Source: Robiginitomaculum sp. (GTDB lineage: Bacteria; Pseudomonadota; Alphaproteobacteria; Caulobacterales; Maricaulaceae). Taken from it: DNA of 64,000 bases. This document shows positions 1-64,000 of this stretch, in pieces (positions within the stretch are counted from its first letter, which is position 1; every line of letters begins with the position of its first letter). The position numbers and the translations under genes are program-made. The notes under the pieces were generated by a model. The model saw nothing but the letters and a program-made list of their open reading frames with translations. It was not told the origin of the DNA and ran no database searches. Where the stretch lies: NCBI GenBank assembly GCA_002733605.1, contig NVWK01000006.1, positions 62,001-126,000 of the forward strand, written 5' to 3'.

Positions 1-514
1 GCACAAGCTTTTTACCGTACTCAAGTTCTGCAACATCGCGACAGGTTTGGGTCAGGATCACCTGATCAAAGTTCTCGTACACATCCGGGTCCTGGATCAG
101 ACTGGCGAACGGCGCAATGCCGGTGCCGGTCGAAAACATAAACAGGCGTTTACCGGGCAACAACGCGTCCAGCACCAAAGTGCCAACCGGTTTTTTACCC
201 AGAAGAACTTTATCCCCAACCTGAATATTTTGCAGGCGGGAGGTTAGCGGGCCATCCGGCACTTTGATCGAATAAAAATCGAGCTTGTCATCCCATGCAG
301 GGCTGGCGATTGAATAGGCCCGCAACAGCGGCTTTTTCTCGCCCATCAGGCCGATCATAATAAACTCGCCAGAACGAAACCGGAAACCGGCAGGGCGGCT
401 TAGGCTGAACGAGAACAGCTTGTCCGTATAATGCTTGGTGGCCAGAACGGTCTCGGAAGTTGGCGCGTTCGGGTTTATTTTTTTTGCAGGTTTTATCGGA
501 GTAATTTCAGTCAT
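1..514 (-). CDS. fpr: Ferredoxin--NADP+ reductase, partial (C-terminus off the left edge)
   Basis: FAD-dependent enzyme that exchanges electrons between NADPH and ferredoxin in the cytoplasm. About 170 N-terminal residues are visible. They contain the FAD-binding stretch RAYSIAS near residue 65, a segment reading DFYSIKVPDGPLTSRL, and the start of the NADP domain with GTGIAPF and the motif LTQTCRDVAELEYG, all typical of bacterial Fpr. The start is placed at 514; an in-frame ATG at 520 would add two residues. It lies beside a divergently regulated sulfite reductase operon whose enzyme probably takes electrons from ferredoxin, so Fpr may supply the reductant. That link is inferred from context. 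Confidence 0.88.
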   Translation of the reverse strand, partial: MTEITPIKPAKKINPNAPTSETVLATKHYTDKLFSFSLSRPAGFRFRSGEFIMIGLMGEKKPLLRAYSIASPAWDDKLDFYSIKVPDGPLTSRLQNIQVGDKVLLGKKPVGTLVLDALLPGKRLFMFSTGTGIAPFASLIQDPDVYENFDQVILTQTCRDVAELEYGKKLV

Positions 515-534
515 AATCATATCTTTTTTTAGGT

Positions 535-1164
535 TTAGGAGGCAATATTCAAGGCAAGAATATTGACCATGGTCGCACGGGCTTTGGTCTGGCCGATATT
601 GGTAATACTGTGGTCGCGATCTGCGTGGTAACGTAGGGTTTCTCCGGCTTTGGCTGTCCAGCTTTCATTGCCGATCGTAATTTGTAGCTCGCCTTCAAGA
701 ACGCTGAGGTTTTCAATGGAGCCATCCGGATGGGCCGAGCTTTCAAGCTTGCCACCAATTTGCGCGGTAAAATCATACCATTGCACATATTCAACCGTTT
801 CGATCCAGCCGATAATGCGAAGGGTACACAGCCCGTCTTCGCTTTCGATTAAGGGGATGTCTTGACGGGCAGATTTTTGCACCAGCGCCGACCCATTGGG
901 ACGCCCCGCCAGAATGGCTTCCACGGAAGTGCCGAGTGCGCGGCTGAGCCGTGTGATCGTGGCCAGTGTCGGATTGCTTTCGTTCTTCTCGATCTGCGAG
1001 ATCATCGATTTGGCCACGCCCGATTGCTCGGACAAATCGCCAAGGGATAATTTCCCCGCATGGCGCAAACGCGAAATCGTATGCCCGAACTGGGCACCAA
1101 TTGCGTCGCATTGCGCGTCCTTTTTACGTTTTTGCCGTGACATAGGCCCTCGCTCAAAACTCAC
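535..1164 (-). CDS. XRE-cupin transcriptional regulator
   Basis: DNA-binding regulator of 209 residues. An XRE-type helix-turn-helix spans roughly residues 28-82 (GDLSEQSGVAKSMISQIEKNE is the recognition region), and a small cupin domain follows at about 115-205 (NLSVLEGELQITIG, AGETLRYHADRDH). In this class the cupin usually senses a small metabolite. It is transcribed divergently from cysG and in the same direction as fpr, with fpr just downstream, so it may control sulfur assimilation and ferredoxin reduction; the effector cannot be deduced. A second Met at residue 8 is an alternative start. Confidence 0.85.
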   Translation of the reverse strand: MSFERGPMSRQKRKKDAQCDAIGAQFGHTISRLRHAGKLSLGDLSEQSGVAKSMISQIEKNESNPTLATITRLSRALGTSVEAILAGRPNGSALVQKSARQDIPLIESEDGLCTLRIIGWIETVEYVQWYDFTAQIGGKLESSAHPDGSIENLSVLEGELQITIGNESWTAKAGETLRYHADRDHSITNIGQTKARATMVNILALNIAS

Positions 1165-1216
1165 ACTCTAAATAGGATGTGGAAAACAACTATCAAGACT
1201 GATATATCGAATAAAT

Positions 1217-1232
1217 GTTCTATATATAGAAC
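1217..1232. promoter_or_regulatory. Perfect 16-bp palindrome, candidate operator
   Basis: GTTCTATATATAGAAC reads identically on both strands and sits between the divergent XRE-cupin gene and cysG, about 50 bp from the regulator start and 70 bp from cysG. Position and symmetry suit a dimeric XRE regulator controlling itself and the cys genes. The assignment to this regulator is inference. Confidence 0.5.
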
Positions 1233-1303
1233 GATAGGGCTTGTAAACGGGGTATTCAGCCCTTAAATAGCTTTTACCGTACTGTTAAAGAAACGAGACC
1301 AAT

Positions 1304-2677
1304 ATGCGTTATCTGCCGATACATGTAGATTTACAAGGCGAAAATGTGCTGATTGCCGGTGGTGGCAAGGCGGCAGAAGCCAAATTGCGCACGCTTGTGG
1401 CAACGGACGCCAATCTGATTGTCATCGCCCCAGAAATCAGTGCCGAAATACGGCGCTGGGTCGAGACGGATAAATGTGTCTGGGAAGCCCGTGCTTTCAC
1501 AAATGCTGATCTGGACAACAAACGGCTTGTCTATGCGGCCACGGAAGATCAGGCTTTGGATACATGTATTGTAGAACAGGCGCGTGCACGCGGTGTTTTG
1601 GTCAATACGGCCGATAATAAACAGGCCTCTGATTTTTTCTCGCCTGCGATTATAGATCGTTCTCCCGTGACGATTTCCATCGGTACAGAGGGCACGTCTC
1701 CGGGTTTGGCCCGGGCGCTAAAGGCCGATATAGAGGCGCGTCTGCCCGAAAGCCTAGGCCGTCTCGCCTTATCTCTGGGCAATGTCCGTAAACACCTTAC
1801 CCATCTATTACCCGATTTCACCAAACGCCAGCAGTTTTGGGCCAAGCTGTTCAATGCCAAGGATGTCCTCAATTGGAATGAACGCGATTTACAGAGTAAA
1901 ATCGATGCCGCCTTGGCTGATAATGATGCAGGATTAGGCCATGTGGCGCTGGTCGGTGCCGGCCCGGGTGACCCCGATCTGTTGACCCATCAAGCTCGCC
2001 ATAAATTGTTTGCTGCCGATGTGATTGTCTATGATCGTTTGGTCAGCGAAGCGGTTTTAAGCTTTGGCCGCAAAGAAGCCGAATATATATATGTCGGCAA
2101 AATCCCGAACGGCAAATCAACCCCGCAAACCGAGATCAATGCGATACTTGTGCAAAAGGCATCAGAAGGTCTGTCCGTTGTGCGGTTAAAAGGCGGCGAC
2201 CCTCTCGTATTTGGTCGCGCGGACGAGGAAATTGACGCGCTGGTCGCGGCCAATATCTCTTTCGAAATCTGCCCCGGTATTACATCTGCTGCTGCCGCCG
2301 CCGCCGCAATAGGGGTGTCCTTGACATCGCGCGGACAAAACAAAGCTGTCAGCCTGATAACAGGGCACGACACCAAAGGCTTTGCCGAGCAAGACTGGAC
2401 GACATTGGCCCGCCCCGACTCCCGTGCGGCCATTTATATGGGCGTCGGTGCGGCGCGGTTTATACAAGGCCGCTTGCTGGTGCACGGCGCAGCCTCGAAC
2501 CTGCCTGTCACCGTGGTAGAAAATGCGTCCCGTCCCGAACAAATTATTGTGGCGTCAAGTTTGGCCACCCTCGCAGACGATCTGGTTGCAGGCGGCATTA
2601 AAGGCCCCGCAATCTTACTGATTGGCTACGCCGTGCGGGAAGTAAAATCCGTGCTTGCCCAAAAAACAGGAACTTAA
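1304..2677 (+). CDS. cysG: Siroheme synthase CysG (trifunctional)
   Basis: Makes siroheme from uroporphyrinogen III. The 457-residue protein has the full CysG architecture. An N-terminal Rossmann domain (VLIAGGGKAAEAK, residues about 15-27) acts as precorrin-2 dehydrogenase/ferrochelatase up to about residue 200. A C-terminal SAM-dependent uroporphyrinogen-III methyltransferase begins with VALVGAGPGDPDLLT near residue 214 and contains VVRLKGGDPLVFGR and PGITSAAAAA. It is the first gene of a cys operon, and its product is the prosthetic group of the sulfite reductase two genes downstream. Its substrate would come from the adjacent hem cluster. Confidence 0.96.
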   Translation: MRYLPIHVDLQGENVLIAGGGKAAEAKLRTLVATDANLIVIAPEISAEIRRWVETDKCVWEARAFTNADLDNKRLVYAATEDQALDTCIVEQARARGVLVNTADNKQASDFFSPAIIDRSPVTISIGTEGTSPGLARALKADIEARLPESLGRLALSLGNVRKHLTHLLPDFTKRQQFWAKLFNAKDVLNWNERDLQSKIDAALADNDAGLGHVALVGAGPGDPDLLTHQARHKLFAADVIVYDRLVSEAVLSFGRKEAEYIYVGKIPNGKSTPQTEINAILVQKASEGLSVVRLKGGDPLVFGRADEEIDALVAANISFEICPGITSAAAAAAAIGVSLTSRGQNKAVSLITGHDTKGFAEQDWTTLARPDSRAAIYMGVGAARFIQGRLLVHGAASNLPVTVVENASRPEQIIVASSLATLADDLVAGGIKGPAILLIGYAVREVKSVLAQKTGT

Positions 2678-2678
2678 G

Positions 2679-3041
2679 ATGAGCAGTTTAAAACATAAGG
2701 GCAAAGGCCCACAGGCGCTGACCGCCAATGGTTTACATGCAGGGCCGGTCGTCTATCTGAACGCCGACTACACATGGAGCACCGGATTTGACGATGCATT
2801 TTTAAGCGAAGACGAAGACATTATTGAAAAAATGCAGGCAATCGGCGAACGCGACGAAACCGATAACCTTGTCGTCGGCGTATATTTCATTGATGTGGAT
2901 GCCGGCACTGGCCAACCCGCCCGCTACCGTGAACGCTTCCGCGCCCAAGGGCCAAGCTATGATCCGGGCAAACCTACCCACGCAGAGCTTGTGGCCAAAC
3001 ATGGCTCGCAAATCATCGGCCAAAAACAGGTTGGAGAATAA
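2679..3041 (+). CDS. DUF2849 protein of the sulfite reductase operon
   Basis: Small soluble protein of 120 residues without signal peptide or membrane segment. The region LTANGLHAGPVVYLNADYTW followed by a second half containing GVYFIDVDAG and PARYRERFRAQGPSY matches my memory of DUF2849, a family found almost only between siroheme synthase and nitrite/sulfite reductase genes in alphaproteobacteria. Its role is not known; an accessory role in sulfite reductase assembly or electron supply is only suggested by location. The ATG start lies one base after the cysG stop, and the stop overlaps closely with the next gene. Confidence 0.85.
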   Translation: MSSLKHKGKGPQALTANGLHAGPVVYLNADYTWSTGFDDAFLSEDEDIIEKMQAIGERDETDNLVVGVYFIDVDAGTGQPARYRERFRAQGPSYDPGKPTHAELVAKHGSQIIGQKQVGE

Positions 3042-3042
3042 T

Positions 3043-4698
3043 ATGTATCGTTACGACCAGTTTGATCACGCATTCGTAAATGCCCGTACCGCCCAGTTTA
3101 AACGGCAAGTAGAACGCCGCCTTGACGGCACAATCAGCGAGGACCAGTTCAAGCCTTTGCGCCTGATGAACGGCCTGTATTTGCAACTTCATGCCTATAT
3201 GCTGCGCATTGCCATTCCGTACGGCACATTTTCCGCGCGGCAAATGCGCCAACTGGCCATGATCGCCGATAAATATGATCGTGGCTTCGGACATTTCACC
3301 ACCCGCCAGAATATCCAGTTTAACTGGCCTGAACTCGTAGACGTGCCCAGTATTTTGGAAGATTTGGCCAAGGTTGAAATGCACGCCATCCAGACCTCGG
3401 GCAATTGTATTCGCAACACAACATCCGATCCGTGGGCAGGCGCATCCGAAGACGAGTTGGAAGACCCGCGCCCCATCGCCGAGATGATCCGCCAATGGTC
3501 AAGCTTGCATCCTGAATTCACCTTCCTGCCGCGTAAATTTAAAATCGCGATCACAGGGGCCAGCAATGACAGGGCCGCCATTCGCGCCCATGATATTGGC
3601 CTGCAAATCGTGCAAAACGAGGTCGGTGAAAATGGCCTCAAATTATTCGTCGGCGGTGGCCTTGGCCGTACCCCGATCATCGGAAATGTATTGCGAGAAT
3701 TCTTGCCGCGCGCCGAATTGCTCCCCTATCTGGAAGCGATCATGCGGGTTTATAATCGCTATGGCCGTCGGGATAACAAGTACAAAGCCCGCATTAAAAT
3801 CCTCGTGCAGGAAACCGGCATTGAACAGTTCAAATCGGAAATCGAAGCGGAATATGCACAGCTAAACCCGCTCGACATTGCCGTCTCGCAAGACGAGTTG
3901 GGCCGTATCACTGCGTATTTCGCGCCGCCAGCCTATGAGGCCTTGTCAGAAAATGACGAGAGCTTTGACAAAGCCCTGATCCTGCATTCTGATTTTTCCG
4001 GCTGGGCCCAAACCAATCTGGCCACGCACAAAACCTCCGGCTACACGATTGTCAATATCTCGCTTAAGCCCATCGAGGGCGCACCGGGAGACATCACTTC
4101 GGATCAAATGCGTACAGTTGCAGATCTGGCCGAGCGCTATTCATTTGACGAAATCCGCGCCAGCCACGAACAAAATCTGGTGCTGGCCAATGTCAAAAAA
4201 TCCGATGTGTTTGCCTTGTATACGGCGTTGCAAGAAGCAGGCTTGGCGACCGGAAATATCGGATTGATTTCAGATATCATCTGTTGTCCCGGCATGGATT
4301 ATTGCGCGCTCGCCACGGCCCGTTCCATCCCTGTCAGCCAAGCCATCGCCCAGCGGTTTTCAAACCCTGAACGGCAACGGATTATCGGCGAGATGAAGAT
4401 TAAAATATCCGGCTGCATCAATGCCTGTGGACACCACCATGTCGGCCATATCGGGATTTTGGGTCTCGAAAAAGCGGGGGTTGAATCCTATCAGATTAAA
4501 CTGGGCGGAGACGCAACCGACACCGCCGAAGTTGGCAAAGTTACAGGCAAAGGTTTCTCGTTTGACGAGCTGATTGACGCGATCGAGCGCATGGTCGGGC
4601 TTTACCTCGAGACGCGCGAGGGGGGCGAGCGCTTCCTCGATACCTATCGCCGAATTGGCATAACCCCGTTTAAGGAGGTGCTTTATGACGTTGCTTAG
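3043..4698 (+). CDS. cysI: Sulfite (or nitrite) reductase, siroheme/4Fe-4S type
   Basis: Six-electron reductase of 551 residues that most likely reduces sulfite to sulfide for cysteine synthesis. The siroheme/4Fe-4S cysteines are visible as CCPGMDYC and GCINACGHHHVGH in the C-terminal half. Upstream are the two ferredoxin-like half domains with GHFTTRQNIQFNWP and QTSGNCIRNTTSDPWAG. The length suits a ferredoxin-dependent enzyme rather than E. coli CysI with its CysJ partner, and no CysJ flavoprotein gene is present. The neighbours cysG and a CysH-like gene favour sulfite over nitrite. The start at 3043 follows a GGAGAA ribosome site. Confidence 0.93.
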   Translation: MYRYDQFDHAFVNARTAQFKRQVERRLDGTISEDQFKPLRLMNGLYLQLHAYMLRIAIPYGTFSARQMRQLAMIADKYDRGFGHFTTRQNIQFNWPELVDVPSILEDLAKVEMHAIQTSGNCIRNTTSDPWAGASEDELEDPRPIAEMIRQWSSLHPEFTFLPRKFKIAITGASNDRAAIRAHDIGLQIVQNEVGENGLKLFVGGGLGRTPIIGNVLREFLPRAELLPYLEAIMRVYNRYGRRDNKYKARIKILVQETGIEQFKSEIEAEYAQLNPLDIAVSQDELGRITAYFAPPAYEALSENDESFDKALILHSDFSGWAQTNLATHKTSGYTIVNISLKPIEGAPGDITSDQMRTVADLAERYSFDEIRASHEQNLVLANVKKSDVFALYTALQEAGLATGNIGLISDIICCPGMDYCALATARSIPVSQAIAQRFSNPERQRIIGEMKIKISGCINACGHHHVGHIGILGLEKAGVESYQIKLGGDATDTAEVGKVTGKGFSFDELIDAIERMVGLYLETREGGERFLDTYRRIGITPFKEVLYDVA

Positions 4699-5698
4699 AT
4701 ACGGGCATGCGCTGACCCAAACGCCGGCAGAACTCGCTGTCGAAATTCCTGTATTGGAAGTATTTCTAGCTGGCAATGAAGGCACCAGTGTCCGCTTGTC
4801 CCCGGAGGTTGATCTGGAGACGCTCGGGGCACGCTTGTCAGGCCTGACCATGATAGAGGTTGAATTTCCGTCCTTCGCGGACGGGCGCGGGTTTTCGATT
4901 GCGCGGCAATTAAGACGGCTCGGGTTCGAGGGCGATCTTGTCGCCGCAGGCCCACTCATCCCCGATCAATATGTCTATGCGCTACAGTGCGGGTTTGACG
5001 CAGTGAAAGTCGATCCGCTGTGCTATGCCCGCCAAAGCGAAGCCGAATGGCGTGAAGCTCTCGATGCTTTTGATCTCACATACCAGCGCGGCTATGCCGT
5101 CGCCAACGGGCCTTCGATAAATATATTCGATGCCCGCAAAGCCGCCCGCGCCAAAAGCGTGGACGGTAAATATACGGATATCTCCGCGCAGGCCGCTCTA
5201 AAAACTGCAATTTTGCAGGATTTTAAAGGCGAAATTGCCATGGTCACCACGCTGGAAACAGACGCTGTGGTTTTGCTGCACATGATTGCGCAAATCGATA
5301 AAGCCTTGCCTGTTATCTTCACCAAAAACGAAAATTTACACAAAGGCCTGTCCACGTATTTGAGTCTTATTATCGACCGGTTTGGCCTGAGCAATGTTCA
5401 AACTGTCGAAGGCGGTACTGACGCCGAATTTGGACCCTATAAAGCCTATATTTGCGAGGGCTGGGGGCAGAGCGGTGCACCCGTGCTTGAAACCACGAAA
5501 ATCGGCGTAAAATTAAGGCCACTTCTGAATTGGGCGAACAAAGATGTGATTGGGTATATGCGTATTCACGACTTGCCACCCCATCCCCATGCGGTGCACG
5601 TTCACGGCGAAGGTGTGGGCGAATCAAGTGTGCATTATATCGACGGAAAATGGGTTCAAACGGTTCAGGAACCGACAACCCACGCGGATTATATCTAA
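4685..5698 (+). CDS. DUF934 - PAPS reductase-like (CysH) fusion with lost catalytic cysteines
   Basis: Two domains in 337 residues. Residues about 20-138 resemble DUF934 (FADGRGFSIARQLRRLGFEGDL, AGPLIPDQYVYALQCGFDAV), a family that accompanies sulfite reductase. Residues about 168-325 follow the CysH pattern: TTLETDAVVLLHMIAQIDKALPV, then LSTYLSLIIDRFGLSNV, then KLRPLLNWANKDVIGYMRIHDLPPHP. Where active CysH has a CC pair, a GC-PC cluster after the HP and a C-terminal ECGxH, none is seen here; the only cysteines are C102, C113 and C257. The nucleotide loop is also altered. The domain therefore looks non-catalytic or repurposed. It overlaps the sulfite reductase gene by 14 bases, so it is translationally coupled. 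Confidence 0.8.
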   Translation: MTLLRYGHALTQTPAELAVEIPVLEVFLAGNEGTSVRLSPEVDLETLGARLSGLTMIEVEFPSFADGRGFSIARQLRRLGFEGDLVAAGPLIPDQYVYALQCGFDAVKVDPLCYARQSEAEWREALDAFDLTYQRGYAVANGPSINIFDARKAARAKSVDGKYTDISAQAALKTAILQDFKGEIAMVTTLETDAVVLLHMIAQIDKALPVIFTKNENLHKGLSTYLSLIIDRFGLSNVQTVEGGTDAEFGPYKAYICEGWGQSGAPVLETTKIGVKLRPLLNWANKDVIGYMRIHDLPPHPHAVHVHGEGVGESSVHYIDGKWVQTVQEPTTHADYI

Positions 5699-5838
5699 AA
5701 GAGGCACACACCCCCATAAAACCGGTTTTAAAAACAGCTCTTGAGTTGTTATCTGTGTCGTTTCCGCTTACACCCGACACGAAACCGTGATAGGTCTTTG
5801 CACTATCGGGTGTAGTATAGCGTAATAAGAAGACGTCG

Positions 5839-7098
5839 ATGAAGCGTGAGACCAAATCAAAATATAACTCGTTTTACTGTGTCGGGCTCAGTTTCCGCAA
5901 AGCAAACGTGGACATTCGCGGACGGTTTACACTGGACCCGGAACATCAAAAACGTCTTCTTGACGGCGCGCGTGCCGTGGGCATATCGGACGTTTTCGTC
6001 GTATCGACCTGTAACCGCACCGAAGTTTACGGATTTGCAGAACATCCGTTCCAGCTTATCAAGCTTTTGATCGAACATTCCCAAGGCTCTTTGGAAGATT
6101 TTCAGGAAGTCGGCAGCGTTTTCAAAAACAATGAAGCCATTTCGCACATGTTCAAAGTTGGCTCTGGTCTGGACAGTCAAATTCTGGGTGATTTTGAAAT
6201 TATCGGACAATTACGCCAAAGCTTGACAGTCTCCAAGGACAATGGACTGACCAATTCCTATCTGGAGCGTTTGGTCAATTTTGTTGTGCAGGCCAGTAAA
6301 CGCATCAAGACGGAAACGGATATCTCCAGCGGCGCGACCTCCGTCGCCTATGCCGCCGTGCAATATATCCTCGGCGCTGTCAGCGACATTGGCGAGAAAA
6401 ATATTCTGTTGTTCGGGACCGGCGTCATTGGCCGCAATACTTGCGAAAATTTGGTGAAACATACAAACAATACCCATATCACTCTGGTTAACCGCACCAA
6501 AGACAGTGCCGAAGAAGTGGCGGGTAAATTTAATCTGATCGTGAAAGATTATGATGATTTAACTCAAGAGATCCACAACACCGATATCCTGATTGTTGCC
6601 ACAGGCGCGCCAGAGCCGACAATCATCAAACAGATGATCCAGTCCGGAAAACAATTATTGGTCGTCGATCTTTCCATTCCCGCAAATGTCGCGAGTGATG
6701 TTGGCGAACATGAAAATGTAACCACCGTGTATCTGGATGAATTGTCTCAGATCACCGACGAAAACATTGCCAAACGCCGGGCGCAAATCCCGCGTGCGGA
6801 AATCATCATTGCTGAGGTCGAGGCCGAATTTAATGCCTGGTTGGAGACCCGTAAATTTGCCCCTGTCGTGAAAGCCCTGCGCGTGAAGCTTGAAGGCATA
6901 GCCAAACAGGAAATTACCGCCCATAGTAAAAAGCATGCAGATTTTAATGCTCTGCAAGCCGATATGATCTCTGAACGGATCGTACAGAAAATCACCAACC
7001 GGTTCGCCAACCATTTGAAAGAAAACCGGACATCCCAGGCGGAGAGCATTAGCTTTATCGCAAATGTTTTCCAGTTGGATAATCTACTTGATGACTAA
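5839..7098 (+). CDS. hemA: Glutamyl-tRNA reductase (C5 pathway)
   Basis: First committed enzyme of the C5 route; reduces glutamyl-tRNA to glutamate-1-semialdehyde with NADPH. The catalytic cysteine is in STCNRTE (Cys58). The NADPH domain is marked by ISSGATSVAYAAVQ and LLFGTGVIGRNTCENL, followed by a C-terminal dimerisation helix region. At 419 residues it has normal length. From memory the sequence resembles Bacteroidetes GluTR more than proteobacterial ones, for example in the HPFQLIKLL and NLVKHT...HITLVNRTKD segments. It starts a hem cluster whose next gene overlaps it by 8 bases. Its presence is unusual for an alphaproteobacterium. Confidence 0.95.
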   Translation: MKRETKSKYNSFYCVGLSFRKANVDIRGRFTLDPEHQKRLLDGARAVGISDVFVVSTCNRTEVYGFAEHPFQLIKLLIEHSQGSLEDFQEVGSVFKNNEAISHMFKVGSGLDSQILGDFEIIGQLRQSLTVSKDNGLTNSYLERLVNFVVQASKRIKTETDISSGATSVAYAAVQYILGAVSDIGEKNILLFGTGVIGRNTCENLVKHTNNTHITLVNRTKDSAEEVAGKFNLIVKDYDDLTQEIHNTDILIVATGAPEPTIIKQMIQSGKQLLVVDLSIPANVASDVGEHENVTTVYLDELSQITDENIAKRRAQIPRAEIIIAEVEAEFNAWLETRKFAPVVKALRVKLEGIAKQEITAHSKKHADFNALQADMISERIVQKITNRFANHLKENRTSQAESISFIANVFQLDNLLDD

Positions 7099-8998
7099 GA
7101 TGATTAAAATCGGGACCCGCGAAAGCGAGTTGGCAATGTGGCAGGCACAGCGGGTGCGGGCATTGCTGGCTGAACTTGGCTTTACGACGCAGATTATCCC
7201 TATTGGCTCTGCTGGTGACGTCGAGCTTGAAAAACCTCTCTATGAAATGGGGATTACCGGTATTTTCACAAAAACTCTCGATATAGCTCTGTTGAGGGAA
7301 GAGATAGATATTGCCGTGCATTCCCTCAAAGATGTACCTACAGCCCTGCCAGACGGCATTGTACAGGCGGCTGTACTTGAGCGCGCCGATCCGAGAGATG
7401 TGTTCGTTTATAAAGACACAGCCGATGTAATGACCCCCTATGACGGCCTTATCGCGACCGGCAGCTTGCGCAGAAAAGCGCAATGGCTCAACCGCTACAA
7501 GAAGCACGAGGTGGTGAATTTACGGGGCAATGTAAATACGCGCTTGGAAAAACTGGAAGCAAACGACTGGCACGGTGCTATTTTTGCAGCCGCGGGTCTG
7601 CAGCGGTTGGATAAATTACCAGATTCCCACACAATGCTGGACTGGATGGTGCCCGCGCCAGCACAGGGCGGGATTATGATTGCCGCGCGGGAATTGGATA
7701 TATTTGTCCGTGATGCCTGCACTCAAATAAACCATGAGGAAACAGAGCTTTGCACCCGTATCGAACGGGCGTTTTTGCGTGAACTTGAGGGCGGGTGTAC
7801 CGCGCCCATCGGCGCGCTTGCGACCATTAAATCCGGGTTGATAAAAAACGGGGATATTGAATTTACCGGCGTGTTGTTGAGCCGTGACGGGCAAACGCGG
7901 CTGGAAGTTACAAAAAGTCAAAAAATCGATGATCCGGTCGAATTCGGTAAAATGTGTGCACAGGAGCTGATTGCACAGGGCGCAAAAGATATCATGGCCG
8001 CTGACGAGACCGAGACCGAAAAAGCCAATCGGTTGAAAGCCGAGGCGGCGCGGGCACGCTCAAAAAAAGTTGAACTAAAAACCGTACCTAAAAAACAAGC
8101 TGAGAAACAGCCAGAGAAACAAGCCGGCAAACAAACGGGTGATGCCTCCGATCTCACCCCTGAAGATGTTGAAGCGCCTGAAGATGTTGAAACAAAAAGC
8201 CCTGAAATAAAAACCGCCAAAGGCAAACAGGCTGACGTCGAAGGCGTTGAAACTGAAACTGTTCAGGCTACACAAATTCTGGACGAAGACTTTGAAGACG
8301 AAGACCCCGGCGACGAAACATTCTATCATGAACCAGAGAGCAGCATGTATACGGTGCTCTCTACCCGAGCCCTTTCCGACGAGCATTTGGGCTTGGCTGG
8401 TAAAAATATCAGTGTGCAGGGGCTTGATTTTATTGCTACACAATTACTGCCAATTCCGCCAGAGGCCGTGCGTACGGACAGCATGATCATCACCAGTCAA
8501 GCGACCGTTCGCTCCCTTCTGGCCAGTTTTCCGCGTCTGAATTTGCGGTTTAAAAACATTTATTGTGTGGGCAAAAAAACCCAGCAAATGGTCGAAGACA
8601 GGTTCGGGCGGGTTTTGTATACGGCCCCCAATGCGCATGCCCTCGCCGTGTATTTATGCAACAATATGAGTGGCCGGGCGATCACGTATTTCTGCGGAAA
8701 TCTAAGACGCGATGATTTGCCAAAAATGCTGAGAGCCAATCACATAAAGGTCACGGAAATTCCGGCTTATGAAACAAAATATACAGGTCGCAAGATTGAC
8801 AGCGAATTTTCCGGTGTCATGTTTTATAGCCCTTCCGGCGTGCGCAGTTATGTGCAGGCTAATCCGGCCGACAAAATCGCATTTTGCATTGGGGCTACCA
8901 CGGCCCACGAAGCCCAGACTTATTTCAAAGATGTCAAAATGGCTGCCCGCCCGACCATCGAAGATGTTCTGGATTTGGTGAATAAACATTATGCTTAG
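7091..8998 (+). CDS. hemCD: HemC-HemD fusion: hydroxymethylbilane synthase / uroporphyrinogen-III synthase
   Basis: Bifunctional protein of about 635 residues. Residues 1-300 are porphobilinogen deaminase: [44 protein letters not shown] and the dipyrromethane cofactor cysteine in EGGCTAPIG (about Cys236). Residues 302-418 form a charged Lys/Glu/Pro linker rich in KQ and EDVE repeats and probably disordered. Residues 419-635 look like uroporphyrinogen-III synthase: [44 protein letters not shown] and [10 protein letters not shown]. Together the halves turn four porphobilinogens into uroporphyrinogen III. Starts at 7091 or 7100 are both possible; the first is used. Confidence 0.9.
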
Positions 8999-9959
8999 AA
9001 CCCGGCGCCTGCGCACATCCGAAAATATTCGCAGGCTCGTGCGCGAAACCAAATTGTCAATTGACGATCTGGTCTATCCTTTGTTTATCGAAGACGGCGA
9101 GGGCATCGAGACCGAAATTGAAGCCATGCCCGGTATCAAGCGGTTTTCCCTCGATCGTTTGTCGCGCGAACTGGACGAAGTGACGGCCCTTAACATTCCC
9201 GCCGTTTTGTTGTTCGGCATCCCTGCCAGCAAAGACGATACGGGCACGCAGACATGGAACGAAGACGGGATTATTCAAAAATCCCTACGCTTTATCAAAG
9301 CCAATTACCCTGATCTTTACATAATTACGGACGTTTGTTTTTGCGAATATACCAGCCACGGCCATTGTGGTGTCCTGCACGGCGACGATGTGGATAATGA
9401 CAAAACCTTGGCCAACCTATCAAAACAGGCGCTTTCTCACGCACAAGCAGGTGCCGATATGGTGGCCCCGTCCGGCATGATGGACGGCGCGGTGGCGGCA
9501 ATACGCGAAGGTCTGGACGCGGCCGGATTTACGAACCTGCCGATCATGGGCTATAGCGTCAAATATGCGTCCGCATTTTACGGCCCGTTTCGCGAGGCTG
9601 TGGGGTCTGCGCCCAGCTTTGGCGATCGCCGCACCTACCAAATGGACCCTGCGAACCGCCGCGAAGGTATGCGCGAAGCCGCCTATGACGACGCGGAAGA
9701 CGCCGATATTCTCATGGTCAAACCCGCACTTTCCTATCTGGACATTATCCGCGAGCTTCGTGACAGCTTTGACAAACCGATTGCGTGTTATAATGTCAGC
9801 GGCGAATATTCGATGATTAAAGCCGCTAGCGCCAAAGGATGGATTGACGGCGAGCGGGTAATGATGGAAAGCTTGCTGTCCATGAAGCGCGCCGGCGCAG
9901 ATATTATCATAACCTATTTTGCCAAAGATGTGGCCAAACTCCTAAACACAAGAGCATAA
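8991..9959 (+). CDS. hemB: Porphobilinogen synthase (5-aminolevulinate dehydratase)
   Basis: Condenses two 5-aminolevulinates to porphobilinogen. The 322-residue protein carries the zinc-type cysteine cluster [14 protein letters not shown] and the two Schiff-base lysine regions MGYSVKYAS and MVKPALSY, along with the allosteric-site region [15 protein letters not shown]. The catalytic zinc cysteines are of interest because many alphaproteobacterial HemB proteins use magnesium instead and have Asp/Ala there. The gene overlaps hemCD by 8 bases and is followed one base later by hemL, so the four hem genes are probably one transcript. Confidence 0.96.
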
Positions 9960-9960
9960 A

Positions 9961-11250
9961 ATGAAACATACAAAATCAGAGCGCCTCTATCAAGAGGGCC
10001 TCGAACATCTCGTGGGCGCTGTAAATTCGCCCGTTCGCGCCTTTTCCGCTGTTGGCGGCAACCCGTTATTTATTGAGCGTGCCGACGGCAGTGAAATTGT
10101 CGACGTCGACGGTAATGTCTATATCGATTATGTGCTGTCCTACGGCCCGATGATTTTGGGACACCGTCATGGTCGCGTGCGCAGAAATGTCCGCAAAGCC
10201 CTGCGCAATGGCTATTCCTTTGGCGCGTCAACCAAGTCCGAAATTCGGATGGCCAAAATCCTCTGTGACGCCATTCCCGGCATGGACAAAGTCCGCTTGG
10301 TCAATTCCGGCACCGAAGCCGTGTTTAGCGCCATCCGTTTGGCACGGGCTTTTACAGGCCGCGACAAGATCATAAAGTTCGCGGGCTGTTATCATGGCCA
10401 CGCAGATAGCTTGCTGATCGCAGCAGGGTCGGGCCTCGCCACCCTTAGCTTGCCCGGCAGCAAAGGCGTGCCGGAGGCTGCGGTCGCCAACACCCTGATT
10501 GCCAATTATAATGATCTGGACAGTGTGAAACATCATTTCGCTGAGCATGACGACATTGCCGGTATTATCATTGAACCGGTCGCCGGTAATATGGGTGTCG
10601 TCCTGCCGCAAGACGGGTTCTTGCAAGAGCTGAAAACCCTCTGCGAAGCCAATGGCGCGCTCTTGATCGTTGATGAAGTGATGACCGGCTTTCGTTCCAA
10701 ATTCGGCGGCGCACAAGAAGTGCTCGGCGTCGAGGCCGACATTACCTGCCTTGGAAAAATCATTGGCGGCGGCTTTCCGGTCGGCGCTTACGGAGCGCGT
10801 AACGAGATTATGGAAATGGTCGCCCCATTGGGAGAAATGTATCAGGCGGGCACTTTGTCCGGCAACCCGATTGCTATGGCGGCAGGAATTTCCACCTTGC
10901 TGGAACTGAAATCCCAAAACCCGTATGCAGGATTCGAGGAAACGGCAGGGCGGCTGGAAAGTGCTTTGTTGAAATCTGCCAAACGTCACAAGGTTGATCT
11001 AACCGTCAACCGGTTCGGCTCTATGATCAATCCGTTTTTTGCCAAAGGCGCTGTCACCAATTTCGCCGAAGCGCAAAAATCGGACACCAAAAAGTTCGCC
11101 GTGTTCTTCTGGGCCATGATCGAAAACGGTATCTTCCTGCCGCCGTCCCAGTTTGAATCATGGTTCCTGTGCTCTGCGCTAAGAGATGAGGACATTGTCA
11201 AAACCATAGAGGCCATTGATAAATCCATGAAGGCTGTCGCAGAGGCTTAA
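9961..11250 (+). CDS. hemL: Glutamate-1-semialdehyde 2,1-aminomutase
   Basis: PLP enzyme that converts glutamate-1-semialdehyde from HemA into 5-aminolevulinate, completing the C5 route. At 429 residues it has the family length. Visible motifs are VNSPVRAF, SGTEAVFSAIRLAR, GCYHGHAD, the PLP-contacting IVDEVMTGFR and the lysine in CLGKIIGGG (about Lys266), then AGTLSGNPIAMAAG. It is a class III aminotransferase fold, but the N-terminal SPVRAF and the pairing with hemA make the aminomutase call firm. Confidence 0.96.
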   Translation: MKHTKSERLYQEGLEHLVGAVNSPVRAFSAVGGNPLFIERADGSEIVDVDGNVYIDYVLSYGPMILGHRHGRVRRNVRKALRNGYSFGASTKSEIRMAKILCDAIPGMDKVRLVNSGTEAVFSAIRLARAFTGRDKIIKFAGCYHGHADSLLIAAGSGLATLSLPGSKGVPEAAVANTLIANYNDLDSVKHHFAEHDDIAGIIIEPVAGNMGVVLPQDGFLQELKTLCEANGALLIVDEVMTGFRSKFGGAQEVLGVEADITCLGKIIGGGFPVGAYGARNEIMEMVAPLGEMYQAGTLSGNPIAMAAGISTLLELKSQNPYAGFEETAGRLESALLKSAKRHKVDLTVNRFGSMINPFFAKGAVTNFAEAQKSDTKKFAVFFWAMIENGIFLPPSQFESWFLCSALRDEDIVKTIEAIDKSMKAVAEA

Positions 11251-11313
11251 TTTCCAACGGGTATGACCTTATAATCCCTTGCATTCTCGCAGCAAGGGGC
11301 AGAGGTTTGCCCT

Positions 11314-11880
11314 ATGGAAACAAAAACTGTGCATCCGCGCAAGCAGGTCTTGATCAAATTCGCGCTGCTGTGCTTGTTGATGGTGAGTTATTTCGCCTAT
11401 CTCAGCTATCAATATGATCTACTGACCGGCGGCATTGCCGCATTGCTGACATGGAGTTTTTTCGTGCTGTGCACACCGGTGGCCGATGCAGGGTTTCTAC
11501 TGGATTTCCCTCTGCGCCTCCTGTTCGGGATTCGCATGGTTCTCTCGGAAATTGCCGTGTGGGCCATCGCAATCGGCCTCAATATTGTATCCTTGGCCTA
11601 TTTCCCGCAATATTATGACACCACCATCCTGACCCGCTTGTTGAAGCAGATATTCACGACCCCCAACCCGTATTGGGCCGTTATTATACTCTCCGGTATA
11701 GGCACATTTTTATCTATCCGGTTCGGGGACGAGTTGATGGATGTCCTGCATCATCGAGAGCGTTCATTTTTTCACTCACATCATTTCAAACACGAACTGA
11801 TTTTAATCGCGTTCTTTGTGTTGGTGATTTTTGGCTATTATGAGCTGATCATCTCGCTCGGCATTGATCAGAGTTTTTAA
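11314..11880 (+). CDS. Hypothetical inner-membrane protein
   Basis: Not recognised. The 188-residue protein has about four to five hydrophobic segments: residues 14-34, 38-58, 72-96, 116-134 and 158-178. Between the last two is a histidine-rich cytoplasmic or periplasmic stretch (LHHRERSFFHSHHFKHE). The segment CTPVADAGFLLDFPLRLLFG is polar enough to be functional. It lies 63 bases after hemL and runs into the his operon from the opposite side, with only four bases between the stops. It could be read through from the hem operon. Confidence 0.75.
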   Translation: METKTVHPRKQVLIKFALLCLLMVSYFAYLSYQYDLLTGGIAALLTWSFFVLCTPVADAGFLLDFPLRLLFGIRMVLSEIAVWAIAIGLNIVSLAYFPQYYDTTILTRLLKQIFTTPNPYWAVIILSGIGTFLSIRFGDELMDVLHHRERSFFHSHHFKHELILIAFFVLVIFGYYELIISLGIDQSF

Positions 11881-11884
11881 GAGC

Positions 11885-12478
11885 TCAATGCCTGCGCCCT
11901 TGTAGCTCGCTGATAATATCGGCAAGCGTCAGATTTTTCGCCGCCAACAAAACCATCAAATGATACAGCAGATCGGCAGCCTCGCTAATCAGCTCTTTAT
12001 CGGTTTCGGCAAGGGCGGCAATAACCGTTTCAACGCCTTCTTCCCCAACCTTCTGCGCAGCCCGTTTCAGCGGCCCCTGCAAAAGAGACGCCGTATAAGA
12101 TGTGTCTTTATCCGCTGTCCTCCGGCCTTCAATCAACGTACTCAAATCGGCCAACCAGCCAAAACCCTGCGCACCCTTATCGCCAAAGCACGAGATCGTG
12201 CCCGTGTGACAGGTCGGCCCAGCCGGCCGCGCCTGCACCAATAAAGTATCGTTGTCGCAATCAACTTCCATACCGACAAAGGCAAGTGTATTTCCAGACG
12301 TTTCACCCTTTTGCCAAAGCGTTTTGCGCGAGCGACTATAAAACGTAACCAGCCCGCTTTCGCGTGTCGCACTCACGGCCTCTGCGTTCATATAACCCAA
12401 CATCAACACCTGTCCTGTATCGGCGTTTTGGATAATTGCGGGCACCAGCCCTGCGCCTTTTTCAAAATCTATATTCAT
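11885..12478 (-). CDS. hisIE: HisIE: phosphoribosyl-AMP cyclohydrolase / phosphoribosyl-ATP pyrophosphatase
   Basis: Bifunctional enzyme for steps 2 and 3 of histidine synthesis. Residues 1-110 are the cyclohydrolase, with [23 protein letters not shown], the metal-site DCDNDTLL and the zinc cysteines in GPTCHTG and SCF. Residues about 110-197 are the pyrophosphatase, a helical MazG-like fold with [13 protein letters not shown] and [14 protein letters not shown]. It is the last gene of the his operon and its start overlaps the hisF stop by 4 bases. Confidence 0.96.
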
Positions 12479-13242
12479 ATGCGTATCTCTATACCGGCTG
12501 TTCTTAGCTCTGATTTTAGGGTGGGAATAGGGAGTATGTTCTTGTGAAATACACTGGCGGCCAAGGCGCCGTCAACACCGGCGCGTTTGAATACATCTTC
12601 AAAATGTGAGGTCTCGCCCGCTCCGCCCGAAGCGATGAGGGGCACACGGCATATTTTTCGCGCCGCAATGAGTTGCGGCAAATCATACCCTTTTCGCACC
12701 CCGTCCTGGTTCATACAATTCAGCACAATTTCGCCCGCCCCGCGTTGCACGGCCTCTATGATCCAGTCAAAAGTCTCCCGACCCGTATCCTTGGTTTCGT
12801 CCGGGTCGCCCGTATGGGATTTGACCCGGTAGTCTTCCCCGTCAAAATAGCTATCGATTCCGACCACAATACATTGACGCCCAAAGGCATCGGAAAGCTC
12901 GTTAATCAGATCAGGGCGCGTCAAAGCAGGCGAATTAATCGAGATTTTATCCGCCCCTTCTTCCAGCCGTGCCCGCGCCGCCTCGACGGTTTTAATCCCG
13001 CCCGCTACACAAAACGGAATGTCGAGAACCGCAGAGACTTTACGCACCCAGTCAGGGCTTATCGTACGCGCATCCGTACTGGCCGTAATGTCATAAAACA
13101 CAAGTTCGTCCGCCCCCTCGTCGCGGTAGCGCAGGGCTAGATCGAGAATGCCGCCGACCACTTCATGATTGCGAAATTGCACCCCCTTAACAACCACGCC
13201 GTCGCGCACGTCAAGGCAGGGAATAATCCGCCGCGCTAGCAC
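12475..13242 (-). CDS. hisF: Imidazole glycerol phosphate synthase, cyclase subunit
   Basis: Beta/alpha barrel of 255 residues that, with HisH, makes imidazole glycerol phosphate and AICAR from PRFAR. The catalytic aspartates are in IPCLDVRDG (Asp11) and [10 protein letters not shown] (about Asp130), with phosphate loops VAGGIKTVE and [11 protein letters not shown]. The AICAR by-product re-enters purine synthesis through PurH, which is encoded elsewhere in this window. It overlaps hisA by 7 bases. Confidence 0.97.
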
Positions 13243-13973
13243 GAAATCGCCTGTTCGAGAGTGAATTTATTCTCGTACAGGGCTTTGCCAATGATGATCC
13301 CGGCCGGATCCAGCGCTTTCAAATCCTGTACATCTTTAATGGATCCCACGCCGCCCGATGTGATCAAATCAAAGGCAGAATAGCGCCTGAGTATATCGGC
13401 GTAAAGCCCCGTATTAGAGCCTTGTAAAACCCCGTCCTTGGCAATATCGGTCACCAAAACACTCTTGACGCCTGTGTCCATATATTGATCGAGTACATGC
13501 CAGAGGGTTTTCTCGGACGCGTCCTGCCAGCCACGTGTCGCGGGGCGAGGTGTTCCGGTTGCGTCGATTTGCACATCGAGGGCCAAGGTAAATCTTTCTG
13601 GCCCCAATTCCGTTATCCAGTATTTGACCATGGCCGGATTGCTAACGGCCAGTGACCCGATGACCACCCGCTCAACCCCACCATTAATCAGGTTTTGTAA
13701 TTGGGATATTTCGCGAAGACCGCCGCCGGTTTGAACCTTCAGACCAGATTGTTTGGCAATATCGGTGATCAGATTGCCCTGTTGGCTTTTCTCATTTTTA
13801 GCGCCGTCCAGATCGACAACATGTATCCACTCGGCCCCTTGTTCGGCAAAGCTCCGCGCCATTTCCAACGGCGAAATTTCATAGTCTGTGCGTTGGTTGA
13901 AATCGCCTTTGAACAGGCGCACACATTTGCCGTCCATTAAATCAATCGCAGGATAAATCATTGGAGCACTCAT
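13236..13973 (-). CDS. hisA: ProFAR isomerase HisA
   Basis: Beta/alpha-barrel sugar isomerase (ProFAR to PRFAR). Motifs are [20 protein letters not shown] at the N-terminus with the catalytic Asp, [30 protein letters not shown] with the second catalytic Asp, and [11 protein letters not shown]. An upstream extension of the reading frame exists, but the start at 13973 forms a 4-base ATGA overlap with the hisH stop and begins right at the family N-terminus, so it is chosen. Length is 245 residues. Confidence 0.96.
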
Positions 13974-14575
13974 GAGGACACCTTCAGGAAATTTTCTAAT
14001 ATACGCGCTCCGGTTTTGCCCGAGCGCTCTGGATGAAACTGGCACCCATAGATATTGTTCTTGCGAATAATCGCACTAAAGGCACTACCATGTTCAGAAG
14101 ATGCCAATGTATATTTGCTGAGCGGCACCGCATAGGAATGAACAAAATAGGCATGGTCACCGGATGTGATTCCGGCAAGCAATGGATCGTCTGCGAGGTT
14201 TTCAAGCGTATTCCAGCCCATATGCGGGGAGGGCAAATCGCCTGTGTCCAGATCCACAACATTTCCGTCTATCATGCCGAGGCCTTCCACATCGCCTTCC
14301 AGGCTGCCTTCCTCGGAATTTTCAAACAACAGCTGCATGCCGAGACATATCCCCATAACAGGCTGGGTCAGGTTTTGCAAAACATCAACCAGATTGCGTT
14401 CACGTAATTTCTGCATGGCATAAGGCGCCGCCCCGACACCGGGCAGGATCACCCGTGGGGCCGCGCAGATAATTTCGGGCTCTTGCGTAATGGTCTTGCT
14501 GACGCCCAGCCGGTCAAAGGCAAAGCCGACAGAGGCCAGATTGGCACATCCGGTATCTACAATCACCACGTCCAT
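13970..14575 (-). CDS. hisH: Imidazole glycerol phosphate synthase, glutaminase subunit
   Basis: Class I glutamine amidotransferase that delivers ammonia to HisF. The catalytic triad is visible: nucleophile cysteine in MGICLGMQLLFE and the His/Glu pair in CQFHPERSGKTG. The oxyanion region ILPGVGAAPYAM is also present. At 201 residues the length is normal. Its start abuts the hisCB stop. Confidence 0.97.
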   Translation of the reverse strand: MDVVIVDTGCANLASVGFAFDRLGVSKTITQEPEIICAAPRVILPGVGAAPYAMQKLRERNLVDVLQNLTQPVMGICLGMQLLFENSEEGSLEGDVEGLGMIDGNVVDLDTGDLPSPHMGWNTLENLADDPLLAGITSGDHAYFVHSYAVPLSKYTLASSEHGSAFSAIIRKNNIYGCQFHPERSGKTGARILENFLKVSS

Positions 14576-16215
14576 TAGATCACACCTTTGGTCGACGGAA
14601 TTTCGTCGCCTTCGCGTTTAAACGCAGGGCGCAAGGCCCGCGCCAAGCCTTTGAAACAGGCCTCGATCATATGGTGGGTGTTCTCGCCCTCCACCTCAAT
14701 CTGGATGGCTGCGCCCAGAGTTTGTGACAGGCTTTCGAAAAAGTGCGGACACATTTCTGCTGGAAACTCTCCGGCGTGATCGGTGGGGAAAATGCCTTTA
14801 AACGTCATGGCCGCCCGACCGGACAGATCAATTGCGACCCGTGCCTGGGTCTCGTCCATGGCCATCGTAAACCCGAACCGCCCAATGCCAGCCTTGTTGC
14901 CGAGCGCCTCTTTCAGCGCCGTACCCAGTGCCAGGGCGCAGTCTTCTATCGTGTGGTGGGCGTCAATATGCGTGTCCCCGTCACAACTCAAAACAAGCCC
15001 AAACCCGCCATGTTTCGCCAGCGCTTCAAGCATGTGATCATAAAACCCGTTGCCCGTCCTGATCGCAATCGTGGAGGCATCATCAAGATTAACCCGCACA
15101 GAAATATCCGTTTCCTTGGTTTTTCTGTGGGCTTCCCCGATCCGCATTTGCTTCCCGGACGGGGGGGTAATGCCAAAGGCGGCAAGTGCAATATTGTTTT
15201 CTTCCGGCGCGCCAATACTGATCCGCAGACCAATCGGATAATGCCGGATTTTAACATTGGACTTGGCAAGTTCGCGCAATAATTCTTCTCTGTTGTTGAC
15301 GTCCAGTAACAAGAAATTAGCCTGTGAAGGAAACACCGTCTTGACGAATGCAGATTGCGCAAGTGCGGTGGCCATACGTTCCCGCTCGGATTTCCACAGA
15401 GCAAGCCGCGCCTTATGGACGGGCATGGCGGCAGGCGAGAGCGCGTTCAAAATCGCAGTCTCGACGGGACGGGCAATCGGGTAGGGCGGTAGAACTTTCA
15501 ACATCAGTGCAATGATCCGTGGATCAGCAATCGCGACCCCGCCGCGCACACCTGCCAAAGAATAAGCTTTCGAAAGTGTGCGTAGAACAATCAGGTTTGG
15601 GTAAATGCCCATATCATTTGTAAAGCTCGGCTGGTCAGAAAACTCCTCATAGGCCTCGTCAATAACGATCAGGGTTTGCGGGAAATCTGCACACAGAGAC
15701 GTGACGATTTTTGGATCAATCACATTGCCTGTTGGATTGTTTGGAGAGCACAGGAAGACAATCTTCAAAGCCGCCCCTGCCTCTGTCATAGCGGTGCGAA
15801 TACGCTCCTCATTATAGCTATAGTCCGCATCAAGCGGCGCTTCAACAATCCCGGCCCCCTGAATAGAGGCGCAATTGGCGTAATAGCCAAAGGTGGGAGG
15901 ACAGACGAGAACTTTATCTTCACCCGCCTCGCAAAACGTACGCAATAAAACCTCGATCGCTTCATCAGCCCCGCGCCCGATCATAAGCGTATCAGGCGCC
16001 GTCCCGTAGAGAGCCGCCAAGCGTGTACGCAGGCCTTCGGGTTGTTGTTCGGGGTAGCGGTTGTAGGCGTCTGCTCCCGTGACCGGCGGCGGTGTCCACG
16101 GGCTTTCATTGGCGTCGAGGTGCAACGCATCGGTGGCCCCGCCGCGTGCAGAATAGGCTTTGAAATCAACAATGGCTTTGCGGGCAATGCTTTCGGGCCA
16201 ATTTAAGGTGCTCAT
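14575..16215 (-). CDS. hisCB: HisC-HisB fusion: histidinol-phosphate aminotransferase / IGP dehydratase
   Basis: One reading frame of 546 residues holds two enzymes of histidine synthesis. Residues 1-350 are HisC, a PLP aminotransferase, with LDANESPW, SPNNPTGN, VIDEAYEEF, the PLP lysine in LRTLSKAYS (Lys216) and LRISIG. After a short link (PSGKQMRIGEAHR), residues 358-546 are imidazoleglycerol-phosphate dehydratase, with TGNGFYDHMLEALAKHGGF, the metal sites HHTIED (420-425) and THHMIE (513-518), and the terminal PSTKGVI. No stop or frameshift separates them. In E. coli and Xanthomonas HisB is fused to a histidinol phosphatase instead; that phosphatase domain is absent here and must be encoded elsewhere. 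The gene order G-D-CB-H-A-F suggests that adjacent hisC and hisB merged. Confidence 0.93.
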   Translation of the reverse strand: MSTLNWPESIARKAIVDFKAYSARGGATDALHLDANESPWTPPPVTGADAYNRYPEQQPEGLRTRLAALYGTAPDTLMIGRGADEAIEVLLRTFCEAGEDKVLVCPPTFGYYANCASIQGAGIVEAPLDADYSYNEERIRTAMTEAGAALKIVFLCSPNNPTGNVIDPKIVTSLCADFPQTLIVIDEAYEEFSDQPSFTNDMGIYPNLIVLRTLSKAYSLAGVRGGVAIADPRIIALMLKVLPPYPIARPVETAILNALSPAAMPVHKARLALWKSERERMATALAQSAFVKTVFPSQANFLLLDVNNREELLRELAKSNVKIRHYPIGLRISIGAPEENNIALAAFGITPPSGKQMRIGEAHRKTKETDISVRVNLDDASTIAIRTGNGFYDHMLEALAKHGGFGLVLSCDGDTHIDAHHTIEDCALALGTALKEALGNKAGIGRFGFTMAMDETQARVAIDLSGRAAMTFKGIFPTDHAGEFPAEMCPHFFESLSQTLGAAIQIEVEGENTHHMIEACFKGLARALRPAFKREGDEIPSTKGVI

Positions 16216-17501
16216 GTGTTGCCTCCACTTAGGCGCAGGCTGACCGCGCGGCGATGCGCTTCCAGCCCTTCCATCTGTGCCAACCGTTCAACCGTCGGGC
16301 CGAGGGTTTCTAACCCCGTGCGGCTTAAGGTTTGCACGCTGATAAATTTCATAAAGCTCTCTAACACAAGGCCGCTATAGGCCCGCGCCGCGCCAAATGT
16401 CGGCAGGGTGTGGTTGGTACCACTGGCATAATCTCCAACCGATTCCGGTGTCCACGGCCCTAAAAATACCGAGCCGGCATTTCTGATCTCGGGCATAAGG
16501 CTCTCTGCATTCTCTACCTGCACAATCAAGTGCTCGGGTGCGTAGGTATTGACAATTTCCAGCATATCCTCTGTGTTCTCGACAACAAAAATCCGGCCAT
16601 GTTTCAAAGCCTGTGCCGTGATGTCTTTGCGGGGCAAGGTGTCCAGTTGCAACGCGATCTCGGTTTGTAACTGGGCCGCGAAATTTTCAGACCGGCACAC
16701 GCAAATCACCTGTGCAAGCGCGTCATGCTCGGCCTGTGCCAGCATGTCTGCAGCTACAAATACCGGATTGGCATCCTCGTCCGCCAACACCATCGCCTCG
16801 CTAGGGCCAGCCGGTAAATCAATGGCAGGGCCGCCCATTTCCATAGAGACCTGTGCTTTGGCGGCTGCCACATAGGCATTGCCGGGGCCAAAGATTTTTA
16901 CGGTTTTGGGGATGCTTTGCGTGCCGTAGGCGAGGGCGGCAATTGCTTGCGCCCCGCCGACCCTATAGATGTCTTCAATCCCACACAGATAGGCGCAGGC
17001 CCGTAAGGCGGCGTTAATCGTCCCGTCTTTTTGAGGGGGGGTGGTGACAACGCATTTAGCAATACCTGCGATTTTGGCCGGAATAGCCAGCATCATCAAA
17101 GTTGAAACCAGAGGGGCCGTCCCGCCCGGTACATAAAGCCCAGCACTGTCGAGCGGACGCGGTTCACGGCGGCACACCACGCCGGGCATGGTCTCTTGTG
17201 TGATGGTTTTAGGCATTTGCGCCGTGTGAAAGGCTTCGATATTGGCTTTGGCCGTTTGCAGGGCGGTCTTGTCTGCCTCGGGCAATTCATCCCATGCGGA
17301 TTTCAAATCGGCGTTTGGAACTTTCAAACTCTCAAGCGCAACCCCGTCAAATTTTCGGGTGTATTCAAACAGGGCTTCATCGCCGTTCTCACGGACATTT
17401 TTCAATATAGCGCGCACATCGACGTGCGCCAAGCCGCTGGGGCGGGCGAGGGCGCTTTCGCGTTGCGCGATGTCAAGTGTATGCCAAAGCAGAACTTGCA
17501 T
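16212..17501 (-). CDS. hisD: Histidinol dehydrogenase
   Basis: NAD-dependent enzyme for the last two oxidations of histidine synthesis. The 429-residue protein shows GLYVPGGTAPLVST, the GPGNAYVAAAK nucleotide region, the DLPAGPSEAMVLAD signature, the catalytic PEHLIVQVENAE with Glu/His and GTNHTLPT. Its stop overlaps the hisCB start by 4 bases, showing tight coupling. Confidence 0.97.
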   Translation of the reverse strand: MQVLLWHTLDIAQRESALARPSGLAHVDVRAILKNVRENGDEALFEYTRKFDGVALESLKVPNADLKSAWDELPEADKTALQTAKANIEAFHTAQMPKTITQETMPGVVCRREPRPLDSAGLYVPGGTAPLVSTLMMLAIPAKIAGIAKCVVTTPPQKDGTINAALRACAYLCGIEDIYRVGGAQAIAALAYGTQSIPKTVKIFGPGNAYVAAAKAQVSMEMGGPAIDLPAGPSEAMVLADEDANPVFVAADMLAQAEHDALAQVICVCRSENFAAQLQTEIALQLDTLPRKDITAQALKHGRIFVVENTEDMLEIVNTYAPEHLIVQVENAESLMPEIRNAGSVFLGPWTPESVGDYASGTNHTLPTFGAARAYSGLVLESFMKFISVQTLSRTGLETLGPTVERLAQMEGLEAHRRAVSLRLSGGNT

Positions 17502-17505
17502 GGGG

Positions 17506-18390
17506 CTAGCTCATCATCTTTTCAATTGGCAGAACCAGAATGGAACGGGCTCCACTGGCTTTCAAAGCTTCCAGCGTTTCCCAAAATACGTTTTCGGTAC
17601 ACACGGCCTGCACGGCCACAAGATCATCATCGCCTGCGAGGGGGATAATTGTTGGCGCGTCCGAGCCGGGGAGGATTTTTGTAATGTTCTCGATTTGCGA
17701 TCTTGGCGCGTTGAGCATGATATATTTGGAATCTTTCGAACGAATAACCCCGTCCAGCCGGCTCACTAACCGGTCATAAATATCCTGTTTTTCAGGGCTT
17801 AAAACTTCTGCCGACTTAATCAAAACCGCTTCACTTTCAAGGATGGTTTCGAAAGCCTTTAAACCATTGGCTTCAAGGGTTGCACCGGACGACACAAGAT
17901 CGCAAATGGACGGGGCAATCCCGATACGCGGCGCCAGTTCCACTGCGCCCTTCATCTCGACGCAATCGGCTGTGATCGCATTTTCGCGCAGATAATTATT
18001 TAAAATGCCGGGGTATGTGGTGGCGATTTTCGTGCCCTGTAAATCTTGCGGGGTGTTAATCGACCCGCCCTCGGCACTGGCAAGGCACAAACGGCATTTT
18101 GAAAATCCAAGCCGTCTTTCGATGCTCAGCGCCATTTTTCCGCCCGCGCTTAGAATGTCTTCTTGCAATACATTTTCGCCGACAATGCCCAGATCGCTGA
18201 CCGCATTGGCAACAAAACTAGGGATGTCATCATCACGGACAAGCAGAAGATCAATCGGCATGTTTTTAACCCGTGCCAGCAAACCATCACCGCGAATGGT
18301 AAAGCTGAGGCCGCATTTTTTCAGGGCCGCAAAACTATCATCTGCCAATCGCCCTTTTTTCTGAATGGCGATGCGTAATCTTTGTGTCAT
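17506..18390 (-). CDS. hisG: ATP phosphoribosyltransferase, long form
   Basis: First and feedback-controlled step of histidine synthesis. At 294 residues it is the long form with its own C-terminal regulatory ACT-like domain (residues about 225-294, ending GARSILVLPIEKMM), so no HisZ partner is needed. The catalytic part has QKKGRL, MPIDLLLVRDDDIP, GIVGENVL, IATTYPGIL and the PRPP loop DLVSSGATLEANGL. By eye it is closer to the gammaproteobacterial enzyme than to the short HisG many alphaproteobacteria use with HisZ. Confidence 0.96.
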   Translation of the reverse strand: MTQRLRIAIQKKGRLADDSFAALKKCGLSFTIRGDGLLARVKNMPIDLLLVRDDDIPSFVANAVSDLGIVGENVLQEDILSAGGKMALSIERRLGFSKCRLCLASAEGGSINTPQDLQGTKIATTYPGILNNYLRENAITADCVEMKGAVELAPRIGIAPSICDLVSSGATLEANGLKAFETILESEAVLIKSAEVLSPEKQDIYDRLVSRLDGVIRSKDSKYIMLNAPRSQIENITKILPGSDAPTIIPLAGDDDLVAVQAVCTENVFWETLEALKASGARSILVLPIEKMMS

Positions 18391-18405
18391 GTCTAATCTC
18401 TGTGT

Positions 18406-18711
18406 TTAGGTGTTTTTTTGTCTGTCTAGAATTGTCCGGTAGCCCTGATGGGGCTCTTCGTTCAGGAACCGGGCGACCCGACCAATGGTGGTGGTGCTCA
18501 CCCCGGTTTGGGCATGAATGTCGCGGTAGGACAATTCACCTTTGTCCAGCAATTTCGCCACATGCCAACGCTCGGACAAGGCCCGTACTTCCGCAGGCGT
18601 GCACAAATCAACCAGGAAGTTTTCCACTTCTTCCACGCTTTGACTTGCACGCAGGGCCGAGGCCAAATCCTTGCGGTGCGCAAGAGCGTTGGATTTTGAT
18701 ACAGTTGGCAT
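18406..18711 (-). CDS. TrpR-related regulator (YerC/YecD family), likely his repressor
   Basis: All-helical DNA-binding protein of 101 residues. The helix-turn-helix reads LCTPAEVRALSERWHVAKLLDKGELSYRDIHAQTGVSTTTIGRVARFL, the pattern of the TrpR/YerC superfamily. It is the first gene of the his operon, 15 bases ahead of hisG. A TrpR-like gene at this place is known from Xanthomonas his operons, and related regulators have been named HisR, so control of histidine synthesis is likely. The ligand, presumably histidine, is inferred. Confidence 0.88.
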   Translation of the reverse strand: MPTVSKSNALAHRKDLASALRASQSVEEVENFLVDLCTPAEVRALSERWHVAKLLDKGELSYRDIHAQTGVSTTTIGRVARFLNEEPHQGYRTILDRQKNT

Positions 18712-18733
18712 AACAGACTCGAAGTGACTTAAT

Positions 18734-18751
18734 GTGTTAGTGTGCTAGTAC
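18734..18751. promoter_or_regulatory. TrpR-type operator candidate at the his promoter
   Basis: GTGTTAGTGTGCTAGTAC matches the E. coli trp operator GTACTAGTTAACTAGTAC at 13 of 18 positions, including both TAGT/CTAG cores. It lies 22 bp upstream of the TrpR-related gene. Read on the minus strand, TTGCCA (18772-18767) and TACTAG are 17 bp apart, so the site would cover the -10 region of a his promoter. The -10 match is weak. Confidence 0.5.
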
Positions 18752-18762
18752 AGCAAGATTTC

Positions 18763-18777
18763 ACACTTGGCAAGTGT
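18763..18777. repeat. 15-bp perfect inverted repeat in the his/paa intergenic region
   Basis: ACACTTG-G-CAAGTGT is a perfect dyad with a one-base centre. It overlaps the proposed -35 of the minus-strand his promoter and lies upstream of a TATAAT on the plus strand (18793-18798) that could serve paaA. It may bind a further regulator. Confidence 0.35.
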
Positions 18778-18830
18778 AAAAAGCAGAAAATATATAATGA
18801 GTTGCAGGGTATGCAAAACAAACATTAATT

Positions 18831-18846
18831 GACCAACCGGTCGGGT
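18831..18846. promoter_or_regulatory. Candidate PaaR-type operator upstream of paaA
   Basis: GACCAACCGGTCGGGT is an imperfect palindrome centred on ACCGGT, ending 27 bp before the paaA start and just downstream of the TATAAT at 18793. TetR-family PaaR regulators of other proteobacteria use palindromes with ACCGA...TCGGT arms. No paaR gene is in this window, so the link is inference. Confidence 0.4.
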
Positions 18847-18873
18847 AATGATAGGCTGTTCTCAGGAGGGTAT

Positions 18874-19881
18874 ATGTATTCTACGGATTTAAGGACGGAT
18901 GCGGAAAAGCGCCGTGCCCAAAAAGCTGACGCAAAACGGAGTGTTGAAGACGCGGCATTTTTGGATGCGTTTCAGGCCCGTATTGACGCGGGAGACATTA
19001 TCGAAGCCAAGGACATCATGCCCGAAGGCTACCGCAAGACTTTGGTGCGCCAAATCTCTCAACATGCCCATAGTGAGATTGTCGGCATGTTACCCGAAGG
19101 CAATTGGGTGACCCGTGCCCCGACCCTGCGGCGTAAATTGATCTTGCTGGCAAAAATTCAGGACGAGGCCGGTCATGGTCTATATCTCTATAGCGCCGCC
19201 GAAACCCTTGGCCGTTCGCGTGATGACATGGTGGCTGATCTCCTGTCCGGCAAAGCAAAATACTCGACCATATTCACCTACCCGACCCCCACATGGGCCG
19301 ATATGGGCACCATAGGCTGGCTCGTCGATGGGGCGGCAATTACAAATCAAATTCCTTTATGCCGGTGTTCTTTTGGCCCCTATGCCCGCGCCATGGTACG
19401 GGTCTGCAAGGAAGAAAGCTTCCATCAACGCCAAGGCTATGAAATTGTCACAACATTGGCCCAAGGCACGCCGGAACAAAAACAAATGGCGCAAGAAAGT
19501 CTGGACAGAATTTGGTGGCCATCCCTGATGATGTTCGGCCCGCCGGACGGTGCATCTGCGCATTCCTCGCAAAATATGAAATGGAAAATCAAACGCCACT
19601 CCAACGATGAATTACGCCAGCGCTTTATCGATACGACTGTACCGCAAGCCGAATTTCTGGGCTTGAAAATTCCTGACCCCGATCTGAAATGGAACGAGGA
19701 ACGGGGCCGCTATGATTTCGGGGACATTGATTGGTCAGAAATGTGGGCTGTGATTAAGGGCGGGGGTATCTGCGGCAAAGCCCGTATTCGCGCCCGCAAA
19801 GCCGCCCACAAAGAAGGCGAGTGGGTGCGCGCCGCCGCTGCCGCCTACGCCCAAAAACGCAATTCTGAAAAAGCAGCCTAG
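18874..19881 (+). CDS. paaA: 1,2-phenylacetyl-CoA epoxidase, catalytic subunit PaaA
   Basis: Di-iron monooxygenase subunit that epoxidises the ring of phenylacetyl-CoA. The ferritin-like iron ligands are visible in DEAGH (residues 97-101) and EESFH (180-184). Other family markers are [26 protein letters not shown] and FGPPD near residue 230. The start is set at 18874, 9 bases after an AGGAGGG ribosome site; a longer reading frame begins at 18829 but has no such site. It opens the paaABCDE operon. Length is 335 residues. Confidence 0.96.
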
Positions 19882-19889
19882 AGGGTCTT

Positions 19890-20177
19890 ATGCAGTCTGA
19901 TAACTGGTTTTTATACGAAGTTTTTATCCGCTCGAAAAATGGCATGGCCCACAAACATGCGGGCAGTGTGCATGCCCAAGACGCGGAAACCGCCATCCTG
20001 TCTGCGCGTGATTTATACACGCGCCGGGGCGAGGCCAGCTCTTTATGGATCATCCGCTCCAAGGATATTATTGCGTCCGATCCAGCCGAGAGCGGTGAGC
20101 TCTACGATCCTGCTGACGATAAAATTTACCGCCATCCCACGTTTTATAGTGTGCCGGACGGCGTGAAAAATATGTGA
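19890..20177 (+). CDS. paaB: 1,2-phenylacetyl-CoA epoxidase subunit PaaB
   Basis: Structural subunit of the epoxidase, 95 residues. WFLYEVFIRSKNGMAHKHAGSVHA and ARDLYTRRGEASSLWIIRS are the recognisable PaaB signatures. It probably bridges PaaAC heterodimers. It starts 8 bases after paaA and its stop overlaps the paaC start. Confidence 0.96.
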   Translation: MQSDNWFLYEVFIRSKNGMAHKHAGSVHAQDAETAILSARDLYTRRGEASSLWIIRSKDIIASDPAESGELYDPADDKIYRHPTFYSVPDGVKNM

Positions 20178-20974
20178 GCGCAGATATGAACAGCTCTCCA
20201 AACTTTATTGGCGCCATGATCCCTGCCAAGCCCGAGACGAATTTCGTGTTACGGTGTGCGGATAACGCCATGATCCTCGGTCAGCGCCTCTCCGAAATGT
20301 GCGGGCATGCGCCGGAATTGGAACTGGATTTGGCCCTGACCAATATCTCTCTTGATCTTATTGGGCAGGCGGGCTTGCTCTATGACCATGTTCAAACATT
20401 GGAAAAACTGGCCCCCAATGCGGACGTGCTGGCGCTCACCCGTGACCAAAACGCATATTTGAATTGCTTGCTCGTTGCCCAGCCCAATGTAGATTTCGCC
20501 CATATTGTGCTGCGGCAATATCTGTTTTCCACATTCCAGAAACGCCAGTATGAAGCCCTGCTAAGCTCTTCTGACGAGACCCTCGCAGCCATCGCGGAAA
20601 AATCCCTGAAAGAAATTGCCTACCATATCCGCTTTGCCAAAGACTGGGTCTTGCGCCTTGGTGACGGTACAGAAGATAGCCATGAACGCATGGCCGATGC
20701 GCTCGACTGTCTGTGGCGTTATAGCGGTGAATTGTTTGAAAAAGACAGTGTTTTGGCTGCTGCGATTGACGCCGGTCTGCTGACTGATTTCACAGATAAA
20801 TATGAGGCATGGCAGATTGAAGTCGTGGCGCTTTTAGCCGAAGCCACCCTAACCCCGCCAGATGATACACACATGTTAAAGGGCGGGTATCAAGGCCATC
20901 AGGAAGATCATTTGGGGCATATTTTGACAGACATGCAATATATGCAGCTTAAATATCCGAGCCTACAATGGTAA
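20174..20974 (+). CDS. paaC: 1,2-phenylacetyl-CoA epoxidase subunit PaaC
   Basis: Ferritin-like partner of PaaA that stabilises the active subunit and has degenerate iron sites. Markers are GQRLSEMCGHAPELE, DIGQ-like DLIGQAGLLYDHV, and a conserved EIAYHIRFAKDWVLRLGDGTEDSH. It begins with GTG at 20174, overlapping the paaB stop by 4 bases. Length is 266 residues, close to the family norm of about 250. Confidence 0.95.
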   Translation: MSADMNSSPNFIGAMIPAKPETNFVLRCADNAMILGQRLSEMCGHAPELELDLALTNISLDLIGQAGLLYDHVQTLEKLAPNADVLALTRDQNAYLNCLLVAQPNVDFAHIVLRQYLFSTFQKRQYEALLSSSDETLAAIAEKSLKEIAYHIRFAKDWVLRLGDGTEDSHERMADALDCLWRYSGELFEKDSVLAAAIDAGLLTDFTDKYEAWQIEVVALLAEATLTPPDDTHMLKGGYQGHQEDHLGHILTDMQYMQLKYPSLQW

Positions 20975-21489
20975 CTCCCGACGAAGTCTTTAACAAAAAT
21001 GATGCAGTCTCTAACAGCGATGAAATGCGGGCCGTTTTGTTCGAATTACTGTCACAGGTTGAAGACCCGGAAATCCCCGTGGTCAATATTGTCGAGCTGG
21101 GAATTGTCCGCGACATTATTGTGGGCAGCCCCGTACAGATCATTTTGACACCAACCTATGTAGGCTGTCCGGCCACCCATATGATCACCCAAATGGTCAG
21201 GGATAAACTTGACGCGAGCGGGTTTGGCGAAGCCGAGATTAAAAACCAACTTTCCCCTGCATGGACAACCGACTGGATTACCACCGAGGCAAAAGCAAAA
21301 CTGAAAGCTTACGGTATCGATCCCCCCGCCCATTCACACACTTTGAGTGAGCTCAAAGCCATTGCGACATGCCCGCGCTGTGGCTCGACCAACAGCAAGC
21401 TGGTCAGCGAATTTGGCTCAACCCCGTGCAAAGCCTTTTACACATGCAAGGATTGTCTCGAACCTTTTGATAAGTTCAAGTGCCATTAA
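20968..21489 (+). CDS. paaD: PaaD, MIP18/SufT-type assembly factor of the epoxidase
   Basis: Small protein of 173 residues with a DUF59 (MIP18) domain: VEDPEIPVVNIVELGIVRDI and LTPTYVGCPATHMI. A C-terminal zinc-binding part has CPRCGST and CKDCLEPFDKFKCH. In the paa pathway PaaD helps iron or iron-sulfur assembly of the epoxidase rather than forming part of the core complex. It overlaps paaC by 7 bases. Confidence 0.95.
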   Translation: MVTPDEVFNKNDAVSNSDEMRAVLFELLSQVEDPEIPVVNIVELGIVRDIIVGSPVQIILTPTYVGCPATHMITQMVRDKLDASGFGEAEIKNQLSPAWTTDWITTEAKAKLKAYGIDPPAHSHTLSELKAIATCPRCGSTNSKLVSEFGSTPCKAFYTCKDCLEPFDKFKCH

Positions 21490-21510
21490 AAGCAGAAGAA
21501 AGCCGATTTT

Positions 21511-22575
21511 ATGAGCCATTTTCATTCCGTTCGGGTCCGCGAGGTTTGCAAAGAAACACCGGATTGCGTCAGCATCGCATTTGATATTCCCGCTGCGCTC
21601 AAAGACAGCTTTACCTATGCGCCGGGACAGCATGTTATTATGCGCAAAGCTCTGGACGGTGAAGATATCCGCCGCACCTATTCATTTTGCTCGGCTCCCT
21701 CGGGCGGTGATTTCCGCATTGCCGTGCGCAAGGTTGAAGGCGGTGCATTTTCAACTTTCGCCAACGAGACGCTAAAAGCCGGCGATATGTTAGAGCTGTC
21801 CGAGCCGCTAGGCGAATTTACGCTTAGCATTGATCCAAAACGGGCCAAGCATCATGTCGGCTTTGCGGTTGGTTCCGGGATCACCCCCATTATTGCCATG
21901 ATCCGCGAAGTACTTGCATGCGAACCGCAGAGTTATTTCCATCTCTATTATGGCAACCGCGATGCCGAGCACACAATCTTTGCGGAAGATTTAGCCGAAC
22001 TTAAAAACTGCTATATGGATCGGTTCTCTTACCAGTTTTTCTTGACCCGGCAGGCCGTAGACATTGCATTTTTCAATGGCCGGATCACTGGTGAAAAAGC
22101 CGCACAACTCCATGCCAGCACATTCGCGCATTTGGATGTCGCGGGATATTATCTGTGTGGCCCCATGAGTATGATTGCCGATGTGCGCCAAAATTTGAGA
22201 GACGCGGGTGAGCCCGCAGACAAAATTCACAGCGAGCTGTTTTATGCCGATGACGGGGACGCCTCTGCGCGGAAGTCCAAACCCGAAGCGATTGCCAAAA
22301 GCAAGATCAAAGTTATCTCTGATGGCCGCGAAATCGAAGTCGATTACCGCGACGAACACGGCTCCGTTCTCGATGCAGTTCTCAAAGCGGGTATCGACGT
22401 ATCCTTTGCCTGTAAGGGCGGTGTGTGCGCCACATGCCGCGCAAAAGTGATCGACGGGCAAGTGGATATGGGCCTGAATTACGGGTTGGAACCGGACGAG
22501 ATTGCAGACGGATTTGTCCTGACATGCCAATCCGTACCAACCACAAAATCCGTCACCATCAGCTTTGATGAATAG
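21511..22575 (+). CDS. paaE: Phenylacetyl-CoA epoxidase reductase PaaE
   Basis: Flavin/iron-sulfur reductase that feeds NADPH electrons to PaaABC. The 354 residues comprise an FAD domain (RRTYSFCSAPS, the RxYS motif), an NADP domain (AVGSGITPIIAMIREVL, YYLCGPMSMI) and a C-terminal plant-type [2Fe-2S] ferredoxin with CKGGVCATC and a later cysteine in LTCQS. It ends the operon and meets the next gene tail to tail with only 3 bases between. Confidence 0.96.
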   Translation: MSHFHSVRVREVCKETPDCVSIAFDIPAALKDSFTYAPGQHVIMRKALDGEDIRRTYSFCSAPSGGDFRIAVRKVEGGAFSTFANETLKAGDMLELSEPLGEFTLSIDPKRAKHHVGFAVGSGITPIIAMIREVLACEPQSYFHLYYGNRDAEHTIFAEDLAELKNCYMDRFSYQFFLTRQAVDIAFFNGRITGEKAAQLHASTFAHLDVAGYYLCGPMSMIADVRQNLRDAGEPADKIHSELFYADDGDASARKSKPEAIAKSKIKVISDGREIEVDYRDEHGSVLDAVLKAGIDVSFACKGGVCATCRAKVIDGQVDMGLNYGLEPDEIADGFVLTCQSVPTTKSVTISFDE

Positions 22576-22578
22576 GGC

Positions 22579-24660
22579 TTAAGCGTCCGGCTTGAAACGG
22601 CCATTGCTCTCTGCCAACTGCTTGAGAAGTTTTGCCGGTTTCCATGAATATGGATCGTCCTTGGCAAATTCCAAAACACCTTCATAAACCGCCTTGGCCC
22701 CGATTTGATCAGCGTAAAACATTGGCCCGCCGCGGTAAGCAGGGAAGCCGTACCCGTTGACAAACACCATATCGATATCAAGCGCGCGTAACGCAATCCC
22801 TTCTTCCAAAACCTTCGCGCCCTCATTGATCATGGCAAACAAAATACGATTGAGAATTTCCGTATCGCTAAAGGCACGGCGGGAAATGCCTTTGTCTTTG
22901 GCGTTTTCTAAAATCAAATTTTCAACCAGTGGGTCCAGGATCGGCGTGCGCGACCCGCTTGCATATGTATACCATCCCGCCCCGGTCTTCTGGCCGTAAC
23001 GCCCCAGATCATAAAGCTTGTCAGCCAGATCGCTATAGCGTTCCTCCTCGGGCCGCAAAGGGTCTTCACGCCGGCGATTATGCCAGCCAATATCCAGCCC
23101 CGCCAGATCAGAAACCGCAAATGGCCCCATCGCAAGCCCGAACGCTTTCATCACCCGATCAACATCTTGCGGTGTTGCCCCGTCTTCGACCATATAGTCC
23201 GCCTGTTTGCGGTAGGATTTCAAAATCCTGTTGCCGATAAACCCGTCACAAACCCCGGACAGCACACAGATTTTCCCAATGGATTTTCCCGTGCGCATAA
23301 TCGTGTTGATCACTTCGTCTGAGACCGTATCCGTGCGTACAACTTCCAGAAGCTTCATAATGTGGGCCGGACTAAAGAAATGCATACCGATCACATCTGA
23401 GGGGCGATTGGTTTCGCGCGCCAGAATATTGACGTCCAGATACGAAGTATTACTAGCCAGAATACAGCCCGGTTTTGCAATCTTGTCCAGATCGCGAAAA
23501 ATGGATTTCTTGATTTCCATATTTTCTGTGGCCGCCTCGATAATAAGATCAGAACTGTGCGCGTCTTCCATCTCGGAAATCGCGGATAGCCTCTCAAGGC
23601 GACCCTGCATTTGCGCCCCTGTAATCCGGCCTTTAGCAACGCTGGTTGCGTAGGTTTTTGAAATACGTTTCAGACCTGCCTCTTGGGCTTTAGGATCAAT
23701 ATCAAACAGATTGACGTGATAGCCACCATCTAAAAATGACATGGCAATTCCGGCCCCCATCGTGCCAGCGCCTAAAATGGTTACGGTCTCGAGTGTCCGC
23801 ACAGGCGTTTGCTCAAGCCCCGGGATTTTACCAACCTGCCGCTGGGCGAAAAACGTATGGATAAGACCAGCCCGCTGATCGCTGGCCATGCACTCCATAA
23901 ATATCCGGCGCTCTGCCGTCATGCCTTCGCGAAACGGCAATTCTTGTGCAGCCCGGACGGCCTCAAGAGCTTTCATTGGAGAAAGTTGGCCACGGGCCCG
24001 GGCCTCGGTTTTCTTGGCAAGTGCGTCAAACACATCTGTGTCCCAGTGCGGTGGTGTGGCAATATCGCAGAGCGCAACGGGGCAGGCATTCGCTTCCAGC
24101 TTGGCCCGTAAAAACGCCACCGCATTTTTAACCAGCTCGTCCTCGAACACAGCGCCCAAAATCCCAACCTTAAGAGCGTCTGCTGCGCCAAGCGGTTTGC
24201 CAGTCGTAATCATCTGTGCCGCTTTGACGGCCCCGATCAAACGCGGTAGGCGCTGGGTGCCACCCGCGCCGGGGATAAGCCCTAAATTCACCTCGGGCAG
24301 GCCGGTTTTTGCAGCCCTCGACCCGACCCGATACCGGCAACCAAGCGCCACTTCCAAACCACCGCCAAGTGCTGCCCCGTTAATGGCAGACAGGGTTGGC
24401 ACACGGCAGGCCTCTAAAATATCAATCACGTCGGGCAGGGAAGGGCCAAGCGGTGGCTTCCCGAACTCTTTAATGTCGGCCCCGCCAATAAATATCCGCC
24501 CCGCGCCGGTAATGACTACGCCTTGAATGTCTGCGCTTTCGTTCACACTTGTGATCGCTTCAACCAAGCCTTGGCGCACATGTTGCGACAGCGCATTGAC
24601 CGGTGGGTTGTTGATAATGATGACGGCAATGCCGTCCTGAACTTCAAATTCCACACTCAT
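22579..24660 (-). CDS. FadB/FadJ-like enoyl-CoA hydratase / 3-hydroxyacyl-CoA dehydrogenase
   Basis: Bifunctional beta-oxidation enzyme of 693 residues. The N-terminal crotonase domain (1-190) has NGAALGGGLEVALGCRYR and PEVNLGLIPGAGGTQRLPR, including both catalytic Glu regions. The dehydrogenase part begins near residue 290 with the NAD loop ILGAGTMGAGIA and contains HFFSPAHIMKLLEVV with the catalytic His and GFIGNRIL, then two C-terminal 3HCDH domains. Beside paaABCDE it could act in lower phenylacetate breakdown, but general fatty-acid oxidation is just as possible. Confidence 0.92.
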   Translation of the reverse strand: MSVEFEVQDGIAVIIINNPPVNALSQHVRQGLVEAITSVNESADIQGVVITGAGRIFIGGADIKEFGKPPLGPSLPDVIDILEACRVPTLSAINGAALGGGLEVALGCRYRVGSRAAKTGLPEVNLGLIPGAGGTQRLPRLIGAVKAAQMITTGKPLGAADALKVGILGAVFEDELVKNAVAFLRAKLEANACPVALCDIATPPHWDTDVFDALAKKTEARARGQLSPMKALEAVRAAQELPFREGMTAERRIFMECMASDQRAGLIHTFFAQRQVGKIPGLEQTPVRTLETVTILGAGTMGAGIAMSFLDGGYHVNLFDIDPKAQEAGLKRISKTYATSVAKGRITGAQMQGRLERLSAISEMEDAHSSDLIIEAATENMEIKKSIFRDLDKIAKPGCILASNTSYLDVNILARETNRPSDVIGMHFFSPAHIMKLLEVVRTDTVSDEVINTIMRTGKSIGKICVLSGVCDGFIGNRILKSYRKQADYMVEDGATPQDVDRVMKAFGLAMGPFAVSDLAGLDIGWHNRRREDPLRPEEERYSDLADKLYDLGRYGQKTGAGWYTYASGSRTPILDPLVENLILENAKDKGISRRAFSDTEILNRILFAMINEGAKVLEEGIALRALDIDMVFVNGYGFPAYRGGPMFYADQIGAKAVYEGVLEFAKDDPYSWKPAKLLKQLAESNGRFKPDA

Positions 24661-24735
24661 GACGCGTCCTTTTGCTTGGTCGTTTTGATCTGGCTATTAT
24701 TAGAAGTCCGCACGGTCAGTCAATACGTGAAAGTA

Positions 24736-24769
24736 CAATAGAAATCAAAAATTTCGAATTTTTCTATTG
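24736..24769. repeat. AT-rich nested inverted repeat between fadB-like gene and gcdH
   Basis: CAATAG and CTATTG form outer arms, and AAAAATT-TCG-AATTTTT an inner hairpin, with a five-base bulge on the left side. It lies in the 191-bp divergent region and may be an operator or a transcript hairpin near the gcdH promoter. No regulator gene is adjacent. Confidence 0.4.
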
Positions 24770-24851
24770 CAGGTATTTGGCCATAGGATATTGTTGCCCT
24801 AACATACCCGAATATACCCCCAACATTATGTGGAAATCAAAAGGATACATC

Positions 24852-26027
24852 ATGAGCTACGCACCTTTTAACTGGGAAGACCCGCTGAATTTAACGGACA
24901 GCCTGTCGGAAGACGAGCGGATTATCATGGAAAGTGCGCGCGCCTATTGTCAGGATAAATTGATGCCGCGGGTGCTTATGGCCAACCGCAACGAAGTATT
25001 TGACCGCGACATTATGAACGAGATGGGCGCGCAGGGCCTGCTCGGCGCGACCATTGACGGCTATGGCTGTGCCGGCGTCAATTATGTTAGCTATGGTCTG
25101 GTGGCCCGCGAGGTCGAACGGGTCGATAGTGGCTACCGGTCTGCCATGTCTGTGCAGTCCTCTCTGGTCATGCACCCCATCCACGAGTTTGCCACGGAAG
25201 AGATCAAACAAAGACTTCTGCCCAAACTGGCCAGCGGCGAATATATCGGCTGTTTCGGCCTGACCGAACCGGACGCCGGTTCCGATCCGGGCGGCATGAA
25301 AACCCGCGCCAAAGCGGTCGACGGTGGCTATGTGCTTAACGGCGCAAAAATGTGGATCACCAATTCCCCTGTCGCAGATGTATTCGTTGTCTGGGCCAAG
25401 GACGACGCAGGCGACATTCGCGGCTTCGTGCTTGAAAAAGGCATGAAGGGTTTGTCGGCCCCTAAAATCGAAGGCAAGTTTTCCTTGCGCGCCTCTGTAA
25501 CCGGCGAGATTGTCATGGAAGATGTATTCGTCCCCGAAGGCAATAAATTCCCGGATGTAAAAGGTCTGAAAGGCCCGTTCTCGTGTTTGAACAAAGCCCG
25601 CTACGGCATTGCATGGGGCAGTATGGGCGCCGCAGAGTTCTGTTGGCACGCCGCCCGTCAATACACGCTCGACCGTCATCAATTCGGGCGCCCGCTGGCC
25701 GCAACGCAATTGATACAAAAGAAACTCGCCGATATGCAAACCGAAATTACTCTGGGCCTGCATATTGCCCTACAGGCGGGCCGGTTAATGGACGCAGGCC
25801 AGCTCGGCATTGAAGCGATTTCCCTGATCAAGCGCAACAATTGCGGCAAGGCTCTCGACATTGCCCGTTCTGCCCGCGACATGCACGGCGGCAATGGCAT
25901 ATCCGATGAATTCCACGTTATTCGCCACGTCATGAACCTCGAAGCGGTCAACACTTATGAAGGCACCCATGATGTTCATGCCCTTATATTGGGCCGTGCG
26001 ATCACGGGGTTGCAGGCTTTTTCATAG
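24852..26027 (+). CDS. gcdH: Glutaryl-CoA dehydrogenase
   Basis: FAD acyl-CoA dehydrogenase that oxidises and decarboxylates glutaryl-CoA to crotonyl-CoA in lysine and tryptophan degradation. The 391 residues carry [16 protein letters not shown], the FAD region WITNSP, the substrate-binding arginine in [16 protein letters not shown] that is typical of this subfamily, and the catalytic Glu in [20 protein letters not shown]. The start follows AAAAGGA. The TDO/KynU-like pair elsewhere in the window fits the same catabolic theme. Confidence 0.92.
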
Positions 26028-26082
26028 ATTTACAGCCCTATTTCTCCTTGCCCAACCGGAGTTGTTTGAGTAGCAATATGCC

Positions 26083-26979
26083 ATGACAAAAAAACGCACC
26101 TCCGCCTCCAAGGCCAAAACTAAGGCCCCGACGAAGCCCAAGGCCAAGCCTAAAACCAAAGCTAGGGCCAAGTCCAAAGCTAAGAGCAAACCCTTGTGTC
26201 TGATTACCGGCGCGTCTGCGGGTATTGGGGCGGCTTTGGCTTGGGAATTTGCGCGTGCAGGCTGGGATTTAGCCCTGACCGCACGGCGCGAAGAGCCAAT
26301 GCTGGAATTGGCAAAGGAACTGAAAGACGAATTTGGCACAAAAAGTCACATCTTGCCTGCGGATCTCTCCAAGCCCGGGGCATGTACAGATATCCTTGCA
26401 CGGCTGGATAAAAAAGGCGCGCGGGTTGATGGACTTGTCAACAATGCTGGCCACGGACTTACTGGACAGTTTTTAGACAATGAATGGCAAGCCCACAAAG
26501 ATTTCCTCACCCTGATGCTCGAAGCTCCAACAGAGATGACCCATATGGTGTTGGCGGGCATGCAAAGACGCAAATTTGGCCGCATCATAAATGTCGCAAG
26601 TCTTGCCGGACATCTTCCGGGGTCTCGCGGGCATACACTGTACGGCGCAGTGAAATCCTATCTGATCAAGTTTTCGCAATCTCTAAACCTCGAAATGCAG
26701 GGTAAGGGCGTCAAAGTTTCTGCCCTGTGCCCCGGATTTACCTACAGCGAATTTCACGACGTCAATGGCACGCGCGGTGCCATGAAGAAATTACCGGACT
26801 GGATGTGGATGAGCGCCGAAGAGGTCGCCGAAAGCGGGTTCGTGGCGCTGGAACGCAATAAAGCCGTGCATGTGCCCGGACGGGCCAACAAACTCATCGC
26901 CGCCGCGGCAGGGGCTTTACCGGATCAGACGGCCTTGGCCTTGATGCGCAGGAACTCCGACAAGTTTAGGACGGACTAG
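26083..26979 (+). CDS. Short-chain dehydrogenase with a Lys/Ala-rich N-terminal tail
   Basis: NAD(P)-dependent oxidoreductase of the SDR superfamily, 298 residues. After a roughly 40-residue basic tail of KAK/KTK repeats come the cofactor loop TGASAGIGAALA, the VNNAGHGLTG motif and the catalytic Tyr/Lys in YGAVKSYLIKFS. The segment LCPGFTYSEFHD is conserved in SDRs related to YqjQ/DltE. The substrate is unknown. The tail resembles histone H1 or HU-like tails and is unusual for an SDR. pyrF follows after 4 bases. Confidence 0.88.
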   Translation: MTKKRTSASKAKTKAPTKPKAKPKTKARAKSKAKSKPLCLITGASAGIGAALAWEFARAGWDLALTARREEPMLELAKELKDEFGTKSHILPADLSKPGACTDILARLDKKGARVDGLVNNAGHGLTGQFLDNEWQAHKDFLTLMLEAPTEMTHMVLAGMQRRKFGRIINVASLAGHLPGSRGHTLYGAVKSYLIKFSQSLNLEMQGKGVKVSALCPGFTYSEFHDVNGTRGAMKKLPDWMWMSAEEVAESGFVALERNKAVHVPGRANKLIAAAAGALPDQTALALMRRNSDKFRTD

Positions 26980-26983
26980 GCGT

Positions 26984-27670
26984 ATGAAAGCGGACCCACG
27001 CCTTTATGTCGCCCTCGATCTCCCGACAATTGCAGATGCACGCGCCCTCGTGGCCCGGCTTGGCGATGCGGTTATATCCTACAAAATCGGCTTGCAACTT
27101 CTGCCCTTGGGCGGCACGGAATTTGGCAAAGAACTGATTGCGCAAGGCAAGAATGTGTTTTTTGATTTCAAACTGCACGATATTGGCGCAACGGTTGAAA
27201 AAGCGACACGCAGTATCGCGCCTTTAGGAGCCGATTTACTTACGGTTCACGGCACGCCCGATGTGATGGCCTCGGCTGTAAAAGGACGGGGAAGCTCAAA
27301 ACTAAAGATTATGGCCGTGACCGTGCTGACCTCGCTGGATGATGCGGCCCTTGTCGAAATGGGCTATTTTATGAACGCCGAAGAATTGGTGCTGCATCGG
27401 GTGCGCCAAGCGGTGAAGGCGGGTGTAGACGGCGTGATTTCCTCTCCGCTCGAAGCCGAAAAAATCAGGGCCATGGTGCCAAGAAATTTCCTGATCATCA
27501 CACCGGGCGTACGCATGCCGGGCGGCGATAAAGGGGATCAAAAACGCATTGCCACGCCGGGCGCGGCCCTCGCCAGCGGCGCTTCGCACATTGTGGTTGG
27601 CCGCCCGATCTCGCAGGCAAATGACCCGAAAGCGGCCGCTCAAGCTATTTTAAAAAATATGCGCGCCTAA
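26984..27670 (+). CDS. pyrF: Orotidine 5'-phosphate decarboxylase
   Basis: Final step of UMP synthesis. The 228-residue barrel has the start LYVALDLPTIADA, the catalytic charged network in FFDFKLHDIGATVEKA (Asp-Lys-x-x-Asp), LTVHG and VVGRPIS near the end. The preceding SDR gene is probably cotranscribed. Confidence 0.97.
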   Translation: MKADPRLYVALDLPTIADARALVARLGDAVISYKIGLQLLPLGGTEFGKELIAQGKNVFFDFKLHDIGATVEKATRSIAPLGADLLTVHGTPDVMASAVKGRGSSKLKIMAVTVLTSLDDAALVEMGYFMNAEELVLHRVRQAVKAGVDGVISSPLEAEKIRAMVPRNFLIITPGVRMPGGDKGDQKRIATPGAALASGASHIVVGRPISQANDPKAAAQAILKNMRA

Positions 27671-27682
27671 ACGGATTAGGCG
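27664..27682. terminator. Hairpin at the convergent end of pyrF
   Basis: CGCCTAA-acgga-TTAGGCG is a perfect 7-bp stem that includes the pyrF stop. On the minus strand it is followed by CGCATATTTTTT, so it could terminate the opposing secreted-protein transcript. On the plus strand there is no T-run. Confidence 0.35.
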
Positions 27683-27694
27683 TCTACGCCCGTA

Positions 27695-28411
27695 TTAACC
27701 GCAAGGTCTTCCCGGCCAATATTGCCCGTAACGGGTTGAATAACTGACATTGCATCCCCGATACACAGGCGCAGGCCGATAGATAGGCACTGGTCGATAG
27801 ATCGGCACCGGTACAGGATAGCGTACATAAATAACCGGACGCACAACCCGTACATTTACAAATGCCTGTACACGGGCCTGAGCCTGAGCCTGAGCCTGAG
27901 CATAAGCATGAGTTTGCACATGGGCTGTTTGGCGTGTGTGTCTTTGGGGTTTAGCCAGTGTGGACACTGCATAACATCCCAGCACTTCACCGCCCTCGGG
28001 ATTATAGACACTGACAGGGCATGTTGTCGGAACGAGGAACTCGTTATCGCCTAGGCCGTCAATCCGGTGCTTGGAAATATTGGTCGTCGTCGTGCTAAAC
28101 GGCACGACTGTGTTGGCGGGGCGCGTGGCACCTGCGCTCATCCAGCCGGATCGTTTCTCATGATTTCCACTCGTATAGCTTCCACCAGTATAGTTTCCTC
28201 CGGCGTAACTTCCACCTGCATAACTACCTAATGGAGCGTAAGCCGCACCGGTTGTCGAGCGGTAACTCTGAAGTGTACCCGTATAGGATTGGCCCGAGCT
28301 TAAACCTGCATAAGGCTGGCATCCCGTCGTGTTGCACGATGCAAAAGCTTCAAGGCTGACAGCACTAAAGCTTAAAATAAGACCGGTGGCCGCTAGATGT
28401 GAAATACGCAT
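27695..28411 (-). CDS. Secreted Gly/Tyr- and Pro-rich repeat protein (hypothetical)
   Basis: Not recognised. The 238 residues start with a cleavable signal peptide (about 1-25, ending AFAS). The mature part has GGSYAGGNYTGGSYTSG repeats (about 66-83), a central CPVSVYNPEGGEVLGC segment, a QA-repeat tract (AYAQAQAQAQARVQA) and a C-terminal Pro/Tyr/Val region (VPVPIYRPVPIYRPAPVYRGC). Cysteines come in pairs, suggesting disulfides outside the cytoplasm. It shares NVRVVRPVI with the next gene upstream, so the two are probably paralogues. A cell-surface or matrix role is only a guess. Confidence 0.75.
   Translation of the reverse strand: MRISHLAATGLILSFSAVSLEAFASCNTTGCQPYAGLSSGQSYTGTLQSYRSTTGAAYAPLGSYAGGSYAGGNYTGGSYTSGNHEKRSGWMSAGATRPANTVVPFSTTTTNISKHRIDGLGDNEFLVPTTCPVSVYNPEGGEVLGCYAVSTLAKPQRHTRQTAHVQTHAYAQAQAQAQARVQAFVNVRVVRPVIYVRYPVPVPIYRPVPIYRPAPVYRGCNVSYSTRYGQYWPGRPCG
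27876..27911. repeat. Hexanucleotide repeat coding the QA tract
   Basis: Four perfect copies of GCCTGA (27876-27899) followed by two degenerate ones. In the minus-strand gene they encode alternating Ala and Gln. Such a repeat may change length by slippage, always in frame. Confidence 0.7.
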
Positions 28412-28431
28412 ATCACGCGCTCCTTATCGGA

Positions 28432-29277
28432 TTAATATGTCCAGGGATTTCCGTAGCGGTTCCCGCTAGGGGCTCCACATGCAAACGCAGGCGCTTGGAA
28501 ACAATTGCAATTGGGCGGCGCAATCGGTGTTGGCACAGGGACCGGCACGCCGATGATAGGGCGCACAACCCGTACATTTATCGGGGGAGGTGCTGGCACA
28601 TATACAGGGACTTGCACATGTACTGGCACGGGCATCGGCACAGGTACGGGCGCAGATACAGGTACTGGGCACGGGGCCGCACGGCGACATAGAATTTGTG
28701 AAACCGGCAAACCATCAATAAGGGCCGGGCCAGAGGCCTTTTCCCAATAACCATTGTTCCCGCTATAAGACGGCGCCGGTGCCGCAATATGTGCGCTCTG
28801 TGTTGCAAAGCTTGTCTGTCTATACTGTTGCGGCATAGCAATAAGTGTCGGTGGCGCAATATAGGGCGCTGGAACCGGCATCGGAGCAGGCAAAATTTGC
28901 GGTGCGCGACAATACACAGTTGATGACGGCATACATCCATTCGTGAAGGCAACAGGGCGATCACCCAGTGAAATCAAGGGTGCACGGCTATGCAGGCGCA
29001 TAATATTGACATTTGGCGTGTTCTTGTACGCAAACTGTTTCAAATACCCATATGGCTGTTGCCCATAAATATGTATCGGGGCGGGCGCCGATGCTAAACT
29101 GGGATGCGAAATAAGTCTCGGATCACAAATTGGATTATGAACCCCGACACTACATCCGGCATATGCGGCTGTGCTGGAGGCTGCCACAAAGACGCCTGCG
29201 AGTGCGCTTGAAATCAGCGCACGAGATATTAAACTCCGAGATACTAAACCCCGAAATACCAAACGATGGATACGCAT
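28432..29277 (-). CDS. Secreted proline-rich repeat protein (hypothetical)
   Basis: Not recognised. The 281 residues begin with a long N-terminal region and signal peptide ending near residue 41 (STAAYAGC). The middle is rich in Pro and Ala (PAPMPVPAPYIAPPT), and the last third is a PV-dipeptide tract (VPVSAPVPVPMPVPVHVQVPVYVP) followed by INVRVVRPIIGVPVPVPTPI and a Cys/Phe-rich end. The RVVRP block is shared with the adjacent downstream gene. The likely location is periplasm or outer surface. The two genes are 20 bases apart and in the same direction. Confidence 0.72.
   Translation of the reverse strand: MRIHRLVFRGLVSRSLISRALISSALAGVFVAASSTAAYAGCSVGVHNPICDPRLISHPSLASAPAPIHIYGQQPYGYLKQFAYKNTPNVNIMRLHSRAPLISLGDRPVAFTNGCMPSSTVYCRAPQILPAPMPVPAPYIAPPTLIAMPQQYRQTSFATQSAHIAAPAPSYSGNNGYWEKASGPALIDGLPVSQILCRRAAPCPVPVSAPVPVPMPVPVHVQVPVYVPAPPPINVRVVRPIIGVPVPVPTPIAPPNCNCFQAPAFACGAPSGNRYGNPWTY
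29222..29266. repeat. Three tandem 15-bp repeats in a signal-peptide region
   Basis: Units at 29222-29236, 29237-29251 and 29252-29266 differ at only a few bases. On the minus strand they encode five-residue units such as RGLVS, RSLIS and RALIS, lengthening the n-region of the secreted protein's signal sequence. Confidence 0.75.
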
Positions 29278-29419
29278 ATGCGCTCTCCCAAATACTTGGT
29301 TCGCGCACCTTGCCCAAACCCACCAAATCCTTAAAGCGGCCCCTGTTTTCAGGTGTGCGGCTATAAATCTCGAAAAAGGTTGAGGCGGCTCTACTTATAA
29401 ATTAAAGAGCGCGAACGCT

Positions 29420-29626
29420 CTAAAAATCATAGGTAATGCCGCCACGTTCCCAATCGCCAAAGCGCGTGGGTTCAACCCCCTTGGGGCCTGCGGTTTCTTT
29501 GGGTATGGGTTTGGCGTCCGCTGAATTTGCGTCCCGTGCTCTTCTGCGTTCGGCGGCTTCCTCTAATGCTCTGACGGCATTTTCGGACAGCTTCTTTCCC
29601 GGCGCAGCGTGTGAAGGATTTGTCAA
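29420..29626 (-). CDS. DUF1674 protein, succinate dehydrogenase assembly factor 4-like
   Basis: Small protein of 68 residues. The C-terminal signature EPTRFGDWERGGITYDF with GPKG just before it identifies DUF1674, the bacterial relative of SDHAF4, which helps insert or protect the flavinylated SdhA subunit. The N-terminal half is charged and Ala-rich. It lies divergent from rsmB, an arrangement I recall from many alphaproteobacteria. The function in bacteria is inferred from the eukaryotic family. Confidence 0.88.
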   Translation of the reverse strand: MTNPSHAAPGKKLSENAVRALEEAAERRRARDANSADAKPIPKETAGPKGVEPTRFGDWERGGITYDF

Positions 29627-29864
29627 AACAAAGCCTCCTTAGCTTCTAACCAAACCTGACCCACACTTAACTGCATTGCCAAGGTTATGACAAGTCCGAA
29701 TATGAATACCCGTTCTCGTCATGAAACAATTTCTATACGATATGGGCTAAAATATCATTAAACCCGCCTTTAGCCGCTGTTAAACATGATTGTTAGGAGG
29801 GCGGTAATAAGTGGGGATTTTGACGCGACTTCCCAAGCCTGTTCTTCCGTGCTAACGGGGCGTC
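29627..29864. other. Divergent intergenic region, DUF1674 gene / rsmB
   Basis: I see no gene here. It contains a spaced inverted repeat GGCTAAA (29745-29751) and TTTAGCC (29769-29775), but no convincing promoter pair and no RNA gene. Confidence 0.5.
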
Positions 29865-31181
29865 ATGAATGATAAAAACACGAAAAGAACACCAAAGAAC
29901 GGCGCCAGATATGTCGCCGCACGCGCGGTGCAAGAGGTGCTGGAAACGCTTATACCTCTGGATCAGGCGCTCACAGGCCAAGCCTTGTTCGCACAACTTG
30001 AAACCCGTGATCGCGGCTTTGCCCGCCTGATCGCGGCCACGACCCTGCGCCGTATGGGGCAAATCGATAAAATTTTGGCTCCGTTTATAAAGAAAGCGCC
30101 GCCCGCCTATGTGCTCGCCGTTTTGCGCACGGGAGCCGCACAAATTCTGTTTTTGGGCACACCGCCACATGCAGCCGTAGGCGCAGGCGTATCCCTGCTG
30201 AAACGGTCGCAAAAAACCGCGCGCGCCGCAGGCATGGCCAATGCGGTGCTCAGGCGTGTGTCCGAGCAGGGACAAACCCTGTTGGCGGAAACCCGTCCGC
30301 TCGACAATATACCGGGGTGGCTCCGTAAATCATGGGAGGATGCCTACGGCGCGCAAGCCACGCGCGCAATCGCCAATATGTTGATACAAGACCCGCCGCT
30401 TGATCTGTCTGTGAAAGACGACGCGCCCGCATGGGCAGAAAAACTTGAAGCGGCCCTGTTGCCGAGCGGAACCTTACGCCGGGAAAAAATCGGAGACGTC
30501 ACTGCATTGCCCGGCTTTAAAGAAGGCGCATGGTGGGCACAGGATATATCGGCAAGCCTGCCAGTGAAATTGCTTGGGGACGTCAAAGGCAAGAAAGTGC
30601 TTGATCTGTGTGCGGCCCCCGGCGGCAAAACCATGCAATTGGCCGCAGCCGGTGCGATCGTTACCGCCATAGATAAAAACGAGGCGCGGTTAAAGCGTGT
30701 ACATGAAAATCTGGCCCGAACGGGTTTAAGCGCGGAAATAATTGTTGCAGATGTTGCCCGCTGGCGAGACCCCGAGAACCGTGCTGGCGGCGGATATGAT
30801 ATCGTCGTGCTGGACGCCCCGTGCTCTGCCACAGGCACATTCCGGCGCAGGCCCGATGTATTGCACTCGAAATCCCCTGCCGATGTGGCCAGCCTGATGC
30901 GTTTACAGGAGAAATTATTGCTGGCGGCCTCGCGTCATGTACGCCCTGGAGGCACGCTGATTTACTGTACATGTTCGCTTGAGACGCGAGAAGGCGAGGC
31001 ACAAATCACCAAATTTATGAAAAGTAGGGCTAATTTTCGCCTTAATGTTATACTAGACGAAGATATGCCTGCACTGCCCGAAGCGATTACCACTGAAGGC
31101 TATGTAAGGGTGTTGCCGCACTTTTTGCAAGAAAAAGGTGGTATGGATGGGTTTTTCATTGCAAGGTTTACGCGATGTTAA
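29865..31181 (+). CDS. rsmB: 16S rRNA m5C methyltransferase RsmB
   Basis: SAM-dependent enzyme that methylates C967 of 16S rRNA. The N-terminal NusB-like RNA-binding domain covers residues about 15-150 (VQEVLETLIPLDQALTG, TAGAAQILFLG-like region). The methyltransferase domain has LDLCAAPGGKTMQLAA, DAPCSATGTFRRRPD and the catalytic cysteine in LIYCTCSLETREGE. At 438 residues it is of family length. Confidence 0.95.
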   Translation: MNDKNTKRTPKNGARYVAARAVQEVLETLIPLDQALTGQALFAQLETRDRGFARLIAATTLRRMGQIDKILAPFIKKAPPAYVLAVLRTGAAQILFLGTPPHAAVGAGVSLLKRSQKTARAAGMANAVLRRVSEQGQTLLAETRPLDNIPGWLRKSWEDAYGAQATRAIANMLIQDPPLDLSVKDDAPAWAEKLEAALLPSGTLRREKIGDVTALPGFKEGAWWAQDISASLPVKLLGDVKGKKVLDLCAAPGGKTMQLAAAGAIVTAIDKNEARLKRVHENLARTGLSAEIIVADVARWRDPENRAGGGYDIVVLDAPCSATGTFRRRPDVLHSKSPADVASLMRLQEKLLLAASRHVRPGGTLIYCTCSLETREGEAQITKFMKSRANFRLNVILDEDMPALPEAITTEGYVRVLPHFLQEKGGMDGFFIARFTRC

Positions 31182-31296
31182 GTATAAAACCTTAAATTCA
31201 TCCATAATTTATGGGGAGAGATTGGTATAAAACCTGTGGGTTTGGCCTAATTTTTGCTAGTGAATGGTGGAATTGTTTTAATATGGGAGTCGCTAG

Positions 31297-31851
31297 ATGA
31301 CTGGAACTTTATTACTTAAAAATGGCTTTTTAGCTGTTGCGTGTGTCGCAGGACTGACATTGACAGCTTGTGCGTCAAGCCAGAGCAGTTCCCGCTACGG
31401 TAGCGTATACGATTATGAAAGCGGCCCGAATGGCGGCTGTAATGTCGGCCCTTGTGGCGCGGCCATTGCGCAACCTGTTCAAGTGGCTCGGCAGGTCATG
31501 ATTGGTGGACAAGCTGTTAGCCCGGGCGTTGTTTATGCGGATTGTTCGATCATCAGTGGTCTGGCCTGTAGCGGACAACACTCTGTAAGCGTGTATTCGC
31601 CGCCAGCTCCTGTAGCGGCAACAACATATTCCAGTTCATCTTCCAGCGCGTCTTCGTCGTCTTCAAGTACGGCGTCTGCCGTGTCTACGCATTCTGCAAG
31701 TGTTGCAAATTGTCCAGCAGGGACAACGCCACACGGCGATACATGCATGCAAAGCTCAAGCGTTGTGATCTACGAACAAACAACAACAACAGGCTATGTT
31801 GCGCCGCCAACATACACGCCTCCGACAACTTATTTGCCGATTCGCAAATAA
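31297..31851 (+). CDS. Serine-rich lipoprotein (hypothetical)
   Basis: Not recognised beyond its class. The N-terminal signal ends in a lipobox LTAC at about residues 22-25, so it should be a lipid-anchored envelope protein of about 160 residues. The mature part has several cysteines (GGCNVGPCG, DCSIISGLACSG), a SVYSPPAPV segment and a poly-serine tract (about 112-130). It ends in Thr/Pro-rich sequence. The cysteine and SVY/Pro style recalls the two secreted proteins 3 kb upstream. Two hairpins follow the stop, so it is probably a single-gene transcript. Confidence 0.78.
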   Translation: MTGTLLLKNGFLAVACVAGLTLTACASSQSSSRYGSVYDYESGPNGGCNVGPCGAAIAQPVQVARQVMIGGQAVSPGVVYADCSIISGLACSGQHSVSVYSPPAPVAATTYSSSSSSASSSSSSTASAVSTHSASVANCPAGTTPHGDTCMQSSSVVIYEQTTTTGYVAPPTYTPPTTYLPIRK

Positions 31852-31864
31852 AATATAGACATCC

Positions 31865-31932
31865 GCGTCTTACCATTTAAGACGCACCTAGAATTTGACC
31901 CCGCCTTACTTTATTGTAAGGCGGGGTTTGTT
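31865..31932 (+). terminator. Tandem hairpins, rho-independent terminator
   Basis: A first stem GCGTCTTA/TAAGACGC (31865-31885) is followed by a perfect 11-bp stem CCCCGCCTTAC/GTAAGGCGGGG (31899-31926) and a T-rich tail TTTGTT. This is the clearest terminator in the window and ends the lipoprotein transcript. Confidence 0.9.
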
Positions 31933-31996
31933 ATCTGTGCCGTGCTGGCTTGCCTACAGTATAGCAGGCTGATATGACACCATTTTAGAGGGTTGA

Positions 31997-33835
31997 ATGA
32001 CAAGGCGTATTGGGATTTCTGATATAGGGTTTGCGCTCGTGCGCGCATCTTACCGTCGTCTGGCGGTGGAACTGGGTGCGCCTGCCCGGACTATAAATCT
32101 GGCAACGTCCCGCATACCCGAATTTGCCGCTTATCCGAAAAATCTGGGTTTGGGGCAGGTGGCAAACGGATTGAAAATCCTTGACGGGCAGTTTGTCCTG
32201 GGGGGGCACAGCCTTGATATCGGTGCCCACGGCGATCCGTGGGTCGTTTCCGCGCCTTCAGAGCCATTTGCGCATCGTTTGCACAGTTTTAACTGGCTCA
32301 ATGATCTCGCCGCTTTGCGTGCGGATGCAAAGCTCTCGCGTAAAGACCCGCAAATATCCGAGACAGCAGCCACACGGGCCCAACAACTCGTAGATGGCTG
32401 GATTGCCAGTTTCGGGAAATGGAATCCGTATACGTGGGAAAATGATATTCTCGTCAACCGCGTATTTGCGTGGTTTGCCAACTGGCAATCCGTGCTGGAC
32501 GGAGATTCTGATACGCAAGCCGCTAGTGCACGGCGGGTCAGCCTGTATCGGCAATTGAAACGAATACGCTCGACATACAAACGCACACCGGCAGGGCTAC
32601 CCCGTTTAAAAGCGGCCGCATGTCTCGTGCTCGGCGGCGCCTGTTTTGCTGACAAACAGGACGGGATTTTGGATAAAGGGCTGGACGTGCTGGACGACGA
32701 AATTGAAGTTCAGATTTTAGCGGATGGTGGACATATTAGCCGCTGTCCGGAGCAGGCGGCTTTAGCCCTTGAAATACTTGTCATCACCGAAAGCGCGTTA
32801 GAAGCCCGTGGGGCGCAAGGGTCTAAAGAAATCCAGCGTGCCATAGACCGTTTGGCCCCGATGATAGATTTCTTTACGGCTTCGGACGGAGAATTGTTCG
32901 GATTTAACGGCGGCGGAACCGCCGATGCGGCTTTCCTTAAAAAACTGGTGGCGCAAAGCAGGCTCAACACGAAACCCACGCGCCCACGGCGTGAGTTCAG
33001 AGTCAGTACACGCCCTTTTGGCTATGCCCCGCATACAAAATTTCAACGCCTGGATCGCAATGGTACGGTTTTAATGATTGATGTCGGGACAAGCCCGCCC
33101 CGTCCTTATGATCTGGAAGCGCATCTCGCCCCTTTGGCGTTCGAGATGAGCACAGACGCGGGACGATTAATCGTAAACTGCGGCTGGAATGAAACTCAGC
33201 CACAAAGCTGGCGTCAACCTATGCGGATGACGGCGGCACATACGACCTTGATTCTGGATCGTCAAAATGCCGGCCATTTGCAAAAACCCGGATTGGCATC
33301 GCGTGTATTGGGTCCCGCCATCGCCAGAGAGGCAGGGCCGGTGCAATGCTCGCGTCAGGAACAGGAGACGGGGACATGGCTTGAAGCCGTTCATGAGGGC
33401 TATCGTCAGGAGTTTGGCGTGAACCATCGTCGCCGGCTTTACATGGATTTAATCGGCGCGGACATTCGCGGCGAAGATACTTTGTTTGTGCCCATGGGTG
33501 AAGTTCCCCTTACACGCGAAGAAATTCCGTTCGATATACGCTTCCACTTGCATCCGGATGTGAAAGTGACCTTGGCGCAGGATCAAAAAAGTGCGCTCCT
33601 TATACAAGAAGGCGGGCATGGTTGGCGCTTTCGCACAGATGCCGGCCCGCTACGGCTGGAAAAGTCGGTATATCTTGCCAAAGATAGCCGTCCACACAGA
33701 GCTGAACAAATCGTAATTTCTGGTCGCGCCTATGGAGACGGGGATGGTCAAACCCGTTCAAACCGTATACGGTGGTCCCTGAAACGTTTAGGGGGCATAG
33801 ACACAGCTGATTTGTCGCACTCTGTGCAAAAGTAA
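31997..33835 (+). CDS. Heparinase II/III family protein
   Basis: Predicted polysaccharide lyase of 612 residues without a clear signal peptide. The N-terminal alpha-toroid is seen in WLNDLAAL, KWNPYTWENDILVNRVFAWFANW and ADGGHISRCPEQ. The C-terminal beta-sandwich has MIDVGTSPPRPYDLEAHLAPLAFEM, NCGWNE, AAHTTLILD and VHEGYRQEFGVNHRRRLYMDL. This family is encoded next to rsmB and purH in many alphaproteobacteria. The natural substrate there is not settled. Confidence 0.9.
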   Translation: MTRRIGISDIGFALVRASYRRLAVELGAPARTINLATSRIPEFAAYPKNLGLGQVANGLKILDGQFVLGGHSLDIGAHGDPWVVSAPSEPFAHRLHSFNWLNDLAALRADAKLSRKDPQISETAATRAQQLVDGWIASFGKWNPYTWENDILVNRVFAWFANWQSVLDGDSDTQAASARRVSLYRQLKRIRSTYKRTPAGLPRLKAAACLVLGGACFADKQDGILDKGLDVLDDEIEVQILADGGHISRCPEQAALALEILVITESALEARGAQGSKEIQRAIDRLAPMIDFFTASDGELFGFNGGGTADAAFLKKLVAQSRLNTKPTRPRREFRVSTRPFGYAPHTKFQRLDRNGTVLMIDVGTSPPRPYDLEAHLAPLAFEMSTDAGRLIVNCGWNETQPQSWRQPMRMTAAHTTLILDRQNAGHLQKPGLASRVLGPAIAREAGPVQCSRQEQETGTWLEAVHEGYRQEFGVNHRRRLYMDLIGADIRGEDTLFVPMGEVPLTREEIPFDIRFHLHPDVKVTLAQDQKSALLIQEGGHGWRFRTDAGPLRLEKSVYLAKDSRPHRAEQIVISGRAYGDGDGQTRSNRIRWSLKRLGGIDTADLSHSVQK

Positions 33836-33870
33836 CGTAAAAATACTAGAATAAGAATGAAGGAACATTG

Positions 33871-35745
33871 GTGGCAAAAACACGCGCGCCTTGGCTCACA
33901 AAATTATTGGTGACTATATATGATTCTGTGCTGGGGATGCTGTGCATGTATAGCGTCATGCGTATCCGCTATATCTATGAAGAAAAACCCGTTCCCGAGC
34001 ATATAGACATCTGGGCATCGCTTCTTTTTGGACTGGCATGCCTTGTTGTCTGGAGTTTAACCCGTGCAAACAAGGCTGTATGGCGGTTTACGTCTTTCGA
34101 TGATGTGCGTGCACTTTTAGGGGCGGTCACACTTGCTAGCCTGCTCACACCTGTTGTGCTCCTGTTATTTTTCAGCCGCGCAGAAGGTTTCCCCCGTTCC
34201 GCGCCTTTTCTGACCGGCGCCCTTTTCTTTCTCATGTTGATCGCCAGCCGTGCCGCCGTATTGTTTTATCACAATGGTGATATCCGGACCCTGTTTAGCC
34301 CTGTGGATGAAGATAAACCGCCTGCGATTCTCATTGGACGCTCTCAGGTCCTCCACGATTATATGCGCGACAAAGCTCAAAATAAACATGAGGAGACCTA
34401 CCGAATCAGAGGTTTGATCGAGACAGGCGGTGGACATAAAGGCCGCTCTATTCGTGGTGTTCCGGTGATCGGCAATCTATCCGATGTCCGCGGCGTCGTC
34501 GCGAATATCGAAGACATTCACGGCGCAAAACCGACCTTGATCCTTGTAGACACCAGCACAGACCGGAAGAAAGCCAGCGAGCTTGTCAAACTGGCCTCGA
34601 CAATGGGAGCCTCCCTCGTGCGTATTCGCCCCGGACGACAGGACGCATTGACCCCCTTCGAAGCCGCCGATTTAATTGGCCGCAGCGCCAAGGCCTTGGA
34701 CATGACCCCTGTGCAGCGCATGATTGCCAATAAGCGTATTTTGATCACAGGCGCGGGCGGGACAATTGGCTCCGAACTTGCGCGGCAAATTGCGGCCTTT
34801 GGGCCTGCCCATATGATTCTTGTCGATGGCTCGGAAATGAATTTATACACAATCGATCAAATTCTAAGTGAATATGAGGATTTGTCCTACACCGCCTATT
34901 TGGGGGATGTGCGCGACGAAGTACATATGGACGAAATTTTCGACAACGAAAAACCCCAGGTCATTTTGCATGCGGCCGCATTGAAACATGTGCCCTTGAT
35001 GGAAGCAAACCCGATAGAGGCCATATTGACAAATGTGGGCGGCACGAAAACCATCATTAAAATGGCCATGAAATACAAGGCGGAAAGCTTTACCCTTATC
35101 TCGACCGATAAGGCGGTAGAGCCCAACAACATTATGGGCGCCAGTAAACGCATTGCAGAAATGCTGACTATGGCCACGGCCATGAATGAGGCGGATATTT
35201 CGGCCTCTGCCGTGCGGTTTGGCAATGTGCTGGCCTCCAATGGTTCGGTGGTGCCTTTATTTGAACGCCAAATTGAAAACGGCGGGCCGGTGACGGTCAC
35301 CCATAAAGACGCGACTCGGTTCTTCATGACAACAGGCGAGGCGGCGTCCCTAGTCTTGCAGGCGGCGGCGCTTAACGGAGGCCAACGCAAGGAGGTGTCT
35401 GCGATTTATGTGCTGGATATGGGCGAGCCGGTTAATATTACCCGCCTTGCCCGCCAACTTATTCGCTTGCGCGGCTTTGTGCCGGGGCGGGACATTAAAA
35501 TTAAATTTACAGGCTTGCGCCCCGGCGAAAAACTGACCGAATCCCTAACCGGCGAAGAGGAAAGCCTCGAAACGACCTATGTCAAAGGCATTTACCGGTT
35601 TACCGGTCAGGTTAATGATCCAAGCTCTGTGGGGCGTCGGGTGGAAAAATTGCTGGCAGCTTCTCAAAAACGTGACCGCGTCGGCGTAAAAAAAGCCCTT
35701 GCAGGACTGGTGCCCGAATTTGAACCTAATGGCGGGCTTTCTTAA
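33871..35745 (+). CDS. WbpM/CapD-type nucleotide-sugar dehydratase, membrane-bound
   Basis: Likely UDP-N-acetylhexosamine 4,6-dehydratase for surface polysaccharide. The 624 residues begin with about four membrane helices (residues 12-30, 47-65, 80-103, 112-132), then a Rossmann-like sensor domain with GRSQVLHDY and RGVPVIGNLSDV, then the SDR catalytic domain with ITGAGGTIGSELARQI, HAAALKHVPLME and STDKAVEPNNIMGASKR. GTG at 33871, 6 bases after AAGGA, is preferred over TTG at 33868. The product gene has not been matched to a known sugar pathway here. Confidence 0.92.
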   Translation: MAKTRAPWLTKLLVTIYDSVLGMLCMYSVMRIRYIYEEKPVPEHIDIWASLLFGLACLVVWSLTRANKAVWRFTSFDDVRALLGAVTLASLLTPVVLLLFFSRAEGFPRSAPFLTGALFFLMLIASRAAVLFYHNGDIRTLFSPVDEDKPPAILIGRSQVLHDYMRDKAQNKHEETYRIRGLIETGGGHKGRSIRGVPVIGNLSDVRGVVANIEDIHGAKPTLILVDTSTDRKKASELVKLASTMGASLVRIRPGRQDALTPFEAADLIGRSAKALDMTPVQRMIANKRILITGAGGTIGSELARQIAAFGPAHMILVDGSEMNLYTIDQILSEYEDLSYTAYLGDVRDEVHMDEIFDNEKPQVILHAAALKHVPLMEANPIEAILTNVGGTKTIIKMAMKYKAESFTLISTDKAVEPNNIMGASKRIAEMLTMATAMNEADISASAVRFGNVLASNGSVVPLFERQIENGGPVTVTHKDATRFFMTTGEAASLVLQAAALNGGQRKEVSAIYVLDMGEPVNITRLARQLIRLRGFVPGRDIKIKFTGLRPGEKLTESLTGEEESLETTYVKGIYRFTGQVNDPSSVGRRVEKLLAASQKRDRVGVKKALAGLVPEFEPNGGLS

Positions 35746-35823
35746 ATTGTGGAACCATGTTAGCGGGGGATAAATTCAGCTAAAGTGATTCCCAAACTAA
35801 GAATTTCAAGAGAAAGCTATTCT

Positions 35824-37425
35824 ATGTCCCACCTGCTCACCCGCGTTCAAACCGCACTTATTTCCGTTTCCGATAAATCCCGATTACTGGACCAAGCCAA
35901 AGCGCTGTCCGCGCGCGGTGTGCGCCTGATCTCGACAGGGGGAACTTTTCGCACCCTAAAAGAGGCCGGACTGGACGTAACCGAAGTGTCCGCCATTACA
36001 GGATTCCCGGAGATGATGGATGGACGTGTGAAAACATTGCATCCGAATGTACATGGGGGCCTGCTGGCAGACCGCGACATTGAACATCACATGGTCTCCC
36101 TGAACGATCACAATATACCGGCGATTGATTTGCTGGTGGTCAATCTTTACCCATTCGCAGAAACCGTCGCAGCCGGTGGTGACTATGCGGCCTGTGTTGA
36201 AAATATTGACATTGGTGGCCCGGCCATGATCCGCGCGGCCGCGAAAAATCATAAGCATGTAGCCGTGTGTGTTGACGCAGATGATGTCGACGCGGTTCTT
36301 ACGGACATGGATGCCCATGACGGATGCACAACATATACCACCCGTCAAAAACTGGCCCATAAATCCTACGCCCGCACCGCCCAGTATGACGCCCAAATTT
36401 CGGGATGGTTTGCACAGCAATTGGGTGATACGGCCCCGGCGTTTTACGCCCAGGGCGGCAGTTTGAAACAAAGCCTGCGCTACGGCGAAAACCCGCATCA
36501 AAGCGCCGCATTTTATACAGACGGTAAAGCCCGCCTTGGCGTGGCCACGGCCAGACAAGTTCAGGGCAAAGAGCTGTCTTACAACAATATCAATGATACG
36601 GACGCTGCCTTTGAACTGGTGGCTGAATTTGGTGCCCATAAGGACGGGGCCAAACCAACCGTCGCCATTATCAAACACGCCAACCCGTGCGGCGTTGCCC
36701 AAAGCGAGACATTTATAGAGGCCTATCAAAGCGCGCTCGCCTGTGATCCGGTGTCTGCATTTGGCGGCATTGTGGCTTTGAACGGTCGCCTTGATCTGGA
36801 AACCGCCAAAGCGATTGCCAAAGTCTTCACCGAGGTCGTGATTGCCCCCGAAGCAGACGAAGATGCGCTCGCCGTATTTGCCAAGAAGAAAAATGTTCGC
36901 GTCTTGATCTCCGGTGGCCTACCCAATCCGCAAGATGCCAGCATGACCATGCGCAATGTAGCCGGAGGCTTCCTGTTGCAAGACCGTGACAATGGCCATG
37001 TCAGTACTGAGGATTTGAAGATCGTTACCAAACGCAAACCATCCGAGTCTGAAATGGCCGATATGTTATTTGCGTGGCGCGTGGCAAAACACGTAAAATC
37101 CAATGCCATTGTCTATGTGAAAGACGGCTCCACCGCCGGTGTCGGCGCAGGGCAAATGAGCCGTATCGACTCGGCACGTATCGCGGCGCGCAAAGCCGGG
37201 GACGCTCAAAGCGCGGCCGGATGGGATGAACCCCGTACCAAGGGTTGCGTCTGTGCATCCGATGCATTTTTCCCGTTCGCAGATGGCTTGTTACAGGCCG
37301 CAGAAGCCGGTGCAACGGCCATTATCCAACCCGGGGGGTCAATCCGTGACGATGAAGTGATTGCTGCTGCCGATGAAGCTGGCCTTGCCATGGTGTTTAC
37401 AGGCATGCGCCATTTCAGACACTAA
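35824..37425 (+). CDS. purH: AICAR transformylase / IMP cyclohydrolase
   Basis: Last two steps of IMP synthesis. Residues 1-200 are IMP cyclohydrolase ([32 protein letters not shown]-like [14 protein letters not shown]). The rest is formyltransferase, with [33 protein letters not shown] and [10 protein letters not shown]. The start at 35824 matches the family N-terminus; a longer frame from 35785 does not. It can recycle AICAR released by HisH/HisF. Length is 533 residues. Confidence 0.97.
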
Positions 37426-37440
37426 CAGGTCAGACACTAA
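37415..37440. repeat. Direct repeat at the purH stop
   Basis: TCAGACACTAA occurs at 37415-37425 and again at 37430-37440. The first copy contains the purH stop, the second the stop of the convergent kynureninase-like gene. It looks like a local 15-bp duplication. Confidence 0.6.
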
Positions 37441-38524
37441 TGCTTGAAAGAATGTGCTTAAGTGCCTCAATATCAGAGGACTGCGTATAGGCATGCACCG
37501 AAAACCGGAAACCCTCTGCGCGTTCATCATGCAAGATATTATGCGTGGCGAGTGCCATGCGAAGAGGCTCGCGCTCCCTTGGGGCCACCACCAATGTGCC
37601 GCCGCGTTTATCCTCGTCTGCGGGAGACACAAGAGCCGCCTCGGGCACTACACTGGATAAATCTGAAAGCTGAGCCTGTATTTTTGCGTAAGGTGTCCCG
37701 ATATCCTGCCAAAGTTTCAGCGCGCTTAACGCCGTTGCAAACGGGGTAGGAGAGGGGGAACCTCCCAAAAACCGCATAGCATCCAAGGCATAGCGAAAAT
37801 CATCTATCTTCATCTCGAACGGGTTTTCATGAGAAAACCAGCCAACATCTATGGGCTGACACTCAGTAATGCGCTCAGGTGCAACATAGAGAAAACAGGC
37901 CCCCGGCCCACCACATATAAATTTCACGCTCGTACCAATAACGAAATCAGGCTTCCAGTCCGGCACATGGATCGGCACAGCCCCAACCGATTGCGCAATA
38001 TCGACAATGGAATAAGCACCGCTCGCCCGCGCCAATTCACAGATCGCCGCAACGGGGAGCAGGTGTGATGTATTGGAGACCGCATGGGTAATGTGAACGA
38101 TATGTACGCTTTCGTCGATCGCTTCGGCCCACACCAATGGGTCGGTAATATCCCCCTCGACATAGCGCAAAACATATCCGGCCTGCTCCGCCTGTTTTAA
38201 GACAAACCCGATGGTGGGGAAATCCTGTTTTGAAAGTAAGATCGTGTTCTTCCCTTGCCGTTTGGGCAGGCTGTAGAGGATTTTTGTCAAAGCACTCGAG
38301 ACATTGGTCTGCGGACAGATATCCGCTTGCGTCACCCCGAGCAAAGCCCCGATTTCTGTACGAAACTCTGCCAATATATTGAGCCAGCCCGGCCATGCAT
38401 TGCCGCCTTGGGCTTGCCATGGTTTAAAGATATTTTCCGCCACAAAATTTTGGGTGCTCTTGGGCAAACAGCCAACACTGTGGGACAGGAAATATGCCTC
38501 GGGGACATGGAAGTGCTTATGCAT
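37430..38524 (-). CDS. Kynureninase-like PLP enzyme (class V aminotransferase fold)
   Basis: Class V PLP protein of 364 residues. The PLP lysine is Lys201 in GTSVKFICGGPGACFLYV, and the pyridine-nitrogen aspartate is in SIVDIAQSVGAVP (Asp175). HITHAVSNTSHLLPVAAI and VGWFSHENPFEM are also kynureninase-like. It overlaps the stop of an upstream tryptophan-dioxygenase-like gene by 8 bases, which supports kynureninase. It is about 50 residues shorter than classical KynU, so a related hydrolase or lyase remains possible. Confidence 0.78.
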   Translation of the reverse strand: MHKHFHVPEAYFLSHSVGCLPKSTQNFVAENIFKPWQAQGGNAWPGWLNILAEFRTEIGALLGVTQADICPQTNVSSALTKILYSLPKRQGKNTILLSKQDFPTIGFVLKQAEQAGYVLRYVEGDITDPLVWAEAIDESVHIVHITHAVSNTSHLLPVAAICELARASGAYSIVDIAQSVGAVPIHVPDWKPDFVIGTSVKFICGGPGACFLYVAPERITECQPIDVGWFSHENPFEMKIDDFRYALDAMRFLGGSPSPTPFATALSALKLWQDIGTPYAKIQAQLSDLSSVVPEAALVSPADEDKRGGTLVVAPREREPLRMALATHNILHDERAEGFRFSVHAYTQSSDIEALKHILSSISV

Positions 38525-39272
38525 CTGTCTCCCCGTTTTTTGTGTCCAGTTTCTTGCGGGTTTTGCCGTAAGAACTACCCCAGCGGTCTGTCATATCCGC
38601 ACGCACTTGCCAGAGATCAGGGAAGAACTTCTGTCGCGTACCACTACGCAATATTTCCACAGGCCGCCCTTTCAGAGAACTCGCATCCACGCCAATAGAG
38701 CGGTAAATAAGCTGCATATGATCGGCACGAAACTTTTGAAACTGCTCGTCAAACTCCGCCAGACATTCTGCGATCATATAGGCATCATCATGTGCATATT
38801 CACTGTCATAAATCTGCTCCAGCGTTTTCGCGCCGTTCTCCAGATACACATCCGTAAACGTTACCCATAAATCTGCAGGCATTTTAAGCAAAACCCGAAA
38901 CCCCGGGCTTTCCTGTCCTGATCCATTGCCCAAAAGCAACCGGATTTCTTGATAATCCTTTGGTGACATGGTCTCGAGTAAGGTCAGTTGTGTGCGCATC
39001 ATTTCTTGGCAAATATTGACGCGCCGAAACAAAGTCATCACTTTGAAAGAGCGCCGTGCACGCATTTCATCATCAATGTCCATCAAGGTTGTGGCCATCA
39101 ATTTCATCCACAATTCTTCGATTTGATGGACAATCATGAACATCAATTCGTCTGGATTACACAGCTCTTGCGGTGGTTTCTGGCAGGCCAGCAACGCTTC
39201 GGTATTTAAATAAATTTCGTAGTCCAGCTTCCCGGCTCCACGCAGTGTCTCTAGGTATTTTTCTCTATCCAT
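38517..39272 (-). CDS. Tryptophan 2,3-dioxygenase superfamily protein, divergent
   Basis: Heme protein of 251 residues. MFMIVHQIEELWMKL (His49), LETMSPKDYQEIRLLLG, a substrate-type arginine at about Arg126, and FRADHMQLIYRSIG with the heme ligand candidate His185, followed by KFFPDLWQVRADM, place it in the TDO superfamily. The GTGGSSG loop that holds the amino-acid end of tryptophan is replaced by an unrelated SSLKGRP, and the region between Arg126 and His185 is about 45 residues shorter than in TDO. It may oxidise tryptophan, a derivative or another aromatic. The start has GGAGAAAAG upstream. Confidence 0.75.
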   Translation of the reverse strand: MDREKYLETLRGAGKLDYEIYLNTEALLACQKPPQELCNPDELMFMIVHQIEELWMKLMATTLMDIDDEMRARRSFKVMTLFRRVNICQEMMRTQLTLLETMSPKDYQEIRLLLGNGSGQESPGFRVLLKMPADLWVTFTDVYLENGAKTLEQIYDSEYAHDDAYMIAECLAEFDEQFQKFRADHMQLIYRSIGVDASSLKGRPVEILRSGTRQKFFPDLWQVRADMTDRWGSSYGKTRKKLDTKNGETDA

Positions 39273-39524
39273 TTTCTTTTCTCCATAAGTTGGTCAAATC
39301 ACTAAGGAAGAAAAATCTAGGCGTGCCCCGTCAACCATCCACGCAGGACGTGTTGAGCCAAAAGGATGTGATGCATCAATGCCATGGACGCACGCTAGTG
39401 GATTTCAGTGCAAGTGTATAGAGGTTGAAACGCCTATAATTTTCTGACACAGTCGTCCAAACACACGCCAAAACAAACCGTGTCCAACACTACGCAGATG
39501 TGTGTCATCAAGAAGGGAAACAAC
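39273..39524. other. Intergenic region between TDO-like and SnoaL-like genes
   Basis: About 250 bases with no gene that I can support. A TATAAT at 39435-39440 may be part of the promoter for the plus-strand gene, but no good -35 lies at the right distance. Confidence 0.4.
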
Positions 39525-39962
39525 ATGATCAGTGAAGAAATGCGAGCAAAACGCGAAGCGGTGGTAAATGAACATTTTGAATCAGAGGCCGCTCAGGAAT
39601 TTGACAGAACCCTCGATACTTTTGACCACCCGCATTACGAAATCATGGCCAGCAACCAAGTCTTTGACGGCCCCGACGAGGTTATGCAATATTACAAAAC
39701 CACACGCACGGCTTTCCCGGATCAACGGCACGAAAATGTGTGCCTGCATTTCTCGGATGATGCCGTGATTGCCGAATTTGATTTACTTGGGACGAATAAG
39801 GGCGAGCTTTACGGACGTCCCCCCACGGGTCGGTCTTTCCGTGTGCCAATCGTTGCGATTTTCTTTTTTGAAGGCGAAAAAATCGTCAATGAACGCATCT
39901 ATTTCGATTCCATCAGCCTCCTGTCCCAAATCGGACAAGAGGACGTTCTGAAGTCACTTTAG
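39525..39962 (+). CDS. SnoaL-like / NTF2-fold protein
   Basis: Small protein of 145 residues with the pattern of SnoaL-like ester cyclases: HYEIMASNQVFDGPDEVMQYYKTTRTAFPD, a middle DDAVIAEFDLLGTNKGELYGRPPTGRSFRVPIVAIFFFEGEKIVNERIYFD. This is the NTF2-like cone fold; activities in the family range from cyclases to small-molecule isomerases. The start at 39525 follows AAGGGA by 6 bases; a longer frame at 39480 lacks a ribosome site. It stands alone between the TDO-like gene and ffh. Confidence 0.82.
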   Translation: MISEEMRAKREAVVNEHFESEAAQEFDRTLDTFDHPHYEIMASNQVFDGPDEVMQYYKTTRTAFPDQRHENVCLHFSDDAVIAEFDLLGTNKGELYGRPPTGRSFRVPIVAIFFFEGEKIVNERIYFDSISLLSQIGQEDVLKSL

Positions 39963-39983
39963 GGGCCTCATACCTAGCCTGAA

Positions 39984-40017
39984 GTGTGTTGACACACCCT
40001 CGGTCTCTCCCTATAAG
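39984..40017 (+). promoter_or_regulatory. Strong sigma-70-type promoter for ffh-rpsP
   Basis: TTGACA (39989-39994) and TATAAG (40012-40017) are separated by exactly 17 bp. The -35 lies within a perfect dyad GTGTGT-TG-ACACAC (39984-39997). The transcript would begin near 40024 with about 140 bases of leader before ffh. Confidence 0.75.
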
Positions 40018-40029
40018 CCCCGTATTCCC

Positions 40030-40049
40030 GCGCAAAGGTAATTTTGCGC
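40030..40049 (+). promoter_or_regulatory. Hairpin in the ffh leader
   Basis: GCGCAAA-ggtaat-TTTGCGC forms a 7-bp stem with a 6-base loop shortly after the predicted start of transcription. It could stabilise the transcript or bind a regulator. It does not resemble the 4.5S RNA. Confidence 0.4.
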
Positions 40050-40165
40050 TCTGATCTATGCGACACCCGACAGCTATAAAAGCAAATGGGACGATATAGA
40101 CGGGGTACTCGGATCGGCGTTATCGCTCATCGGGGTTTTTCGCGTATGGGATTTTGGAGACGTGA

Positions 40166-41737
40166 ATGTTTGACGCATTAGCAGATCGCCTCGGCGGCGT
40201 ATTTGACAATCTGACCGGCAAAGGCGCTTTGTCCGAGAAAGATGTGAGCGCCGCTATGCGTGAAATTCGCATTGCCTTGCTAGAGGCTGATGTGGCTTTG
40301 CCAGTGGTCAAAGATTTTGTCGACCAGGTGAAAGAAGCGGCTGTTGGCGAAAAAGTCATCCGTTCGATCAAGCCCGGTCAGCAAATTGTCAAAATCGTTC
40401 ATGATGCTCTGGTGGATATGCTGGGCGGTAAAGTGGCCGAAGGCGAAGAACCGCCAGCGTCCTCCCAATTGAATTTAAATGCCCGCCCGCCTGCTGCGAT
40501 TTTGATGGCCGGTTTGCAAGGCTCCGGTAAAACCACCACATCTGGTAAATTGGCGCTGTATTTACGCACCAAGCTTAAAAAGAAAGTCCTTCTGGCCTCT
40601 CTTGATACCCGCCGTCCGGCCGCCATGGAGCAACTCGCTATTCTGGCTGAACAAGCCGGCGTCGATTCCTTGCCGATCGTGCCAGACCAGACCGCAGTGC
40701 AAATTGCCAAACGCGCCATGGAAGCCGGCAAACTTGGCGGGTTCGATATTGTTTTCCTCGATACGGCTGGCCGTACCACACTTGATGACGAGTTGATGGA
40801 CGAAGTGGCGGATATTGCCAAAGCCACCAACCCGGTCGAAACCCTGCTGGTCGCCGATAGCCTTACCGGTCAGGATGCGGTTGAAACCGCACGACGCTTT
40901 CATGACCGTCTGCCCTTAACCGGCCTTGTGCTGACCCGTATTGACGGGGATGGACGTGGCGGTGCGGCTCTCTCTATGCGCGCGGTGACCGGACTACCGA
41001 TTAAATTCCTCGGCACAGGCGAAAAGCTTGATGGGCTGGAAGCCTTTGACGCGGAACGGATTGCCGGACGTATTTTAGGCCAAGGCGATATCGTCTCTTT
41101 GGTGGAACGTGCTTCTGAGGTTATTGACCAGAAAGAAGCCGAAAAGCTCGCCAAGAAGATGCAAAAAGGCACGTTCGATCTGGACGATCTTGCCAAGCAA
41201 CTTGGGCAAATTAACAAAATGGGCGGTATGGGTGGCCTGATGAAACTGATGCCCGGCATGGGTAAAATGCGCAAAGCTATGGATCAGATGGGCGGCGTAG
41301 ACAACAAGTTGCTGGATCGCCAACAAGCCATTATCTATTCCATGACCCCTGAAGAGCGCCGCAAACCAGCCATGCTAAAAGCCTCACGTAAAAAACGCAT
41401 CGCCGCAGGTTCCGGCATGAATGTGCAGGACGTCAACAAACTTTTGAAAATGCACCGCCAAATGGCTGACATGATGAAGAAGCTCGGCAAGGGCGGCAAG
41501 GGCGGCAAGGGCGGCATGAAAGGTCTTATGGGCGGCATGGGTGGTGGCCCAAATGGTGGAATGCCCGGAATGCCTGGCGGCGGTATGCCGGACATGGGGG
41601 GCATGGACGCAAAAATGCTCGAAGATATGAAGAAACAGATGGGCGGAAAATTGCCCGGATTAGGAACAGGCTTGGGCGGTGGACTGCCCGGTCTTGGCGG
41701 AGGTCTACCCGGTTTGGGCGGCCCCAAGAAAAAGTAA
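40166..41737 (+). CDS. ffh: Signal recognition particle GTPase Ffh
   Basis: Targets ribosomes making membrane proteins to FtsY. The 523 residues show the N domain, the GTPase G domain with GLQGSGKTTTSGKLA, DTRRPAAMEQL, DTAGRTTLDDELMDE and TRIDGDGRGGAAL, and the methionine-rich M domain that binds signal peptides and SRP RNA (MPGMGKMRKAMDQM, SMTPEERRKPAML, RIAAGSG). A low-complexity tail of GKGG and MGGM units adds about 70 residues. Alphaproteobacterial Ffh often has such a tail. Confidence 0.97.
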   Translation: MFDALADRLGGVFDNLTGKGALSEKDVSAAMREIRIALLEADVALPVVKDFVDQVKEAAVGEKVIRSIKPGQQIVKIVHDALVDMLGGKVAEGEEPPASSQLNLNARPPAAILMAGLQGSGKTTTSGKLALYLRTKLKKKVLLASLDTRRPAAMEQLAILAEQAGVDSLPIVPDQTAVQIAKRAMEAGKLGGFDIVFLDTAGRTTLDDELMDEVADIAKATNPVETLLVADSLTGQDAVETARRFHDRLPLTGLVLTRIDGDGRGGAALSMRAVTGLPIKFLGTGEKLDGLEAFDAERIAGRILGQGDIVSLVERASEVIDQKEAEKLAKKMQKGTFDLDDLAKQLGQINKMGGMGGLMKLMPGMGKMRKAMDQMGGVDNKLLDRQQAIIYSMTPEERRKPAMLKASRKKRIAAGSGMNVQDVNKLLKMHRQMADMMKKLGKGGKGGKGGMKGLMGGMGGGPNGGMPGMPGGGMPDMGGMDAKMLEDMKKQMGGKLPGLGTGLGGGLPGLGGGLPGLGGPKKK

Positions 41738-41781
41738 ATACACAAACCAAATGACTATTTTAAACACAGAAGGAAAAGACT

Positions 41782-42357
41782 ATGTCACTTAAAATCAGAT
41801 TGGCCCGTCACGGCGCCAAAAAACGCCCTTATTACCGTATTGTTATCGCCGATGCCCGCGCCCCGCGTGATGGCCGTTATATCGAACGGGTTGGTTCTTA
41901 TAACCCGATGCTCGAAAAAACAGACGAGAATCGTGTGATTGTTGATGCGGACAAAGTCAAAGCCTGGCTTGCCAAAGGTGCACGTCCAACAGAGCGCGTT
42001 GCCCGTTTTCTTGGCGCTGCCGGTCTTTGGGAATGGAAGCACGGTAACAACCCTATCAAGGGCAAACCGGGTGCTAAAGCGCTTGAGTTGATCGAAAGCC
42101 AAAAAGGCAAAGCAGAAGCCCGTAAAGTGGCTGAAGAAGAAGCTAAACAGGCGGCGAAAGACGCTGCAGAAGCTGCGAAAGTAGCTGCGGCAGAAGCGAT
42201 TGCGGCTGAAAAAGCGGCTGCAGCAGAAGCCAAAGCGGCCCCCGCTGAAGAAGCCCCTGCAGAGGCGGCTCCTACTGAGGAAGCTACAGCTGAAGAAAAG
42301 CCAGCAGAAGAAAAAGCTACTGAAGAAACACCTGCTGAAGAAGCGCCAAAAGAATAG
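41782..42357 (+). CDS. rpsP: 30S ribosomal protein S16 with long Ala/Glu-rich C-terminal extension
   Basis: Residues 1-85 are canonical S16: [33 protein letters not shown] and [20 protein letters not shown]. Residues about 100-191 are an almost pure Ala/Glu/Lys/Pro segment ([22 protein letters not shown]), probably helical then disordered. Standard S16 has about 80-90 residues. Extended versions are known in alphaproteobacteria, but this one more than doubles the protein. A terminator follows directly; the usual partners rimM, trmD and rplS are not here. Confidence 0.96.
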
Positions 42358-42378
42358 AGTTCTCTCTTTTCAGTATTT

Positions 42379-42408
42379 AAAACGGGCGGGAGTGATCCTG
42401 CCCGTTTT
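42379..42408 (+). terminator. Terminator after rpsP
   Basis: AAAACGGGC pairs with GCCCGTTTT around a 12-base loop that itself holds GGA/TCC. The 3' arm ends in TTTT. It closes the ffh-rpsP transcript. Confidence 0.85.
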
Positions 42409-42492
42409 CATATAAGCATCATAATTTTTCCTTTGGTGATCCACGCACGCTCCCCTAGTGTGCGCGCAACAACAATGGGGATGCAAATTAGC

Positions 42493-43650
42493 ATGAAGAT
42501 TCTTCTGGTGACAGATGCGTGGAAACCGCAAATGAACGGGGTTGTAAGAACCCTGAGCAAGACTGTCGAAGAATGCGAGAAGGCCGGACATACGGTCGAA
42601 ATTATCTCGCCCTATGACGGGTTCATGACCCTGCCATTGCCGACCTATCCCGATATTCGCATCGCCCTGTTTGCCAAGCGCGAGGTCGAACGCCGTCTGG
42701 TTCTATTTGCCCCTGACGCAGTGCATATTGCGACCGAAGGGCCGCTAGGGTGGGCGGCGCGCAGCCTGTGTTTGAAATGGGGCATGCCGTTCACCACCAG
42801 CTATCATACAAAATTTCCCGAATATATTAGTGCTCGGTTTCCGTTCATTCCCATATCGCTCGCCTATAAATTTGTCCGTGATTTCCACAATAGTGGCGGA
42901 CGGGTCATGGTCACCACCCCCTCAATGGTAGAATTTTTACATACGAAAAAGTTTGAAAATCTTGCGCCTTGGGCACGCGGCGTTGATCTGACGCAATTTC
43001 ATCCGGGCGTGCGATTTTCCAAAACCGGCGCATTCGGCGAAGACGTATATGTAGATTTGGAACGCCCGATATTTGTCAATGTGGGCCGCATAGCGGTCGA
43101 AAAAAACATCGAAACCTTTCTGGAACTCGATTTACCCGGCAGTAAAGTTGTGGTCGGGGAGGGGCCTTTAGAGCCAAGTTTGAAAAAGAAATATGCGGGC
43201 AAGGTGCACTTTGCCGGCCCTAAATTTGGCGCGGAACTGGCGCGCTATTTTGCCGATGCGGACGTGTTCGTCTTTCCCTCGAAAACCGATACATTCGGAC
43301 TGGTGATTATCGAGGCTATGGCGACGGGCACACCGGTGGCTGGATATCCCGTTCATGGCCCGATCGATATTATTCCGGGATCAGATGCTGGCGTGGTCGA
43401 TGAAAATTTACGGTCTGCCTGTCTGGAATGTCTTAAACTCAGCCGCGCGGACGCCGCCGCCCATGCCCATAAATATGGCTGGGACAAGGTGGCTGCCGAC
43501 TTTGTAGACCTGCTTGTGCCCGAAACCGAACCCAAACGCCGCCGCCGCTGGCGCCGCGCCCGCCGCGCCCTCAAATTAGCCGGCGCACCCTTTCGCATTT
43601 TTAGGAAAATTGTGCGTAGAATAGGACGTTTCGTAAAAACGGGCTGGTAA
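42493..43650 (+). CDS. GT4-family glycosyltransferase with Arg-rich tail
   Basis: Retaining GT-B glycosyltransferase of about 385 residues, similar to MgtA/PimB-type lipid or polysaccharide mannosyl/glucosyl transferases. Motifs are TDAWKPQMNGVVRTL at the N-terminus, TSYHTKFPEY, VNVGRIAVEKN, VGEGPLEPSL and FPSKTDTFGLVIIEAMATGTPVAGYPV with the E(x7)E nucleotide-sugar site. The last 40 residues are strongly basic (PKRRRRWRRARRALK...RIFRKIVRRIGRFVK) and likely bind acidic membranes. The start at the MKILLV of the family is chosen; upstream ATGs at 42475 and 42481 are possible. Confidence 0.9.
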   Translation: MKILLVTDAWKPQMNGVVRTLSKTVEECEKAGHTVEIISPYDGFMTLPLPTYPDIRIALFAKREVERRLVLFAPDAVHIATEGPLGWAARSLCLKWGMPFTTSYHTKFPEYISARFPFIPISLAYKFVRDFHNSGGRVMVTTPSMVEFLHTKKFENLAPWARGVDLTQFHPGVRFSKTGAFGEDVYVDLERPIFVNVGRIAVEKNIETFLELDLPGSKVVVGEGPLEPSLKKKYAGKVHFAGPKFGAELARYFADADVFVFPSKTDTFGLVIIEAMATGTPVAGYPVHGPIDIIPGSDAGVVDENLRSACLECLKLSRADAAAHAHKYGWDKVAADFVDLLVPETEPKRRRRWRRARRALKLAGAPFRIFRKIVRRIGRFVKTGW

Positions 43651-44802
43651 TTACCAGTCTATTAGCAGGCGCATATACAGACCTGACGCATTAAATTTAT
43701 CTCCGCTCGCGTCCGTATAGTTTAACTTCACGCGCAGATGACTTTCCGGGTACCATGTCAGGCCAACAGTATAGGCATCCGCTTTCTCGTCACCTGCATT
43801 CGTGGCGTCAAGCGTATCGTAGCGGGCCACAATTTCAAAGCCGCCAAGTCCACCTTTTGACAGAGGCCTTGCAGGCTTGGTGCGATCAAATTTACCAGCG
43901 CTGGCTTTGTATTTACGGGTCTCTCCGGTTAGAAAGAACCCGGCTTGAACAAACCCGCCGTGTGCATCACCTACATCCCCGTTTTCTTGCATATATTCCC
44001 CGTGCGCATGGAACGACCCCATCACAGCGGCGGTTTCAAGGCCAAACAACAAAGCGTCTGCACCAATATTGGGTTTTACTTTTTCCTTCGCCAGATGCGG
44101 CCCCCATCGTGCAGAATGTGAGGGAGCACCGCTGGCTGTATCCGTGTGACGTACAGAGGCCCCAAAGTGTAAAACCCGTCCTTCTTCTAAAATAGGGGCG
44201 TAAGTCGCGCGGGCAGACCAGACCGTATTTGACGGCGCACCATCTTGCGCGCCATTGATTGAATTGCCAAAGATACCCGCACTTGCACTATAATTTTTAC
44301 CCGATTTCGAGACGGTGACACCAATCCGGCGATCAAAGCCAAACGCATCTGTCACCATGCCGCGCTCGATAAAGCTGATATGGCGCGAAGAGGTTTGCTC
44401 TTCCATAGAATTAGTCGTTTTCATCTGACCGACTTTGATCTCGAGCGGGCCTTTATAGGTGATATTGACGTCCTTGAAAATTGTCTTGTTGCCAGCAAAA
44501 TCCAACTCGCCTACATATTTAAACTTCTTATACTGACCTTCAATGCCGATACGTGCAGTGCGAAATTCGCTGGCGTCAATATCAAGCCCGGAGCCACCAA
44601 GCGGGGTTTCGCTGAGCGCGGCCCAATCCCAATAAATCCGCCCACGAATTTTGATAGTATTGCCGTCGCTATCCTTGTATTTGGGCGCGCCTTGAAATAA
44701 TTTCCAAGCGTCAGCCTCGCCTGCCATTGCTGTCGGGGATGCACAAAGAGCAACCAGCCCCAAAACCGGAAGCCGGCGGGCCATAGACCTTATAGAGAAC
44801 AT
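43651..44802 (-). CDS. OprO/OprP-type porin
   Basis: Outer-membrane beta-barrel of 383 residues with a signal peptide (about 1-27, ending TAMA). Repeating amphipathic beta strands and the final YMRLLIDW aromatic end are typical. YWDWAALSE, FRTARIGIEGQYKKFKYVGELDFAGN and ISFIERGMVTDAFGFDRRIG match the phosphate-selective porin family (Porin_O_P). The transported anion cannot be inferred, as no phosphate genes are near. The ends of this gene and the glycosyltransferase touch without spacing. Confidence 0.9.
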   Translation of the reverse strand: MFSIRSMARRLPVLGLVALCASPTAMAGEADAWKLFQGAPKYKDSDGNTIKIRGRIYWDWAALSETPLGGSGLDIDASEFRTARIGIEGQYKKFKYVGELDFAGNKTIFKDVNITYKGPLEIKVGQMKTTNSMEEQTSSRHISFIERGMVTDAFGFDRRIGVTVSKSGKNYSASAGIFGNSINGAQDGAPSNTVWSARATYAPILEEGRVLHFGASVRHTDTASGAPSHSARWGPHLAKEKVKPNIGADALLFGLETAAVMGSFHAHGEYMQENGDVGDAHGGFVQAGFFLTGETRKYKASAGKFDRTKPARPLSKGGLGGFEIVARYDTLDATNAGDEKADAYTVGLTWYPESHLRVKLNYTDASGDKFNASGLYMRLLIDW

Positions 44803-44972
44803 TTTTGATTCCTGTGTTGTTGTGCGTTCTGACTAGGGGGCGTTAATTTCATTTTTGTGACTAATAATTGAAGTTTTTGTGACATACTAAACGCGTATAA
44901 AATATCTTGAACAGGGTGTATTGATATCTTGTTTATCTTGCGAAGATTAATGCGACCCTATAAAGGAGAGCT

Positions 44973-45614
44973 ATGTTTAACTTAGAGCTTTTCATGTCCG
45001 CCTTTGCGGTTTTGTTTGTCATTATCGATCCGCCCGGATGTGCGCCGATTTTTGCAACCCTAACACAAGGCACATCGAGGCGCCATCAGCGCGTGATGGC
45101 GTTTAAATCTGTTGCCGTGGCGGCGGCAATATTATTCCTGTTTGCCCTGTTCGGGGAACAGCTATTTAAGGCCCTACATATCGATTATGATGCTTTGCGG
45201 ATCGCGGGCGGTATCATGTTGTTTATCATTGCTTTGCAAATGGTGTTCGAAAAACGCACCGAACAACGCGAGCACCGCGCCGAAGAAGCGCTAGAGATCA
45301 TTGATGATCCAGAGGATATATCCGTCTTTCCCATGGGCATTCCCATGATTGCCGGGCCGGGAACCATCGCGTCTCTGCTTTTGTTGATGTCGGAAGACCC
45401 GAGCTTTGGCGATCAGATTTCTATTTTGGCCGCGCTCACTGCCGTCTTGCTGTTCAGCCTGCTTTCCTTTTTAGTCGCGGGCTGGTTGATGAAAATCATG
45501 GGAAAAACATTTACCAATGTGCTGACCCGGGTTCTGGGATTTTTGCTGGCCACACTGGCCGCCCAATTTGTCATTGACGGTGTTCTTGGCGCTTTGTCGG
45601 GAATAGCCGGATAA
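44973..45614 (+). CDS. MarC-family integral membrane protein
   Basis: Protein of 213 residues with six predicted membrane helices. FVIIDPPGCAPIFATLTQG and FPMGIPMIAGPGTIASLLLLM are the two family signatures. It was once thought to be a resistance protein, and its function is still uncertain. A strong AAAGGAGAG ribosome site precedes the ATG. yggT follows after about 70 bases. Confidence 0.93.
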   Translation: MFNLELFMSAFAVLFVIIDPPGCAPIFATLTQGTSRRHQRVMAFKSVAVAAAILFLFALFGEQLFKALHIDYDALRIAGGIMLFIIALQMVFEKRTEQREHRAEEALEIIDDPEDISVFPMGIPMIAGPGTIASLLLLMSEDPSFGDQISILAALTAVLLFSLLSFLVAGWLMKIMGKTFTNVLTRVLGFLLATLAAQFVIDGVLGALSGIAG

Positions 45615-45681
45615 GTATAATTGGATAAGTGGTCTTGCAAGCCATACCCAGAGCGTTTAGAAGCCATAAAACGGAGAAATT

Positions 45682-45978
45682 ATGTCTAACGCTATCTTTA
45701 ATTTACTGATGAATATTATCGGCCTGTACCTGTTCATAATTTTTGCATGGGTTGTGGCAAGCTGGTTGCAAATGTTCGGTGTTATCAATGCCCGCAATCC
45801 GATGGTGCGCAATATATTGGCCGTTTTGAACGCTTTTATAGAACCTGTTGTCAACCCGATTCGCCGTATCCTTCCGTCCATGGGCGGGCTTGATCTGTCC
45901 CCGATTGTCTTGATTTTCGGCCTGTATTTCCTACGTGATATGTTGGTGAGTTTTTATAGAACCGGGTCAATATTCTAG
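45682..45978 (+). CDS. YggT-family membrane protein
   Basis: Two-helix membrane protein of 98 residues: LYLFIIFAWVVASWLQMFGVI, then NAFIEPVVNPIRRILPSMGGLDLSPIVLIFGLYFL. The family is linked to cell division and turgor control, but its role is only partly known. It is followed by folD after 9 bases. Confidence 0.93.
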   Translation: MSNAIFNLLMNIIGLYLFIIFAWVVASWLQMFGVINARNPMVRNILAVLNAFIEPVVNPIRRILPSMGGLDLSPIVLIFGLYFLRDMLVSFYRTGSIF

Positions 45979-45987
45979 GATAGACTT

Positions 45988-46908
45988 ATGGGCGATGCGT
46001 CTCTCATTGATGGCAAAGCCATTGCGGCCAAGGTACGGGCTGATGTGACCAAGGCGGTTACCGAACTTAACACCGCCCACGATTATGCACCCACTTTGGC
46101 GGTTGTTCTGGTCGGGGAAGATCCGGCCTCTCAAGTCTATGTCCGCAACAAGCACAAATTTACCCGCGAAGCCGGCATGCAGTCCTTGGAACACAAATTA
46201 CCAATCGATGTAGATGAAGACACAATAGTCGAGCTTGTGCGCACCCTTAACGCAAACGAAGCCGTGGACGGTATTCTTGTGCAACTGCCCTTACCGGACG
46301 GTATCAACACAAAACGGGTAATCGGTGAAATCGATCCAGCCAAAGATGTAGACGGGTTGACCGAAATAAGCGCCGGACGTTTGTCCTTAGGCCACGCAGG
46401 TCTTCGCCCCTGCACCCCTGTTGGCAGTGTCATCTTGGCCAAACAGGCGCTAGACGCACTGGGCCAAGACATATCCGGCAAGCATTGCGTCATCGTTGGT
46501 CGTTCCATTCTCGTCGGCAAACCAGCCGCATTTTTATTCCTTGAACAAAACTGCACAGTGACCATTGCCCATTCCCGCACCAAAGACCTCGCGGGCGTAT
46601 GCCGAAGCGCTGACATTCTCGTGGCCGCCGTGGGTCGCCCATTGATGGTCAAAGGCGATTGGATCAAACCCGGTGCCATCATCATTGATGTCGGGATCAA
46701 CCGCGTGCCCAATACAAATCCAAATGCCAAGCGCGCCACTAAATTGGTCGGAGATGTAGATTTCGAGGCCGCGTCAAAAATCGCAGCCGCCATTACACCA
46801 GTGCCCGGCGGCGTCGGGCCCATGACCATTGCCTGCCTTTTACGCAATACGGTCTTGGCCGCATGTGCAAGGCGTGGCTGGAACGTGCCAGACGTTTTGT
46901 TGTCATAA
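45988..46908 (+). CDS. folD: Methylenetetrahydrofolate dehydrogenase / cyclohydrolase
   Basis: Bifunctional folate enzyme supplying 10-formyl-THF, the cofactor PurH needs. The 306 residues show the catalytic lysine region [30 protein letters not shown], the NADP motif [11 protein letters not shown] and the end [13 protein letters not shown]. It is slightly longer than E. coli FolD (288). Confidence 0.97.
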
Positions 46909-46918
46909 GGGGGCGGGT

Positions 46919-47581
46919 ATGGATGTTCATATCATAGCGATTGCAGGGGGGAGTTGTTCCGGCAAAACCCGCTTGGCCGATCACACCCATAAAGCCCTTA
47001 ATGAAGATGTGTTGATCGATGCGGCCTTTAAGGATGCGGTGTTGGCGGACAAGGTCTGCACCATCGTAAGACAGGACAATTATTATCTCGATTATGGCGG
47101 CGCCAACCCCGGCGATCCATTGCCAAACTTCGATCATCCAAATGCGTTCGAATGGGATTTGCTCCGCGATCAATTACTGGCATTGAAATCTGGCAAGCCG
47201 GTCGACATTCCGACATATGACTTTGTCACCCACCGTCGCGCCGAACCGGTTTTGCGGGTTGAGCCACGGCCGATTATTTTGATCGAAGGCATTCTGCTGC
47301 TCTCACAACCAGAACTTCTCTCCGTGTATGACAAAATATTCTTCGTCAAATGCTCCGAGGATGTGCGTCTGGACCGCCGCCTAAAACGCGATGTGATTGA
47401 ACGTGGACGTACACCCGAAAGCATTCGCACCCAGTTTGCCAAGGATGTCGCCCCGATGCAGGCCGAATTTGTGGACCCGTCCCAAGAACATGCGGACGTC
47501 ATTATTACCCAAGACATGTGTGGCCTCGACGTGATTATGAACTCCGGCCCCCTGATCAGTTATTGCCGCTCTCTGCTATAA
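46919..47581 (+). CDS. udk: Uridine kinase-like P-loop kinase
   Basis: Phosphoribulokinase/uridine kinase family, 220 residues. The Walker A is GGSCSGKT, the substrate-side QDNYYLDYGG follows, then NFDHPNAFEWDLL, IPTYDFVTHRRA and the Walker B LIEGILLL, then DVRLDRRLKRDVIERGRTPES. The family usually phosphorylates uridine and cytidine. Cysteine in place of the common Gly in the P-loop is a minor deviation. The start lies 10 bases after the folD stop. Confidence 0.88.
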   Translation: MDVHIIAIAGGSCSGKTRLADHTHKALNEDVLIDAAFKDAVLADKVCTIVRQDNYYLDYGGANPGDPLPNFDHPNAFEWDLLRDQLLALKSGKPVDIPTYDFVTHRRAEPVLRVEPRPIILIEGILLLSQPELLSVYDKIFFVKCSEDVRLDRRLKRDVIERGRTPESIRTQFAKDVAPMQAEFVDPSQEHADVIITQDMCGLDVIMNSGPLISYCRSLL

Positions 47582-47593
47582 CTAATCTGCGCT

Positions 47594-48019
47594 CTAATCA
47601 GCCTGTGCTTTAAGCCCATACATTGGCAACAGTAAAGGCACGGCGAAAAGAGTGTTAAACACGGCGTTTGACGCCACCCCCGAAGCCACAGATCCTACAC
47701 TGTCAATGACATACCAGATCAGAATCGCCCAAAACCCTATACGCACGGTGCGCACATCCCCTGTTTTTGCAGCGGGTGCGATGATGCCACCTAAAAGAAT
47801 GGCCAGACTTGCTAGTAACCCTGCGCCGATGGACGAGAGCCATTGTGTATTTTTGCTCAAAGGTTGCGCCGTATTGTCAATCGGCCAGTCCAGAACATCG
47901 ATGATAAACCGGGCCGGAAAGTTGATGGATGTATAAGGGGCAAGGGCCCAGAACACGGCAAAAACACCATATCCTATGGCCATCATAAATATAAATTTTG
48001 CGCGTAAATCTAGCGACAT
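47594..48019 (-). CDS. Hypothetical membrane protein
   Basis: Not recognised. The 141 residues form about four hydrophobic segments (residues 9-29, 62-83, 95-115, 117-135), with a polar loop containing DNTAQPLSKNTQW. The start at 48019 has AAAGGAGAAAGAG directly upstream; the longer frame from 48076 does not. It is divergent from the MmyB-type regulator, which may control it. Confidence 0.72.
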   Translation of the reverse strand: MSLDLRAKFIFMMAIGYGVFAVFWALAPYTSINFPARFIIDVLDWPIDNTAQPLSKNTQWLSSIGAGLLASLAILLGGIIAPAAKTGDVRTVRIGFWAILIWYVIDSVGSVASGVASNAVFNTLFAVPLLLPMYGLKAQAD

Positions 48020-48109
48020 CTCTTTCTCCTTTTTAAACGTGACCCTACAAATATTCATTCTGGTGCATGAAAACAATTACCTCTAAGGTAAGTGCATTGA
48101 GACTGTATT

Positions 48110-48889
48110 TTGATAAAAGCAGGCATGTTGGAACGATTTGGAGATATTTTACGCCGCTGGCGCCAAGAGGGACGCTATAGCCAATTACAATGCGCATTAC
48201 AGGCCAATGTATCGGCGCGCCATCTCAGTTTTCTGGAAACGGGACGCGCCCAACCAAGCCGGTCTATGGTCATGCAATTGGGCAATTGCCTGTCGCGCTC
48301 CAAGCAGGACATAAATCAGGCCATGTTGGTGGCAGGCTTCGCGCCGAGCTATCCTAAATTATCAGCAGACCACACGGATTTGGCACCCCTACATACCGCT
48401 CTGGAACAATTGCTCGACAATCATATGCCGTTCCCGGCCTTTGTCATGGATCGGCACTGGAATTTGGTGAACGCCAATGCCGTTGCGGTAGCGTTGTTTG
48501 GAGAGCTTGGGTTTGCAAACTACACCAATTTGATAGAGGCTATAATCGCAGATGAGGGCCGCCATATTATAAATTGGCCCGAAGTCCTGTCGCTTATGTT
48601 GGAACGTTTGCGCAGCGAGATCGCCCATTTTGGGATTGATGAGAAACTGTCGGCATTGGAAACGCAATTGGCAGACTGCGTCGGGTGGGATAAAAATGGG
48701 TACACACATAATTATGGCCAAGCCGTGATTCCAACCCGGTTTAAATTGCAAGGTGTTGAGGTTTCTCTGTTCTCCATACTTGCCCAGTTTGGCGCCGTGC
48801 AGGATGTTTTTGCGAGCGAGTTGAAAGCAGAACTCATCTTCCCAATGGACGAGGCAAGCCGTGAGTTCTTTGAAAAACGGTTCGGTTAG
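48110..48889 (+). CDS. XRE-family regulator with MmyB-like ligand domain
   Basis: Transcriptional regulator of 259 residues. The helix-turn-helix is in residues about 8-65 (LRRWRQEGRYSQLQCALQANVSARHLSFLETGRAQPS), and the C-terminal PAS-like MmyB domain has PFPAFVMDRHWNLVNANAVAVALFG and QGVEVSLFSILAQFGAVQDVFASELKAELIFPMDE. This class is thought to bind small hydrophobic ligands. It probably regulates itself and the divergent membrane protein. Its stop overlaps the convergent gene by 4 bases. Confidence 0.88.
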   Translation: MIKAGMLERFGDILRRWRQEGRYSQLQCALQANVSARHLSFLETGRAQPSRSMVMQLGNCLSRSKQDINQAMLVAGFAPSYPKLSADHTDLAPLHTALEQLLDNHMPFPAFVMDRHWNLVNANAVAVALFGELGFANYTNLIEAIIADEGRHIINWPEVLSLMLERLRSEIAHFGIDEKLSALETQLADCVGWDKNGYTHNYGQAVIPTRFKLQGVEVSLFSILAQFGAVQDVFASELKAELIFPMDEASREFFEKRFG

Positions 48890-51800
48890 CTCGAAGTGAA
48901 AGCTTTCAAACGGCTTTCAATTTCCGGTTTGATCCGCGCAATGCTTTCCTCTTTTACAGGGCCGTAGCCGCGTATTTTCATAATGCGGGAGATGATGGCA
49001 ATGGCCTCGGCGCGGTTGTCAGGCTTTAAATGTGTTGTCAGGGTTCCCAAAACCTGCTCGCCCCAAACGATAAGTTCCCGCTCGGTTTTACGCTCGTCCG
49101 AATAGCCAAACACGTCAAATGCAGATCCGCGTAAAAATTTCAGCTTGGCCAACACCGCGAAACCATGCTTCATCCAAGGTCCAAAACTTTTCTTTTTCGG
49201 GCGTCCACGTGCGTCAAGTTCTCCGTTAAGCGCGGGCGGAGCAAGATGGTAATTGAGGCTGTAATCCCCTTCAAACTGCGCCGCGATTTTCGCTTTAAAC
49301 TGTGGGTCCGTATGTAGGCGCGCCACTTCATACTCGTCCTTATACGACATAAGTTTGAACAGGGAACGAGCCGCAGCCTCGGTGAATTTCATATCTGTGC
49401 CTAATGCGGATTCTGCCGTTTTTATGCTAGAAATAGTCGCTAAATACCGCAACGCCCAACCGGTGTTTTGGTAATCAGTTAGGAATTCACTCCGTTTTTC
49501 GATCAGGCTGTCGAGTGTCTCCGGTGCGTCTACTTTCGGGTTGATATAGGCGTCAACAAATGCAGGGTCATGCGCCGCAAGCCGCCCCCACGCGAAGGCA
49601 CGTTTATTAGCCTCGGGTGCAACACCGTTAAGTTCGATCGCGCGCATGAGCGCCTTGTACCCAACCGGAATAAGCCCCGATTGCCACGCCGTCCCCATTA
49701 ACATCACATTGGCATAGACCGAATTGCCCATCAGGGTTTCAGCCGCCTTATTCGCGTCAAAACTGGTCAGGTTTTTCTTGCCCAGCGCGTTGGCCAGCGA
49801 GGCAAACCGCATATCCGTCTGCAAGTCCATATCTGCATCGCGGGTGAAGCCACCTGTTGGCATATGGGCCGCATTCACAACGCTTTTGGTGTGTCCTTTA
49901 CGGTAGGTTTTCATGGCCTGCTCGGAAGAGCTGACCACTAAATCACACCCGAGTAGCGCATCGGCTTGCTGGGCTTCGATACGCACTTGATTGAGATTTT
50001 CGGGCTTGGCACCAATACGGATATAACTCAGGACTGGCCCGAATTTTTGCGCAAAACCGGTAAAGTCGAGTACGCTCGTACCTTTGTCTTCCAGATGTGC
50101 GGCCATTGTAATCAGCGCCCCGACGGTAACAACACCGGTGCCGCCAACGCCAGTGACCAGTAAATCGAAAGGTGTATCGAGGGACGGTAGCTCAGGGGTA
50201 GGGAGGGCGGAAATTTTTGCGTCAAATTCTGTGCCGGCCAGTGCAGGTGTTTTTGCGCGGCGCTTGCCACCTTCAACGGTCACGAAGCTAGGGCAAAATC
50301 CGTTCAGGCAGGAGAAATCTTTGTTGCAGGTGTTTTGGTTGATCTGCCGCTTACGGCCAAACTCGGTTTCCAGCGGCTCGACAGAAAGGCAATTGGAGGC
50401 GATTGAGCAATCCCCGCACCCTTCACAGACAAGCTCGTTAATAACGGCAAAACGGGCAGGGTCTTCCAATTGGCCGCGCTTGCGGCGCTTGCGTTTTTCG
50501 GTCGCACACGCCTGTTCATAGATCAGGACACTAACGCCTTTAATCTCGCGCAACCGGCGTTGAACGGCGTCAAGTTCGTCGCGGTGATGCAGGGTCGTGC
50601 CTGAAGGGAAGTTCGCAAGGTTAAACTTTTCCGGCATGTCCGAAACAAGCGCAATTGTCTCAATGCCTTCTGCGCGCACATTATGGGCAATGGATTTGAC
50701 ACTGACCGGCCCGTCAACCGGTTGCCCGCCTGTCATGGCGACCGCGTCATTATAAAGAATTTTATAGGTGATATTGATGTTCGCGGCTTGGGCTTGGCGG
50801 ATGGCCATAGAACCGGAATGATAATACGTGCCTTCGCCCAGGTTTTGGAAAATATGCTTGCCGCCATTATAGCGTGCACGGGCGATCCAGTTCACCCCTT
50901 CGCCGCCCATCTGGATCAGGGATGAAGTTTCACGGTCCATCCAACTCGCCATGAAATGACAGCCGATACCGGCCAGAGCTTGGGAGCCTTCCGGCACTTT
51001 GGTCGAGGTGTTATGTGGACAGCCGGAGCAAAAATAAGGTGTGCGTCTTGTCTCGTAATCTTGAGCACTTTCCTGAGCGGGCTTAAGCAGAGCCTTTGCC
51101 CTTTTGACAAACCCGTGACCTTTGAAATTTGCGTCAAGGCGTTTGGCCAACGCTTGCGCCACTTGCAGAGGCGACAATTCCCCCGTCCATGGCAGCAGGT
51201 CTTTGCCGTCTGCCCCATATTTCCCCACCATCAATTTCGGCTTGCTGCCCGGATGATCATAGTAATATTCTTTAAACTGGCTCTCGATAATGCCGCGTTT
51301 TTCTTCGACGATGAACAGCTCTGTTTTACCCTTGGCAAAGGCCATCGCCCCAAGGCCCTCAAGCGGCCAGACCATGCCGACTTTATAAATATCGATGCCG
51401 AGTTTCTTACAGGCTTTCTCGTCCAAATCCAGAAGCCGCAAAGCCTCCATCGTGTCCAGATGTGCTTTCCCTGTCGTGACAATCCCGAACCGCGCTTTGT
51501 GATTATACAAAATACGGTCAATCGGATTGGCCTGTGCAAAGGCGATGGCGGCGCGTTTCTTGGCGGCTAAACGCTCCTCGATCTGCGGGCCGGGAAGATC
51601 GGGCCAGCGGTAATGCAGACCGGTTGACGGGATGGTGAAATCGGGTGTTTTAAACACGCGTGGCGTTTTAATCTCAACGGAACAAGCCGATTCTACAGTT
51701 TCCGACACGGCCTTAAATCCGACCCACATACCGCTATAGCGTGACATTGCAAATCCGTACGCGCCAAATTCCAGATATTCCTCGACGCTGGCCGGATTGA

Positions 51801-52311
51801 GAATTGGCATGAAAAATGTCATGAAGGCGACGTCCGATTGATGCCCCATGGATGAGGACACACAGCCATGATCATCCCCCGCCACCACCAGCACGCCGCC
51901 CCTCGGGGACGAGCCATAGGCGTTGCCGTGCTTAAGCGCGTCTCCGGCGCGGTCAATGCCCGGGCCTTTGCCGTACCAGATACCAAACACACCGTCGACA
52001 GTGCTATCAGAATCGGTCTCGACCTGCTGTGTGCCTAAAATGGCTGTGGCCGCAAGCTCTTCATTAACCGCTGGCAAGAACTCTATATCGGCTTTCTCAA
52101 GCTGGTCTTTCGCTCGCCATAATTCCAGATCATAACTGCCAAGCGGGGACCCGCGATATCCCGATATATATCCAGCCGTGTTGAGGCCCGCCCGCTGATC
52201 TCTGGCCCGTTGATCCAGAGCAATCCGCACAAGCGCCTGCGTTCCTGTCAGGAACACGCGCCCATTTTTCTGGGTATATTTGTCTTCTAATGTATATTTA
52301 AAGTTGGTCAT
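48886..52311 (-). CDS. Indolepyruvate ferredoxin oxidoreductase family protein (IorA-IorB fusion)
   Basis: Very large 2-oxoacid oxidoreductase of 1141 residues. The N-terminal part has GLNTAGYISGYRGSPLGSYD and AVNEELAATAILGTQQVE of the pyrimidine/pyrophosphate domains, with a TPP site further on (GDGEGVNW-like GGEGVNWIARARYNGGKHIFQNLGEGTYYHS). A 4Fe-4S insertion holds CEGCGDCSIASNCLSVEP, and the C-terminal IorB-like gamma domain has VTGVGGTGVVTVGALI. The family oxidises arylpyruvates to arylacetyl-CoA with ferredoxin. In this window phenylpyruvate would give phenylacetyl-CoA for PaaABCE, but other 2-oxoacids are possible. Start 52311 fits the family; an in-frame ATG at 52329 is an alternative. 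Confidence 0.93.
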   Translation of the reverse strand: MTNFKYTLEDKYTQKNGRVFLTGTQALVRIALDQRARDQRAGLNTAGYISGYRGSPLGSYDLELWRAKDQLEKADIEFLPAVNEELAATAILGTQQVETDSDSTVDGVFGIWYGKGPGIDRAGDALKHGNAYGSSPRGGVLVVAGDDHGCVSSSMGHQSDVAFMTFFMPILNPASVEEYLEFGAYGFAMSRYSGMWVGFKAVSETVESACSVEIKTPRVFKTPDFTIPSTGLHYRWPDLPGPQIEERLAAKKRAAIAFAQANPIDRILYNHKARFGIVTTGKAHLDTMEALRLLDLDEKACKKLGIDIYKVGMVWPLEGLGAMAFAKGKTELFIVEEKRGIIESQFKEYYYDHPGSKPKLMVGKYGADGKDLLPWTGELSPLQVAQALAKRLDANFKGHGFVKRAKALLKPAQESAQDYETRRTPYFCSGCPHNTSTKVPEGSQALAGIGCHFMASWMDRETSSLIQMGGEGVNWIARARYNGGKHIFQNLGEGTYYHSGSMAIRQAQAANINITYKILYNDAVAMTGGQPVDGPVSVKSIAHNVRAEGIETIALVSDMPEKFNLANFPSGTTLHHRDELDAVQRRLREIKGVSVLIYEQACATEKRKRRKRGQLEDPARFAVINELVCEGCGDCSIASNCLSVEPLETEFGRKRQINQNTCNKDFSCLNGFCPSFVTVEGGKRRAKTPALAGTEFDAKISALPTPELPSLDTPFDLLVTGVGGTGVVTVGALITMAAHLEDKGTSVLDFTGFAQKFGPVLSYIRIGAKPENLNQVRIEAQQADALLGCDLVVSSSEQAMKTYRKGHTKSVVNAAHMPTGGFTRDADMDLQTDMRFASLANALGKKNLTSFDANKAAETLMGNSVYANVMLMGTAWQSGLIPVGYKALMRAIELNGVAPEANKRAFAWGRLAAHDPAFVDAYINPKVDAPETLDSLIEKRSEFLTDYQNTGWALRYLATISSIKTAESALGTDMKFTEAAARSLFKLMSYKDEYEVARLHTDPQFKAKIAAQFEGDYSLNYHLAPPALNGELDARGRPKKKSFGPWMKHGFAVLAKLKFLRGSAFDVFGYSDERKTERELIVWGEQVLGTLTTHLKPDNRAEAIAIISRIMKIRGYGPVKEESIARIKPEIESRLKAFTSS

Positions 52312-52336
52312 TGGGATAAATATATCCATTTCATTC

Positions 52337-52418
52337 GAATATATCTACCAAATATACCGTTATGACCGTAAATAATGATAAATATTGCCAAATAAGAATA
52401 TATAATGGTAGGTATACC
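52337..52418. promoter_or_regulatory. Two spaced direct-repeat elements between ior and lrp genes
   Basis: GAATATAT...TATACC occurs at 52337-52358 and again at 52396-52418, with starts 59 bp apart. The inner parts read CTACCAA and GGTAGG, roughly inverted to each other. They sit in the divergent region of an Lrp-type regulator and its likely target, and the second reaches the lrp ribosome site. Lrp binding is inferred. Confidence 0.4.
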
Positions 52419-52421
52419 CTC

Positions 52422-52880
52422 ATGGAAGCTATAGATGAAAGAATATTGAAAGCGCTGCAACGTGATGGCCGTTTGACCAATCAGCAATTGGCCGCCGATG
52501 TTGGCATGTCAGCTTCGGCCTGTTGGCGGCGGGTCAAAGCGCTTGAGCAGAGCGGCGTGATTACGAAATATTGCGCTTTGGTTGACCGCGAAAAATCAGG
52601 GCATACCCTGTCGGCCATTCTGTATGTCAGTCTCGACCGCCAAGGCATTGATAATGTCAGCGCCTTTGTCGCCAGTATTCAAAGCCGCCCTGAAATTCTG
52701 GAATGTCTGGCAACCACGGGCGATGCAGATTATCATCTTCGGGTCGTGACAAAAGACATGCAGGCCTATAATCATTTCCTCGACAACTTTCTTTTGCGCC
52801 TTTCCGGTGTGCGCCAAGTGCGCTCTAACGTGGTCTTGAAGGAAATTAAAATGGACGTAGCATTACCTTTTGAGGACTAA
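52422..52880 (+). CDS. Lrp/AsnC-family regulator
   Basis: Feast/famine regulator of 152 residues with an N-terminal winged helix (IDERILKALQRDGRLTNQQLAADVGMSASACWRRVKALE) and a C-terminal RAM ligand domain (ILECLATTGDADYHLRVVTKDMQAY). It is divergent from the arylpyruvate oxidoreductase, its probable target, and is followed immediately by a ferredoxin reductase. An aromatic amino acid as ligand is likely but unproven. The start at MEAIDER fits the family; the frame upstream is not needed. Confidence 0.93.
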   Translation: MEAIDERILKALQRDGRLTNQQLAADVGMSASACWRRVKALEQSGVITKYCALVDREKSGHTLSAILYVSLDRQGIDNVSAFVASIQSRPEILECLATTGDADYHLRVVTKDMQAYNHFLDNFLLRLSGVRQVRSNVVLKEIKMDVALPFED

Positions 52881-54095
52881 ATGACTGAGACATGTATTAT
52901 TATCGGAGCCAGCCACGCGGGTGGGCAGGTGGCCATTAGTTTGCGGCAAGCTGGATGGACGGGGAAAATCACTCTGATCGGCGAAGAATCGTATCTGCCC
53001 TATCACCGTCCACCCTTGTCCAAAGATTTCCTGTCAGGCGGCAAAGATTTATCAGAGATCACCATTCGCCCCGAATCTACATATGAAATGGCCGATGTCG
53101 AGTGCCTTCTGGGCGATGCAGTTACACAAATCGATCGGGACAAAAAACAGATCGTGCGCGCAGACGGCCAAACCCTGTCCTATGACAAGCTTGTCCTGTG
53201 CACAGGCGCACGACCAAGAGAGTTGCCCATTCAGGGAGCGGATTTGCCAAATGTATTTTACTTGCGAAATGCAGCCGATGTATTGGCGATCAAGGTGCAG
53301 GTGAAACCGGGTCGTAAAGCAGTGATTATTGGCGGTGGCTATATCGGTCTGGAAACGGCGGCCAGCTTGACCAAGCAGAGCATGCAGGTGTGCGTTCTGG
53401 AAATGGCCGAGCGCATATTGCAAAGGGTTACGGCTCCCATCATGTCCGGCTTTTATAAGCGGGTACATGAGAGCGAAGGCGTTAAAGTTTTTGAAAACTG
53501 TGTGGCCGGAGAAATTGCCAAAACGCCTACAGGGTTAAAGGTCATTACGCCTAAGGAAGAATTTGAAGGTGACATGGTCATTATCGGGATTGGCGTGGTT
53601 CCCAATACGGAATTAGCACAAGAGGCAGGGCTTGAGGTTGGCAACGGGATTGTTGTCGATGAGTTTTGCTGTACGTCTGATCCACATATTTATGCGTGTG
53701 GTGATGTGACATGGCATTATAATCCTATTTATGATCGCCATATACGCCTCGAATCGGTACCTAATGCCACCGATCAAGCCAAAACAATTGCCGGTGCGCT
53801 GACGGGTAAAAATAAGCCGTATAGTGCTTTGCCATGGTTCTGGTCAGACCAGTTCGATTTGAAACTGCAAATCGCAGGCCTCTCGGCAGGATTTGACGAT
53901 CTGGTTTTGCGCGGTGATCCGCAAGAAGGGCGCAGCTTTGCCGCATTTTATTTCAAGGGCGAGCGGTTACTCGCCGTGGACGCGGTCAATCGGCCTCAGG
54001 AATATATGATCGGGCGGCGCCTAATCCCGATGAACAAAATCATTGATAAAAAAGCATTGGCGGACGAGGCGGTCGCGCTTAAAACATTGCTGTAA
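52881..54095 (+). CDS. NAD(P)H-ferredoxin reductase (BphA4/FdR family)
   Basis: FAD oxidoreductase of 404 residues with two nucleotide-binding folds: IIIGASHAGGQVAISLRQ at the N-terminus and VIIGGGYIGLETAASL near residue 150. LPYHRPPLSKDFLSG and CTSDPHIYACGDVTWHYN are family hallmarks, and the C-terminal domain reads WFWSDQFDLKLQIAGL. It starts directly after the Lrp gene stop. It may recycle ferredoxin used by the oxidoreductase opposite or serve an oxygenase. No ferredoxin gene is adjacent. Confidence 0.93.
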   Translation: MTETCIIIGASHAGGQVAISLRQAGWTGKITLIGEESYLPYHRPPLSKDFLSGGKDLSEITIRPESTYEMADVECLLGDAVTQIDRDKKQIVRADGQTLSYDKLVLCTGARPRELPIQGADLPNVFYLRNAADVLAIKVQVKPGRKAVIIGGGYIGLETAASLTKQSMQVCVLEMAERILQRVTAPIMSGFYKRVHESEGVKVFENCVAGEIAKTPTGLKVITPKEEFEGDMVIIGIGVVPNTELAQEAGLEVGNGIVVDEFCCTSDPHIYACGDVTWHYNPIYDRHIRLESVPNATDQAKTIAGALTGKNKPYSALPWFWSDQFDLKLQIAGLSAGFDDLVLRGDPQEGRSFAAFYFKGERLLAVDAVNRPQEYMIGRRLIPMNKIIDKKALADEAVALKTLL

Positions 54096-54113
54096 GTTAA
54101 GGTGGAGATATCT

Positions 54114-55532
54114 ATGAAATTCTTTAAACACGGCGTCGCTTTGGTGGCTATGGGTTTGTTAGTGGCTTGTTCCGTGCCTGCGCCCGAGACGGGCGTCAGC
54201 ACAAAGTTTGAAAGCATCAGGGATAACGACATCCAATTGCGCGTATTCTTGCAAGACATGCCCAAGGGCGGTGATTTGCATAACCATCTCTACGGGGCCG
54301 TCTATCCTGAAAGCTGGATCAGATGGGCCGAAGAAGACGGATTGTGCATCGATCCCGAAGCCTTGGCTATTCGCCACCCCGGCGCAGACGGGTGCGGGGG
54401 TTTACAAACGGCCAAAGCGGCCCTTGCCAATAATCAGGTTTTACGCAACGCGCTCATTGACCGGTTTTCTATCCGTGATTTTGTCCCGACATCTGGCTGG
54501 TCCGGTCATGACCAGTTTTTCCGTACCTTCCCGCTCGTCACCGCGCAACCACACCGGTTTGGCGACATGGTCGCAGAAACTGCCAATCTGGCCGGTATAC
54601 AAAATGTCCAGTATTTAGAACTGTTGCATACAATGGAATTGTTCGAAACTATCCTGCCTATGGTGATTGCCATACCGATGAGCGGGGATGTGGCAGCAGA
54701 TTACGAAACATTGATGGCAAGCCCGTTCGGGGCTGCCTTGCCTGAAATTCTGGCCCGTGCCCGTCGCGATATTGACGCGGCAGACGCTCGTAAAGACGAG
54801 CTTCTTGGCTGCAAAACTGACGCGCCCCAGCCGGGCTGCGCGGTTGAAATCCGCTATTTGCATCAGCCCGTGCGGACTTTGCCGGCATCCGTCGTCTATG
54901 CCCACACAATTTTTGGCTGGCATTTAATGGCCGAAGACGACCGGTTTGTCGGTACAAATCTGGTCGCACCCGAAGATGATTTTATCGCTCTGCGTGATTA
55001 CAAACTCCACATGGCGCAGATCGACCATTTGTATAAAACCCTCGGCGAGCGCAATGTATCTTTGCATGCGGGCGAGCTTTGGCTCGGCCTTGTCCACCCC
55101 CAAGAATTACGCTTCCACATCAATGACGCTATTAAGGTCGGCCATGCCAAACGCATTGGTCACGGCACCGACATTGTGTTTGAAACTGATTATAAAAACC
55201 TGTTGAAATACATGGCAGAGAACGAGATCATGGTCGAAGTAAACCTCACTTCCAGCGAAGCCATTTTGGGTGTTTCAGGCAGTGAACATCCTTATGATGT
55301 GTACAAGCAAGCCGGTGTACCCATGGCTTTTTCCACCGATGATGAAGGGGTTGGCCGTATTGATCTCACCCACGAATATATGCGCGCTGTCCAAGAGCAC
55401 GGTTTGAGCTATGTTGAGCTAAAAACAGCCAGTTATAACGGGCTAAAATACGCATTTGTTGACGAGGTTACCAAAGCCGAATTGATCAAAAAACTGGACA
55501 CAAAATTCGCTGATTTTGAAAGTAAATTTTAA
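54114..55532 (+). CDS. Lipoprotein adenosine deaminase (ADGF-like)
   Basis: Metal-dependent deaminase of 472 residues exported as a lipoprotein: the signal ends in LLVAC (Cys about 19). The fold's zinc and catalytic motifs are GDLHNHLYGAVYPESW, SLHAGELWLG, RIGHGTDI and FSTDDEGVGRIDLTHEY. The length and the long N-terminal part suit the ADGF group, not cytosolic Add. It probably deaminates adenosine, deoxyadenosine or related nucleosides in the periplasm. An APC permease is encoded 8 bases further on. Start 54114 is chosen because it gives a normal signal sequence; 54102 adds four residues. Confidence 0.88.
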   Translation: MKFFKHGVALVAMGLLVACSVPAPETGVSTKFESIRDNDIQLRVFLQDMPKGGDLHNHLYGAVYPESWIRWAEEDGLCIDPEALAIRHPGADGCGGLQTAKAALANNQVLRNALIDRFSIRDFVPTSGWSGHDQFFRTFPLVTAQPHRFGDMVAETANLAGIQNVQYLELLHTMELFETILPMVIAIPMSGDVAADYETLMASPFGAALPEILARARRDIDAADARKDELLGCKTDAPQPGCAVEIRYLHQPVRTLPASVVYAHTIFGWHLMAEDDRFVGTNLVAPEDDFIALRDYKLHMAQIDHLYKTLGERNVSLHAGELWLGLVHPQELRFHINDAIKVGHAKRIGHGTDIVFETDYKNLLKYMAENEIMVEVNLTSSEAILGVSGSEHPYDVYKQAGVPMAFSTDDEGVGRIDLTHEYMRAVQEHGLSYVELKTASYNGLKYAFVDEVTKAELIKKLDTKFADFESKF

Positions 55533-55540
55533 GCCTCCCC

Positions 55541-56842
55541 ATGCGCCGGATACCAGCTAAAAAACTATTGGGTTTTTGGGATTTGATGAGCATTTCTCTT
55601 GGCCAGATCATTGGCACAGGCGTTGTCGTCCTGACCGGAATTAGCATTAGCATGACGGGCTATGGCGCCCCCTGGGCTTTTCTCTTGGCGCTTGGCATTG
55701 TCGCCATTCCTTCTCTTTGTATCGCCGCTCTTGGCTCTGCCGTGCCCAGTACCGGCGGGAATTATACCTATGTACGCGATTTGCTTGGCCGAAAAACCTC
55801 ATTCGTTTATTTGGCATTACTGATTGCAGGGCAGATCATCCTCGCCAGTTTCGCCATCGGCTTCGCCCAATATGCGGATGCTCTCATCCCTGATATTAAC
55901 ATGATGGCGGTAGCGGCAGGCATTATGGTATTGTGTTTTATTGCCAACCTTTTGGGCCTAAAAACCGCAGCCCGTTTTCAAAGCATAATGGTGCTGGTTT
56001 TGCTGACATCGCTGATTGTCTATATCGGAGCGGGCCTGTCCCATGTGGATGATTTTACCGTCTACGTACAGCCGCAACATGTGTTCCCGAGCGGATTTGC
56101 AGGCTTGTTCGCAGCCGCGTTTTTGTTGCGCCTCAGTTTAATCGGCTCCGAGTTTATATCTGAATTTGGCGATGAGATGAAAAACCCCGGCCGGAATATT
56201 CCGCTGGTCATGGGCGTATCCCTGGTCTGCGTCACCGTGTTGTATATCGGTATCGCCATCGTCGCGACAGGCGTATTGCCACTTGCCGATGTGGAGGGAA
56301 AAAATCTGGCCAGTGTCGCAAAAGTTATTTTCAGCCCATCCGTCTATATTGCCTTTATCGCGGGCGGGGTGATGTTGTCCTTGGTGACGTCGTTGAACGC
56401 AATTTTTGCATGGTGTACGCGGGGGCTTTCCATGGCGGCAGACGATGGATGGTTACCTCAAAAATGGGCGGCTAAGAACCGGTTCGGCACACCTTATATT
56501 TTCCTCAGTGTATTTTTCATCGTCGGCATCACGCCCATATTAAGTGGTATGACGCTCGATTATGTCAGTATTCTGGGCAATGCATTCGGGGCTATCTTCG
56601 GTTTGTTCCCTGTGGTTGCCATTTTTAATCTCAAAACTAAAAACTCGAAAGCTTATGCCAATGCCCCTTTTAAACTCCCCGTCTGGGCCATGAAAATATT
56701 ACCGCTTTTGGCAGTGTTGATTTACGGCTACGGTATTTATACCAGTTGGGATTTCATTGGCGTGAAAGGCATGGTGGGGTTCAGTGTCTACACAGTTGTC
56801 GTGCTGGCCTATGCATTTTGGCGTGAACGGAAGCTTACTTAA
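55541..56842 (+). CDS. APC-superfamily amino acid/base permease
   Basis: Transporter of 433 residues with about twelve membrane helices. The first helix GQIIGTGVVVLTGISISMTG holds the substrate-binding unwound stretch of the APC fold, and PSTGGNYTYVRDLLGRKTSF is typical. The substrate is not clear; such proteins carry amino acids, polyamines or purines. It is 8 bases after the adenosine deaminase gene, and its stop overlaps the opposite aldolase gene by 8 bases. Confidence 0.87.
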   Translation: MRRIPAKKLLGFWDLMSISLGQIIGTGVVVLTGISISMTGYGAPWAFLLALGIVAIPSLCIAALGSAVPSTGGNYTYVRDLLGRKTSFVYLALLIAGQIILASFAIGFAQYADALIPDINMMAVAAGIMVLCFIANLLGLKTAARFQSIMVLVLLTSLIVYIGAGLSHVDDFTVYVQPQHVFPSGFAGLFAAAFLLRLSLIGSEFISEFGDEMKNPGRNIPLVMGVSLVCVTVLYIGIAIVATGVLPLADVEGKNLASVAKVIFSPSVYIAFIAGGVMLSLVTSLNAIFAWCTRGLSMAADDGWLPQKWAAKNRFGTPYIFLSVFFIVGITPILSGMTLDYVSILGNAFGAIFGLFPVVAIFNLKTKNSKAYANAPFKLPVWAMKILPLLAVLIYGYGIYTSWDFIGVKGMVGFSVYTVVVLAYAFWRERKLT

Positions 56843-57626
56843 ACCGATCCAAAATTCCGAAGGCGCTCAGGGTTTTTTCGATATGCTCGTCCGTCATACC
56901 AACCGGGTCAATACCGGCCGCACGTAGCGTCCAGTAAAGCCCCGCACATTTTTCAAACACTTCCATATAATCAAACGCATCTGCAAGCGTGCTGCCGGTG
57001 GCCAGACATCCATGCATATGCCATAAAACCAGACGGTGATCTTTCACCAATTCCGCAGACGCCAACCCCAGCTCTAATGACCCCGGGATTTGGTGCGGCA
57101 CATAGCCGATGCCTTCGGGTAAGTGTAAACGGGCTTCGCTTTGCAGGCGCAGGATTTTATCCGAAACTGCCGGCCCGCTCGCAAGCTCCGGCACATGACA
57201 CAGCGAGATGAGATTGGCCGGATGGGTGTGCATGATCGCTTTGTGCTGTGGCCGATGCTGGGCGAGGGCATTATGAATGGCGCAATGGGCGGGTAACTCG
57301 CTCGTCGGTTTTTTATTGCCAGCAATCCAGATATAACTCCGGCCATCCTCTCCGATTTGATACAGACCCACATCGCGTTCTGGATGCTGTGCCGTTTCGC
57401 GCGTACGTGTACCCGATCCCGTCAGTAGCAACAGGGTTCCGGCAAGATGTGGCACATGAAGAGGCAGGGCATGCGCTTCCCCGCCTTCAATTTGCGCAAC
57501 ACTATCCAGCCGCACAGACATATTGCCGCCAGCCCCTTCGGACCAGACACGCCGGGACAACCAGTCTGCCGTATTGGAAAAATCCGCCAGATGAGGCAGG
57601 TCTATAAAATCTTCGCGGGTGAACAT
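56835..57626 (-). CDS. Class II aldolase, RhaD (rhamnulose-1-phosphate aldolase)-like
   Basis: Zinc aldolase of 263 residues. The catalytic Glu is in TSELPAH (Glu110), and zinc ligands are H133/H135 in MHTHPANLISL and H205 in LVLWHMHGC. GGNMSVRLD, LLTGSGTRTR and PEGIGYVPHQIPGS match RhaD almost position by position, more than FucA or MtnB. No rhamnose genes are nearby; it follows mtnP- and mtnA-like genes. So it may split a 5-modified ribulose-1-phosphate into DHAP and an aldehyde, as in the DHAP shunt. That role is inference. Confidence 0.87.
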   Translation of the reverse strand: MFTREDFIDLPHLADFSNTADWLSRRVWSEGAGGNMSVRLDSVAQIEGGEAHALPLHVPHLAGTLLLLTGSGTRTRETAQHPERDVGLYQIGEDGRSYIWIAGNKKPTSELPAHCAIHNALAQHRPQHKAIMHTHPANLISLCHVPELASGPAVSDKILRLQSEARLHLPEGIGYVPHQIPGSLELGLASAELVKDHRLVLWHMHGCLATGSTLADAFDYMEVFEKCAGLYWTLRAAGIDPVGMTDEHIEKTLSAFGILDRFK

Positions 57627-58342
57627 TGTTCGTCCTTTGTTGTTGCTAGAGCCGCAATCATAACCCGCAACATATTGGTTTTTATACCCTCAATATCCCC
57701 GCCAACAAACTCGATATTCTCCATCATGCCCGCGCCCCAATTGATGGAAAATGCAAGACCCGCATAGCTCATACCAAGCTCTCTGGCCAAGAGGAGCTCG
57801 GGGCAGAGGGTCATGCCCACTACATCAGCACCTAGCAGGCGATAAGCACGAATTTCAGCCGGACTTTCAAACCGTGGCCCATTGACGCTGGCATAAACAC
57901 CGCCGCGCCGAATAGGCATATTGTGCAGCTTTGCCTGCGCTTCCAATGCGTCGCTAAGCACAGCGCAAAAGGGTCGGCTCATCTCCACATGGCCAACCGC
58001 ATTATCGATCTTATCGAAAAATGTGTGATCACGCCCGGACGAGAAATCAATAAAATCATCAAGGATTACCGGCACCGCTAATTCAAAGTCTTTGTTGATA
58101 GAGCCAACCGCAAATGTCCCGCAAATCCGCTTCACACCCAGACTAGACAGGGCTTTGATATTGGCACGGTAATTGACTTTGTGCGGCGGCACGCTGTGGT
58201 TAGGGGCATGACGATTGAGGAAAATCAAATCATCATTACGCGCAATCATAACCTCCCCATAAGGTGTCTTCACGCGCTCTTCGCTTAAGTCCAAACCCTC
58301 TATCGCGTAAATGCCGGAACCGCCAATTATTGCTGTTGTCAT
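57602..58342 (-). CDS. MtnP-like nucleoside phosphorylase, oxopurine-type loop
   Basis: Trimeric purine nucleoside phosphorylase family, 246 residues. IIGGSGIYAIEGL, NRHAPNHSVPPHKVNYRANI, SSGRDHTFFD and GVYASVNGPRFESPAEIR identify the MTA phosphorylase branch. The base-recognising TDYD loop of MTA phosphorylases is SINWGAG (199-205) with Asn201 in place of the Asp that selects 6-aminopurines; Asn is typical of 6-oxopurine enzymes. Hence methylthioinosine or inosine may be preferred. CGTFAVGSI also replaces the common NAVGS. It overlaps the aldolase gene by 25 bases. Confidence 0.88.
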   Translation of the reverse strand: MTTAIIGGSGIYAIEGLDLSEERVKTPYGEVMIARNDDLIFLNRHAPNHSVPPHKVNYRANIKALSSLGVKRICGTFAVGSINKDFELAVPVILDDFIDFSSGRDHTFFDKIDNAVGHVEMSRPFCAVLSDALEAQAKLHNMPIRRGGVYASVNGPRFESPAEIRAYRLLGADVVGMTLCPELLLARELGMSYAGLAFSINWGAGMMENIEFVGGDIEGIKTNMLRVMIAALATTKDEQCSPAKIL

Positions 58343-59382
58343 TGTTCAAATCCATCCTTTAAGGCCTCAGGGCTTAGCACCCCGTGGCGCGTGATGATAC
58401 CCGAAACGAACGCGGGCGGCGTAATATCGAAGGCCGGATAAATAGCCCCGATCTGGCTTAGTGTGGTGGAATGCCCCATACACATTTTTACATCCGCAGG
58501 GTCGCGGTGCTCTATTTCAATACTGGCACGGTCGGGCTTGTTTGGATCACATCCCCACGCAAAAGCGTAATAGGGAATGCCGTGATATTTCGCCGCAATG
58601 GCATTTTGAAATGTCCCGACTTTGTTGACCACATGCCCGTCAAGAGTGATCAAATCCGCCGCCGTCATGTATTTTTGAATGCACCCTTCAGCCATCAACG
58701 CGGTCGGCATATTGTCGGTAATTAGCCGCACATCAATATCGATCTCGTGCAGGCTGGGCGCGGTCAAACGTGCCCCTTGCAGATAGGGCCGTGTCTCGGG
58801 CGCATATACAATGATGTTTTTACCGGACGCTTTTGCCAGCGCCAGTGTCAGCACAAATGAAGTCTCTGCAAAACACATGGTCAGAACCCCGTCACCATCC
58901 TCCAGCAGTTTCTCCCCGTGTTGGGCGCGCAGGGCATAGAATGCATACATCTCGTCTAATATAGCCGTGATCCGGCTCAGGATCGCGGTAGCAGGGTCTG
59001 TGCCGTTCTCTAGAGCCGTAACCGCATGACCCAATACATCTTCCAGCCTGTAGCGGATCAAAGTGTTGGTGGGTCGGGTCTGGATCAGCCTTGCTTTCGC
59101 AATTTTCAATTCTTCAACAAGACCGGTTTTGCCTTTAAGCTGATCGGCGCGCATAGCCATAGCGTGCACAGCCGCCACCCACGGGCCAACTCCCTGCGTG
59201 ATCATGGTTTCTATGGCGACGGCCACATCTTCAACACTGCCGCAACGCACAAAACTTTTTTCAAACGGATATTTTGAACGGTTACCGATCAGGACACAGC
59301 CGTCTTCATACCGTGCAATATTTGCTCGTTTTAAAATGTGCGGCAACAGGGCCTCTATGTCTTCAAGTTTCAGCTTTGCCAT
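58339..59382 (-). CDS. MtnA-like aldose-1-phosphate isomerase (eIF2B fold), divergent
   Basis: 347 residues with the eIF2B/MtnA fold. The catalytic cysteine (Cys170, LTMCFAET) and aspartate (Asp223, [11 protein letters not shown]), together with [17 protein letters not shown], are kept. However, the RGAPAIG loop near the N-terminus is QGVGPWVA, and the GADR motif is AADL (241-244). It therefore probably isomerises a sugar-1-phosphate but may not prefer methylthioribose-1-phosphate. Its start overlaps the 5-oxoprolinase stop by 20 bases, and its stop overlaps the phosphorylase by 4. Confidence 0.85.
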
Positions 59383-62300
59383 ATCCGCCGCCAGTTGGTG
59401 TTTCTATAATAATGGTGTCGCCGGAGACCATGTCAATTCTGTCACATCCTTTTAAAGTGATCTCGGTGCCGTCCGCCTTGTGCAGGAGGTTCTTGCCAAG
59501 TCTACCGACCTCGCCCCCATGACTTCCAAACGCGGGCACAATGCGGTTGCCGGATAGGATGGCGCATTCCATATCTTCCAAGAAGGTGAGGGCGCGCCGG
59601 ACCCCGTCACCGGAATTCCATTTCCCTTTGCCGCCAGAGCCGCGCATAATCTCGAACTGTGCTACCCGTACCGGATATCTAAGTTCTAAAACCTCAGGGT
59701 CAGTCAGGTGTGAATTGGTCATATGGGTATGAATGGCCGCCGCCCCGTCAAATCCCGGCCCGGCAGGGGCACCCGAACATATGGTCTCGTAATATTGATG
59801 GTTTGCATTTCCGAAAGTCAGATTGTTCATAGTGCCTTGCGACGACCCAAGCACGCCAAGCGCCCCGAACAAAGCATTGGTAATCGCTTGGCTCAGCTCC
59901 ACATTCCCCGCCACAATTGCGGCCGGATGGGCAGGGCGTAACATACAGCCCTTAGGCACATGAATATCGAGCGGACGCAGACATCCTGCGTTCAGCGGAA
60001 TATCGGTGCCGACCAGACACCGAAACACATACAAAACGGCGGCGTGGGTGACGGCGATAGGCGCATTGAAATTATCACCCCGTTGCGCGCTCGTACCGGA
60101 AAAATCAATACGGGCATTGCCAGCTTTTGTATCAACCTCGATCTTGACGCAAATCTTGCAGCCCTGATCCATCGTGTAAGTAAATTCGCAATCCTTCAAA
60201 GCCGAAATTGCCCGTCGCACACTGTCTTCCCCATTATCCTGACAATAGCCCATAAAGTTCTGCACGGTCTCAAGCCCGTATGTTTTGCTCATGGACAAAA
60301 GCTCGTTCGCCCCCATTGTATTGGCGGCGATTTGCGCTTTTAAATCGGCAATATTTTGGGTGGGGTTACGCGCAGGGTAGGGGCCGGACGAAAGAACATG
60401 CCGAATTTCATCTTCAAGAAAACGTCCGCCGGATACCAAATGCATACAGTCGATCACCACCCCTTCTTGGGTAATATCTGTGGCCAGCGGCGACATGGAC
60501 CCCGGCGCAATCCCGCCAATATCGGCATGATGCCCTCTACTGGCAATATAGAACAGGATGTCGGAACCCTCGGGATCAAATATCGGCGTGATGACATTGA
60601 TATCGGGCAAATGCGTACCCCCGTCATAAGGGTTGTTGTGCACAAAACTATCGCCGGAACGCATGGTTAGCCCACTGCTCATCAGTGCGCGAATACTGGC
60701 GTCCATAGAGCCGATATGCACCGGCATATGCGGAGCATTGGCGACCAGTCCTCCATTTTGATCAAAGATCGCACAGGAAAAATCCAGCCGTTCCTTGATG
60801 TTGACTGATGAAGCCGTGTTTTGGAGCACAGCCCCCATCTGCTCGGCAATCGACATAAATAAATTGTTGAAAATTTCGAGCCGCACAGGGTCGCGCTCTA
60901 ACGTTTGTGTAGAGACGGATTGATCAATGTCGGTGCGGGTTAGGTGCAGGTTTTGCTCAGGTGTCAGCTCGGCTTGCCAGCCCGGTTCGATCACATTGGT
61001 GCCGCCCGCATCCAAAATCAGGGCCGGGCCGGGGATGATCTGATCGGTTTTCAAAGACCCGCGTTGATAGATAATCGCCTCATGCCATTGGCCGTTGGAA
61101 TAAAACCGTGTCGGGATGGGCGCTGATGCGGCGTGCGTCTCCATGGATAAATTCTGCACATCCTCACTGCCGCCATATGTTTCCGCACTGATGGATTCGA
61201 TAATGATATCCGCGTCCTCATATGTGAAACTGAAACGGGCAAGATGGGCGCTTTCAAAATCGTGCTTCAGGGATGGGGTCAGGGGAATAGGCAAGCTAGT
61301 ATCGGAACCAGCATAGCGAATATAGGCTGTCAGGATGACATGACTGTCTTGGGCGGGAACCCCTTGGCGTTCCAAATCTGCGCGGCCTTTTTGGGCAAGT
61401 TTTTCGGCTTCTCTGTGTGTCGTTTCAATATTGTCTATGGACAGGTTCAGGGTCTTTTGATGCAGTTTGAAAATGTCCGCCAATCCCATGCCAAAGGCCG
61501 ACAGCACGCCGGCGAGCGGATGGATCAAAATAGATTTTATCCCGAGCCGTTCCGCCACAAGGCACACATGTTGCCCGCCCGCCCCGCCAAAACAGGCCAA
61601 CGTATATCCGTCCAGATCATAGCCGCGCTCAATCGAGATTTTCTTGATGGCGCGGGCCATATGATCGATTGCAATAGACAAAAACCCTTCGGCGGCTTCT
61701 TCCGGTGTCTTGCCGCTCTTTTGCCCAATGGCTTCAAATCCGGCGCGGGAAATATCGGCCGCAAGTGGTTGATCCTGATCTGGCCCGAAAATGGCTGGAA
61801 AAATATCGGGGTTCAATTTGCCCAAAGCTGCATTGATATCGGTGACCGACAGCGGCCCGCCGCGTCGATAACAGGCCGGCCCCGGATTGGCGCCGGCGGA
61901 ACTTGGCCCCGCGCGGTACCGTTCCCCGTCAAAGGACAGGATAGAGCCGCCGCCCGCCGCCACTGTGTGGATTTCCAACATAGGTGCGCGCATGCGCACA
62001 CCGGCAACTTGCGTTTCAAAACTGCGTTCATACTGGCCCGCATAATGACAGACATCGGTTGAGGTGCCGCCCATATCAAAGCCGATAATTTTCTCAAATC
62101 CGGCTTGTTTGGCCGTGCGCACGGCCCCGATGACACCACCTGCCGGGCCGGAAAGAACCGCGTTGCGGCCATGAAAAAAATCTGCGCGCGCCAATCCACC
62201 AGAGGATTGCATGAACAAAAGTTGTGGCCCACCATCATCTTCCTTGCCCAAAGCTTTCGCCACCCTATCCACATAGCGTTTTAAAATCGGAGACAGATAG

Positions 62301-62980
62301 GCATCAACCACGGCCGTATCCCCGCGCGATATAAGCTTGATCAGCGGGCTGGCTTCAGAGGACGTCGACACTTGCGCAAACCCGATTTTACGGGCCAGTT
62401 TGGCAATTTCGTTTTCATGCGCAGGGTTCAAATAGGCATGCATCAACACGATCGCCAGCGTCCGATATCCTTGATCGTATAGCCCTTGCAACTTCGTTTC
62501 CGCGTCGCGCAAATGCGGAGAGCTCAGCACCGCGCCTGTGGCATCAAGACGTTCCTCAATCTCGATCACCGCGTCATACAATGGCGCCGGTTTATCTATG
62601 TTGAGCGCAAAAATATCGGGCCGTGCCTGATAGCCAATTTCAAGTGCGTCACGGATTCCGGCTGTAATGGCTAAGGCCGTACGCTCGCCCTTACGTTCCA
62701 GCAACGCATTGGTGGCAACGGTGGTGCCCATCTTGACGCTCTGGATTTTGTGGCCCGGCAGGGGTGCGCCTTCGGGGACGCCCAGAAACTGCCGAATACC
62801 TTCAAGGGCCGCGTCTTCATAGCTCTCCGAGTTTTCGGACAGGAGCTTTTTCGTACGCAGGCTGTTGTCGGGGGCGAGGGCTACGATATCTGTAAACGTC
62901 CCGCCCCGATCAATCCAGAACCGCCATTTTGTCTGCCTGTGTTTTTCCTGCCTATGTTTGTCCGGCCTGCGTTGTGACAC
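59363..62980 (-). CDS. 5-oxoprolinase / hydantoinase A-B fusion
   Basis: ATP-dependent hydrolase of 1205 residues. The N-terminal HyuA half has [45 protein letters not shown] and [11 protein letters not shown]; the C-terminal HyuB half has [47 protein letters not shown] and [14 protein letters not shown]. The order HyuA-HyuB and total length fit 5-oxoprolinase, which makes glutamate from 5-oxoproline. GTG is the start, after CGGAG, overlapping the previous stop by one base. It links metabolically to nothing obvious in this operon. Confidence 0.93.
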
Positions 62981-63570
62981 TACTCCGCTGGCGTATACGC
63001 TTCCCCGTAACGGGTCAGTTTTGTCTGGATGCTTTCATCAAAAATCTGCACTTCATACAGGCGGTCATATTCACGTTTTTCGTTGATCGCCGGTTGTGTC
63101 GTGTCACTCCCCAGTGCGATGGCTGTTTCTTGTGTGGTGTTACTGTGACCAACAACAAGATGGGTTCCGCCCTGTTCTTTAATCGCAGTTGCCAGTGCAG
63201 GCAGATCACGGGGATTGTAAATCTCGATTTCCAATCCGAGAGCTGTTGCCAGCGGCGTGACCGTGCTTTTCGTACGAATGTAATTTGTTGAATGGATATG
63301 CTCAATGCCTTTGTCGGCCAGAATTTCGGCCAAAACCTGTGTCCGTGCCTGTCCGGCTTCGGACAGTTCAGGATTGCGTCCCGCGTCCGGCCCTGTCAGT
63401 TTCTCGGCATGGCGTACCAGATAGACGGTGGTATTGGCGGTCTCGGTATACAGAGATGCACATGAGGACAGCAGAACCATGGACGCAAAGCCTGCAACAA
63501 TAGCTGCAAAGAGTATCAGTTTCCGTCCGAGTGAATTCACCTTGGGGTATGTTTGAATATCTGTATTCAT
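62980..63570 (-). CDS. Histidine-phosphatase-family lipoprotein
   Basis: 196 residues with a long N-terminal signal ending in the lipobox LSSC (about Cys37). The catalytic phosphohistidine motif is [10 protein letters not shown], and the second histidine is in [28 protein letters not shown] and [22 protein letters not shown] are also typical of the branch-1 phosphatases. It should act outside the inner membrane on a phosphorylated compound. It sits between padR and 5-oxoprolinase with one-base spacing on either side. Confidence 0.88.
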
Positions 63571-63571
63571 T

Positions 63572-64000
63572 TTATGTCTCCTCCACGTCTTGTAGCATCA
63601 CAAGTGCGTTCTCTAATGTTATTGTCAGTTCTTTTTCGTTACTAATACCCATGGTCAGGGCAATCAACTTGCCTTTTTGCGCCACGTTTAGGGACTTGCC
63701 GTCATAAAACCGCTCTTTAATACGAAAATATGCGCTCAGCTTGGCCCTGTGCTGATCTATACGTACACCCAATTGTTCGCGTAAGGCCGGTATATCAACG
63801 TTTTCGAGCGCATAGAATTTGACCATAAGTTCGTCTTTAATCGACGGCATTTTGCACGGCTTAAGCGACCATTGGTACACAGCCTCCTCGCCGGATTTCG
63901 TGATTGTATGCAATATGCGGTTTGGTTTGCCGCGTTGCTCGATCTCGGTGCTATCGACAAGCCCCCGATCGCGCAACCGCGCCAGTTCACGGTAAACTTG
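63572..64000 (-). CDS. PadR-family regulator, partial (N-terminus off the right edge)
   Basis: About 143 C-terminal residues are visible. The frame enters from the window edge as QVYRELARLRDRGLVDSTEIEQRGKPNRILHTITKSGEEAV, the wing of a PadR winged helix. Residues after it form the PadR C-terminal helix pair (ELMVKFYALENVDIPALREQL...). It ends one base before the phosphatase lipoprotein, so it heads the operon down to the aldolase and may control it. A start around TTG 63976 would cut the helix-turn-helix and is rejected. Confidence 0.85.
   Translation of the reverse strand, partial: QVYRELARLRDRGLVDSTEIEQRGKPNRILHTITKSGEEAVYQWSLKPCKMPSIKDELMVKFYALENVDIPALREQLGVRIDQHRAKLSAYFRIKERFYDGKSLNVAQKGKLIALTMGISNEKELTITLENALVMLQDVEET

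Follow-up and report, generated by a model that had tools for sequence, protein, structure and literature searches.

The closest described systems are the drdKIA genes for 5-deoxyribose disposal in Bacillus thuringiensis and the DHAP shunt of Rhodospirillum rubrum and E. coli ATCC 25922; as far as the available parts of these sources go, phosphorylase-started clusters have already been reported as well (PMC6079011, PMC10986504). These systems start with a nucleosidase and a kinase, or with an adenine-releasing MtnP, and employ FucA-type aldolases. Further counterparts of the locus described here are the MTA deaminase and methylthioinosine phosphorylase (MTIP) of Pseudomonas aeruginosa, which likewise deaminate and phosphorolyse to hypoxanthine, according to the accessible part of the source (PMC6302742); the phosphorylase shares the base-site Asn. 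Methanocaldococcus jannaschii has a 5'-deoxyadenosine deaminase, MtiP and an isomerase, again pairing a deaminase with a phosphorylase and an isomerase that promiscuously serve MTA and 5'-deoxyadenosine; this set is archaeal and, in the accessible parts of the sources, is not described as a linked cluster with a transporter and a RhaD-type aldolase (PMC6302742, PMC8102628).

We analyzed a window of 64,000 nucleotides from Robiginitomaculum sp. (source genome 90.8% complete), whose features of interest are listed in Table 1. The three overlapping genes of the preliminary description, encoding a phosphorylase, an MtnA-like isomerase and a class II aldolase, proved to be real: ISO, PNP and ALD are intact open reading frames of 347, 246 and 263 aa, with overlaps of 4 bp (ISO/PNP) and 25 bp (PNP/ALD) and a further 20 bp between ISO and the upstream hydantoinase-like frame. 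The best NCBIfam match of ISO is PRK05720 at 250 bits (cut-off 271). PNP belongs to Pfam PNP_UDP_1 and scores 210 bits against the MTAP model TIGR01694 (cut-off 275) and 203.1 bits against the MTIP model NF006599 (cut-off 223). ALD passes the cut-off of the rhamnulose-1-phosphate aldolase model NF002963 (205 bits; cut-off 170) and stays under that of TIGR02624 (152 bits; cut-off 401). The arrangement exceeds chance: three other genomes of this genus (L019, L020, L021) share the order ISO-PNP-ALD, and 58/61 ISO-clade loci have a phosphorylase no more than 1 kb from ISO. The proposed DHAP-shunt-like trio with a RhaD-type aldolase is supported. Judged from sequence, the cluster probably encodes a DHAP shunt that begins with deamination and acts on adenosines substituted at the 5' position; 5'-methylthioadenosine, 5'-deoxyadenosine or both are the likeliest substrates.

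Table 1. Features of the cluster and its surroundings, in window positions.
Feature	Position	Strand	Basis
Predicted lipoprotein, adenosine deaminase fold	54102..55532	+	Pfam A_deaminase; model matches ADA and ADA2
APC-superfamily permease, proposed importer	55541..56842	+	Pfam AA_permease_2
ALD (RhaD-type class II aldolase)	56835..57626	-	Pfam Aldolase_II, NF002963, metal His and catalytic Glu kept
PNP (MTAP/MTIP-family nucleoside phosphorylase, 6-oxopurine-type base site, Asn201)	57602..58342	-	family scores, base-site residue
ISO (IF-2B-family aldose-1-phosphate isomerase, drd-like subtype)	58339..59382	-	Pfam IF-2B, residues, tree
Fused hydantoinase A/B-like protein, upstream	59363..62980	-	Pfam Hydantoinase_A and Hydantoinase_B
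Histidine-phosphatase-family protein, genus-level neighbor	62980..63570	-	Pfam His_Phos_1
Vir_act_alpha_C (PadR-like) regulator, C-terminal part	63572..63976	-	Pfam

The clusters share with the drd and DHAP-shunt systems the isomerase subtype of the kinase-linked ones, a linked class II aldolase (present in the window), and DHAP plus an aldehyde as proposed products. Unlike those systems, they combine a 6-oxopurine-type phosphorylase with linked deaminases and ECF or APC transporters, and the aldolase is of the RhaD type rather than the FucA type in the window and at 13/61 loci. Neither of the described starts was recognized: MtnK was found at 0/80 loci, and the base-site residue is Asn, not the Asp of an adenine-releasing MtnP.

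The base site of PNP was compared across relatives. Asn occupies it in 64/64 cluster phosphorylases, whereas 29/29 alphaproteobacterial MtnP controls (the best-scoring loci of matches in 121/240 genomes) carry Asp; the phosphorylase tree includes 50 of the 94 rows in this comparison. The same Asn is present in the Pseudomonas methylthioinosine phosphorylase and in the MTI phosphorylase structure 3ozb. On sequence grounds, the altered motif of PNP amounts to an Asn characteristic of phosphorylases that act on 6-oxopurines (hypoxanthine), which would put the difference in substrate at the base. The preliminary description had suggested a different 5'-modified nucleoside; given this Asn and the linked deaminases, we place the alteration in the base, and a 5' substituent differing from those of known shunts is possible. 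The novelty of the shunt variant would lie mainly in the base. In an ordinary MtnP-type DHAP shunt, the phosphorylase would instead act directly on MTA or 5'-deoxyadenosine and release adenine, with the deaminase as an unrelated neighbor. In favor of this, PNP obtains a marginally better score from the MTAP model than from the MTIP model, neither reaching cut-off, and MTAP and MTIP match the PNP structure model at tied Z-scores, which do not discriminate between the two; however, Asn in place of Asp disfavors a direct MTA phosphorylase, three types of deaminase are linked, and we regard such a shunt as unlikely.

Plain nucleoside catabolism, running from adenosine through inosine, ribose-1-phosphate and ribulose-1-phosphate to DHAP and glycolaldehyde, also seems improbable. 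Inosine would need no more than ADA-type deaminases and a phosphorylase of the 6-oxopurine type, but PNP belongs to the MTAP/MTIP family and keeps the His of MTAP at what we take to be the 5' site (Asp in 4/13 Robiginitomaculum-type rows), where the source genome's own PNP has Phe. A PNP is already present in that genome, which encodes only two phosphorylase-superfamily proteins, the cluster phosphorylase and this one PNP. Methylthioribose-kinase-like genes adjoin relatives of ISO, which also speaks against plain catabolism.

ISO retains the catalytic Cys170 and Asp243 of the MtnA/DrdI superfamily, as do 82/82 core rows. The Arg of the VRGAP motif, present in 9/9 MtnA controls, is replaced by Gln in 81/82 core rows (with one gap) and in 4/4 kinase-linked rows, and the NAG..GTALG loop of MtnA is shortened by a 7-residue deletion. 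Tree and residues place ISO with the kinase-linked, drd-like isomerases against canonical MtnA. The tree comprised 75/95 sequences, those omitted being mostly near-copies; the L122 isomerase, annotated as two pieces, was excluded from counts and tree, and for L102, which matches in two overlapping frames, one frame was used as is. Altered motifs had been noted in both phosphorylase and isomerase and both are present, but those of ISO are common to the kinase-linked, drd-like enzymes and therefore, taken alone, are no pointer to a new sugar.

ALD shares with the E. coli RhaD-type rhamnulose-1-phosphate aldolase the fold family, the metal histidines and the catalytic Glu. Its grouping with rhamnose operons had been set beforehand as a test; 82% of bootstrap trees place ALD and its relatives across a branch from the RhaD of rhamnose operons (support 77/68), a moderate indication that they are separate. 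The position of E. coli N29 is Ala, Ser or Gly in 16/16 ALD relatives versus Asn in 11/11 rhamnose-operon RhaD, and that of R28 is Ala or Gly in 16/16 relatives. ALD would be a rhamnose enzyme adjoining a nucleoside gene pair by accident if its passing of the RhaD cut-off of NF002963 and the close homologue standing alone in G004 (L031) were decisive. Unlike RhaD of rhamnose operons, however, it has no rhamnose genes nearby: RhaA was found in 0/7 genomes and RhaA/RhaB by tblastn at 0/80 loci, whereas RhaA adjoins 7/7 proteobacterial RhaD controls. The linked rhamnose isomerase or kinase that would have contradicted the first proposal was thus not found in these genomes and loci, and rhamnose catabolism was rejected. 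RhaD-type genes also accompany ISO in Chloroflexi and at L073, and the accessible part of one survey reports RhaE in place of RhaD in alphaproteobacterial and Chloroflexales rhamnose clusters (PMC3870299). An accidental rhamnose enzyme is therefore highly improbable. The stereochemical fit to the proposed substrate is imperfect, as RhaD-type enzymes favor (3R,4S) products whereas the ribose-derived ketose phosphate is (3R,4R).

In 41/61 ISO-clade loci (26 MtaD-like, 12 lipoprotein-ADA-like and 3 ADA), ISO has a deaminase of one of three types no more than 6 kb away, versus 1/19 loci outside the clade. A recognized deaminase is missing at 7 of the 33 loci flanked by 5 kb or more of sequence on each side, including two gammaproteobacterial ISO-PNP-PLP-APC loci. 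Among proteins of known structure, the MtaD-like enzymes match MTA/SAH deaminases. Aldolases occur within 6 kb of ISO at 23/61 loci (RhaD type 13/61, FucA type 10/61), or at 13 of the 33 loci with such flanks. In Chloroflexi and Spirochaetes, the linked genes include an MTA/SAH-deaminase-like amidohydrolase and an ECF transporter whose S component is of the QueT family, and FucA-type aldolases often replace the RhaD type there. An RpiR/SIS regulator lies upstream in 14 loci; regulators of this type bind sugar phosphates. G287 (L018) has ADA-APC and PNP-ISO together on another background, and a search of this genome found no RhaD-type ALD homologue; G078 (L030) has PNP-ALD without ISO. L018-L021 come from genomes also among L033-L112, and L030-L032 from other genomes; both sets stand outside the counts of 61. 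The Pseudomonas MTA deaminase/MTIP route feeds methionine salvage. Unlike that route, the clusters have aldolases linked in part of them, and MtnB/MtnC were found at 0/80 loci with queries from L126 whose performance was confirmed on that source alone; on this count, methionine salvage through MtnB/MtnC was rejected.

The predicted lipoprotein shows the ADA fold and residues of the ADA/ADGF superfamily. H60, H62, H322, E325, H354 and D413 are invariant in 12 aligned sequences, with HxH, H and D presumably serving as metal ligands and Glu as the catalytic residue, and the lipobox Cys23 is present in 11/12. Plasmodium ADAs top its structure matches, within ties, and this ranking was not used as evidence. 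The adjoining permease and this deaminase, both outside the stretch first described, travel with PNP and ISO. The hydantoinase-like gene is found in 8/14 of loci L033-L046, and the histidine-phosphatase gene is matched in L019 and L021 and unmatched in L020. The PadR-like regulator probably starts beyond the window edge, because its relatives have at least 179 aa. These three genes and a ferredoxin-reductase gene are absent from L018, which keeps ADA-APC / PNP-ISO; they were therefore rejected as pathway parts and taken as genus-level neighbors.

APC permeases occur in 18/61 loci, including all 14 of L033-L046, and a methionine-gamma-lyase-like PLP gene in 13/61, including ISO-PNP-PLP-APC cassettes. 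Together with the linked MTA/SAH-deaminase-like enzymes, these genes would suit a route that starts with deamination of SAH to S-inosylhomocysteine; an amino-acid-type permease would take this product up, PNP, ISO and ALD would break it down, and the PLP enzyme would deal with its homocysteine part. We give this route little credence: SAH hydrolase is encoded in 7/7 genomes examined, the three PLP proteins scanned fall below the curated cut-offs of the listed families, and synthesis of methionine from methanethiol would be an equally plausible role for them. There is a slim chance of the broader case, catabolism of an amino-acid-bearing nucleoside (SAH via S-inosylhomocysteine, or a similar 5'-thioether) through an amino-acid-type permease, a RhaD-fold aldolase altered in both substrate site and C4 stereochemistry, joined in some bacteria by a PLP enzyme resembling gamma-lyases. 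If true, it would be a new catabolic pathway, beyond a new order of known steps.

In the preferred deamination-first shunt, the lipoprotein would convert the 6-amino purine to its 6-oxo form outside the cytoplasm, and the APC permease would import the resulting inosine derivative. PNP would then yield hypoxanthine and a 5-substituted ribose-1-phosphate, which ISO would convert to the ribulose-1-phosphate and the RhaD-type aldolase would cleave to DHAP and an aldehyde bearing the 5' substituent. In Chloroflexi and Spirochaetes, the ECF transporter and the MTA/SAH-deaminase-like amidohydrolase would perform transport and deamination. The sequences themselves show the genes and how they are linked, a base site of the 6-oxopurine type, intact catalytic residues, and a separation from canonical MtnA and, with moderate support, from the RhaD of rhamnose operons; from these we infer every reaction, the transport step and the exact 5' group. 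Nucleoside import is unusual for APC permeases, which counts against the proposed transport step. An aldolase lies near ISO at only part of the loci and G287 lacks a RhaD-type gene, so the final cleavage may proceed differently or depend on a gene located elsewhere. Among the matches listed in a search of the open-access literature (subscription papers lay outside it), there was no description of a deaminase-linked DHAP-shunt cluster, and those for an ECF transporter for methylthioadenosine were mainly on MTAP.

If the deamination-first shunt holds, a single phosphorylase residue (Asn versus Asp) would reveal whether a shunt found in a genome releases hypoxanthine or adenine, and the action of a RhaD-type aldolase on ketose phosphates derived from ribose would be relevant to stereochemistry and biocatalysis. 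MTA and 5'-deoxyadenosine, which arise as by-products in SAM chemistry, would have a dedicated deamination-first route of disposal and carbon salvage with its own importers in Alphaproteobacteria, Gammaproteobacteria, Chloroflexi and Spirochaetes that are for the most part uncultured.

The phosphorylase, isomerase and aldolase genes that the preliminary description had reported as overlapping were all found as minus-strand ORFs at the coordinates given there; isomerase and phosphorylase share 4 bp, phosphorylase and aldolase 25 bp. They were assigned to IF-2B (the isomerase, ISO), PNP_UDP_1 (the MTAP/MTIP-type phosphorylase, PNP) and Aldolase_II (the RhaD-type aldolase, ALD). Every MTAP, MTIP and MtnA model match listed for ISO and PNP scored below its curated cut-off; with the RhaD models, ALD scored above the cut-off of NF002963 and below that of TIGR02624. 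The genome carrying the window comprises 3.07 Mb, with a completeness of 90.8%.

Features of the window at and around the trio
Feature	Position	Strand	Remark
Two adjoining ORFs, by eye kynureninase-like and tryptophan 2,3-dioxygenase-like	37430-39272		
Single 1147-aa ORF, by eye fused indolepyruvate ferredoxin oxidoreductase-like	48886-52329		
Lrp-type regulator	52362-52880		divergent from the 1147-aa ORF
Adenosine-deaminase-fold protein (ADA)	54102-55532	+	convergent towards trio
APC permease	55541-56842	+	convergent towards trio
ISO, PNP and ALD	56835-59382	-	
Fused hydantoinase A/B-like protein, 1205 aa	59363-62980		overlaps ISO by 20 bp

A close ISO orthologue was present in 5 of 299 genomes of the order sample, including the window's own, and 2 further matches were at the 34-35% identity level. 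Apart from that genome, the only threshold-passing match in the class sample (385 genomes) came from G419 (38%). The G419 gene (38-39%) has in its vicinity a FucA-type aldolase, a phosphorylase distinct from that of the window (PNP_UDP_1) and an ABC substrate-binding-protein match (L032:4168-10480), possibly a parallel nucleoside cluster. Scanning genome contigs with an ISO alignment yielded 456 relatives, of which the 80 best loci were compared. The nearest titled loci belong to MAGs deposited as Robiginitomaculum sp., Alphaproteobacteria. A single clade (SH-aLRT 100) holds 61 of these 80; 46 of them were in the tree with the window (47 rows), and the other 15 are close copies placed by identity. 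By record titles, which may be wrong for MAGs, the clade is made up of alphaproteobacteria, gammaproteobacteria, Chloroflexi and Spirochaetes, plus a single MAG under the label Desulfuromonadales.

Within this clade, 58/61 loci carry a phosphorylase within 1 kb of ISO, and 41/61 a deaminase within 6 kb (26 MtaD-like, 12 lipoprotein-ADA-like, 3 ADA). Transporters occur in 48 (30 ECF, 18 APC), aldolases in 23 (13 RhaD type, 10 FucA type) and a methionine-gamma-lyase-like PLP gene in 13; searches for MtnK, MtnB/MtnC and RhaA/RhaB returned 0/61. In contrast, the 19 remaining loci show one adjacent phosphorylase, one deaminase, eight FucA-type aldolases and none of RhaD type. Many loci are clipped by contig ends; where at least 5 kb was available on both sides, a deaminase was found in 26 of 33 clade loci and 1 of 9 others, and an aldolase in 13 and 4, respectively. 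The hydantoinase A/B-like fusion is present in 8 of the 14 ISO-relative loci L033-L046. Among other relatives, one on a Polaromonas plasmid is split into two pieces and accompanied by a deaminase of the cytidine-deaminase fold, a phosphorylase annotated as acting on methylthioinosine and an ABC substrate-binding protein. A Lactobacillus plasmid has the classical kinase start (kinase, ISO relative, FucA-type aldolase). Four gammaproteobacterial loci (L075, L077, L078, L079) have ISO-PNP-PLP enzyme-APC cassettes, in which no deaminase was recognised; their APC is 72-73% identical to that of the window, ISO and PNP just 50-55%.

The order regulator, hydantoinase-like gene, ISO, PNP, ALD / APC, ADA, ferredoxin reductase is conserved in 3 other genomes of the genus, with a His-phosphatase gene matched in 2 of the 3; at L020 and L021 additional genes separate the hydantoinase-like gene from ISO. 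In genome G287, ADA-APC / PNP-ISO alone is conserved and the remaining neighbours differ. Because of these conserved orders, ADA and APC can be said to travel with PNP and ISO. The same-genus genome G078 has PNP-ALD and ADA (L030) without ISO or APC at the locus; the genome has a single further IF-2B gene, which is a canonical MtnA in type and could stand in for ISO.

The window ADA, a predicted lipoprotein, was aligned with its relatives: H60, H62, H322, E325, H354 and D413 are shared by 12/12 sequences, and all but L073 (11/12) have the lipobox Cys. Its predicted model (mean pLDDT 84.3) matches adenosine deaminases and ADA2 with Z scores of ~32-35. The deaminase of the Chloroflexi locus L091, where the ECF S component is of the QueT family and the upstream regulator of RpiR/SIS type, matches the MTA/SAH deaminases 4f0r and 1p1m (TM0936, an enzyme with this activity); its best match is 4dyk. 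As judged from these gene neighbourhoods, three deaminase types adjoining the same phosphorylase-isomerase pair are the strongest genomic argument that deamination would come first.

Asn at the purine site of the phosphorylase reads 6-oxo purines and Asp 6-amino purines. The altered phosphorylase motif was borne out: Asn occurs in 64/64 cluster phosphorylases (13 Robiginitomaculum-type rows, including L030 with its ISO-less locus; 49 other loci; L122; the window), whereas the best-scoring alphaproteobacterial MtnP controls have Asp (29/29). In structure alignments, 3ozb, titled 5'-methylthioinosine phosphorylase of Pseudomonas aeruginosa with hypoxanthine, also has Asn, and the MTAP entries 2a8y, 9vs8 and 1wta have Asp. 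MTAP has a His lining the 5' site. The window phosphorylase retains this His, as do 9/13 Robiginitomaculum-type rows (Asp in the other 4) and 42/49 other loci; the separate PNP of the window's genome has Phe there. The predicted PNP model (mean pLDDT 84.6) matched MTAPs and MTIP with tied Z scores of ~25-28. The window's genome, of which ~9% may be missing, shows just two superfamily members, the cluster phosphorylase and that PNP, and so no gene of MtnN or MtnP type was seen in it. In G203, G163 and G073, relatives of 99-100% listed completeness, there are likewise two.

MTA and 5'-deoxyadenosine would be the default substrates, given the kinship of ISO and no other MTA-cleaving gene being seen. 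The PLP gene, whose closest solved relatives are methionine gamma-lyases (scores below the cut-offs listed), hints at sulfur. SAH is a possible substrate too, but SAH hydrolase is encoded in 7/7 genomes examined.

For the isomerase, too, altered motifs were confirmed: Gln for the VRGAP Arg, loss of a seven-residue loop and substitution of the Asn after Cys. No row of the ISO alignment has lost the catalytic Cys or Asp. Gln replaces Arg in 81/82 core rows (one gap) and 4/4 kinase-linked rows (the L127 kinase match is weak, 31%); Arg is retained in 9/9 controls of canonical MtnA type, among which L126 alone was seen adjoining mtnB/mtnC. In a quick-method tree with long branches and a warning that these meet, MtnA-type rows split off with support 100, and kinase-linked rows fell on the ISO side, outside the 47-row clade. 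Our label drd-like derives from L123 and L124, where kinase, ISO-type and FucA-type genes are neighbours. PMC6079011 places drd isomerases in clades separate from methionine-salvage enzymes. The second IF-2B gene of the window's genome (G000:C2 ~150.4-151.8 kb; L008:10367-11835) is of canonical MtnA type and lies directly behind a 125-aa ORF, cupin-like by eye; the two may form another methylthioribose route.

ALD belongs to the RhaD family, as proposed, and the tree keeps ISO-type and rhamnose-operon aldolases apart with moderate support; RhaA was sought in 7 genomes and found in 0/7. The E. coli RhaD residues H141, H143, H212 and E117, whose roles PMC3870299 describes, are kept in 16/16 ISO-type (2 from the ISO-less loci L030 and L031) and 11/11 rhamnose-operon sequences. 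At N29, all 11 of the latter have Asn, and all 16 of the former Ala, Ser or Gly. PMC3870299 also has RhaE replacing RhaD in alphaproteobacterial and Chloroflexales rhamnose clusters. C4 stereochemistry is the sharpest difficulty for a RhaD-type enzyme in the proposed route. The DrdA product was inferred to be (3R,4R) in PMC6079011; rhamnulose-type aldolases give mainly (3R,4S) products, with 80:20 and 75:25 mixtures with (3R,4R) for the Thermotoga enzyme on non-natural aldehydes (PMC11274987). A ketose phosphate derived from D-ribose is (3R,4R). The C4 preference of ALD would therefore have to be relaxed or changed, unless the sugar is not D-ribo.

Deamination and phosphorolysis are already known from Pseudomonas, a promiscuous phosphorylase and isomerase from Methanocaldococcus (PMC6302742 and PMC8102628), and isomerase and aldolase from drd/DHAP-shunt clusters. 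No description of these parts linked together, along with transporters and a RhaD-type aldolase, turned up among the open-access papers listed in the literature searches. The novelty would lie in the combination, each part being already known singly, and the cluster would therefore represent a variant on a known pathway.
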